Origin: a virus
Strand: one strand, 5' to 3'
Virus record (IMG/VR): IMGVR_UViG_3300025120_000143
Span: 1-42,664 of that record
Length of the DNA stretch: 42,664 nucleotides
Part shown: positions 1 to 42,664 of the stretch, one piece after another
Numbering within the stretch: the stretch's first letter is position 1
How the letters are laid out: every line of letters starts with the position of its first letter
Notes under the pieces: generated by a model
What the model was told of the DNA's origin: nothing
Databases searched by the model: none
What the model saw: the letters and a program-made list of their open reading frames with translations, nothing else
Position numbers and translations under genes: made by a program

Positions 1-276
1 AAGCAAAGTATTGTGCCTTTGTGTATGATTGGCAACAAGGGTTTATATGTAAATGCTGAAGGAAAGTTTTATCCATGCTGTTGGACTGGATTGAGATATC
101 CACACAATAAAGACATATTCGATTACATAGACTTCAATAGGCCTTTGCCTAAAATTTTACAAGATCCAATGTGGAAAAAACTTATGCTAGATTTTAGTTA
201 TAATAAAGGCCCTCAAGAATGTTTTGAAAAATGCAGTGCGGCAAAATGGAATCTAGAACATGCTACCCAGTGGTAG
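1..276 (+). CDS. Radical SAM protein, C-terminal SPASM part (5' end cut by window)
   Basis: The frame is open from base 1, so only the last ~91 residues are seen and the true start lies outside; the GTG at 13 is probably internal. The fragment carries the cysteine pattern of a SPASM/twitch auxiliary Fe-S domain: a Cys in the PLCMIG segment, then a stretch of the 'G-K-F-Y-P-C-C-W' type, then CFEKC near the end. In this family these cysteines bind extra iron-sulfur clusters that support radical chemistry on peptides or small substrates. The CxxxCxxC radical SAM core would lie upstream and cannot be seen. The gene converges on the minus-strand SGNH gene and overlaps its end by 14 bases. Family assignment is fairly secure; substrate is unknown. 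Confidence 0.7.
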   Translation, partial: KQSIVPLCMIGNKGLYVNAEGKFYPCCWTGLRYPHNKDIFDYIDFNRPLPKILQDPMWKKLMLDFSYNKGPQECFEKCSAAKWNLEHATQW

Positions 277-1000
277 ATAAATTATCCTTAAAATTCAAAA
301 GTTTATCCAATTCATCTTTTGGCGGTTCTATATTAGATTGATACATAATATCTTTGACCCATTTGTAGTGTGCCAAAGGCAATGGATGTTCGTCACTGTC
401 AGCAAATTCATTTGGATATTCAGATTTTGCAAAGTCGTAAAGGCCTAGTTTATCCTTATAAAATATAAAACTGTTCCAATTTATTTGTTTATATAATGCT
501 AGGTGACCTGCACTCATTGTGTCTTTGTCATGTGAAAGTATGTTTGCCATATAACACATCATTTTGTATTCTATTTTGTGCTTGTCTAATAACAGTTGCG
601 TGAATAATATTTTTTCTAGCAATCTTATTTCGTTTTGTTTTTCATTTAAAAAATATCTTTGATAGTATTTGTGCTTGTCCCTATCAACATGTCCACCATA
701 ATATTGAAACCATTTCCAGTCCGGATCGTATGTACTCCATGTTGCGTCTTCCATGGTTTTGTCTCCTTGTGTGTCACTAATAACTTCGTACCTATTTGGT
801 CCGCTCCACATGATGTATACTTTTTTTATGTTTTTGTATTTTGATACTGAATTATAAACAGTTCTGCTGATTGTTTCGTTTGAACTTGCAGGATTGCCAA
901 GATTTATTATATGATCATCAGTCTCAAACCATTTAACAAAGTTAGGCCAAGATGCCCATTTATATTTTGTAAAACTACATCCTGCTGTTAAGATTGTCAT
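263..1000 (-). CDS. SGNH/GDSL-hydrolase-like protein
   Basis: A 245-aa protein with the SGNH layout. Block I is AGCSFT with the candidate nucleophile Ser9. A block II glycine lies in NLGNPASSNE (about 34-42), a block III-like WSGPNR follows at 65-70 (Asn69), and a C-terminal acidic/His motif SDEHP sits around 202-206. Family members are esterases, acyl- or acetyl-hydrolases, often acting on acylated sugars. No signal peptide or membrane segment is seen, so it should be cytosolic. It is the last gene of the minus-strand glycosyltransferase/radical SAM operon and overlaps the preceding SGNH gene by 26 bases. Activity on a glycan or acyl-modified product of that operon is inference. No clear Shine-Dalgarno precedes the ATG. 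Confidence 0.65.
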   Translation of the reverse strand: MTILTAGCSFTKYKWASWPNFVKWFETDDHIINLGNPASSNETISRTVYNSVSKYKNIKKVYIMWSGPNRYEVISDTQGDKTMEDATWSTYDPDWKWFQYYGGHVDRDKHKYYQRYFLNEKQNEIRLLEKILFTQLLLDKHKIEYKMMCYMANILSHDKDTMSAGHLALYKQINWNSFIFYKDKLGLYDFAKSEYPNEFADSDEHPLPLAHYKWVKDIMYQSNIEPPKDELDKLLNFKDNLSTTG

Positions 1001-1580
1001 AAATTTTTTGTGCCCAAGTTTTGTTTTGTAATTTTGTCATATGATTGCTTAAATTTATATCAGGCTCCACTTTGGCCTTCATATTTCCGTCCCATGAATG
1101 TGCCAAACAACTTTCATTAATAAATTTGCCTGTAGTCAACTTTAAATCCTTAGGTAGCATACTCCACATTTGTATTATATTACTACTGCTTTCGTATTTT
1201 TTTAAAACGTTTTGATCAAAGTGCTTTAAACTATATCTATAAGCAATATCGTCTTTGTTATAAAAACTTAGATATTTGTAATAATTTTCAGCCGCTTGCC
1301 AAATGTTTTCATCTGTGCCTTCAATTGGCTTGTTATTTGGTGTAAGGGGCAGTGTAGGGTGATATAATCTAGTTTCGTCAGTCCAACAAAAAACAAGATA
1401 ATCTGCAATATTGTTATCCTTTTGATCTTTTTCAAATTCAATGAATGTTGTCCAGATGCTACTTCCACCAATGCCAAAACGTGTTATTGAACTATATAAT
1501 TTTTCTGCCAATATAACACACCAACTGTCATCTCTATGACTTTGGCAAAAACTATCTCCATAGAATGCTATTGTCTTCAT
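975..1580 (-). CDS. SGNH/GDSL-hydrolase-like protein (second copy)
   Basis: A 201-aa protein starting MKTIAFYGDSF, a textbook block I (GDS) with Ser10 as the expected nucleophile. A glycine-rich block II (GIGGSS) lies at about 36-41, a block III-like segment FCWTDETRL at 64-72, and a late Asp/His pair (D174, H180) could complete the site. It is short but complete for a minimal SGNH fold. Its ATG overlaps the stop of the radical SAM gene (ATGA), indicating translational coupling. It resembles its downstream neighbour in architecture but not closely in sequence, so the pair is either an old duplication or two separate acquisitions. Substrate unknown; an O-acyl esterase or transferase role on a carbohydrate is plausible. 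Confidence 0.65.
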   Translation of the reverse strand: MKTIAFYGDSFCQSHRDDSWCVILAEKLYSSITRFGIGGSSIWTTFIEFEKDQKDNNIADYLVFCWTDETRLYHPTLPLTPNNKPIEGTDENIWQAAENYYKYLSFYNKDDIAYRYSLKHFDQNVLKKYESSSNIIQMWSMLPKDLKLTTGKFINESCLAHSWDGNMKAKVEPDINLSNHMTKLQNKTWAQKIYDNLNSRM

Positions 1581-2956
1581 GCTGATTTACACTCCTGCCA
1601 AAACTCTGTCATTTCAGGAAAAGTTTTCTCAAAACTTGTTCCACGTCTACGATCGTGTTCGTTAAAAAATGCGTAAAAATTCTTTTTTTGCTGTGCGTCA
1701 GCGTTATAATTTTTACGCCAATATGCTAAATTGCGAAGCATTTTTTGAATCTCAAAGTCTTTGAATACAGCGTACTCCGAATCTTTGTATACTCCTTCTT
1801 GAAACTTCTGCATCATTGTTATGTTGTCCTTGTGAATCTGCTGATAACTCTCTGACAACATAGTGATCTGTTGCCATGTAGGCTGTCTCAACAAAGGTAT
1901 ATCAAACCAAACTCTTTGATATGTGGTACTGTACCGCTGTCTCAACTGTCTAATGTAATCTAACAGTTTGTCTAGGCTAGTGACGCTGAGGTTGTTGTAT
2001 GTTATAATAAATGTCACACTGTTCCTTACAGGAATCCTATAAAGGAATTCTTCAACATTGTCTTGAAAATAGTTCCAATCTAAACCGTGGCGTATGTATT
2101 CTGCCTGCTTGCCAAATGCGTCTACCGATACAAATTGCATAAAATGTTCCACATGCTCATCTAAACAGATTCTTTTGACCTTGTCATAATATTTGTTTTT
2201 GAGTTTGCGATCCGGTGGACACATATTGCTTGTGACGTTGAGGTGTAGATCCTTTTTAGGATGGTCAATTACATAATCCAATACTCTATAAGTGTTTTTA
2301 TCCATCATTGGTTCTCCGCCAGTCATTCTAAAGTGTTTAAGATTTTTGTACAGTGTTGGCCACCACTTCCAAAAAGCAGTCACATAAGGATTGTCTTCTC
2401 TTGTGGGAATAGGTTGTCTTGAGCCTTGAAAATGCTCTGGAGCGTTGTGGGCCGGAGATGTGGGATATTGGCCATACCTGTCGATCTCCTTGGCCCACGT
2501 GGTCGAGAATTGTGGCGAACAATAACTGCACTTGAAATTACAAGCATGGTTAAAGTTTACTTCCACGTATCTCGGTGTCCATTCTGAGTCTATAGGTTTT
2601 CCAACAATTGACTCAAAATCTTGTACTGCCCAGGGTTCGCCTGAACGATAAATTCTATCTGATGTTCCACCGGTATCTTCTATTTTCCAACAATAACTGC
2701 AACCTTTGGGACGTTTGCCTTCCAACATCTGCTTTCGTTCCTCTAATTTTTGTGCTGTGTTGTGCAGTGCGGCAGGATTAGTTTTGATCTGTTCTGCGTC
2801 TATTTTGTGCAGTGGTGGATGATAACAACTGTTGGTCAACCCTGTGGTCAAATGCAAACTAACTTGATTCCATTTGGCCAAACACATGGAGGGGGACACA
2901 GTATCTAATTTCTTTTTGGCTTGATCAGCGTCTTTTTGATAATGACTAATTTTCAA
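1577..2956 (-). CDS. Radical SAM protein with twitch/SPASM-like features
   Basis: The core radical SAM motif CNFKCSYC (CxxxCxxC) binds the 4Fe-4S cluster that cleaves S-adenosylmethionine, and a following TGGEPMM segment is the GGE motif that binds the methionine moiety. Extra cysteines before the core (a Cys-His pair and GCSYCW) suggest further metal or cluster ligands. The frame is open up to an ATG at 3022, but that start overlaps the upstream gene by 77 bases and lacks a ribosome site. A TTG at 2956 has AGAGGAG nine bases upstream and reduces the overlap to 11 bases, so I prefer it (459 aa). It lies between a glycosyltransferase and an SGNH gene, so it may modify a sugar, peptide or lipid-linked substrate; the substrate is unknown. 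Confidence 0.8.
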   Translation of the reverse strand: MKISHYQKDADQAKKKLDTVSPSMCLAKWNQVSLHLTTGLTNSCYHPPLHKIDAEQIKTNPAALHNTAQKLEERKQMLEGKRPKGCSYCWKIEDTGGTSDRIYRSGEPWAVQDFESIVGKPIDSEWTPRYVEVNFNHACNFKCSYCSPQFSTTWAKEIDRYGQYPTSPAHNAPEHFQGSRQPIPTREDNPYVTAFWKWWPTLYKNLKHFRMTGGEPMMDKNTYRVLDYVIDHPKKDLHLNVTSNMCPPDRKLKNKYYDKVKRICLDEHVEHFMQFVSVDAFGKQAEYIRHGLDWNYFQDNVEEFLYRIPVRNSVTFIITYNNLSVTSLDKLLDYIRQLRQRYSTTYQRVWFDIPLLRQPTWQQITMLSESYQQIHKDNITMMQKFQEGVYKDSEYAVFKDFEIQKMLRNLAYWRKNYNADAQQKKNFYAFFNEHDRRRGTSFEKTFPEMTEFWQECKSA

Positions 2957-3833
2957 GATCTTGTACTCCTCTGTTTTTGTGTAGTGGTTGCGTAAATTTA
3001 AAAAACTTGCTGGCTCCAACATCTAAATTAGGAACGCTGAGCCCTAGTTTTTGTTCAATTGAGCCTTTGTATTCTTCTAGTTCTTTGTCCAAATGAGTTT
3101 TATTTAAAAAGCCAAAACTTCCTTCTACAGTTTCTAATTCTAAATCGCAAGATTCATTGTTTACTGATAGATCATAACAACCGGCTCTCGAACCTAGCAT
3201 GGCAAATTTTCCATGGTCAACATCTGAACCCACTGTCATCCACGTGGACAATTTTATAAGATTACTGTTGGCAATCTGCCTTTTAAATTGTGTGGGATCT
3301 ACTCTTTTTCCTCGGTCCATGGAAAGTTTCACACCTTCCCTGTATCCTGCAATAAATGCCTGTTTGGCTGATGAGTTGATTACACTAGTTGAGTAACAAT
3401 TATGTAAATTTGCGTGTGGCACTGTCCAACAAAAATCTTTTTTACTTTGTTCATTGACAGCATTTTCGTGTGTTTGCATTGATAGACAAGTGTCTTTATG
3501 CCAACCAACCAATCCGCCATTGCCGTAAACAAGTCCATTTACAATATTTTTTGCTCTCCATCTATGCACGTGCTTTGGGTTTGTTTTGCTCCAATCTAGT
3601 GTTTGTAGTAAAAATGTTTCGTCAATGATGTTGTCTCCATCTACTGATATAAAAAAATCTGTGTCTGCTTTCATGGCCGCGGCTTTATGTGCTGAATCAA
3701 ATCCTTTGACTCCGTGTACACGTTTGGCCCACGGTACCTTGTTTAACAGATCAGCGTAGTTTTCTTCACAGTTTGGTTCTTTGTAACTGATGAATACAAA
3801 GTCTAAATCTAAAATTTTTATTTTTTCTGCCAT
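2946..3833 (-). CDS. Glycosyltransferase, GT-A/GT2-like
   Basis: A 295-aa protein with a GT-A-type nucleotide-sugar fold. A hydrophobic first strand (DFVFISYKE) is followed by a conserved region and then VDGDN (Asp65-Gly-Asp67), a DxD motif expected to bind Mn2+ and the sugar-nucleotide diphosphate. Similar short glycosyltransferases occur in marine T4-like phage genomes. No signal peptide or transmembrane helix is visible. It overlaps the 102-aa gene upstream by 16 bases and the radical SAM gene downstream. It could glycosylate virion proteins, modified DNA bases or a host surface polymer; the sequence does not decide which. Donor and acceptor unknown. Confidence 0.65.
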   Translation of the reverse strand: MAEKIKILDLDFVFISYKEPNCEENYADLLNKVPWAKRVHGVKGFDSAHKAAAMKADTDFFISVDGDNIIDETFLLQTLDWSKTNPKHVHRWRAKNIVNGLVYGNGGLVGWHKDTCLSMQTHENAVNEQSKKDFCWTVPHANLHNCYSTSVINSSAKQAFIAGYREGVKLSMDRGKRVDPTQFKRQIANSNLIKLSTWMTVGSDVDHGKFAMLGSRAGCYDLSVNNESCDLELETVEGSFGFLNKTHLDKELEEYKGSIEQKLGLSVPNLDVGASKFFKFTQPLHKNRGVQDLEN

Positions 3834-4126
3834 GTAAATGCCTTGTTTCCTTCTTCAGTTGGCCAAAATGGATTGTTTTCGTAAAATTTTAATCCGTTAT
3901 CTGTTTGCACCAATTGTGTTTGTTGCTGTTCTTTAGGAGTGTAAGGTCTCTTGCAAACTATTGATCCATTTGGTCCTTTTTGACAAAAGTAGTTTTTTTC
4001 TCCTACTTTCATTATTTCAAGTTTTTGTTCGAGAGACACTTGAATGCTTTTACCTTGAATGTTTACAAACTGTTTTTTGTTTGGTTTATTTTTAAACTTT
4101 TCGATGGCTTCAAAAAATCCTGGCAT
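3818..4126 (-). CDS. Hypothetical protein, 102 aa
   Basis: I do not recognise this protein. It is basic at the start (MPGFFEAIEKFKNKPNKKQF), has two cysteines (CQKG and VCKRP, about 14 residues apart) in a central segment, and ends in an aromatic and Gln-rich stretch. No membrane segment or signal peptide is seen. It overlaps the glycosyltransferase upstream by 17 bases and the one downstream by 16 bases, so it is co-translated with them. A GGAGAAC Shine-Dalgarno-like sequence sits four bases before the ATG. A small accessory or carrier role for the glycosyltransferases is possible but unsupported beyond position. Confidence 0.6.
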   Translation of the reverse strand: MPGFFEAIEKFKNKPNKKQFVNIQGKSIQVSLEQKLEIMKVGEKNYFCQKGPNGSIVCKRPYTPKEQQQTQLVQTDNGLKFYENNPFWPTEEGNKAFTWQKK

Positions 4127-4907
4127 CTAAGTTCTCCATTGTTTCTTTTTCATAGTAATGCCAAATTCTTGACTGTTTGTATCCACCAAGATAATAAGCA
4201 TCTCCTTGTTTGTATGTTTGCAGAAAATCATTATTGTTATATAAAGGTGTTAATCCGTTTACATCATTTTTGTTGTGTACAAATTTAAACCACTCGTAAT
4301 CAACCTTTAAAATTTCAAAAGGATCAAACATTTTATTAGCCAATGCATAAATTACATCTGTTGTAGGCTCTTCGTCAAAACAATTAATGAGACAGTTGTC
4401 TCGAACCTGTGGCCATTTTTCAGTAAGCCTTTTACATAATAAGTAATATTTCATTGCCCAAATGCTTTTTCTAAAATAAGTCAATCCACTGTATATGTTT
4501 GGTAAATTGTTTTCTATAAAAAGTTTTCTATATTTTGTATTCTTTACAATGTTATCTTTGTAATTTCTACAATCATAAGAATGGACTATGTCCCATTGGT
4601 ACAGATCATTCCACCACCAGTCTGTGTTTTGTGTTAACACCATGTCTGCTTCAAGTTTGATAGTGTGCGTAAATGGGGACAATTTAAAAACTTGCCATTC
4701 CTTATCAAATTTACCTTGACTATTTCCTTCAAACAATATTACATGGTCAACGTTTTTTACTGCATTGGGGATTTGTAGCATATGGTTGTCAGTTATTATA
4801 CAAGTTTTGTTGTGTTTGTTATGTTTTTTAATACTGGCCGCAAGTGTTTTACTGGCTTTAATGTATTTTTCTCCAAATGCAAACCAAACGTAACCCCTAT
4901 CCGACAC
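4110..4907 (-). CDS. Glycosyltransferase-like protein, GT-A fold
   Basis: A protein of about 265 aa with the layout of short GT-A transferases. A first strand (GYVWFAFGEKYIKAS) leads to a second (TCIITD), then a DxD-like KLEADMV segment near residue 87, where metal and sugar nucleotide would bind, and then a Trp/Tyr-rich acceptor half. The reading frame extends to a TTG at 4913. However, AAGGAG is only one base from that codon, whereas a GTG at 4907 has it at seven bases, so 4907 is the better start. It follows another glycosyltransferase with an 11-base overlap. The DxD is imperfect (EAD), so donor binding may differ. Specificity unknown. Confidence 0.55.
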   Translation of the reverse strand: MSDRGYVWFAFGEKYIKASKTLAASIKKHNKHNKTCIITDNHMLQIPNAVKNVDHVILFEGNSQGKFDKEWQVFKLSPFTHTIKLEADMVLTQNTDWWWNDLYQWDIVHSYDCRNYKDNIVKNTKYRKLFIENNLPNIYSGLTYFRKSIWAMKYYLLCKRLTEKWPQVRDNCLINCFDEEPTTDVIYALANKMFDPFEILKVDYEWFKFVHNKNDVNGLTPLYNNNDFLQTYKQGDAYYLGGYKQSRIWHYYEKETMENLDARIF

Positions 4908-5664
4908 TGGCAAACTCCTTGTCTAACACATGAACATCTGTGTCTGTAATAACATTTACTTTTTTATTGTATTTGTAGACAACGCTGGTTTCTGTTGTTT
5001 CTAACACATCAAATTCATGCGGTAACATGTTCATGGGTGTAGGAATAAACTTTGGTGTTGCTATTTGTCCATCTAATTGATGTAAAGCAATTGCAAAAGC
5101 ATAATCATTTCTATAATTTTTAAATTTTATCCTATAGAGATTTCTGAAATGTTCGTAATTGTTTTGAACATGTTTAATCATATCAAAAATCATTTTTACA
5201 CGTTCAGTTTTTTTAAACATAACGACAGTTGCCCATACAATTGGCAAAGTTGCTTCTAGTTTTCCAATAATTTTGTTTACACCTGATATATCATGTACCT
5301 TGTCATGTAGTAAAAAGTCATGTTCTGACTTAGAAAGTTCTAAAAGGTTTGAAGTAAAGCACAAATAATCACAGTCTAACAACAAAGTTGTATCATACAG
5401 TGAATGATCATAGGCATTGGCCCGTTCCATGTTGTACCAAGGAACATTTTGTCCTCTGTAAAATCTAAAATTTTTGGTCTGTTGCTTGATCAATATGTAT
5501 GTTACTCCAGCAAATTGAGGAAAGTGCCTATGTGTCTCATGATCTGTGACAACAGTTATTGGCAACTTTAAATTTTTTTGGATTAGCTCTATAGATTTTA
5601 AAGCCAATTTGTGATAAGCAGTTACCGGAGTGTCAAAACAATACAGTAATACGCCAGTTGTCAT
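4897..5664 (-). CDS. Glycosyltransferase-like protein, GT-A fold
   Basis: A 255-aa protein opening with a strand GVLLYCFDTP, a second strand LPITVVTD and then LLLDCDYLCF (Asp97-Cys-Asp99), a DxD motif in the usual place for metal and nucleotide-sugar binding. This order fits the GT-A glycosyltransferase superfamily, close to GT8/GT2-like short enzymes; the exact family cannot be fixed by eye. The start is clear: AAAGGAG precedes the ATG, which overlaps the previous stop codon by one base (TAATG), so the two are translationally coupled. It is the first of three glycosyltransferases in the operon; together they could build a short oligosaccharide. Confidence 0.6.
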   Translation of the reverse strand: MTTGVLLYCFDTPVTAYHKLALKSIELIQKNLKLPITVVTDHETHRHFPQFAGVTYILIKQQTKNFRFYRGQNVPWYNMERANAYDHSLYDTTLLLDCDYLCFTSNLLELSKSEHDFLLHDKVHDISGVNKIIGKLEATLPIVWATVVMFKKTERVKMIFDMIKHVQNNYEHFRNLYRIKFKNYRNDYAFAIALHQLDGQIATPKFIPTPMNMLPHEFDVLETTETSVVYKYNKKVNVITDTDVHVLDKEFASVG

Positions 5665-5978
5665 TACGTTCTCCTTTGTAGAGAATCATGCAATTGGCTT
5701 AGAGTGTTTAAGGTTTCTTGATTTCTTTCTATAAGTTTTTTTAAGAAATCATCAGGATCTTTTACCAAACAAGGGTTTTCATTTGTGTCTAAAACATAAA
5801 ATTCTTTTGCGTGTGCTTTAAGTGTTGACACTGTGTTGATTGTTTGTGCATCGGCTCTAAACAATCGTCCATTGTAGGCCATAATTTGTCTAGAACGCAT
5901 CTTTTCCAAACTGTTGCGTTTAGTAACAGTTATATCGTGTGCTAGATCCGAGTATTTTTTAAGTTTGCCAATATCCAT
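5664..5978 (-). CDS. Hypothetical protein, 104 aa, first gene of glycosyltransferase operon
   Basis: I do not recognise this protein. It is a small, charged, mostly helical-looking protein: a Lys/Arg-rich N-terminus, a central YNGRLFRADAQT segment, and a C-terminal helix (about 75-104) with coiled-coil-like spacing (FLKKLIERNQETLNTLSQL). It has no signal peptide or membrane helix. It is the promoter-proximal gene of the accessory operon. Its ATG sits six bases after a TATAAT box, so its mRNA may be leaderless, and it overlaps the next glycosyltransferase start by one base. It could be a regulator or scaffold, but nothing in the sequence shows which. Confidence 0.6.
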   Translation of the reverse strand: MDIGKLKKYSDLAHDITVTKRNSLEKMRSRQIMAYNGRLFRADAQTINTVSTLKAHAKEFYVLDTNENPCLVKDPDDFLKKLIERNQETLNTLSQLHDSLQRRT

Positions 5979-5984
5979 AACTCA

Positions 5985-6013
5985 ATTATAACAATAATTA
6001 TGGAGTTTTTCAA
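5985..6013 (-). promoter_or_regulatory. Sigma-70-type promoter for the glycosyltransferase operon
   Basis: On the minus strand TTGAAA (6008-6013) and TATAAT (5985-5990) are separated by exactly 17 bases, matching the host housekeeping promoter consensus at 11 of 12 positions. Transcription should begin six or seven bases after the -10 box, which is the A of the ATG at 5978, predicting a leaderless or nearly leaderless transcript. It lies in the only gap (5979-6028) between the late tail operon and the accessory operon, so the latter probably has its own early or middle expression. Confidence 0.6.
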
Positions 6014-6028
6014 GTGGTAAAAAATTAA

Positions 6029-7015
6029 TTAATCGCCGTTTACAATGGCGTTTGATACTGATGCAACTGATATAGTGTTGTATACCTGTGCAAGACCTTC
6101 TGAGGTATTCATATCAATAGTTCTGAAACTGAAATCTGTTGGTCCAACTGCTTCTTCTTCTATGGCTATAGAACTTAAATTGCCTGAAGTGTAATCTGTT
6201 CTTGTTGTTTCGTTTTGTAACAGTGAACATTTGACAGTTATAACATTTCCTGTGTTGCCTCTGCCATCTCCATGTGCACCACCTGATTTCATTTCAACTT
6301 TAACTTGAATATCACCTGAGTAATCACCTGAGTCCTCAGTTAAAAGAATAACAGTTTGATATGACGTTGTGAGATCAAAGTAACCAAGAGCAAGTCCGTT
6401 TGTAGTCAATGTTTCGCCTGATCCTGATCTTGTTGACACTGTTGCACCTATATCTAAATTTCCTAGTGCGGCCAGTAGTGCATCAACTGATGCATCTTTG
6501 CCTGTGTCGTTTGTTTTGGTGTTTGTGAAATTAATTCTTAATTTTCCGCCTGCATTGAAAAAGAATCTTGCTTCGTCTCCGCCTGCAAATGTAAATGATG
6601 CTTCACAAATGTGTGATGTGTCATACACTGCTGATGCAACTAGTGATAAATCTTCTGAGCCTGCCGCAAGTGCTGTTGCACTTGTTGATCCACCTTTTAC
6701 TTCATTCTCAAGTGAAAGTAAATCTGCCGCTAGTGCTGAAACCACTGCAATAGTGTTACCTGCTGTTCGAGCAGTTGTAGATGATAATGAGTCGTTAGTA
6801 TGGTTAGCAATATTGTCCATTGCTGTAAAAAGTGAATTCCATTGTGCGGCTGAGACTGTGTCGCCTGCACCTACCGTTGCTAATGCAGTTTGTCCTAGTC
6901 CAACATTTCCTGTTCCTGTCCCCATTATAGAGTTGATTCCAAATGGTGTGGAACTATTATTAACAAACTTGTTATATTCGTCGTCTAAAATTTTATCACC
7001 TGCTACATATGCCAT
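6029..7015 (-). CDS. Virion structural protein, marine T4-like phage type
   Basis: A 328-aa protein with an N-terminal segment (MAYVAGDKILDDEYNKFVN, later a D-x-x-x-AAQWNSLF type stretch at about 55-65). That pattern resembles structural proteins I know from cyanophage and pelagiphage myovirus tail regions. The rest is Ser/Thr/Gly-rich and beta-strand-like (tandem short strands, KVEMKSGG), as expected for a trimeric fibre or fibre-associated protein. It is the last gene of the late tail operon, three bases after the neighbouring fibre gene. No enzymatic motif is visible. A role at the tail tip or fibres is inferred from position and composition. Confidence 0.6.
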   Translation of the reverse strand: MAYVAGDKILDDEYNKFVNNSSTPFGINSIMGTGTGNVGLGQTALATVGAGDTVSAAQWNSLFTAMDNIANHTNDSLSSTTARTAGNTIAVVSALAADLLSLENEVKGGSTSATALAAGSEDLSLVASAVYDTSHICEASFTFAGGDEARFFFNAGGKLRINFTNTKTNDTGKDASVDALLAALGNLDIGATVSTRSGSGETLTTNGLALGYFDLTTSYQTVILLTEDSGDYSGDIQVKVEMKSGGAHGDGRGNTGNVITVKCSLLQNETTRTDYTSGNLSSIAIEEEAVGPTDFSFRTIDMNTSEGLAQVYNTISVASVSNAIVNGD

Positions 7016-7018
7016 GTT

Positions 7019-8620
7019 TTACTTAACTCCTATTACACATTCAGTTAGTTCTGTTATACTGCTATATTTAGTCTTCAGCAGTCTACCCAGCACAGTAAAC
7101 GCTGAGCAATTTTCTAATTCGACTACCTTTGCCTCACCATTTCCTGCTGATACTATACGTTGACCTGCATGTCCTGTTCCTTGTAATTTGACTCTTACTC
7201 TTCCTTTAAGAGCAACCATTGGATGTGAATCATCGTTGCCTGCATCTCTATTCATTAAAAACGCTGGTTTTTCAGATACTACTCCAAAAACTCTTGTAGA
7301 ATTTTCACTATCACAAATTGTTATCTCTTTTGCACCACCTAGTTCTACAACGTCTCCTACCTCCATAGGTACATCTGCTTCGTATCGTTCTGCTAAGTCA
7401 GCGTATTGGGCTGATGTAGATGTTGCGTGTACAACATTTGCTCTTAAATCCACCAATGTTGGTGCTGATAATTCAGTGCCTCCACCTGATTTGAATGCTG
7501 TCCAGGCGCCTCCTGCATTTCCAAAAGTAGTTGTTCCGTCATCTGCAAATGATTCGTCCCATACCCAGTATAAATCTTGTTCAGTGGCAGAAGATGTTGC
7601 TCCTCTGTTGGCTTTAATTCCTGTAAAAGTAGGCATACTAGATGCCGCTGAAATATTTCTGTTAAGTTCTATGATGTTATCTTCTACTGAAAGAGTTGTT
7701 GTGTTTACAATTGTTTGTGTGCCTTCCACATCTAAATTGCCAACTCGTAAATTTTCTATTCTACCAGTTGATCCTTTTATTCTTAGTGCTTCTGTTGTGG
7801 TTCCACCATCGTTTACTGTAAAAATAATATCTTTGTCTTGAGTAGTTTGTGCTATTGTAAAGTCATCTGAGCTGAGAGTCATTCTTACATCTGATCCTAT
7901 ACCCAGTGTCAAACCACCATCATTTAATACACCTAAAGTGCCTGAAGTAGTATCATTGGCATTGGATCTTAAGTAGTTTGCCGCGGCAATTCCACCTAAT
8001 GCATCTGAATTTGTTACGGTGCCTGTCAATTTGTTGTCTGCAATTGCAGTTGACATGGTTATACCTTTGCTTATTGTAGAAAATCCTGAAATAGAAGTGC
8101 CTGGTGTAAATGCATCTGCACTTACAATTGCAACGTTAGTATCATTAGTCACAAGTCTTAAAATAGATTTTTCTACACCAACATTGTCTTCTATTGCTTC
8201 TGAAACAACCTGTGTTACTCCTGATCCAGAAACTGACGTTGGTCCTATCAAAGTCCATGATGTTCCACCGTAAACATACAATTGGTTGTTTAGTGTGTCA
8301 TACCATGTGTCACCTGTTACAGCATTTGTGGGCTGACTAGTTGAATTAGTTGAACTGCCTACTGGTTTAAATTTTGTTCCTGTGTAGACATTAAGTTGAT
8401 TGTTAAGTGAATCGTACCAAATTTGTCCTTTTATTTTATTTGCTGGTTCAGATGTGTTTGCAAAGTTTTCTAAAATTTTAACAAAGTTTTCGTTTAATCT
8501 TTCACCAAATCCTGCATAACCTTTTCCAATTAACGTAATGTCCAAAGTAGTGGTATCAATTGTACCATCTGCTAGTACTTTTAATACTGTTCCTACTGTG
8601 TTGTTAATTGTGTATGACAT
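7019..8620 (-). CDS. Tail fibre-like structural protein, paralogue 1
   Basis: A 533-aa protein sharing its first ~110 residues with two genes upstream (10246 and 11722). Shared marks are a YTIN start, a GK-Y-G-GE stretch, NFVKILENFANTS-like text, WYD..NNQL..Y.GT repeats and a FKP motif. This block is probably a virion-attachment domain. The middle has beta-rich repeats, including AAANYLRSNANDTT, also in paralogue 3. The C-terminal ~130 residues (from YADLAERYEADV, with VFGVVSEKPAFLMN and ALKGRVRVK) resemble the peptidase-G2-like intramolecular chaperone domain of phage fibres, which is self-cleaved in some phages. It overlaps nothing and follows the 58-aa gene. Receptor binding is inferred. 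Confidence 0.65.
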   Translation of the reverse strand: MSYTINNTVGTVLKVLADGTIDTTTLDITLIGKGYAGFGERLNENFVKILENFANTSEPANKIKGQIWYDSLNNQLNVYTGTKFKPVGSSTNSTSQPTNAVTGDTWYDTLNNQLYVYGGTSWTLIGPTSVSGSGVTQVVSEAIEDNVGVEKSILRLVTNDTNVAIVSADAFTPGTSISGFSTISKGITMSTAIADNKLTGTVTNSDALGGIAAANYLRSNANDTTSGTLGVLNDGGLTLGIGSDVRMTLSSDDFTIAQTTQDKDIIFTVNDGGTTTEALRIKGSTGRIENLRVGNLDVEGTQTIVNTTTLSVEDNIIELNRNISAASSMPTFTGIKANRGATSSATEQDLYWVWDESFADDGTTTFGNAGGAWTAFKSGGGTELSAPTLVDLRANVVHATSTSAQYADLAERYEADVPMEVGDVVELGGAKEITICDSENSTRVFGVVSEKPAFLMNRDAGNDDSHPMVALKGRVRVKLQGTGHAGQRIVSAGNGEAKVVELENCSAFTVLGRLLKTKYSSITELTECVIGVK

Positions 8621-8622
8621 GC

Positions 8623-8799
8623 TTAATTTGATCCGTTGTCTCTAACAAAAGTCAAAAACGATACATCTCCCAATAGTTTTATCAAAATAGTGGCTGTTTC
8701 CGGAGTCAAAACTGCATCAATTTTAGCAATTTCTTCCTCGGTCAACACACTTTGATAATTGTTGTTAATGTAATCACTTACTTCTTGTTTAGTTGCCAT
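8623..8799 (-). CDS. Small hypothetical protein, 58 aa
   Basis: A short frame starting MATKQEVSDYINNNYQ and ending FVRDNGSN, in the otherwise empty 210-base gap between two fibre genes. The start has a GGAGA ribosome site seven bases upstream and the stop is two bases before the next ATG, which fits a real gene in this packed operon. The protein is acidic and mainly helical: a first helix of about 15 residues, then TEEEIAKIDAVLT and a hydrophobic ATILIKLLGDVSFLTFV stretch, too polar overall to be a confident membrane segment. A small fibre-assembly chaperone would suit the location, but that is inference only. Confidence 0.65.
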   Translation of the reverse strand: MATKQEVSDYINNNYQSVLTEEEIAKIDAVLTPETATILIKLLGDVSFLTFVRDNGSN

Positions 8800-8829
8800 T
8801 TTGTTTCTCCATATATAATTATCCGTTTA

Positions 8830-10239
8830 TTAGTTTATTTCAGGATCATAAACCTCTAACCATTCACCAAATTTGTGTTCAACAAATGGTCTTACAGTTA
8901 ATCCTACCACAAAACAGAAGGATTCGCCTATCCATCTTGTGAATTTTCCTAAAATATCTCCCTTGGATCGTTTGCCCATTTGGTATGCTAGTTCATTTGC
9001 TCTTGCTTGAGCAAGTACCTTTATAACATCAATGACTAGTCCGCCAAACCATGATTTTGTTTCAGTTGAATTTTGCATGTACTGTACCAAAGGTATGGCC
9101 CAAAACCAATAGCCAATCTTGGTTGTTCTGTTCAAGTGTTGTATTGAAAATTCTGTATCTACTTGCAGATCTTGTAATGAGAATAGGCCTTTGTTTTGTA
9201 ACCATGTACAGATTACTCTACCTCCGCCTCCACCGCCACCTGATCCAGGCGTTCCAGATGATGAACCTCCTGCACTGTCACCAAAACCTGCCGCAGTTGA
9301 TGTAAAATCTATACCTGAATTAAAAATTGGTTTCCAATTGCCGTCAAATTTAAAATATGCCCCTGAAACTTTTTTCCATCTGTCACTTATTTTAGCGTAT
9401 ATCGCATTAACACGTTTCCATGCACCGCCAGTTTTAACAAAAGCGTCAGGACTGATTGTGAAAATTATTACTGCTAATCCGTTGCCGCCCGATTGTTGTA
9501 CACTTCCACCTCTGCCAACACCTGATTGATATCTTGAGTCTCCTGTACCTCCTGGTGTCTGCCCGGAACTTGTTGCAGATGATCCACTGCTTGGAACTAA
9601 ATTACTGCCTGAATGTCCTCCTGCACCACCTGTATCTCCAGAGCCTCCTGAACCTCCTTTACCGCCAGAGTCTCCTCCACCGCCGGCTCCACCACCTCCA
9701 CCGTCTCCTGAGTGATTGGCTCCATTTTCCCCTAAAGTTGGGGGTGAGTTTGTTGTTGCTGAATTTGAATTGATACCTGCTGAACCTCGACCGTCTCTAC
9801 CGTCTGAACCTCCAGCACCACCTCCACCGGCAATGGCAATTTCTGCTCCGTCTATTGTAATAACTGTGGCACCGCCTCCGCCACCACCTGCACCTGATGC
9901 ACCACGTGGACCTGCTGACCCACCTCGACCACCTGAATAACCTGTTAAACTTTTTCCGTTGGCTCCACCTGCGGCTCCTCCAGCGTGTGTGGTACCACCT
10001 GCACCACCGCCACCTACTGCTACTCTCATAGTTTTGTTAGCATATGCTACAAGTGAAAATGATGTTTTTGAAACGTGCTGACTTCCTGCTCCAACTTGTC
10101 CAGGTCCGGCTTGGTCGCCACCACCGCCACCACCGCCACCGCCCCATAGATAAAGATCCATAGAAGTTGTGCCTGCAGGAATTGTTAATGCCTGAGTTGT
10201 TCCTGAGTATATAAATGTTTTAGTTTCGGTAGTTGCCAT
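8830..10239 (-). CDS. Glycine-rich tail fibre/adhesin-like protein
   Basis: A 469-aa protein. Residues 1-32 form a short strand-rich start (ETKTFIYSGTTQALTIPAGT). About 33-265 are extremely glycine-rich, with GGGG runs separated by short sequences, and a second glycine run lies near 325-345. Such regions resemble the polyglycine-II sandwich of phage tip adhesins of the T4-like gp38/S16 kind, where loops set host specificity. The C-terminal ~120 residues (from VICTWLQNKGLF to EVYDPEIN) form a distinct hydrophobic, Trp-rich helical domain, with a W-x-x-PLV-Y-x-stretch and RANELAYQMGKR. It lies among the fibre paralogues in the late operon, so receptor binding is likely but inferred. Confidence 0.65.
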   Translation of the reverse strand: MATTETKTFIYSGTTQALTIPAGTTSMDLYLWGGGGGGGGGDQAGPGQVGAGSQHVSKTSFSLVAYANKTMRVAVGGGGAGGTTHAGGAAGGANGKSLTGYSGGRGGSAGPRGASGAGGGGGGATVITIDGAEIAIAGGGGAGGSDGRDGRGSAGINSNSATTNSPPTLGENGANHSGDGGGGGAGGGGDSGGKGGSGGSGDTGGAGGHSGSNLVPSSGSSATSSGQTPGGTGDSRYQSGVGRGGSVQQSGGNGLAVIIFTISPDAFVKTGGAWKRVNAIYAKISDRWKKVSGAYFKFDGNWKPIFNSGIDFTSTAAGFGDSAGGSSSGTPGSGGGGGGGRVICTWLQNKGLFSLQDLQVDTEFSIQHLNRTTKIGYWFWAIPLVQYMQNSTETKSWFGGLVIDVIKVLAQARANELAYQMGKRSKGDILGKFTRWIGESFCFVVGLTVRPFVEHKFGEWLEVYDPEIN

Positions 10240-10245
10240 TTGGGA

Positions 10246-11712
10246 TTATGCCTCCCTTACGAACCAAAGATCTCCGTTGCTACCTTGACCGCTAGTAGGT
10301 GCTGAAGTCTCAACGTACCTGTTACCTGCTATGCTGTTGCTACTGTCATCACTTATGACTGAACCGCCCCATAGTTTCAGTGACTTTTGCACCTGTCCTA
10401 TGCTTGGCACAGTCTTTGTAGATGCCGACGTTGACGATGTGATGTCAGATCCAACTGCGACCAATGTCACCGAATCCATTGTCAGTCCACCTGCCGATGA
10501 TGCCTTAAGCACTTTGCTGTGGTTTGCACCACCATCGTCTGTTGCATCTGCTAATCTTATAACTTGTGAAAATGATCCTGTAACACCTGCACTCCAAAAA
10601 CTTTCAGAGGTATCCCAAAAAATTCTTGCTTCTCCGGATGCCTTTTCAACAATAAGTCCACCATCTACATCAGATGCGTTTCCTTCGTTGACTCCTATGA
10701 ACGCATCAACATAAGTTGAAACATCAACAGATGATTTGTCATATGATCCTGTAATTGTAAGATTTCCTGTAATTGTTGTATTACCTGTTAGTGTGATATT
10801 TCCTGTAGTACCAGTAAATGCTAAAGGTATTTTAGTTGTGCCACCGTCATTGATAGTAAAACTTAAATTTTTGTCCTGCCTAGTCTGTGCTACTGTGACG
10901 TCACCCGAACTTGCAGTTATTGATAATTCTTGCTCATCTCCAACAATCAATCCAGCATCTGCATCAATTGTCAATGCTCCTGTTGTTGTGTCTGCGGCGT
11001 CTGCTCTTAAAAAATTACCTCCAGCAATCACTGTGGCTGAAGTGTTTGTATTGCCACTTACATCTACAGCAGATGCTTGACTTGAATTACCTGAGAAAGA
11101 AGCACTCAATGAACTATTAAGTGTAATACCCGAAGCGACTGTTGCAAAGCCGTTTGTTTTTATTGCTGTGGATGCATCTGGTGTGTTTGCATCTGGAGTA
11201 AACGCTTCTTTTGATAAAATAGCAACTCTAACGTTGCCCACAAACATTGACGCAATAACCTTGTTGACACTAGAAGCAGTAACAGTTTCTATTTTCCAAC
11301 CTGAAAGTGTTTGACCTTTAGTGTAAACTGGCCCTACTAATTGAAATGCAGATTGTGTGCCTGAATAAACATACAACTGATCATCATCTGTGTCTAACCA
11401 TAAATCACCTGCTGATGGTGCTGTTGGTGCTGAAGATTGTGCCCTTGAACCTCCAGTTGGTTTAAACGAGGTACCGTCATAAACTTTTAATTGACTGGCT
11501 GTTTTGTCATACCAAAGTTCACCTTCTAAAGGCGCTGTTGGCGCTGACGTACTTGCTGAATGTTCTAATAATTTAATTAAGTTTTCTTGTAATAATTCGC
11601 CCCAACCAGAATAACTTTTACCAAACAGAGTCAAAGATGTAGTATTGTCAATTGTACCATCTGTGATAGTAGTTACTGTTGCTCCGTCTGTTTTATTGAT
11701 TGTGTATGGCAT
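10246..11712 (-). CDS. Tail fibre-like structural protein, paralogue 2
   Basis: A 488-aa protein with the same ~110-residue N-terminal module as its neighbours (YTINKTDG, then TLFGKSYSGWGE, LWYD, FKPTGG). The central part is repetitive and Thr/Ser/Gly-rich, with NITLTGNTTITGNLTITGS beta-helix-like repeats near residues 305-325. Unlike paralogues 1 and 3 it lacks the peptidase-G2-like C-terminus and ends with a different tail (DLWFVREA). It is therefore a mosaic relative: common anchor, different distal part. It sits six bases from the glycine-rich gene and nine bases from paralogue 3. A fibre or short-spike role is inferred. Confidence 0.65.
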   Translation of the reverse strand: MPYTINKTDGATVTTITDGTIDNTTSLTLFGKSYSGWGELLQENLIKLLEHSASTSAPTAPLEGELWYDKTASQLKVYDGTSFKPTGGSRAQSSAPTAPSAGDLWLDTDDDQLYVYSGTQSAFQLVGPVYTKGQTLSGWKIETVTASSVNKVIASMFVGNVRVAILSKEAFTPDANTPDASTAIKTNGFATVASGITLNSSLSASFSGNSSQASAVDVSGNTNTSATVIAGGNFLRADAADTTTGALTIDADAGLIVGDEQELSITASSGDVTVAQTRQDKNLSFTINDGGTTKIPLAFTGTTGNITLTGNTTITGNLTITGSYDKSSVDVSTYVDAFIGVNEGNASDVDGGLIVEKASGEARIFWDTSESFWSAGVTGSFSQVIRLADATDDGGANHSKVLKASSAGGLTMDSVTLVAVGSDITSSTSASTKTVPSIGQVQKSLKLWGGSVISDDSSNSIAGNRYVETSAPTSGQGSNGDLWFVREA

Positions 11713-11721
11713 TTTCTATAT

Positions 11722-13212
11722 TTAACACCTTCCCACTACAATATCGATCGTGCCTATTTCTTCCGAACTGTAGTCTTCTAATGCTTTTCCTATAATTGTT
11801 CCTGGGGTTGGGTCAGATATTTTTTTAGCCACCCCTGGAAAATTATTATGTGTTGCTAACATATCACCTTTTGTGATGTATCCTACAACTTTACATTTTA
11901 CTTTTCCTAAAAGTGCAACTGGCAATCCGTTGGCTTTTGAATTCATTAAGTATGCTGGATTTTCACTTATAACTCCTGCTACTCGTGTGTCGTTGCCTCC
12001 ATTGCATTGTGTAATTTCTTTTTCTCCGCCAAACACTACAACAGTACCAGCGTCATATTTGCCGTCTGATTCATATACCTCTGCCAAGTCAGCGTATTGT
12101 GCTGAAGTTGCTTTGGCGTAAACTACATTGTATCCTAATGAAGCACTACCAATATTATATGTAGTATTTGATACAGGCAGTATGTTAAAACTGTTTAAGT
12201 TTCCACTCATTGTCAAGGTACTAAATGCACTTGTCCCTGAACTTGTTACATTACCTGTAACGTTCCCTGTAAGTGCTCCTGCAAAAGTTGTTGCTGTTGC
12301 TGTGCCTACTACTTGTAATTTTGTTGAAGGAGTTGTAGTACCTATTCCAATTCTTGCTTCACCTCCATCGATTGTCATTACAGTTGTGGTTGTGCCACCA
12401 TCATTTACTTTAAATGTAATATCTGAATTTGAAATAACATTTGAAACAATTGCACCTGTGCCGTCAACAGTGATACTTAGATCACTATCAGCGCCTACTG
12501 TCAATCCTGAGTCATTGACAATACCTAAAGTGCCAGTGGTTGTGTCATTGGCATTTGATCTTAGATAGTTTGCCGCGGCAACTCCGCCAAGTTTGTCTGC
12601 ATCTGTAGCGTTACCTGCAAATTTTAAATCTGAAATTGCTGTTGAAAGAGTTATACCTTTTGTAATTGATGCAAATCCAGAGATTGATGATTTTGGAGTA
12701 AAACTATCTTCTGAAATTATTGCTATTAGATTTCCATCGTTGTACCAATATGTTACATTTTGTGTTGTATCTGTTGAATCAGCAATGGCGGTATAAACAA
12801 ATCCGTTTAATGTTCCAGTTGAAGAAGGTGGACCAACTAATACGTTAGATGTTCCATTATAAAAATATAATTGTTGAGTGTCAGAATCAATCCAAAGATC
12901 TCCAGTGACTTGTCCTGTAGGTTGATCAGCCTGATATTCAGCACCACTGACAGGTTTAAATGAACCGTCATATATTTTTAGTTTACTGTTTGTTTCATCG
13001 TACCACAATTGTCCTTTAATTGGTTTTGATGGAGCAGATGTATTAGAAAAGTTTTCTAAAATAGCCAAAAAGTTTTCGTTGATTACTTCGCCATATCCGT
13101 CATACCCTTTACCTACAAACGAAAGATCAGTTTGGGTGTTAAGTACAGAATCCTGTACAGTGTACGCATTTGGACTTGCTGAACTGTTAGTTTTGTTTAC
13201 TGTGTATGCCAT
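11722..13212 (-). CDS. Tail fibre-like structural protein, paralogue 3
   Basis: A 496-aa protein with the shared N-terminal module (YTVNKTNSS, SFVGKGYDGYGE, QLWYDETNSK, FKPVSG). The middle carries AAANYLRSNANDTTTGTLG, nearly the same as in paralogue 1, and later short beta repeats (TGNVTGNVTSSG). The C-terminus has the same peptidase-G2-like block as paralogue 1 (YADLAEVYESDG, TRVAGVISENPAYLMN, ALLGKVKCKVVG), so these two share both ends while their central sequences differ. It lies three bases after the 236-aa gene. Probably a trimeric fibre protein with a C-terminal folding or self-processing domain; whether cleavage occurs is unknown. Confidence 0.65.
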   Translation of the reverse strand: MAYTVNKTNSSASPNAYTVQDSVLNTQTDLSFVGKGYDGYGEVINENFLAILENFSNTSAPSKPIKGQLWYDETNSKLKIYDGSFKPVSGAEYQADQPTGQVTGDLWIDSDTQQLYFYNGTSNVLVGPPSSTGTLNGFVYTAIADSTDTTQNVTYWYNDGNLIAIISEDSFTPKSSISGFASITKGITLSTAISDLKFAGNATDADKLGGVAAANYLRSNANDTTTGTLGIVNDSGLTVGADSDLSITVDGTGAIVSNVISNSDITFKVNDGGTTTTVMTIDGGEARIGIGTTTPSTKLQVVGTATATTFAGALTGNVTGNVTSSGTSAFSTLTMSGNLNSFNILPVSNTTYNIGSASLGYNVVYAKATSAQYADLAEVYESDGKYDAGTVVVFGGEKEITQCNGGNDTRVAGVISENPAYLMNSKANGLPVALLGKVKCKVVGYITKGDMLATHNNFPGVAKKISDPTPGTIIGKALEDYSSEEIGTIDIVVGRC

Positions 13213-13215
13213 TCA

Positions 13216-13926
13216 TTAACTCGTTACTGTTGTTCCTGTTATGGGTGTATCATTATACGATGTTAAACTTTGTATTCTTAAAGTATAATCAATCTGTATT
13301 AATCTGTTCAAACTTTTTTGCACAGGGTGGAATATAACGTGTGTCAACAGTTTATTAGTTGATCCGTTTTCAGTGCCTTCCCATGACTTTAATCCAAGTT
13401 CATCAAAAACATAGTCTCCATCAAATTTTGTTGTATTATCAAATGCCTGTTGACCTGTTGGTTCTCCATAATCTAAAGTACATGTTACAACTATGTCGGT
13501 GTACTTGTTTCCAGCAGTGTGTCTTACTTCCATTTTGTTACGTGATGTGTCTTTGTTAGTTGATGAGCTATCATCTACAACTTTATAATACGTTTGATTA
13601 TACAAGGTAGCATTAGTGCCTGTTGAGTTTGGTGTCAAATATGTGATTACTCCTGTGGTGTCAACTGTTGTTCCACCATTACCAAAAGCCATTTCATGTA
13701 CAAAACCTGTTGTTTTGTTTGCTAACGAATTGGCTAACGCTGTACTCATATTCTCATAGTGTATAGCATTTCTTTTATCTACAATCACTTCACCTGTTTC
13801 TGGATCCCAGATTTTGATGTGTCCTTGCATCATAACGCCTGACTTGTCATCAGGTTTTTTATTAGAATTTTCTTGCTTATTTTCTGTTTCTTCTTGTTGC
13901 ATCATGTTGTATTTATTCTGGTGCAT
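13216..13926 (-). CDS. Virion structural protein, 236 aa
   Basis: A conserved-looking structural protein of marine T4-like myoviruses. After a charged, Gln/Asn-rich N-terminal tail (1-30), it has [20 protein letters not shown] and NAIHYENMS (about 33-65), then a beta-rich body and YTLRIQSL near the end. The ATG at 13926 is supported by AGGAGA eight bases upstream, in spite of a 14-base overlap with the giant gene; an internal MM (13905) would be the alternative. Its place between the giant baseplate-associated gene and the fibres suggests a connector or fibre-base protein. No enzymatic motif is seen; the role is inferred from position. Confidence 0.6.
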
Positions 13927-16900
13927 TTGTTGGTTCTCCTGCTATGAATTTAGCCTGCGATGTAGTTGACCTTTGTAGTCCTTTTCCATCACCTGCTGTT
14001 GACGATCCTGCTGTGTACCATGTATTACCACGTTTTTCTACAATTTTTATTTGTGTACCACTAGCCGGAGCCGTTGTTAATGTTACATTAGCAGTACTCC
14101 CATCAACTGCATAATTTACTGTGCTTCCATCTTCGCTTGTGAGCAACAATCGTTGGCCACCAATGAATATGTCTAACCCACTAGCGGAAGATGAAGCATA
14201 TGTAGTAGCGAAACTGACACTTGAACCATCACCAGTATAGGTTTTGGTTGTTATAGTATCAGCATAAGGCACAGTCTGTTGTCCACCTGCGTCCACTACT
14301 GATGCGCCGGCGGAGTGTGCCTTAATTCCTGTTCCAAGAGTACCTCGTCTTAATTGACCTAGAGTGGTACCTGTTTTGGTAAAATATTCAATTCTTTCTT
14401 TGTCTATAAAAATTACACCTGGTTGATTGTTACTAGCATTTGGTTCTGTTAACACCGTGCCATCTGTAACAGTAATTGTTGTGTCATCTACTGCCAATGC
14501 CACGTCAAGTGTAGTTGTATTTGTTGAACTGATTCTTTTGTAAAAAGTTCTGTTCAACATGTCTTTAAAAATTCTAAATCCTGTTGCGTTAGTTGCAGAC
14601 TCCACTGCGAAATACATGACATCTATTCTATCAGAACTTGATAAAGTGATTCCTGATATTGTAATCTTGTTTCCAACTAATATAAAATCATAACCTTGAA
14701 CAAGTGATCTAGTGCCATTTAAGGTAACAAAAACATAGTCACTATTTAAAGGTTCGTTGTACAAGAATAATTCACCTGATGGTCTGCCTTCAAGAACTTC
14801 TCTTCTCTGCTTCATACCAAGTGCATTGTTAAATGTTGTTGCTCTAATTCTATCTCCAGCACTTAAAGTTATTCCATCACTACTAATTTGTGTAAGGTCT
14901 AAAACTATGTCGTTGCCTACCATTGTGTAATGCTTGTCAATTAATGTTGTTATTGCAATTACATCTGCAGATTCTGGTACGTTTACAAAATCTATTTTTT
15001 GTCCTGATATGTCTACTGTGTAGTCAGTGCTAAGTGTTTGTTTAATTCCATTTTTATACACTTCAATTTGACTTGCTGACGTTATTGTTTTAGATGGGTC
15101 AACAGTTGAACCATCTGACAGTCCAGTTAGAATTCCATAATTGTAAGTTGATCCATCAGCACTATAATAAGTGTTGTCTGGTCCTCGTAAAATCGTTCCA
15201 TTAACTTCTAAAATTGTAAGTCCTGCAAATGGACCAATTGCTCCTGGAGGAAAATCTAAAGTGTAAGTGGTAGTTGAGGTACTATAACTTATATCCTCTG
15301 ATCTAATTTGTGCAAACGCTCTAGTTGAAGGATCTTGATTGAAACCAGCAACTTGAACTGCTTTGCCTGCTCCTGGCGCAGTGTTGAATGTAATTGTTAT
15401 TGCTTTGTTAGATTCTGTTGTAGTAAAGTCTGTTGTAGGCACTCCATCAACTGTTACATAAAGTTGTGGCAATGCACTGTCTAATTGATAAGTGTCTCTT
15501 GCTCCTGTTGTGTAAGCCGCTGTGCTTCCATCACCTGTGAAACTGTTTAATAACACATAGTTGTTTCCTGATACTGCAAAACTTTTAATGTTAACTACTG
15601 ATCCATTCGAAGGTGCATTTGTAAATGTTATTGTTTTAGCCGCTACGTCAACTGTATAATTTACTGTGCTGTCTGATGCCAACGCATTTTGTTGCACTCC
15701 ATCTAGAGAAACCATCACACCTGCTTGTGTGCCTGGTTGTTGACCAATTGCAAAACGTACAGTGCTACTGTCTCCAAGATAAGATTTGTTTACAATAAAA
15801 GGTACACCTGATTCAGGTGATGTATAAACCTTAATGTCAAGTGTGTCAAATATTTGTCCAGGCACTTGCTCCTGCGGTGCATGAGTAGATGTGGCTGAGA
15901 TAAACTCGTCACCGTCTGTGATTATGTCTCCTGGTGAAATTCCAACTGCTGAACTAAAAAGTCCTCCAGTTAAAAGTGTGTCTAGTGTTCTGTCATCTGT
16001 AGGTGTTAAAACTTTATCATCGTCAAAAAGTATTAATTCAACTTTTACAGTATTACCTGGTGCACTTGCAAAGGTAAATGTTGTTGTTGATCCGTCTCCT
16101 CTGAATACGTCTGCTGTCTGTCTTACGCCTGCAAAATACACAGTGTAAACTTCAGTTGCTAGAGGCGCTGTTGTAAAAGTATAACTAGCAGTTGATCCGT
16201 CACCATAAAAAACTTTTGTTTTGGAAGAACCATATGTGTCCCATCCAACATCATTCCATAAGGATCTATCCCAACCTTGACTTTCTTTAAACAATAATCC
16301 TGTGACCATTACTCCACCGTAATCTACACCATCAATAAGTTGTGTCAAATCAATACCTGGCATGCCAGAATCAGGTGTGTACATACCTAGTGTTCTGGAA
16401 GATGCTGTTAAGAAAGTTTCGTCTCCTTTTAATTTTTGTAGATTTGCTAGTCCTGCTTTAAAATTTGTTGTAGACGTGTATGCATCAGTTGCTCTGTATA
16501 GTTCATTTTCATATCTTATTAATGCACCATAAGCATACGCAGTATTTTTTGTCCATTCGAAGACAGTGGCTTTGGAATCTATTCTGTCAAACTTCAATGT
16601 GACATCTATATCTCTTACAAGATCATTGTCCAAATTGGCATATGCTTTTGCAACGTCCGATGGTGTATTGCCTCCGGAACCACCACCTGAAAACACAATT
16701 GTTGGTGTTGTTGTATAACCTACACCTTTTGTTAATAGAGTAATCCTTGTTACACTGCCACTTTGTATTAATGCTGTAGCAGTTGCCTGTGTTGTTGCTC
16801 CTCCACCTGTGAATGTCACAGTAGGTGCAGTAATATAACCTGTACCTCCAGAATTTAATGTTACAGACGCTACAGATTTTTTATATGACTCATTCCAATT

Positions 16901-19900
16901 TTTATAAGGGTATTCTGTTAGTCTTGTTACATCGATAACTGCATCTATGTCTAAATTTCTTATCTTACTAATTGTTGTATCATAGAAAGGAGGATTATCA
17001 AAGTCTGAGAAAAGTCCGTCTTGAACTTCTGTATCTCTATACCCAACACGATATTCTCTCAGTTTAGTGTGGAAAGGTTTTACTTCGTTGATATAGTCTT
17101 CTACATAAGTGTCTGCGCCAGTGGTATAAGTTTTTCTTCTACTTAATTCTCTGAAATTATTCTTAATTTTTATAAAACTAGTTTTAAACACCCAGTCAAC
17201 ATATCCTTGCTCTTCAAGAACTTTTCTTAAACCGATAAAAAATAAGTTGTTGTATTCTATTTTTAAATTGCCTATAAAAATATCATCTCGTAAAGCCGTC
17301 AAAACTTTTCTAGTTTCAATAGTAGGTTCTTGATCAAAGAAGTTATCGTCAAAAACATCATCACCAGCATATCCTGTGTTGTCTATAGAATAATCATACA
17401 AGGATTTTTTTAATTGTATCGTTCCATTTTCAGTGCCTACGTTTGTGTAACCAGTGGATGTTTTCATAAACAATTTCCAACCGCCAGTATCTGCCGCAGT
17501 AACTTTTACGTGTTTGCCTACTGCAAGATCTAAATCATTTAGTTGATATTCAAAAGTAACCTGTGCATCTATAGGAGTGGTTTCACTATGAATCATTTCA
17601 TGTATACTAGGGTCTGTGCCATACCAATCAGCTAATTCATAGTATGCGGAAGTTTTGTAAGTCTGTAATCTTGTTCTGCTCCATACCGATCCGTCCCATT
17701 GATATATTGCCCAATAGCCATTGGAGTTTTCTTCATCTGCTTTTACAAGATAGTTAACTGTGCCGCTTAGATTTCTTGTGTCTATGTATAATAATTCTGC
17801 GTATGTATCAACTGTGCCGTCCCATATACCTGATCCTGCAGTTGGTTCAGGTTCTGCTGAATTTAAATTAGTGTAACTAATTGTGTTTGCTAGTTGATAT
17901 TTTTTAATTACTGAATTAGCATAGTCTATTATTTCTTGTAATGCATTAAATCTGTTTACATACCAACTTTGTCTTGGTCTTAATTCTGTACCATATCTTC
18001 TGTTAACAGGAAGTGATAAATCAGGCACAATGTTACCCGAAACATCAGTGCCTATTAAACTATCCCACCATTTATTTTCAGTATGTGTGTTAGGTGTATC
18101 ATCTGGATCACCCTCACTATGTAGTTTCCATACACTGTGTTCAAGTTCTAATTGCACGTTATCTGAATAATCTACATTAAGCACTACATTTTTATTGAAA
18201 AGACTATCCTTAACATTGAAAGTTAACACACTGTTGGTGTCACTAACTGTGAAATATTTAAATCCTGAATTGTATGGATTTGCAATAATGTTAGAAATAT
18301 AACTGGTTGTGTTTTTTCTTGTTACAACAGACTTGCCTGGATTAGGAAGGAAAACTGAATTTTTAACCCAATAATAATAATAGTTTACAAATCCATTTGC
18401 GGCACTATCATATTTTTGTTTTACTGTGAAAACTGTGTTGTCTGCATATTTTGGCAATCCAGAAATATTATTTGATAATCCTTCTCCTGTGTCTGACAAA
18501 TTGCTCCAATCTTGTGGTGGATTTAGAGTTTCTACCCACTCATACACATCTATTGATGCTCCTGGAAACAATTCTCCCCAATGTCTACTTCTATATTCTT
18601 GTGTGCCTTGTTCATACCATAACCATCTTGCTGTTGAAAGATCCCACCATACTTCACCAATGTGTTCTTCTCCCCACGCAGTACCGGTATTGACTGTGAC
18701 GCCGCTTGTGCCAACATTATATACAGCCGGATCCCATTCTGATTGAAAATTTATTTCTCTGTCTGCTACGCCAAATATTCTGCCTTTAATAGGATCGAAG
18801 TAATCTAAATAATCTATTATTTGACTACTTGCTGAATTAAAAATAAATGCCGATCTAATTTTGTTATTATCAATTAATTCTGTTTCAGTTACAAGTTCTT
18901 TCCATCCAAACGAATCTACGGTTTTAAGTTTAAACAATGTGGCTGTACCATCATTAGTTCCTAGATTGTCATCTGCAGGTGCTCCGACAAGAATTTCTTG
19001 TGGTGTAATAAAAACTCCTCTTCCAAAATCGTCATTGGTGCTTGTTTTTGTTGTAACAAGTAAATCGTCAATCGCAAATTGTGTGTCATACATTGTTGCT
19101 GTGTATGCACCACCTGAACCTATATTAAGATCAACAATTGTTGTATCTTGTAGATCAAATGTTGTGCTACCTGTATCAAATTTCATCTCTCTTGAATTAG
19201 ATAATTTTTCTGCACCTATTGCTATTCTTGTACCTGCTTGATTACATGTTAATGACGTACCAAACTGCATGTTGGTCTGTGCGTCTGGTGCTGACAAAGT
19301 TTGTTTTAATGTAAAAGTGTCTGTGGAACCATCTGCGTTGTATTGATAATAATAAACTGCGCCTGCATCTGGTTGATCAGTTTTGTCAAATCCAGGTGCT
19401 GATATAAACAATCTAGTACCGTCTTTACTCATTGCAATGTCTTCGCCAAATTTATTATTTAAAGTAGAACCATCACCGGATACATGTGACAGTGTTTGCC
19501 TATGTGTCCAAGCATATACAGTACTGTCATCGTTTGTGGCGCTTGTTCTTGTAAAAATTTCTACTGTGCCTGCTTTGCCAGGCGCTTTGGAACTTACTGC
19601 TAATATGTCACCGTTTTCATTTATTTTAACTCTGTGACCAAAACGTTTACCTGTGGCGGCTTCTGGACTTTGTATTGCTACCTGTTGAGTCCAAGTGTCA
19701 TATGTTGAACCATCTGCTCCAACTCCCCAAGTGTACATGTGAACAATACCTGTGTCACTTTCAAAACCCGGAGCACCTACAAATAGATATTTTGGAGTTG
19801 TAGTTCTAACAGCATCGCTAGTTGGCTCTGCAATTGCAGTGGACCAACCAAAGTTTGAATTTTCTAGATTTGAACTGCCATCCACTGGTGATGTGATTGT

Positions 19901-22900
19901 GTTTAATTCACTGTATGCCGCTGTGCCTACATTCCAAATGTATGTTTTAATAAGTCCTGAATCAGTAAATCTTGTGCTTCCGTCTAGACCTATGGCGTTA
20001 GCATATGGTGCACCTGCAACCACAAAGTTTCCGTCAGTGCTTATTGACAAACTTTCACCTAATCTTGAAGTGTTGTCATTATTGTCAGTCATTGTTAAAC
20101 TTTGTTGAATTGTTACTGCTGGTGATGATGCAGTTACATCTCTCAAGAAAAAGAAGTGTATTGTTCCTTGACCTGCGGCCGGAGCCGACACTACCACTGT
20201 TCTAGAATCTTCACGTCCAACAATCCTATATCCAAAATCTTGATCATTTGTTGTGCTTGGTGACGATATTAAAACTGTATTATAAGCATCTACTTTTTCA
20301 TATATTTTCCATTTTGATCCTACATTGTCTACAAATACTCTATCACCATTTACATTATTGACTGTGTCTGCAAAACGATAATCACTATAACTTAAAGTGT
20401 CATTTACATTGTTCATTGATGCAAAACGCACACTTGCAAATTTATAAACATCGCCGTATGTGCCAAAAGTAGATTCATCTGCAAGAACAGAAATCGCTGA
20501 TCCTAGTTTACTTGCGTTTTCAAAATTTACTATTAATTCATTGCTATTTGGTACTTCTTGTATCTGATACACCCCATTAAAATCTTCAAATTGTGAATTC
20601 CTAAAACCTACATAATCATTTTTTACAAAAGAATGCGTTAATTTTGTTTTGATTATAAGTTGTGTGTCACTATTGAATGACTTTAAAGATGATACAGCGT
20701 TACGTGTAGATGTAATTCTCTGCACGTCCCAGTCTGTGTTTGACTTTTTAGCAATCCAAACCAAATCATTGTTTTGTATATCATTGATATCTAAGTTTTC
20801 TAAATCTGTAATATCAAATGCTGTGTGCTGTACATCTTCTCGTCTTGGCCATCCTGCAGTCTTAAATTTTTGTACTACATCTCTATCAAAGCCTTCTTTA
20901 GTATAATCATACTTGTCAAATGTTGCAGATGCTGTGTACTCTAAAGGTTTAGAATATAAATCATCTGCTAATACGCCTACAGATCTATTGTAAGTTTTTG
21001 TTGTGCCTGTGTCTAAAAGTTCTATAGATTGAACATTATTAGTAAAATTGCTGTCAGCCATTTCTATTTGCACAGAGTGTAAGCCATCACCATTTCCAAA
21101 TGCTCCAGTCCTTATCATCCATTCTGGGTATGTGTCTATTGTTAGACTTTCACCATTAAATTTTGCTTTCAACAATCTATCTATTGCAGTCTGCGTGCCT
21201 TTGTCTTTTATAAATCCTTGATAAAATTTATACTGAGATATATCATTTACAAATAAGTTTTCTAAATATGTTCTGCTTTGGTACCCTGTTAGATGCTGAG
21301 CTAAACTTTGTTGTGATTCATCAAAGTTGTTTGTTTCTAAATTATAAAAATCATTAAATTGACTAATTTTGTAATCAAAATTTGGAATCAACGTAGGTCT
21401 AGGTTTTTCATTTTTTAATTGCCATTGGGCAAAATCAAATTCTGCTCCTGAATTATGATTCTTTTTGGCCACAAAGAATTTTGCATCATATTCTACAGTG
21501 TCACCAATTTCATAATTAGTGTTTGCTAACCACAATGACACTCTTGCTTCATCAAAAATAAATCCAGGAGAATAGTAATCGCCATTCCAGTTGCCAGTCT
21601 TCCAACCAACAAGTTTTAGTCTCTGTTGTCTAAATCCTGTTGGTAACTCTAACAGCACATCATTAAACACTGTTTTGTTGTCAAACAGAAGTAAATGTTC
21701 TTTTTGCACCGCATCCATAGTGGTGTTAAAAATTCCTACTTCATTACTTTTTGCGGCTATGCTAAAAGTAGTGCCTACTCTTTTTGTTGAAATATCTTTT
21801 TTTGAAATAATTCTACCTCCAGCGTCAAACACTGTGTAGTCACCTTTCATATTGGCCAATCGACTTATAATGCTGTTTTCTGTAACAAGATTAAATCCGT
21901 CTGCGCCTGCAGATACTGTTATTGCTGAGCCTGCGGCCCAACCTTGTGTTGTCCAGTATAAAAATTCTTTTGCAGAAGTTTCCCAATTGTTGGTTTCTTT
22001 TATTTCATTTGAAAATTTATCAAAAACAAATCCTTGGCTTTCTAAATATTTTCCGTACCCAACAACAAAGTCCACAACTTCTTGCACTGTTGCAAACACT
22101 GTGCCATACGTAATAGTTTTTACAATGCTTCGATATTTTTTGTAAAGCAATGCACTTGCTGTGCCAACTGTAATTTTTGTGTGATTAGTATTTTTAATTG
22201 GTTCTAATATTTTAAAATATGGACGCAGAGTGTTATAGCCAATAATTTTAAAGCCCCCTACTAATGTAGATCCGTCAAGACCTACTGCTGTGTTTGATTC
22301 TATAAGAATACCTGAATAATCATAACTTGCTACAGGGTTACTAGATCTAAATAATATTTTATAGTTTTCTTCTGGTACAAATTGTGAACCTCCTGTACTT
22401 GCAGGTGACGTAGAATCTGTTAATATTTTAAGATTTCCCTTATCACTAAAGCCTCCAAGTTTATAGGCCAATTGTACATTTATTTCTTTCAATTTGTCGT
22501 AGTAAAAAACTGCCGGGTCTAAATTGTTTTTTATCAAATAGTTCACTACCCATGGCTGAACGCCTGCAGTTTTGTAAGTTGTTGTTACTCCAGTTACATT
22601 ATTTGTCTCAGTTTCTAGATGATATTTTGCAGTAGATAATTTTTGTCTTACTTCTGTATCTGAATCTATAAGATTACTTGCTGTGTTTAAAGACAGTCTA
22701 GAGTTGTCAAAAAACAATCCAAAAAACTTGGCCGGATTGGTCAATGCCAATGTTTTCATTGCACTAAAAGGATACGAAGAAGATCTTCTCCATGCAGTTT
22801 CTGCTGGAGATTGATCACCAAATTCCCAATTTCTATTAAGATTGTTTGTTAAATTTCCTTCAACTAATCCAACTTGAAGTGGATTTTTTAAATTGCCTGA

Positions 22901-25900
22901 ATCATCAACTGGAATATAATTCGATAACCCGGATCTTATGTATCTAGCAATTGTTTTGCCTGTTGTTTTATCATATCCAGCCGCAAGGTCGTTCCATAAA
23001 ACACTGTTACCAGCGGTGTATGGTGCTGGACCATAATTAGTTTCCCAATCAGTAGGTTTAACTGTGTGTCCTAACATTTCCCATGGATGGGTATGAGGCC
23101 TGTCTGTATCATAGAAAAATTTAAATATACCTCTCCAGTATCCTGGTAAAAAATTATTGTTTACTATGTCTCGTGTAAGGCTATAATTGTATGTAAAAGC
23201 ATCATCGGCTTTGTAAGTGTTATTGTTTTGCCAGTCAACTCCGTTTTTGCCCGCCCATGAATAAAAATCTATAGACAAAACAGAATCAACTTCAGCAATT
23301 GTGTAATCGGTTGAAGCAAATGCAGATGGTGTTACATCTGATACATTTAAAAGAGTATCATCATAGGCTGTTTTACAATTGTTATAAATTCGTTTTTCTA
23401 ATTCTAAAAGTAGATCATCTCTGTAATCACCATAAGCAATTGTTCTACTTCCATCATGTCCAACAATAACAGTCTTACTTGTTCTGTATGTGTTATCCGT
23501 AATTGATTCAGGTTTATATTTAGGATACATACCAAGTTTAGTTGGTGTTGGTGGAATATAACTTCCGGATGTGTCGGCATAATCTTTTATTTTGATAACA
23601 TCATTTGTGCTAAGAGTACCACTAATTGTTATACTGTCGTCAGTTGTACTGAATGTATAGTCTGTGCCTAAAACTAATTGTACATCATTTAGGTACACAT
23701 ATACAGCACGATTACTCACAGTGGTAATAGAATGCAAAGAATCAATTGCGTATTCTTTTTCTGTTGCATCTAAAACTGTGTATGTTCTTGTTGACACATT
23801 AGACCCATACCCTACCATGTCCTCATAGAAAAATGGGAAAGTTTTATCTTTGTCTGCTGTAATTGTTTCAATTATTTGATCAACATGTCCTGGAATATCT
23901 CCCTCAAAAGTTGTTGATGTACCTTTGTTTATAAAATTTTCTTTGAACTTCTGGTATTCTAAATTGGCATAATCCAAAGCGTAAATTGCATTGGCATTTT
24001 TATCAATCAAACTAAAAATTGCCTGAGGCAACGGTGCTGAGTGTTGTATAATAGTGCCGCCTTTGGTTCTTACATCTGGAAGATCTCGAAGATTAGATGA
24101 CCCTGGAATTTTTCCGGTTATATCTGTATTCTTTTCATGTATGTCGTGTAAATGATTTGATATCTCACCAAATGTAAACTCATCTAATTGTGCGTTTAAT
24201 GGATTGGTAGATAAATTTTGTGGCACTTCATAAACACCTATGCCATTAATCTTTGTTGCTGAAGAATATGTTGTTAATTTTACAAGATCTCCAACCTTTA
24301 GTGCAGTTACAAATTTTACATACTTGTTTGTTGTTCCGTCAACAAGTGTGTAATCTGTTGTTAGATCCTGTCTAACATGGTTTGCGTCTACTGACACTTC
24401 TAAATCTGTGAGTGCCGCCGAATTTTTATAAACGTCTATAGGAAATAAAACTTTTTCATCTTCTGTAACAATATATGTCCTAATGACTCTCTGTTTGCTT
24501 TCCAGTGTTCTCTGTATCCAACCAGATTTTGAATTGTGTGTTGTTAAGGAAGTTGTATAGTGTAAATGTCCAGATCCGTATTTTTTAGTGACAAAATCTT
24601 CTCCACTTCTATATGTGAATGATCCAGACGAAAAATCAGAACTAAAAACAATGTCTCCAACATTGTTAATTGTTTTGTATTTTACTTTGATGCCTAAAAC
24701 TGTGTCAGTGACTGCAGACGTTGATGTTTCATATTCAAAAACTTTTGCGCCAGTAAAAGAACTGTTAGGATAAGTTGTTGTGTTTGAAAAACTAACATGA
24801 TTATTATCGAACATGTCAAATAATGGTTGCTGATTTAATGCTGTCTTTGTTTGTCCAATACTGTACGTTTTTGTGTCTGCTTCATAAAAATATGTTTTTC
24901 CTTGATTGTTTGTTCCTAATTCTACAAACAAACATTGTCCGTCGACTGGCTCAGCATCAGATTCTTCTGTTAATGAAATAACTTTGGTTGAATCTGCACC
25001 CACAACAAAATTTACTTTGTAAATTTTATTTTTTACTAATACATCTGTATCAGCAGTGAAAAGCACTCTCATGCCATCTGCTAAAGATACTCCATCTACA
25101 ATGTAACCTGCGGTGTTGACCACTGTTGAAAAAACATCTGTAGTCACAGTATCTATCAAAGCAACTGATGTTTTTGCTTCTAATCCATGATTGTATAATG
25201 CTATACCAGAATCAAATTCAATGACTGGTCTTTTTGCTCTGTCTTCCTCAAGAAGATTGGCTGTGAATCCATTTGCAGTTGCAGTTGTTTCTAAAACTGA
25301 CCTATGGAACCATCTATTGTATCTTGACCAAGCGTTTTGATCTAAAGAATCTCTTTTAATTGTAATATAATCTTTATCAACGGGTCTGTAAAATGCAACA
25401 GAGTATGGTCTTTGATCGTACGCAACTTCATCATATAATTCTGTAACTTCTTCTGCGTATGATTCAGGAGTTATTAAGTTAGCAACGTTGGTCAAAGTGA
25501 TACTGTCACCAACGCCTTCAACATAAAATTCTTTTGTGCCATAGTTTGTGCTGTCTGTCACATTGGTGCCAAACTTTAGTTTCATTCCATTGGAAAGTGC
25601 TACGCCTGTAGAGGTTGTATAGTTTTTTGCACCTATTATGTCTTCTGCAACATTAATTTTTGTAGTGCTTGAAATTGTTTGCACATTTATCACGCCATGC
25701 ATCAATGTGTGGTTACCACACTGGTAGTACAAAACGTTTGGAGCGTCTTCCGGCACAACAAAAGTTACAGTGCCTGTGTCAGCACCATTGTTAGTGACGC
25801 CTTCTGAATAAAGAACAGAAGTAGATCCGTCTACATCTACTCCAGTAACAAAAGGTTCTGTCATTAGGTAAAATGGATGACCTGTAGCATTTACAACAAA

Positions 25901-26545
25901 TTTGTATGTGTTGCCTCTGTAAAGTGTTAATGTAGGACTGTCTATTCCTGCTCTTGTACTAAAATTGTATGCACCTGCCGCGTTGTTGACAACTTTGATC
26001 TCTGTTGTTGTGTCTGTACCAACAGAAGCAACAGTGATCGGATTAGGTCCTTCTGGCATCCAATAGTATTCTCTGTAATTTACTAGTTTGTCATAATCAA
26101 TTGCAGGATTCCAAGAATAAACTTTTTCTTTGTTTAATCTATCATGATTATCAGTATGTCCTCCAAAAAATTTAATTTGGTTTATGTAATCGTCGTATGT
26201 GCCAGTGAACTGTACTTGGTCTTCTGGATTTACTGATGAAGTATTTTGACTTGTGTATGTAACTGCAGGCTCTAATTGATAATTTTTTCTATCTGTGCTT
26301 GTGGCAGTGAGATAACTGTCTGTGTCAGTGTTTCTAGTGTAGGCATACTCGTGTCCAATAAAACCATCTAATCTCTCTAACTTGCCTGGTTGAATTAATT
26401 GGTCAACTGTGCTTGATAAAAATCTTTCATTTGCGTCAGTTCTGTAAAATGCCGGTAAGTGTGCAACAGATCTTCTTATTACAGATCCTTTTTTGTCTTT
26501 ATAAGTTGCACTGTTGGCTGTTGAATTAACTGGTGTATCTGCCAT
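13913..26545 (-). CDS. Giant virion structural protein, 4210 aa
   Basis: A single unbroken 12.6-kb frame. By residue: ~195-290 is a cupredoxin-like domain with candidate copper ligands His223, Cys276, His279 and Met282. A long middle part is rich in aromatic, Trp-Asp-Asn and insertion-type segments. About 2110-2550 has FG-GAP-like repeats (short G-x-S-x-S/A stretches followed by 'VGAP' or 'ISAPGF' motifs). About 3220-3290 has paired GYxTxPTxxFxGGG repeats. The last ~770 residues carry GDGST-x-x-F repeats, followed by [12 protein letters not shown]. It lies immediately after gp6, where T4 has gp7-gp12 wedge and spike genes, so it may replace several of them. AGGAT precedes the ATG. Family assignment as marine T4-like tail structural protein is firm; the exact role is inferred. 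Confidence 0.8.
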
Positions 26546-26547
26546 CG

Positions 26548-29500
26548 CTAGTATCCTGACCCACTGCTACCTGAACCTGATGAAGAACTTCCTGATGAAG
26601 AACTTCCTGATGAAGAAGAACTTCCTGAACTATATCCTGTTCCTGATGTGCTAGAGGTCACCGATGATACTGCTGATGTTGATCTGCCGCTTGTTGTTGT
26701 AGTTGTGGTTGATGTGACAACTGTGCCCGAAGCCGCTAGTTGGTTGGCTCCTAGTGCATCTATTATAGTGACATCATCAACGGTGGCCCCACTGATAAAA
26801 ATTTCGTCTCCTGCTCCACTAATTTGAAACAAGGATCCAAATCCTTGTCCGCTTTGGTTTGGCACAATTACAACAGTAAGCAAATCAGGTGCTAGTTGTT
26901 GATGTACGTATGCCGCTAATTCTGTAAAATAAAATGTGTCGCCAAAATCAAAATTGTCTAAAGCAAAAAATTCATTAAGGGCTTGAATAACTCTTGTTTT
27001 GATAACAGCATTTGTTACATTTGAACCTGTGTTTTTAACAACTTTAAATGTTGCTTGGAATGCTTCGTCTGCTTTTGATCCAAAAAGTATTTTGTATTTT
27101 ACTGGGTGGTACACAATTTGATCAGATAATCCTTTCAACGGATTTAGAAATCCTGAATATGAAATACGTAATTGATCCGACGTTGAAGCAGTAGGTTTTG
27201 TGCCACCTTGTCTTAGCCATGTTCTAAATCTATCATCATATGATCTTTCTAACATAAAAATGTCAACTATGTTGCTGACACTAGGATCTATTCTTGTGTC
27301 TTGTCCTGCATTATGTTCGTATTGGAAATCTATAGTGCTTCTTCCACGTCTTGCTGTATAGTCTGTGGTTGTAGTGAATGTTACTGTTGAAGAATCATAT
27401 TTTTTAATTACATCTTCATCTTCATCGTAAAAATAAAACAACTGTCCATTTGTGTATGTGCCAGGTAAAGTAATGTCTGCTTCATTTTTTGACACTACAA
27501 AGTTTGTGGCCGCATATGGTCTAAATCTTTCTATGTTATTGTAACTTAAATATTTTTCAAAGAAAACAAATTTAGTTGTTGGAGTTGTGTCTGGGTCAAC
27601 AATAATATCGAAAATGTCAGGATTGTCAACCACCCCGTCATCATCACCGTCGTAGAAACCAACCTGTACTTTTCTATTATCTTGGTATCCATCACTTTCT
27701 TCAATTGTATCGACCACCTGCCATTGTATAGGATAGCCTATACCTAAACTTGTAGCAGGTAAAGTGTTATTTTTTAACACAGTGACAGTATCTTTGACTG
27801 CTCTTCCTGTGCTGTAATCATACATCTTTTCTGTTTTGTCAAAATGGAATTTGTTTTTACCTTCAGACTCAAAAATGTAATTTAATGCTCTGTAAGTAAC
27901 CGTATAAGTGTTTCCATCGTTTGTAAATTTAAAATACCATGAAGCATCTAAATTAGTTGCTGTGGTGTTTCCAGTGTTTACTAGTGAAAATACATTTGAT
28001 GTGCTAAGATTTGAAGAAGTAATTACTATCCATTCACTAGTTTCTTCATTATATCTCAATCCGAATTCTTCATACGCATTTATTCTTTCAATAAGATCAT
28101 TTTTTAGTGCTGTAGTAAAAGTTGAAGTAAACACAGGAATAACCTTACTTAAAACTGCGTTTGCAGGTATAATGTTATTAAGTGTAATTGGTCCAACCCC
28201 AGATTCTAAATTTCCGTCTCCTTGATTGCTTCCATCTCCTACTACTGCAGAAATCTTTACCCATGATCTATCTTGGGCATTGTCAGTGCCAGTAGTAACT
28301 AATTTGCCGTTTAAAAATTCTCGTGTGTCAGGTGAAGTAAATTTGACTAATGACCCTACTTGGGCATATTTTAAATTAGATGTTGCATATTCGCCTATTG
28401 CAAGTGGACCACTAGCATTGAAATAACCAGTATTGGTATTGGTGCCTGTTGTAGTTGACACCCAAGATGCTGTTAAAGAACTTAGATCTTTTTGCCCATA
28501 TTTTAAATAGAAAAACTGTCTAGCACTTGCTTCTTTGAGTTTGGCTTCCACACTTGCATTAATTGTGTTTAAAATATCATTTGAATTTGCAAAAGTAAAA
28601 CTAAAGGTTGGCGTTGTTTCTTCTCTGTATAATATACCATCGTCTGCGTATACAGAAACATTTGAGTAAGCGCCAGTAGGATCAGTTATTTCTTTTGCTC
28701 TTGATATGCCCGATGCTGATCTGTTTACTGATTTTACTTTTATAATTTCTTGTGACGCTGACAGAGGTACAACATTGTAATCCTCTGCTGTAATCATTCT
28801 ATTTTGGGAGTAATAACTTTGTGGTGCTTTTTCTTTAATTGAATCTGATGATTCTGTTGCTGAAGAATTGTAAACAGACTGTTGTAGACCTGCAGTCACA
28901 GTTAATGTTTGTGTGCCTCCATTTTTGTCTGTGTAACCTAAACTAAACGTTATACCACTCATGTCTCCTGGCTGTACAGAATATCTAGCGTTGTCTGATA
29001 CTCTATAATAAACTCTGAATCTACCACTAGGAAGATTTGAAAAGTTTCCATCACCAAAAACTAAATCTATATTATCATTATTTTTTGTGACTACATTGTA
29101 AATATTTCTTTTGTCTTTTTCTAAAGAATTGTAGATAGCGTTGTTGCCACTAGTAGTAGGAACCTTGTCCCAAATATTTTCTAATTGTCCAAAATCATCT
29201 AATTCGTATAACCATACATCTGTATCGTTTATGTTGTTAACATTGATTGGTTGGACAAAATTTGTTGATGTGTTGGTGACATTAAACTCTGTGTTTGCCA
29301 TACCACCCTGTTTGAATAATGCAAAAAATCCTGTGTTGTTTGAAGTGTCTCCTGCACCGTCTGTTCTGTATACATATGTGAATCCACCGCCTGGAATTGG
29401 TGTTCTTTCATAGATGCTTTCAGAGTCGTTAATTGAAGCAGGAACAATTTCAAATGATCTATCTATACCACTCACTGTTCTTCTAAAAGCAAAAATTGGA

Positions 29501-30087
29501 AGGTCAGTGTTGTTGGAATTTGAAGTATAAACTTCTGTTTTAATACCACCAATGGTATCAGATTCTTGTGGTTTGCCGAATGTTTGTCCTGAAACATTAG
29601 CGGCATTTAAAATGTTTATGAATTGTTCACGATAATTTGTGTTGGTGCCGTCATTCCAAACCACAGTGACGTTTGCTAGATCAGTGCCAGCAGAGTCTGT
29701 GACATTTTCAGTAGTTGTTACTGAGGTAAATTTTAAAAGTCCAGTTGCAGATTTGTTTCTTTTTGCATTGTAGTTTATTAATCTAGCCAATCTTAAAACT
29801 GAATTTCTTCTTTCAGCAGTTTCTAAAAAGTTTTCTCTGGCATTTAAGTCTACTCTAAATGACAATGATTGTGCAATGTAAGCAATTAGATCTAATAATG
29901 CAACATATTCTGAACTTTCAATGTAATCATTAAAATCATCTGGATAGTTTTCTCTAAGATAAGCAACCATTGTTCTACGAATGGTCTCAAAGTCATAAGA
30001 TTTGAAGTCTGCTTGTTGAAATGCAGTATAAATTTTCCGCCAATCTTCGGCGATTAAAAGTCGGTTCTGTCTATCTGTAGTGGCCAT
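26548..30087 (-). CDS. gp6: Baseplate wedge subunit gp6
   Basis: The N-terminal 120 residues ([60 protein letters not shown]) are the diagnostic gp6 block, and the C-terminal ~150 residues before the tail ([35 protein letters not shown]) also match. T4 gp6 is 660 aa; this one has 1179, with long beta-rich insertions in the middle, as in some marine T4-like phages. In T4, gp6 dimers close the wedge ring around the tube hub and partner gp25 and gp53. The last ~60 residues are almost only Ser, Gly and Thr, an unusual flexible tail. It lies 43 bases after gp25 and two bases before the giant gene. Confidence 0.9.
26581..26628 (-). repeat. 15-bp tandem repeat in gp6 3' end
   Basis: Three copies in a row of TGAAGAACTTCCTGA (26581-26595, 26596-26610, and 26611-26628 with three extra bases). 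They encode the Ser/Gly tail of gp6 and could vary in copy number by slippage, always in frame because the unit is 15 bases. Confidence 0.8.
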
Positions 30088-30102
30088 ACTGTTTTATAAT
30101 GA

Positions 30103-30110
30103 TATTTATG
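30103..30110 (-). promoter_or_regulatory. Possible late promoter before gp6
   Basis: The minus-strand sequence CATAAATA differs by one base from the late consensus and lies in the 43-base gap between gp25 and gp6, 16 bases before the gp6 ATG. It could add late transcription for gp6 and the giant gene inside the long operon. AT-rich sequence gives such boxes by chance, so confidence is limited. Confidence 0.4.
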
Positions 30111-30130
30111 GTTGCAGTTAACTGCGTATA

Positions 30131-30526
30131 TTAAGATAGACGCAAAGTGCTGTTTTCATCAAATGAAAACGTTAGTTTTTCTACTACATTATATGGCACA
30201 TAGGTTATTGTTGCCTGCACAGAAATACCTTGTTGGAACTCAGTCACAATAATGTCTGATGCTTGGATACGAGGATCCGCATTTAAATTTGCAGTTATAT
30301 CGTCTGCCACTGCTTGTTTTACTGCTTCTGTTAGAGGTTCAAAAAGCACATCATATATGATTGTGCCAAATTCAGGATTTTCTACTCGTTCACCTTTTCT
30401 TACAGACAATCTATTAATTAGATCCTGTTTGATCAGTGCAAAATCGTACAATTTATAATTGTTTTGATCTGCCCGAGAACTAAATCCTTTAAAAACTGAT
30501 ACTCCTGGAATGTAATCACTTGCCAT
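30131..30526 (-). CDS. gp25: Baseplate wedge subunit gp25
   Basis: A 131-aa protein of the GPW/gp25 family (equivalent to TssE in type VI secretion). The hallmark is the RKGERVENPEFGTIIYDVLF segment at about 43-62, which carries the conserved acidic/Arg pair that starts sheath assembly and contacts gp6 and gp53. Length equals T4 gp25 (132 aa). Strand-rich ends (SVQATITYVPY, KLTFSF) complete the fold. It lies between gp5 and gp6, two bases after gp5, an order usual in marine T4-like myoviruses. Nothing is missing or odd. Confidence 0.92.
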   Translation of the reverse strand: MASDYIPGVSVFKGFSSRADQNNYKLYDFALIKQDLINRLSVRKGERVENPEFGTIIYDVLFEPLTEAVKQAVADDITANLNADPRIQASDIIVTEFQQGISVQATITYVPYNVVEKLTFSFDENSTLRLS

Positions 30527-30528
30527 AT

Positions 30529-32640
30529 TTAAAATCCAAATACTCTTCCTATACTTCTAGCAACTCGACCAACTGTGTTAACCGCTTTGCCAATTGTACT
30601 TACCGCGGAAGCCACTTGAGTTACTGCTGTAATATTGCCTCCTACAACATTTTTGTATGTTTCAGTTACCTTACTAATATTATTATATGAATTTGTAATT
30701 TTGCCTATACCTGGTACTATGCCTTCCACCCCACCTGCTACGGATCCACTTGATATAAGCGTACCAACAGATGTAATAGTATTAATAGTCTTTCCAAGAT
30801 TATTTGTAACTTTGTCTAGACCTGTAGTTTTTATGATTTTATTTGTGCCTTTTGTGTACAACACTCCTGATTCGTTTACAATTATATTTGTTAAACTGTC
30901 ACCTCCTCCGGTGTTTATACCTGAGGTTATTTGTTGATAAGTTTCAGATGCTCCAGAAGCCAATTCAATATATCCTGTAAGTTTGTCACTTAAAAAATTA
31001 CTGCTGGTACTATACGTTTGCCCATAACCTGCATTGAATAGACTCAACGTTGAATCTAAATTAACAGTTGGTTTTGCTTTTAATTCTCTGTCAATATCTG
31101 CCTTGTATTGTGCCCATCTAATACTCATAAGATCTGAATTTCTGTTAGCGTCTTCAATATATCCAGCAGTGCCAATTGATTTATTTGTGCCACCAACACT
31201 TCCAAATGAAGGCACAGTGTCTTGGTGTCCCCAGAAAGGTTCATGGGTTGGAACTCTCATACCACTCATGCCTGGTAGGGCACGATCAACTTTTAATAAT
31301 GTGCCTAAAGGTTGAAGACTAACATCTGGGTACGTTGTCAGTCCTGTGCCTGTGCCAGTTGGCTGTGTGTAACTTGTTCTTGTTAAAGGTGTAACAAGAT
31401 TTGATATAACGCCAAAAGCATTAAAGTGCACCTGTCCACCGATTAAATCGGTTCTCGTCATACCCTGTTGTATATTTCTTTGACCTGCATCAGCAACAAC
31501 ATTTGTTGATGCTTTGGTGTAAACATTTGTACCTTGAATCTGCACATCGTCTGTGGCAATCTGTTTAATGCCGCCACCATCAATACTGACCAATCCTGTT
31601 TGTTCGTTGGCTTTTATTTTAATGCTTTTGTTTGCATACATGTTTATATTGCCTTCTGCATGGAAATTAATATCACCACCTGATCTTAAATTATATCCAG
31701 TTTGTGCATACACATCAACCATACCGTTGTTTGAAAACTCCATCCACACAGTGCCATCAGCATTTGCAAGATACACAACACCTGCTGAATCACTCATTAA
31801 CAATTGATGCCCAGAACTAGTTCTCAATCTGACTAATTGATTGTCACCATTATTGTCACCGTCATCCATTACAAAAGTGTGTCCGGCTAATCTAGTTGTT
31901 TGAACATTTTTTAAATCATTGGTTGGTCCAAGTTTGTCTTTTTTTGGATTACGTGCATCAATTTTACCCGGAGTGCTTATCCCAAAAACATTACTTGGAG
32001 TTTCTCTACGAGCAGATGAAGATGTTGTTCCTCTTGTTGTGTCTTGAATTAATCCTTGGTTTTGTAGTGTTCTTGCAAAAGGATGTACAGGTTTCGGCAA
32101 ACGGTCTAATCTAGCAGAATTATTTGTGTCAGTAAACAATGCTCTATTTGTTTCACCTGCTGGAACATTGTTAGTGCCATAGGTTGACTCTTTACCTCTG
32201 TCATCTTCAGCAAAAGTGTCTGTTGAACTTGCTATACCAGGCACCATATGATTGATGTAAGGTTGTTGCACACAACCCATCCAAAACCCTTGTGTTATTT
32301 TTCCTTCAGCAAATATAACTAGGACCTGAGAGTCAATGTCAGGTGGAACCATCCACATACCATAGGCATGTTGAGTGCTTTGAAATTCTGTAATTTTTGA
32401 TGGACGTATTGCGTCAGGACTTTTGGCTCCATAAAAAGGTGGCAAGTACTCGCAGGAAATTAACTCACCTTTAGTAACATTGTCTACTCCAGATAATGCA
32501 GGAATAACAACTTTAAGTCTTCCCATTTTTGTTGGGTCAACATTATCTTTTACAATTGCAAAATACGGACCTGAGTCAATTCTAGTATATGATTGATCGC
32601 CTTGTACATTTTTTGTTGAGCCGCCTATATTCAATGCCAT
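30529..32640 (-). CDS. gp5: Baseplate central spike/hub protein, gp5-like
   Basis: Residues ~20-130 form an OB-fold like that of gp5/VgrG (YFAIVKDNVDPTKMGRLKVV, then SQVLVIFAEGKITQGFWMGC). After a low-complexity linker, ~250-390 contain regularly spaced strands (HQLLMSDS, VYLANADG, MEFSNNG, INFHAEG, INMYANK, IKIKA) like the triple beta-helix of the T4 gp5 spike. The T4 lysozyme domain between them is absent. The last ~150 residues are Gly/Ser/Thr-rich and end in basic VARSIGRVFGF. It lies between the hub-like gene and gp25. An AAGGAGA site precedes its ATG. The spike would pierce the outer membrane; murein hydrolysis must come from another protein. Confidence 0.8.
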   Translation of the reverse strand: MALNIGGSTKNVQGDQSYTRIDSGPYFAIVKDNVDPTKMGRLKVVIPALSGVDNVTKGELISCEYLPPFYGAKSPDAIRPSKITEFQSTQHAYGMWMVPPDIDSQVLVIFAEGKITQGFWMGCVQQPYINHMVPGIASSTDTFAEDDRGKESTYGTNNVPAGETNRALFTDTNNSARLDRLPKPVHPFARTLQNQGLIQDTTRGTTSSSARRETPSNVFGISTPGKIDARNPKKDKLGPTNDLKNVQTTRLAGHTFVMDDGDNNGDNQLVRLRTSSGHQLLMSDSAGVVYLANADGTVWMEFSNNGMVDVYAQTGYNLRSGGDINFHAEGNINMYANKSIKIKANEQTGLVSIDGGGIKQIATDDVQIQGTNVYTKASTNVVADAGQRNIQQGMTRTDLIGGQVHFNAFGVISNLVTPLTRTSYTQPTGTGTGLTTYPDVSLQPLGTLLKVDRALPGMSGMRVPTHEPFWGHQDTVPSFGSVGGTNKSIGTAGYIEDANRNSDLMSIRWAQYKADIDRELKAKPTVNLDSTLSLFNAGYGQTYSTSSNFLSDKLTGYIELASGASETYQQITSGINTGGGDSLTNIIVNESGVLYTKGTNKIIKTTGLDKVTNNLGKTINTITSVGTLISSGSVAGGVEGIVPGIGKITNSYNNISKVTETYKNVVGGNITAVTQVASAVSTIGKAVNTVGRVARSIGRVFGF

Positions 32641-32649
32641 TTAATCTCC

Positions 32650-34737
32650 TTACGGTGCTATTACGTCTTCGACTGTAACTACTCCACTGCCGCCTTTTGC
32701 TTGTGCTTCAGTAGAACTGGTGGATTTTTGTTTGAAGCCTCCCGATGCTCCATTCAAGTTACTTTGGTTTTCAAATCTTATCATGTTTAAATTCTGTGTA
32801 AATTGACCGTTTTCAAATGTGCTTACTACCCTAATAACTTTATATAGTCCTGTAAATTGTGGTGTCCCTTCTCTAGTGAATTCATATAATCCTTGCTTTT
32901 CATCAAAGTCTGTTGGAAATCTAAAGTCTAATGATACCACAGGTTGATATTCATCAAAATTAAATTGTTTTTTTTGACTGTCCCAATCAAAGCCAAAAAC
33001 TGAACCTACTTGTTCTCTTTTACTGTACCTGTTATTTTCTCCTGGATCGCTCATTGGTGTAAAATAATCTTCTCCAATATATGCAGGATCTCCCATTATT
33101 TTCATATCAATATTGACCATGTCTCCGTAATTGTTTGTTAAGAAATCATAAAATGCTGAAACCTGATTAGCATCAAGGCCACCTCGTGTGGTTGCGTCAA
33201 CACTGTCAGATGTTGTCACTACTCCACTTAAAGGAAGATCAGGATCACTGAACGGAGATACACCGTTGGCTGAAGAATTGTTCGCACCTCCTGAAAAAAT
33301 GTTACTGAAAAATTTACTAACCTTATCAAAAATCGTTGTGTTATTTTTTTGTTCGGGGGTAGCACTTAATAAGTTTGCTTTTACATAGTTACTATTGTAT
33401 TCAACATTTAAATCTAAGATATCTAAATTTTGTCCAGTATAAATGTATTGATATTTTTTTCTTGCTACATTTTTCCATCCATCATAACCTGCTAGACCCA
33501 CTTGAGCAAAATTTGCAACATGGATTTGATATGTTTTAATATGAAAATGTATTTTTCTTTTGTGTGACATTAACTTACTATCCCAATCGTCTGTAAGAGT
33601 ACAAGTTGTAACAACTTTAAACCAGGGTACCCATGGAGCGGGTAAAGGTGCTTCAGAATCATATGCAGTAGCACTTTCAACGTTTCTCCAATAATTTTCA
33701 ACTATTTTGTCTATTTGTCTGTATTGATCAAACTGTCTTACAAATTTTTCTAATATAAAACCTACTGACTCGTCTTTACCATACGTCATAGCCGCTAGTT
33801 TAAATTCATCCCCTGTATTGGCTCTATAACTGTTGAAAAAATTAACTGCTGTTCCTATTGCTGGATCTGCAGTTATTTTGTATTCATCCACATGTTGTCT
33901 TAAATTTTCTTTCACTTCTCTTTCCTGTGCGGCTAACAATTTTTCTTGAAAGTCTTTGAGATACGAAGATAGATCATTACCTTTTCCTTCAATTGTTCCT
34001 TGAGCTCTTGTAAACAGATAACGGTTTTGTGATCCGACCTCAGTCCACGGCACTGCACCTACTGTGTATGTGACTCCTCCGGCTCCAACCTGTATACTAG
34101 ATCTTGCTAATTGAATAGGTAATCTTCTTACAATGTTGTTAGCAACTTCGTTGCCTAAACTGTCAAAACCTTTAAACTCTATTGTTAACAAAAACGGTGC
34201 GGAAGTGTGCTCTAAATATCCTCCATTAAAAGCGGCGGCACGACATTTTTGCCATAAACTAATCCCATTTGGCTCACTAAACATCATTTCTATTGTTGTG
34301 TAATTCATTAATTTTCTTTGCACGTTTGGACCAGGAACACTTGTAATTTCACATCTTTCAAAATATAAATCTCTATTTTGTCTTAATATTCTATTTGCAA
34401 AATCTGCTGTTTTTTTTTGTGTTTCAGTTGTCTTTGTTGCTTTGGCAAATTCGTCCGAGCCTTCGCCCTCAAACGATTTACCAGTGATGTAAGAAAAATT
34501 TGGATTTGCAAATTTATTTGCGTCACCTATTCCTCCTGTCCTAGCAATAATATCATGCAAAGGATCAGTATGTATTCTTTTTGGTGATGCCAGTTGTGCT
34601 CTGGTCAATCCACTCAATGTAAAAACATAATTGTAACTTGCAAATTTGTGAAGTTCATTTTCCTCAGAAGTTGATGAAAAAGGTGCAGGTCTGTCTCGCT
34701 GTGTAAAACCTCCGAAACTACCAGAATCTATTGCCAT
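32650..34737 (-). CDS. Baseplate hub-like structural protein (possible gp27 counterpart)
   Basis: A 695-aa protein in the conserved slot between gp53 and gp5 in marine T4-like phages. Around 120-210 it has a motif-rich region (EITSVPG, TTIEMMFSEPNGISLW, APFLLTIEFKGFDSLG) and near the C-terminus FTGLYKVIRVVSTFENGQFT, both resembling hub and spike-adaptor proteins of contractile tails. A long middle helix lies near 265-290 (LKDFQEKLLAAQEREVKE). No enzymatic motif is visible. By position it may do what gp27 does in T4, joining the spike to the tube, but I cannot claim sequence homology. The start has AGGAA upstream and lies one base before gp53's stop. Confidence 0.6.
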   Translation of the reverse strand: MAIDSGSFGGFTQRDRPAPFSSTSEENELHKFASYNYVFTLSGLTRAQLASPKRIHTDPLHDIIARTGGIGDANKFANPNFSYITGKSFEGEGSDEFAKATKTTETQKKTADFANRILRQNRDLYFERCEITSVPGPNVQRKLMNYTTIEMMFSEPNGISLWQKCRAAAFNGGYLEHTSAPFLLTIEFKGFDSLGNEVANNIVRRLPIQLARSSIQVGAGGVTYTVGAVPWTEVGSQNRYLFTRAQGTIEGKGNDLSSYLKDFQEKLLAAQEREVKENLRQHVDEYKITADPAIGTAVNFFNSYRANTGDEFKLAAMTYGKDESVGFILEKFVRQFDQYRQIDKIVENYWRNVESATAYDSEAPLPAPWVPWFKVVTTCTLTDDWDSKLMSHKRKIHFHIKTYQIHVANFAQVGLAGYDGWKNVARKKYQYIYTGQNLDILDLNVEYNSNYVKANLLSATPEQKNNTTIFDKVSKFFSNIFSGGANNSSANGVSPFSDPDLPLSGVVTTSDSVDATTRGGLDANQVSAFYDFLTNNYGDMVNIDMKIMGDPAYIGEDYFTPMSDPGENNRYSKREQVGSVFGFDWDSQKKQFNFDEYQPVVSLDFRFPTDFDEKQGLYEFTREGTPQFTGLYKVIRVVSTFENGQFTQNLNMIRFENQSNLNGASGGFKQKSTSSTEAQAKGGSGVVTVEDVIAP

Positions 34738-34738
34738 T

Positions 34739-35038
34739 TTATATTCCTAGATCTGTTTTCAAATTGCTTAACTTTGGCAATTGAATTGTGACTCCAGGGG
34801 CAAAATCATAAATTGAATCTTCTATTTGATCAGGATTTCTTTGAGCAAACACCCACCAAAGTCTTGGTGACCCGTATAAGTCAAATGCTAATAAGTCTGG
34901 TCTGTAAGCATAAATTTGATCAATTGTGTAAGACACATCGTCATTTTCTGCTGTAATTGTTCTTGGTGTCAAAAAATCTAAACTGATATTGTTTTCTGAT
35001 GTTGAAAAATATGGTGATGTATTTGAATAATTAGCCAT
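34739..35038 (-). CDS. gp53: Baseplate wedge subunit gp53
   Basis: A 99-aa protein with the gp53 signature AYRPDLLAFDLYGSPRLWWV (about 49-68), followed by FAQRNPDQIED and a valine-rich end. In T4 gp53 has 196 aa and its LysM-like domain binds gp25 and gp6 in the wedge core; here only that domain remains, so this is a minimal version. The start codon overlaps the gp48 stop by one base, and gene order (gp48, gp53, hub, gp5, gp25, gp6) agrees. Identification is by motif and context. Confidence 0.88.
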   Translation of the reverse strand: MANYSNTSPYFSTSENNISLDFLTPRTITAENDDVSYTIDQIYAYRPDLLAFDLYGSPRLWWVFAQRNPDQIEDSIYDFAPGVTIQLPKLSNLKTDLGI

Positions 35039-35937
35039 TAAATAAATCCTATTCCTGGTCTTTCAGTTGTGCCATTGTATAATTCACCATTAACAAATTT
35101 AGCCATACTAAAACTTTTAACAGTTTCTCTAGAGTATACAGGTTGTACTTGTAATGTAAATGTACTTAAAGATGGTGCCCAAGTTGTTGGAAGTTCGCCT
35201 ACAGTTCCGCCAAATGTTCTACTGCCGTTTGCGGCTTCAAATTCATAATCAAATCCTGTGTTGCCTTGAGTAGTGGCAATATAATCAACGTCTGGCCTTA
35301 AGTCAACTGTAAAGTTTGTTAATACTACAGGCACATTATTAAAAACATGGTTTCCATATCCATTAAGTTGCAAAATTGGAGGAGGATTTCCTCTTGTTGC
35401 GTCTTCTCCACCAAAGAACATTTTAGAAACTGATCTCATAAAATGAAGTGCGGCTACCCAATAAGCGGCATCGGATTTATTCTGCACAGGAAAATCACCA
35501 ATTATACTAATAGATGCTGGTTCTGAATTTTGGTATGCATAGTAAGGATAGTTTGCATGTGTTGTTGCCAACTGTGAATAATTTGCTACGTGGTTAATCA
35601 ACACTGTTGGAGTTAATGGAAAACATAAACCATTTGTGTCTTGTAATGGTGCCATAATTGTTGATGCAGTACCTTGTGCATCTGTACCAGAACGATTAAA
35701 AAATATTTTTTGTAGTAAATCACTTCCTGTAGGAATATTAAGTTTTAATCTCCAATCAGTAGACCCACTTCTTGTTGTCCAGCGAGCACTACCAGGATTG
35801 CCACCAAAAAAACCTTTTTCAGCACCTTTGTTTAGGCCCGCACCGAACAGTCTTCCTAATGTTCTGCTAAAAACATTTGCCGCCGATTTGCCCACTGCTT
35901 TTGGCAATGATTGTTGATTATCTGGTTGTGTAGTCAT
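35038..35937 (-). CDS. gp48: Baseplate tail tube cap, gp48-like
   Basis: A 299-aa protein with gp48-type features: a basic, Gly-rich N-terminus (1-45), a strand region (DWRLKLNIP), the PLTPTVLINHVANYSQL stretch, and near 175-200 MRSVSKMFFGGED and GNPPPILQLNGYG, then NFTVDLRPDVDYI, a set seen in cap and tube-like proteins that bind the tail tube end. T4 gp48 is 364 aa; this one is slightly shorter. It is the first gene of the 30-kb late operon, 24 bases after an exact TATAAATA box. No clear Shine-Dalgarno precedes the ATG. In T4 gp48 caps the hub and starts tube assembly with gp54; no gp54 gene lies in this window. Confidence 0.8.
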   Translation of the reverse strand: MTTQPDNQQSLPKAVGKSAANVFSRTLGRLFGAGLNKGAEKGFFGGNPGSARWTTRSGSTDWRLKLNIPTGSDLLQKIFFNRSGTDAQGTASTIMAPLQDTNGLCFPLTPTVLINHVANYSQLATTHANYPYYAYQNSEPASISIIGDFPVQNKSDAAYWVAALHFMRSVSKMFFGGEDATRGNPPPILQLNGYGNHVFNNVPVVLTNFTVDLRPDVDYIATTQGNTGFDYEFEAANGSRTFGGTVGELPTTWAPSLSTFTLQVQPVYSRETVKSFSMAKFVNGELYNGTTERPGIGFI

Positions 35938-35954
35938 AAAAAATAATGTATAAT
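35926..35954 (+). promoter_or_regulatory. Sigma-70-type promoter for gp55 block
   Basis: On the plus strand TTGTGT (35926-35931), 17 bases, then TATAAT (35949-35954), preceded by TG. The -10 is perfect, the -35 keeps only the TTG. Expected start near 35961, leader about 110 bases to the ATG at 36070. The promoter overlaps the start of the divergent gp48 gene and lies beside the late box on the other strand. Confidence 0.5.
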
Positions 35955-35961
35955 TTAACTA

Positions 35962-35969
35962 TATTTATA
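35962..35969 (-). promoter_or_regulatory. T4-type late promoter box TATAAATA
   Basis: On the minus strand the eight bases are an exact match to the T4 late consensus, which gp55-charged RNA polymerase reads without a -35 element. The start of transcription would be about six bases after the box, near 35955, giving a short leader to gp48 at 35937. The neighbouring divergent gene is gp55 itself. The box should drive the whole tail operon. Confidence 0.7.
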
Positions 35970-36069
35970 GGCAAAATAATAGGCGCATTTAATATACCTT
36001 AAGGCACGATTTCCAGCACTATCAACAGACCTGTTTGTGGTCAACTTAATTTTAACAGAAAAAACAGTT

Positions 36070-37077
36070 ATGAAAAGAGTAAACTACTTAAACAACAGAG
36101 ATCTGCTGAAACAAATACACCTAAGTAAAAACACCTATTGTTCTTACGTCAACGAGGAAGATGCATACTATGATGTTATAGTAGAAGACGTAAAAAAAAT
36201 TAATAAAAATACTATTAGCCAAGCAAAAAAATTACGTGCAAAAAGGATGACACAAGAAGCATGGGAAACTGCTAAGGCGGCCGCTGGTAGAAAAAATAAA
36301 TTAAAAATGAGTGACTTTGAAGTTAACACAAGAAAAATTGCAAAAACTGATCTAGTGTTTAGAGTCAAGACATTTGATCATATTCCAAAAGATGACCAAA
36401 GAAAAAAGAATCCAAAGACTGTTGCTGACCGACACACTAAATTAAACTTTCCTCCTTTTCAACATTATCGTATTGATAATAAAGGAAAAACAAGATGTGT
36501 GGGCAAATCTCACTGGGTAGGCGGAATGAACAACGGAGCATTTACATTGACTCATGGCAAAGCAACAACTGAACTGGCTAAAATGTATATTAAGTTGTGT
36601 GAAAGGTATGGCACAAGATCAAACTGGAGAGGTTACACTTATAATGATGAAATGAGATCGCAGGCTTTGATGCAGTTGAGTCAAATAGGTTTACAGTTTG
36701 ATGAATCTAAATCAGAAAATCCATTTGCATACTACACTGCGGCCATAACAAATTCATTTACAAGAATTTTAATTGTTGAAAAGAAAAATCAAAACATACG
36801 AGATGACATTTTAGAACAAAACGATCTTATGCCTTCTATGACAAGGCAAATGAGTGAACAAATAGCAAAACAAAAAGAAAGAATAAAAAAAGAAACAGCA
36901 CCAGTAAAAGTTGCTACAAAAACTTCAATGGCTTTGTTCAACAAACACTACAAAAAAACTGGCAAAATGGATTACTCTCTGTTGAAATACATTGAGAAAT
37001 CAGCAGATAAAATAAGAGCACTTCAACCAATACAAGAATTTAAAGGTCCTCGAAGACCAAGTAAAAAGAAAAACTAA
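36070..37077 (+). CDS. gp55: Late-transcription sigma factor gp55
   Basis: The region RGYTYNDEMRSQALMQLSQI followed by SENPFAYYTAAITNSFTRIL (about 185-240) is the sigma region 2 remnant that defines T4 gp55, which directs host RNA polymerase to TATAAATA late boxes. The protein is much longer than T4 gp55 (185 aa), with a Lys/Arg-rich N-terminal half and a basic C-terminal tail. The frame is open to a GTG at 36037, but the ATG at 36070 (335 aa) is the more likely start; neither has a good ribosome site. The stop overlaps the gp47 ATG by one base (TAATG). Order gp55-gp47-gp46 is usual in marine T4-like phages. Confidence 0.85.
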   Translation: MKRVNYLNNRDLLKQIHLSKNTYCSYVNEEDAYYDVIVEDVKKINKNTISQAKKLRAKRMTQEAWETAKAAAGRKNKLKMSDFEVNTRKIAKTDLVFRVKTFDHIPKDDQRKKNPKTVADRHTKLNFPPFQHYRIDNKGKTRCVGKSHWVGGMNNGAFTLTHGKATTELAKMYIKLCERYGTRSNWRGYTYNDEMRSQALMQLSQIGLQFDESKSENPFAYYTAAITNSFTRILIVEKKNQNIRDDILEQNDLMPSMTRQMSEQIAKQKERIKKETAPVKVATKTSMALFNKHYKKTGKMDYSLLKYIEKSADKIRALQPIQEFKGPRRPSKKKN

Positions 37078-38099
37078 TGGCATTTTTTAAAAAAGTTGCA
37101 TGTTTTACAGATATACATTTTGGAATGAAGGGCAATTCTCGAATACACAACGACGACTGCGAAAACTTTGTGTATTGGTTTATTCAACAGGCAAAAGCAC
37201 ACGGATGTGAAACTTGTATATTCTTAGGCGACTGGCACCATCACAGATCATCAACAAACGTTTCTACAATGAACTACACAGTTTCTAACATGGAAAGACT
37301 GTCGGCCGCTTTTGAAAAAGTTTACGTAATCATGGGCAATCATGATTTATTCTACAGAGATAAAAGAGAAATAAACTCTATGGAGTTTATAAGAAATATC
37401 CCAAACATTAAAATAGTAAATGAGTGGATTGAAACTGAAGATGTTGCAATTGTTCCATGGATTGTGCAAGACGAATGGAAACGTATTCCACAAATGAAAC
37501 AGAGATACATGTTTGGACATTTTGAATTGCCCTTTTTCCAAATGAACGCCATGGTGGAAATGCCCGATGTAGGCGGAATAAAAGCAGAACATTTTGTAAA
37601 TCAAGAATATACGTTCACAGGACACTTCCACAAAAGACAAGTGAGAAACAATGTTGTGTACATGGGCAATGCTTTTCCACACAACTATGCTGACGCAGGT
37701 GATGACGAAAGAGGCATGATGGTTTTGGAATATGGTGGAACTCCCAAATACATCAACTGGCCGGGCATGCCAAGATACAGAAACTATAAAATAAGTCAAC
37801 TGTTGGCAGATCCTGAAGGACTATTAAAAGAAAAAATGTATGTGAGAGTCACACTTGATATAAAAATAAGTTATGAAGAAGCAAACTTTATCAGAGAAAC
37901 ATTTATTGACAAATACAAATTAAGAGAACTACAACTGATTCCAGAACAAGTAAATCAAGCACAAGAAACTACTGCTGTGATTGAAAAGTTTGATAGTGTG
38001 GATCAAATAGTTGTAAAACAATTGGAAAGTGTTGATTCACAAACATATGACAAAAAAATACTAATGGCAATCTACAACAACTTGGATGTAAAAAACTAA
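37077..38099 (+). CDS. gp47: Recombination endonuclease subunit gp47 (SbcD/Mre11-like)
   Basis: A 340-aa calcineurin-type metallophosphoesterase with the ordered motifs FTDIHFG (Asp12, His14), FLGDWHHH, MGNHDLF, FGHFELP and FTGHFHKRQ, which bind two metal ions. T4 gp47 has 339 aa, so length is exact. It pairs with gp46 to form an Mre11/Rad50-like complex that resects DNA ends for recombination-dependent replication and host DNA breakdown. Start codon overlaps the gp55 stop by one base. The C-terminal third is the predicted gp46-binding and capping part. Confidence 0.93.
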   Translation: MAFFKKVACFTDIHFGMKGNSRIHNDDCENFVYWFIQQAKAHGCETCIFLGDWHHHRSSTNVSTMNYTVSNMERLSAAFEKVYVIMGNHDLFYRDKREINSMEFIRNIPNIKIVNEWIETEDVAIVPWIVQDEWKRIPQMKQRYMFGHFELPFFQMNAMVEMPDVGGIKAEHFVNQEYTFTGHFHKRQVRNNVVYMGNAFPHNYADAGDDERGMMVLEYGGTPKYINWPGMPRYRNYKISQLLADPEGLLKEKMYVRVTLDIKISYEEANFIRETFIDKYKLRELQLIPEQVNQAQETTAVIEKFDSVDQIVVKQLESVDSQTYDKKILMAIYNNLDVKN

Positions 38100-38106
38100 A
38101 AGACTT

Positions 38107-38394
38107 ATGGAACTTGTAAAACTAATTGAACAATGGCATGAAGATAGAAACTTGATTGCTGGTAGCACAGACAAAGATCAAGTGTTAAAACTAGTACAGG
38201 AACTTGGTGAACTATCTGATTCTGTATGCAAAGAAAAAGATATGAGAGATGATCTTGGTGACATGTTAGTGGTAATGATCAACATAATGAAAAGAAACAA
38301 CATAACAATAGAAGAATGCTTACAAAAAGCATATGATGATATCAAAGACAGAAAAGGCCGAATGGTAGACGGTATATTTGTAAAAGAGGAGTAA
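38107..38394 (+). CDS. MazG-like nucleotide pyrophosphohydrolase
   Basis: A 95-aa all-helical MazG-type protein. Metal-binding motifs are QELGELSDSV (about 36-45) and RDDLGDMLVVM (52-62), with the typical C-terminal DRKGRMVDGIFVKE. The first position of the usual EExxE is Gln and the second motif starts with Asp rather than Glu. Such enzymes hydrolyse NTPs or dNTPs to monophosphates and pyrophosphate; some phage versions have been linked to ppGpp or dNTP control. It lies seven bases after gp47 and two bases before gp46, so nucleotide recycling during host DNA degradation is a reasonable role. Catalytic specificity cannot be read from sequence. Confidence 0.8.
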   Translation: MELVKLIEQWHEDRNLIAGSTDKDQVLKLVQELGELSDSVCKEKDMRDDLGDMLVVMINIMKRNNITIEECLQKAYDDIKDRKGRMVDGIFVKEE

Positions 38395-38396
38395 AC

Positions 38397-40166
38397 TTGT
38401 TAACAGTAAAAACATTGACCGTTAAGAATTTTTTGAGTGTGGGTAACCAAACTCAAGCAATAAATTTTGGTGGAAAAAATCTAGTGCTAGTACTAGGAGA
38501 AAATGTTGACCTAGGAGGAGATGATGCAGGTGCTAGAAACGGTACAGGTAAGACTACAATAATAAACGCAATCAGTTATGCACTGTTTGGCGATGCATTA
38601 ACACAAATAAGGAAAGACAATCTTGTAAACAAAACAAATAACAAAGACATGTTGGTATCAATTACTTTTGAAAAGAATAATACCACATACACCATCGAAA
38701 GAGGCAGAAAGCCACAAAAATTAAAATTCTATATCAATGATGTTGAACAAGACAGCAACGAAGCACAGGGCGAAAACAGAGAAACACAAGCAGAAATAAA
38801 CAAACTGATTGGCATGACTCATGCCATGTTCAAGAATATTATTGCACTTAACACATATACTCAACCTTTCCTAGCAACAAAACAAGCAGAACAAAGAGAA
38901 ATAATTGAGCAACTGTTAGGTATTACTATACTTTCTGAAAAAGCAGATTTATTAAAAGAACAAATGCGTGGAACAAAAGATGAATTGATGGGTGAAAAGT
39001 ATAGCCTGGACAGTATTAAACAAAGCAATGAAAAAATCACTGAATCAATAAAAACAATTAAACTTAGAAGTAGTGCATGGCAAACACAGAAAGATCAAGA
39101 CATTGCCAAATTTAAAGACGCCATAGAAGAACTAGACAAAGTTGCTATCACAGTAGAACTTGACGCACATAAAAAATTACAAAAACACAACGAAGACACA
39201 AAAACACTAACAAGTTTACAAAAGGAAAAAGCATATCACGAAAACAGTTTAACCAAAGCAGATTCAAATGTAGATAAAACAAAAAGCGATATTGAATATG
39301 CACAAGATGCCAAATGTCCAACTTGTGAACAAGACCTGCATGGAGATAAACACACGCAATTACAAAACAAACTGCAAAAAATATTAACAGAAAGTGAAGA
39401 TTACAGCAACAAGTTAAAAACGGACCTTGCAAACATACAACAACAGATTGATGCTATTGGTGATTTAGGTACAATACCGGATACTTACTATGATTCAATA
39501 GACGAAGCATATAGTCACAAAGGCACATTAAAAGATCTAAAAAGACAACTAGAACAAACCGAATCCAAAGAAGATCCGTACGCAGAGCAAATACAGGAAT
39601 TAAGAAAAAGTGCAATACAAAAAATTGATTACACAAAAGCCAACGAATTAGAAGATTTGTATAGACACCAAGAGTTTTTATACAAACTGTTGACTGCAAA
39701 AGACAGTTTCTTAAGAACAAAAATTATAGAACAAAACTTAACATTCTTAAATCAAAGACTTGCAGTGTATTTGACCAAAGTAAAACTGCCACACACAGTA
39801 ATATTTAGATCCGATCTCACAGTAAACATCGAAGAACTTGGCAGAGAATTAGATTTTGACAATTTGTCAAGAGGAGAAAGAAATAGACTTATCCTTTCAT
39901 TGAGTTGGGCGTTCAGAGATGTTTGGGAAGGATTGTATCAACGTATCAACTTGTTGTTTATTGACGAACTTATTGATGCTGGTATGGATACATCGGGTGT
40001 TGAAAGTTCAATGGCAGTGCTAAAAGATATGGCAAGAACACAAAACAAAAATATATTTTTAATTTCTCACAAAGACGAACTGATCAGTAGAGTTGACAGT
40101 GTGTTGAAAGTGATAAAAGAAAACGGGTTTACAAACTATGCTAATGATGTTGAAATTATCATTTAG
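38397..40166 (+). CDS. gp46: Recombination endonuclease subunit gp46 (SbcC/Rad50-like)
   Basis: A 589-aa SMC-like ATPase. The Walker A motif is GARNGTGKTT (about 45-54), the coiled-coil arms meet at a zinc hook CPTC near 306-309, the ABC signature LSRGERNRLIL lies near 489, and the Walker B LLFIDEL near 520. T4 gp46 has 560 aa. With gp47 it resects DNA ends for recombination-primed replication. It starts with TTG at 38397, supported by AGAGGAG five bases upstream, the best ribosome site in this block; the frame has no earlier in-frame ATG that fits. It ends convergently with the PLP-like gene, overlapping it by eight bases. Confidence 0.93.
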   Translation: MLTVKTLTVKNFLSVGNQTQAINFGGKNLVLVLGENVDLGGDDAGARNGTGKTTIINAISYALFGDALTQIRKDNLVNKTNNKDMLVSITFEKNNTTYTIERGRKPQKLKFYINDVEQDSNEAQGENRETQAEINKLIGMTHAMFKNIIALNTYTQPFLATKQAEQREIIEQLLGITILSEKADLLKEQMRGTKDELMGEKYSLDSIKQSNEKITESIKTIKLRSSAWQTQKDQDIAKFKDAIEELDKVAITVELDAHKKLQKHNEDTKTLTSLQKEKAYHENSLTKADSNVDKTKSDIEYAQDAKCPTCEQDLHGDKHTQLQNKLQKILTESEDYSNKLKTDLANIQQQIDAIGDLGTIPDTYYDSIDEAYSHKGTLKDLKRQLEQTESKEDPYAEQIQELRKSAIQKIDYTKANELEDLYRHQEFLYKLLTAKDSFLRTKIIEQNLTFLNQRLAVYLTKVKLPHTVIFRSDLTVNIEELGRELDFDNLSRGERNRLILSLSWAFRDVWEGLYQRINLLFIDELIDAGMDTSGVESSMAVLKDMARTQNKNIFLISHKDELISRVDSVLKVIKENGFTNYANDVEIII

Positions 40167-40944
40167 ACAGTAATTGATCAGTCATTCCAACTATTTCGTT
40201 GTCTTTTTTAGCAAGATAAAAGTAATTTGTAGATTGATAATTGTGTTGAGTACAAATTTGTTCGTATTTTTTTCCGTACGTGTTCCATCCATAATCTCTA
40301 TCTAGATTTTTCATAATAAAACTTCCACAGGAAACCAAGGCATCATTATATTTCATTTGTGTGTTAAACATCGTTACAGAATCTAAAGTTTTTTGTTTAG
40401 ACCAACGTATACCTATTCTGTTCCAAGATCCTATGTATTTTGAAATACTCATTCCTATAGATTTAATACAAGGATGATCAAAGTTTATTTCTATATCTTT
40501 TGCAACTGTAAGCCATGCACAGTCAACATGAACATCAATATTTTTTTGTACACATTCTTCTAAAATGTCTTGCCATTCGGATCTTTGTCCATGTTTCCAA
40601 TTGGGTGCTGAAATTAATAAAGGTACATTTTCTTGAAGTTCACCTGCGTTAGTTGGTTGTTTACCCATAACAGTGTAATAGGCATATTCTTCCGGTAAAA
40701 TTTGAATATTCCATTTTTGTTTAAGACAGATGTTTTCTATAAACTGTGTGCAACCAATTATGATATCTTTGTGTGCGAAACTTTCTAAACCTGTTAATTT
40801 GTTAAGCCTTGTTGACAAAAACCATTCCGTGGCTTGTTCAATAAACTCTTCTCTTGTGGGCACAGTCTGAGATTCTTCAAAAAATCTCTGTTTCAAACTA
40901 GAAATTTTTCGATCAATACAAGGAGAAAATTTTTTCGAAGCCAT
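40159..40944 (-). CDS. Minimal PLP-dependent aminotransferase-like protein (fold type I)
   Basis: A 261-aa protein showing the order of motifs of aspartate-aminotransferase-fold enzymes. LLISAPNWKHG (109-119) takes the place of the 'NPxNPTG' loop. VHVDCAW (138-144) matches the strand with the Asp that protonates the pyridine ring and the aromatic at +3. SISKYIGSWNRIG (166-178) fits the Schiff-base Lys (K169) with the phosphate-binding Ser and Arg (R176). The protein is about 120 residues shorter than normal (about 380), lacking most of the C-terminal small domain. It is convergent to gp46 and divergent to the histone-like gene. It could be a degenerate or non-catalytic relative, or a compact enzyme. 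I base this on motifs only. Confidence 0.5.
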   Translation of the reverse strand: MASKKFSPCIDRKISSLKQRFFEESQTVPTREEFIEQATEWFLSTRLNKLTGLESFAHKDIIIGCTQFIENICLKQKWNIQILPEEYAYYTVMGKQPTNAGELQENVPLLISAPNWKHGQRSEWQDILEECVQKNIDVHVDCAWLTVAKDIEINFDHPCIKSIGMSISKYIGSWNRIGIRWSKQKTLDSVTMFNTQMKYNDALVSCGSFIMKNLDRDYGWNTYGKKYEQICTQHNYQSTNYFYLAKKDNEIVGMTDQLLSK

Positions 40945-40957
40945 AAAATTATATTAT

Positions 40958-40972
40958 GTTGGTAATACTAAC
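40958..40972. promoter_or_regulatory. Imperfect palindrome, possible operator
   Basis: The 15 bases GTTGGTAATACTAAC pair on both sides of a central A with six of seven matches. It lies between the PLP-like gene start (40944) and the -35 box of the histone-like gene (40983), a common place for an operator acting on divergent genes. Evidence is symmetry and position only. Confidence 0.25.
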
Positions 40973-40982
40973 CACTTTTTAG

Positions 40983-41012
40983 TTGACAAACCCAGTTCTT
41001 TTGTGCTTAAAT
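40983..41012 (+). promoter_or_regulatory. Sigma-70-type promoter for the histone-like gene
   Basis: A perfect TTGACA (40983-40988) is followed after 18 bases by TTAAAT (41007-41012), itself preceded by TGC, which makes an extended -10. The start would be near 41019, leaving a leader of about 45 bases with AAAGGAC before the ATG at 41064. This suggests early, host-polymerase expression. Confidence 0.5.
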
Positions 41013-41063
41013 TACGCATATGTTAATTAATTTAATTATCATATTAAAAACAAAGGACAAATT

Positions 41064-41255
41064 ATGTCACAAACACACGAACAAATAATGACAACTATTC
41101 AAACTTACTCTGAAGAAAATTCTAAGTTTGTTGAAAAAGGTGTCAAAGCCTCTGGCACTAGAGCAAGAAAAGCACTAGCAGAATTAGGAAAACTTCTTAA
41201 AGCCAGAAGAAAAGAAATTCAAGAATCAAAAAACGCGGCTAAAGTAGCGTCTTAA
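41064..41255 (+). CDS. Histone H1/Hc1-like small DNA-binding protein
   Basis: A 63-aa basic protein. From residue 21 (KFVEKGVKASGTRARKALAE, then LGKLLKARRKEI) it matches the Hc1 type of bacterial histone H1-like proteins, for example of chlamydiae and Bacteroidetes, which share the pattern K-x-A-x-x-R-x-R-K-x-x-x-x-L-x-K-L-x-K-x-x-R-K. Such proteins bind DNA and compact nucleoids. The N-terminal 20 residues are polar and helical. It has its own promoter and a hairpin terminator, so it is a separate unit. It could coat phage or host DNA early in infection; that is inference. Ribosome site AAAGGAC lies six bases before the ATG. Confidence 0.65.
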   Translation: MSQTHEQIMTTIQTYSEENSKFVEKGVKASGTRARKALAELGKLLKARRKEIQESKNAAKVAS

Positions 41256-41281
41256 TAATTTTTTTGAATTGCAATTCATAG

Positions 41282-41312
41282 AAAGCCTACATAGAAATGT
41301 GTAGGCTTTTTT
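41282..41312 (+). terminator. Rho-independent terminator after the histone-like gene
   Basis: Ten-base inverted repeat AAAGCCTACA / TGTAGGCTTT (41282-41291 and 41300-41309) around an eight-base loop, followed by TTTTTT in the plus direction. It stands 26 bases after the plus-strand stop. In the minus direction the T-run is missing, so it mainly stops plus-strand transcription; the minus-strand oxygenase gene ends at its edge. Confidence 0.8.
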
Positions 41313-41901
41313 ATTCAACAAATCTAGCAAACACACTTTTACGCACACCATCAACAACTTTGTCTGTCATTCCGTGCCAAGACGGTCCCTTGTTGTACAA
41401 ACAATATCCTGCATTACTTTTGTAAGGCACAATGTCATAAATTTTTTCGCCATCTTTGTCATCAAAGAAAGCAGTAGATGGATGACTTTCATCATTGAGG
41501 TAAATTTGTAATTGCATTTGAAAAGCACTATCGATATGTGGAATAATTTTGTAGTCCTTATAGTCAAACCACATATCCGCTGTTTTAGGTTTCAAACTAT
41601 CACAATTAAATTTGTCTTGCAGAGCATTTAATATTTTAGAACTATGGAAAAATACCTGTAAATTTTTTGATACAGGTTCTGCATAACTTACCCTACGCCT
41701 ATGCTGTCTACCATGTTCGTTTTGTGTTTCTAAACCTTCTAGTTTGACTACAGAATGATTTACATCTTGTAACATTTTTAAATAATCTTTACTAAAAAAA
41801 TTTTCAAATATTTGATAACGCACACCATTATAGATTCTTAAAGGTGTATTCTTAATAGATTTACACACGTGATCTATGCTTTCTTTAAAATTAAATTTCA
41901 T
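41311..41901 (-). CDS. 2-oxoglutarate/Fe(II)-dependent oxygenase-like protein
   Basis: A 196-aa protein with a double-stranded beta-helix layout. The iron-binding triad appears as HID (His122, Asp124) and His176 (SWHGMTD), and Arg187 (VRKSVFARF) is placed to bind 2-oxoglutarate. Marine T4-like phages often carry 2OG-Fe(II) oxygenases of similar length; in known families they hydroxylate or demethylate proteins, small molecules or nucleic acids. It follows the amidinotransferase-like gene by two bases, so both are made from one mRNA, perhaps acting on one substrate (inference). The start at 41901 has no strong ribosome site, in keeping with coupling to the upstream gene. Confidence 0.75.
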   Translation of the reverse strand: MKFNFKESIDHVCKSIKNTPLRIYNGVRYQIFENFFSKDYLKMLQDVNHSVVKLEGLETQNEHGRQHRRRVSYAEPVSKNLQVFFHSSKILNALQDKFNCDSLKPKTADMWFDYKDYKIIPHIDSAFQMQLQIYLNDESHPSTAFFDDKDGEKIYDIVPYKSNAGYCLYNKGPSWHGMTDKVVDGVRKSVFARFVE

Positions 41902-41903
41902 AA

Positions 41904-42664
41904 CTACATGTAATTTTCCATAACACCTTCTCTATATAGGTCCTGTGTTATACAGTGTATTCCGTTGTCCCAAAAACTTTTATCTCTAAAGTCACAGATT
42001 ATAGGATTTATTTTATTTTTTTCTAAAAACTTGAACATAGTTTTATTCTCTTTTGACACAATGCAATTTTCTTGATTTACAGAAAGTATGTTAATATCGT
42101 AATTGCTTTCGGAGTAGTCGCCACCCCATGCATGGCTTAGGGGTTTTTTGACTTCACTGGCATCAACATAACATATGTCCCATGTGGGGTAAATTGCTTC
42201 TAGTTCGGGTAATTCTCGAGATGCCACTATCACCCCAGGTTTAAGAATGCTATATATACCATCCATATGCCAACCATGTCTGGTCACAGACACTTTGTAA
42301 TTGTTATCTTCCAACCATTTCATTATTTCTTGTTCTTTGCCAGGTAAAAAATTTTTACTGATGTCCCAATGTACATGATTACCACAGCGTATCATGTTAC
42401 CACTAGATATATCGTTGCCCAAGTACCATTTTATATTCTCACGATCTATAGATTTTAGGATATCTTTGTAACCTGTAATGACCTTGCCAACAAATAATTT
42501 TTCTCCAAAGACCACAAAATAATCTCTTGGAGATATGGGAGGTCTCTGTGTTTTGTTTTCAACTGATGGCCTATAGCACACAACATCCATTGCCTCTAGT
42601 GTCTTAACTAGATTGTTTAGATCTTCCTGAGTACGATAAATTACTTCTTGCAAAGATTTTTCCA
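41904..42664 (-). CDS. Amidinotransferase-like protein (L-arginine:glycine amidinotransferase family), 5' end cut
   Basis: The frame is open to the window edge; the TTG at 42653 is probably internal, and known members have well over 100 further N-terminal residues. Numbering from that TTG: PRDYFVVFG (42-50) resembles the 'PRD' strand of the family. HMDGIYSILKPG (129-140) matches the catalytic His-x-Asp followed by 'ii-PG'. GIHCITQDLYREG (231-243) matches the 'G-x-HC-x-T' loop with the nucleophilic Cys (C234), which takes the amidino group from arginine. Only His and Cys are certain; the Asp that completes the triad may be absent (Ser there by my hand alignment). In known enzymes the product is a guanidino compound and ornithine. 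Confidence 0.75.
   Translation of the reverse strand, partial: EKSLQEVIYRTQEDLNNLVKTLEAMDVVCYRPSVENKTQRPPISPRDYFVVFGEKLFVGKVITGYKDILKSIDRENIKWYLGNDISSGNMIRCGNHVHWDISKNFLPGKEQEIMKWLEDNNYKVSVTRHGWHMDGIYSILKPGVIVASRELPELEAIYPTWDICYVDASEVKKPLSHAWGGDYSESNYDINILSVNQENCIVSKENKTMFKFLEKNKINPIICDFRDKSFWDNGIHCITQDLYREGVMENYM

Follow-up and report, generated by a model that had tools for sequence, protein, structure and literature searches.

A glycosyltransferase and radical SAM cassette behind the fibre genes

Eight open reading frames fill positions 263 to 5978 on the minus strand of the window, by which we mean the whole 42,664-nucleotide stretch analysed (IMG/VR record IMGVR_UViG_3300025120_000143). 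All are present as a preliminary description had listed them, and every adjoining pair overlaps, by 1–77 nt; the 77-nt overlap, between rSAM1 and GTa, assumes the first ATG, and rSAM1 conservation begins near residue 26. The cassette opens with the conserved small protein sm2, followed by the transferase genes GTc and GTb, a further small protein (sm1) in the GTb-GTa interval, GTa, the radical SAM enzyme rSAM1, and the SGNH-like SGNH2 and SGNH1. Ahead of it lies fib1 (6029..7015, minus strand), the final fibre-region protein, and the contig as a whole runs from the baseplate wedge through a 4210-aa structural protein and the fibres to the glycosyltransferases (GTs) and radical SAM genes. Because this gene order is conserved in relatives, a chance arrangement can be excluded. 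No transmembrane segment was detected in any cassette protein, the top 19-residue hydropathy being 1.59. The contig stops 262 bases past SGNH1, where close relatives carry further same-strand genes, and the eight genes are the start of a longer cluster that is cut off here, not a self-contained set. Converging on SGNH1 is a plus-strand SPASM-domain C-terminal fragment of another radical SAM gene (13..276; Pfam SPASM, E=1.3e-5) that continues past the contig start; full-length radical SAM proteins of two relatives, L018 and L027, match it at their C-termini with 72% and 69% identity. In both relatives the homologue sits on the cassette strand, and here it appears on the opposite one.

Three of the products had been described as GT-A-like transferases, which holds for GTc by fold, for GTb by its homology to GTc, and more weakly for GTa, though no Pfam or NCBIfam GT model matches any of them. 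Pfam GT models also gave nothing significant across 25 GTc and 23 GTb members, and for this reason we describe GTc and GTb as working like GT8 enzymes and do not file them as members. The AlphaFold model of GTc (4897..5664, 255 aa; pLDDT 90.6) matched LgtC, GlyE, UGGT, LARGE1 and glycogenin in a Foldseek comparison with the PDB (E about 1e-5, probability 1.0, TM-scores moderate at 0.4–0.5), and D97-x-D99 (DxD), D243-x-H245 and K249 are invariant in 25 sequences. As modelled, GTc is GT8-like, with a GT-A fold nearest to GT8 members; LgtC, among its matches, is an LPS enzyme. GTb (4110..4913, 267 aa) aligned with GTc over 180 columns in hhalign (97.4% probability) and is a predicted glycosyltransferase homologous to it; E88-x-D90, H252-Y253 and K256 are invariant in its alignment, and it matches PHROG 1903 (E=2e-7), which carries no function annotation. 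GTa (2946..3833, 295 aa) is probably a GT-A transferase, with an AlphaFold model (pLDDT 90.3) that matched SunS/ThuS, WrtF and K4CP in the PDB (E 5e-4 to 2e-3, best probability 0.96, TM-score low at about 0.33), matches to viral structures that include the S-SRM01 glycosyltransferase, and an invariant D65-G66-D67-N68 motif (DGDN) in a 23-row alignment. Profile comparison gave no homology between GTa and GTc. Searching PDB sequences with profiles of GTa, GTb, GTc, SGNH1, SGNH2 and rSAM1 was uninformative.

The product of rSAM1 (1577..3022, 481 aa) is an N-terminal-twitch radical SAM enzyme that scored 333.5 bits over residues 43-474 against NCBIfam NF033640 (N_Twi_rSAM), for which the curated cut-off is 170 bits. 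The C161-x3-C165-x2-C168 motif and auxiliary C47, C66, C108 and C111 are invariant in 13 diverse sequences. The rSAM2-5 proteins of relatives also exceed the cut-off and, like rSAM1, belong to NF033640, itself a subfamily carrying no reaction assignment. Cellular relatives found for rSAM1 come nearly all from Bdellovibrionota, some of them in arrays of radical SAM genes that lack these GTs. The two proteins first described as SGNH-hydrolase-like can be called SGNH-like at the motif level, where each shows part of the Ser, Gly, Asn and His blocks; SGNH1 (263..1000, 245 aa) also passes Pfam DUF6071 at 31.3 bits (cut-off 27). Its N41 and H205 are invariant; 11 of the 13 aligned sequences have the Ser in a GCSFT-type motif, and two paralogues have GHCSA there. 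For SGNH2 (975..1580, 201 aa) no match was found in Pfam, PHROG or NCBIfam; G8-D9-S10, G39 and H180 are invariant, and the Asp three residues ahead of the His is not conserved.

Both small proteins recur in the close relatives. We detected sm2 (5664..5978, 104 aa) at the same position in 57 of 59; no Pfam family fits it, and what we had presumed might be a DUF4376-like fibre-assembly domain was dropped because Pfam gave it no support. The faster-evolving sm1 (3818..4126, 102 aa; mean pairwise identity 39%) was found in 55 of the 59, and in many divergent loci its slot holds other small or larger ORFs. The encoding of two small proteins amid the enzymes raises the possibility that N-twitch radical SAM enzymes modify sm1, sm2 or a virion protein, which the GTs would glycosylate to yield a RiPP-like or glycopeptide product. 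Peptides are frequent substrates of SPASM/twitch radical SAM enzymes. In Sinorhizobium phage Phosso and in Agrobacterium phage Atu_ph07 the same locus holds different SPASM radical SAM genes, which are nearest to peptide maturases and adjoin a protein with a CHxSCHASCHxSRSRR end. Hits to a Cys/His RiPP motif of this type in the aquatic loci were just noise, mostly on the wrong strand. We regard peptide or protein maturation as improbable: sm1 and sm2 have neither a repeated or Cys-rich core nor a recognisable leader, the sm1 sequence is not conserved in divergent loci, and rSAM1-5 score far under the cut-offs of peptide-maturase models.

Conservation, promoter and joint exchange with the fibre tip

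We compared 59 close relatives from IMG/VR, and in all 53 complete cases the gene order was fib2-fib1-sm2-GTc-GTb-sm1-GTa-rSAM1. Usually rSAM1 is followed by as many as four additional radical SAM genes and an SGNH-like protein, SGNH1 and SGNH2 being optional and mutually exclusive alternatives, and many relatives further add genes for a GNAT protein, a carbamoyltransferase, an epimerase or an aminotransferase. The content of this distal part varies between relatives, and the longer clusters include carbamoyltransferase, NDP-sugar epimerase, DegT aminotransferase, UDP-GlcNAc 3-dehydrogenase-like and GNAT genes. The earlier suggestion that the eight genes make up a complete tailoring path therefore does not stand, given the much longer cluster of the relatives and the interchangeable SGNH-like genes. 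The GTc-GTb-GTa triad kept its order in 181 of 181 loci, even at 25–40% identity, and directly follows fibre genes in each locus that has it. Of 67 loci anchored on structural genes, 25 seemed GT-less, partly owing to the flank limit; when 22 of these contigs were rescanned whole, 11 carried GTa, and the 11 that did not were mostly short fragments, with one of 167.5 kb. The ordered set occurs beside the fibre genes in relatives, and the active sites of the homologues are not eroded, the GT and radical SAM motifs being invariant; neither of the two outcomes by which the preliminary description could have been refuted, separate occurrence and eroded active sites, was therefore obtained. A cyanophage origin was set aside because psbA was not found in the 13 contigs searched.

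Unlike the late virion operons, the cassette is preceded by a separate, conserved promoter sequence of sigma70 type. This predicted promoter (5985..6013, minus strand) consists of TTGAAA at 6013-6008, a 17-nt spacer with CCATAATTA, and TATAAT at 5990-5985, which ends 6 nt ahead of the sm2 ATG; 11 of 12 positions match the consensus. Relatives share the form TTGann-N17-TATAAT, with at least 10 of 12 matches in 33 of 44 distinct upstream regions, against 1.4 expected, and at an identical distance from the first ATG in 36 of the 44. In divergent phages 29 of 92 reached at least 11 of 12, only in the corresponding interval. The form was not found ahead of the fibre genes or the GT genes, and in the relatives L082 and L083 it recurs ahead of other non-virion genes. 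Late-type TATAAATA/CATAAATA precede the baseplate operons at 30103 and 35962. Late-promoter-like NATAAATR matches ahead of fib1 (42 of 57) were dropped as a sign of late co-transcription because they fall within the fib2 reading frame, where it encodes the conserved KDKYN. The first impression that the genes are made together probably holds for the cassette itself, but not simply for cassette and fibres, given the separate promoter.

Windowed identity within and between types revealed that fib1 from about residue 101 on, together with sm2-GTc-GTb-sm1, forms one exchanged allelic block with conserved flanks. The exchanged distal part is two thirds of fib1, and the fib1 identity matrix correlates with that of GTc at 0.71 and with that of the neighbouring fib2 at 0.47. 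The boundaries of exchange lie in conserved sequence, in the fib1 N-terminus and in GTa, which, with the variable distal content, would suit a freely variable island whose place and joint exchange reflect recombination between conserved flanks and no function. We consider this still less probable than peptide maturation: the triad keeps one order in all 181 loci, down to 25–40% identity, and that constancy, the unchanging catalytic residues and the shared promoter show selection for the unit.

Candidate targets of the cassette

We tentatively favour, at a little short of an even chance, the reading that large aquatic T4-like phages carry here a glycan-modifying cassette, expressed early or in mid-infection, whose target is a host surface glycan and which is genetically matched to the fibre tip. 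Host RNA polymerase would transcribe it ahead of the late virion operon, and GTc, GTb and GTa would place sugars onto a lipid-linked or core host glycan on the cytoplasmic side. The radical SAM enzymes (rSAM1 here, and rSAM2-5 in relatives) may chemically change either a protein partner or a sugar, an acyl group could be added or removed by the SGNH-like protein, and synthesis or completion of the sugar would fall to the carbamoyltransferase, epimerase, aminotransferase and acetyltransferase of the longer clusters. A surface changed in this way may block competing phages, by receptor masking or superinfection exclusion, and may spare released virions from loss on cells already infected. Such a role would explain why the fibre tip that recognises the glycan and the enzymes that modify it travel as one allele.

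We counted in favour of host-surface modification the cassette's own promoter, the GTc fold nearest GT8 members including LgtC, the sugar genes of the longer clusters, the lack of transmembrane segments and the allelic block; similar published clusters are also read mostly as changing the host surface (PMC7029224, PMC7824862). Against it count the cassette's lack of a polyprenol-sugar transferase, flippase or polymerase and the Bdellovibrionota relatives of rSAM1, some without these GTs. A promoter-like sequence alone is no proof of early transcription, and linkage alone could account for the allelic block. In addition, GlyE, glycogenin, SunS and UGGT, among the best fold matches, act on proteins, and a place right after the fibres is equally predicted by decoration of the fibres themselves.

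Such decoration, in which the three GTs would glycosylate the fib1 tip or another fibre while the radical SAM and SGNH-like proteins tailor the glycan, altering adsorption, stability or recognition, is the main rival reading and somewhat less likely. The constant triad behind the fibre genes, the exchange of distal fib1 jointly with GTc, GTb and sm2, and the protein glycosyltransferases GlyE, glycogenin and SunS among the fold matches all point towards it, and virion glycosylation is established in mycobacteriophages according to the passage of PMC12619734 that cites Freeman 2023. The sugar-nucleotide genes of relatives, however, resemble surface polysaccharide loci, and the promoter is separate and non-late, although early expression is compatible with virion targets.

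Glycosylation of modified bases in DNA is the least probable of the readings. Phage GTs are known to glycosylate modified DNA bases, and relatives have genes of queuosine type outside the cassette, read in L082 as QueE-like and GTP-cyclohydrolase-like ORFs; a passage of PMC12619734 also mentions phage GTs acting in DNA modification. However, neither the cassette nor the longer clusters read contain a thymidylate synthase-like or nucleotide kinase partner, the fold is GT8-like, and the linkage is tight to fibres and not to replication genes. Fibres, DNA and the host surface had all been proposed as targets at the outset; the host surface is the one we tentatively prefer, with the fibres behind it, and DNA finds no support within the cassette. 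A bolder form of host-surface modification, which we regard as doubtful, is that in large aquatic lytic phages a single exchangeable allele couples a late fibre tip to early GTs that write the glycan this tip reads. The two would be inherited as a self-recognition module by which the phage marks its own infected cells, and a row of radical SAM enzymes would add chemistry that is not known on phage-made glycans.

Comparison with known systems

In gtrABC-type seroconversion by temperate phages, phage-encoded glycosyl transfer alters the host surface. The parallel is limited to this transfer: the cassette has no membrane protein of any kind, neither a flippase nor a membrane-bound transferase, and its setting is not that of a prophage. 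A close published likeness is the pelagimyophage host recognition cluster, a hypervariable region downstream of VrlC in marine T4-like phages with fibre genes, GTs (GT8 the most represented) and radical SAM cassettes, for which the authors propose modification of the host O-chain (Zaragoza-Solas et al. 2020, PMC7029224). Here, too, fibre genes are followed by GTs and radical SAM genes, and the 4210-aa protein is presumably VrlC. That cluster is called non-syntenic, whereas ours has a fixed triad, its own promoter and joint exchange with the fibre tip. Nor is the phage here identified as a SAR11 phage, the closest named phages for its baseplate protein being jumbo phages that infect other hosts, PA5oct, Phosso and SCTP-2 among them.

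Nishimura et al. (2017, PMC5332604) reported 12 radical SAM genes in one marine T4-like genome of 183 kb and discussed them under Fe-S metabolism, with no GT or fibre linkage or operon structure in the section concerned. Jumbo cyanophages have LPS- or capsule-like clusters of GTs, sugar-modifying enzymes and some carbamoyltransferases, which Iyer et al. (2021, PMC7824862) suggest forestall other phages; those clusters are described as sporadic and polymorphic, and radical SAM is not mentioned there. The preliminary view that no described phage system has this set must accordingly be narrowed, as clusters of GT8 and radical SAM genes (PMC7029224) and the 12-radical-SAM genome (PMC5332604) are published, and the cassette is widespread in related phages and partly described earlier. 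What is new is its own promoter and the exchange of distal fib1 jointly with sm2-GTc-GTb-sm1. Together with the fixed triad, these turn variable, unexplained GT and radical SAM genes into a defined unit, which predicts early timing, one glycan common to fibre tip and enzymes, and exclusion of competitors. The presence of up to five N-twitch radical SAM members within one conserved operon also provides a handle on the substrate, as do their relatives among predatory bacteria.

Gene content and setting of the cassette

The eight overlapping open reading frames that the preliminary description placed at 263–5978 were all found there, on the minus strand with every neighbouring pair overlapping, and are read in the order sm2, GTc, GTb, sm1, GTa, rSAM1, SGNH2 and SGNH1 (GT, putative glycosyltransferase; rSAM, radical SAM; sm, small protein). 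Fibre-like proteins at 6029–13212, of which fib1 (6029–7015, minus strand) is the last, precede the cassette in the direction of transcription. Beyond them lie a 236-aa structural-region protein (13216–13926, PHROG 11259), a 4210-aa virion protein and T4-type baseplate genes, with gp55-, gp47- and gp46-like genes on the strand opposite the cassette. The window is a single IMG/VR record of 42.7 kb, and the named phages nearest to its baseplate protein are jumbo myoviruses of the PA5oct group, Sinorhizobium phage Phosso and Salicola phage SCTP-2. One fibre-region protein (8830–10239) has a long glycine-rich stretch resembling the glycine-rich adhesins of T4-like phages. A radical SAM fragment with a SPASM domain, at 13–276, is oriented towards the cassette, whereas its relatives in L018 and L027 point in the cassette direction; this reflects either a genuine inversion or an artefact of the assembly end.

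With 333.5 bits against a cut-off of 170, rSAM1 is a member of NCBIfam N_Twi_rSAM, and all seven of its cysteines are invariant. The confident GTc structure model (pLDDT 90.6) matches the GT8 enzymes LgtC, GlyE, glycogenin and LARGE1 (E ~1e-5, probability 1.0), and hhalign identifies GTb as a GTc homologue (97.4%). Pfam glycosyltransferase models recognised no GTb or GTc member. GTa (pLDDT 90.3, DGDN invariant) gave weaker matches to GT-A enzymes, no relationship to GTc in profile comparison and, for the window's copy, no fitting Pfam model. SGNH1 scores above the Pfam DUF6071 cut-off, and Ser and His motifs are kept in both SGNH-like proteins, a putative, motif-level assignment: the GCSFT-type serine of SGNH1 occurs in 11 of 13 aligned sequences (two paralogues have GHCSA), and SGNH2 has no conserved Asp ahead of its His.

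Conservation in related phages

A scan of IMG/VR with rSAM1 returned 140 relatives. The series fib2-fib1-sm2-GTc-GTb-sm1-GTa-rSAM1 was whole in 53 of 59 close loci, with the same order in 53/53. Further radical SAM genes follow (rSAM2 in at least 56 of the 59, rSAM3 in 53, rSAM4 in 50, rSAM5 in 46), as do SGNH3 (at least 44), a carbamoyltransferase (38) and a GNAT protein (34), all lower bounds because some loci end early. Longer clusters, which terminate at convergent core genes, add a DegT aminotransferase, an epimerase, an enzyme resembling UDP-GlcNAc 3-dehydrogenase, and GTd, a GTa-like protein. SGNH1 (15 loci) and SGNH2 (16 loci) replace each other in relatives and never occur together there, whereas the window carries both. 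In L046 an alternative oxidase gene (14527–15204, Pfam AOX E=9e-79) lies between cassette radical SAM genes; 3 of the 59 loci have an AOX gene.

Across all fetched loci, GTc-GTb-GTa kept a single order and strand (181/181), including loci with GTc only 25–37% identical. To avoid anchoring bias, a second scan was anchored on the structural protein at 13216–13926; 59 of its loci extended 9.5 kb or more past this protein, and of these 41 had GTc and 33 all three glycosyltransferases. Whole-contig search of 22 contigs seemingly lacking GTc found GTa in 11, part of the apparent absences being due to the flank length limit, and found none in one 167.5-kb contig. The triad is thus common but not universal in this phage group.

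Cellular rSAM1 relatives, mostly 33–52% identical, occur chiefly in Bdellovibrionota assemblies. Some sit in tandem arrays without the phage glycosyltransferases, so the radical SAM set can, as far as gene content indicates, work apart from them; L254, L288 and L290, from Bdellovibrionota-type or unassigned bacterial assemblies, hold several tandem N-twitch genes related to rSAM1-5. The pattern scan used here covers close relatives only, and four of its matches (72–73%), in other MAGs, have the phage fibre genes alongside, which makes mis-binning of phage contigs the probable explanation. Phosso (L291:24318–25238) and Agrobacterium phage Atu_ph07 (L292:25068–25958) have SPASM radical SAM genes at this locus, following the fibre gene, and next to them encode a ~300-aa protein whose C-terminal CHxSCHASCHxSRSRR resembles a RiPP-type site of modification carried by a larger phage protein. 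In one relative, reading frames at and near L082:12049–12936 that look QueE-like and GTP-cyclohydrolase-like from their sequence suggest that these phages may modify their DNA with 7-deazaguanines, a trait distinct from the cassette.

A probable promoter before sm2

Directly before sm2 lies a sigma70-type promoter sequence, TTGAAA-N17-TATAAT (6013–5985), 6 nt from the ATG. Scores of 10/12 or better occur in 33 of 44 distinct upstream regions, where shuffled sequences predict 1.4, and the 6-nt distance recurs in 36. In 92 divergent regions, the interval 300–428 nt ahead of GTc, which corresponds to the first cassette gene, contains 29 sites of at least 11/12, and other intervals contain 0–3. 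Fibre and GT genes showed no such pattern, and rSAM3 and rSAM5 have weaker position-conserved sites inside overlapping coding sequence. In L082/L083 similar sites lie near start codons of non-virion genes, one sharing the spacer element CCATAATTA with the cassette promoter. Baseplate operons are preceded by late-type (C/T)ATAAATA, at 30103 and 35962; elsewhere the window is poor in HATAAATA, with 3 sites where 13.4 are expected. From this sequence evidence we infer that host sigma70 would transcribe the cassette separately from the virion operon, probably earlier, as a nearly leaderless message. Sequence round the -10 box sorts the loci into two types, and a near-palindrome there (5979–6005 and relatives), changing in step between types (AACTGTATAATACAGTT; ACCATAATTATTGTATAATTGTGGT), suggests an operator.

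Exchange with fib1 and possible function

Correlation of the pairwise identity matrices set one group, fib1, sm2, GTc and GTb (rho 0.67–0.75; sm1 0.51–0.61), apart from another, fib2, GTa, rSAM1 and rSAM2 (0.60–0.80), with fib1 reaching only 0.47 against neighbouring fib2. Within-type identity exceeded between-type identity by 0.09–0.17 for fib1, sm2, GTc and GTb and by 0.06 for sm1, compared with 0.00–0.02 for fib2, fib3, GTa and the radical SAM genes, and this signal runs from about residue 101 of fib1 and stops before GTa. Matrix groups, type contrast and signal boundaries together indicate, at the sequence level, that the distal part of fib1 and two glycosyltransferases are exchanged together. 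Such exchange is compatible with fibre decoration, but equally with a fibre tip that reads the receptor and is matched to enzymes that modify it; a third possible reason is simple linkage. The fixed position of the cassette and fold matches that include protein glycosyltransferases speak for glycosylation of the fibres, which we consider the less likely of the two main readings. We tentatively favour modification of the host surface, since the cassette has a non-late promoter sequence of its own, GTc has a GT8 fold, and longer clusters contain enzymes for sugar nucleotides and for decoration.

The literature searched, with incomplete coverage, contained no description of the triad in this order, of its promoter or of its exchange together with a fibre part. 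Earlier publications describe a pelagimyophage host recognition cluster in which radical SAM cassettes and GT8 enzymes accompany fibre genes downstream of VrlC, with O-chain change as the proposed effect (PMC7029224), and a single T4-like genome with 12 radical SAM genes (PMC5332604); glycosyltransferase clusters of jumbo cyanophages have been discussed (PMC7824862); and another aquatic jumbo lineage has four core glycosyltransferase orthogroups (PMC12619734).
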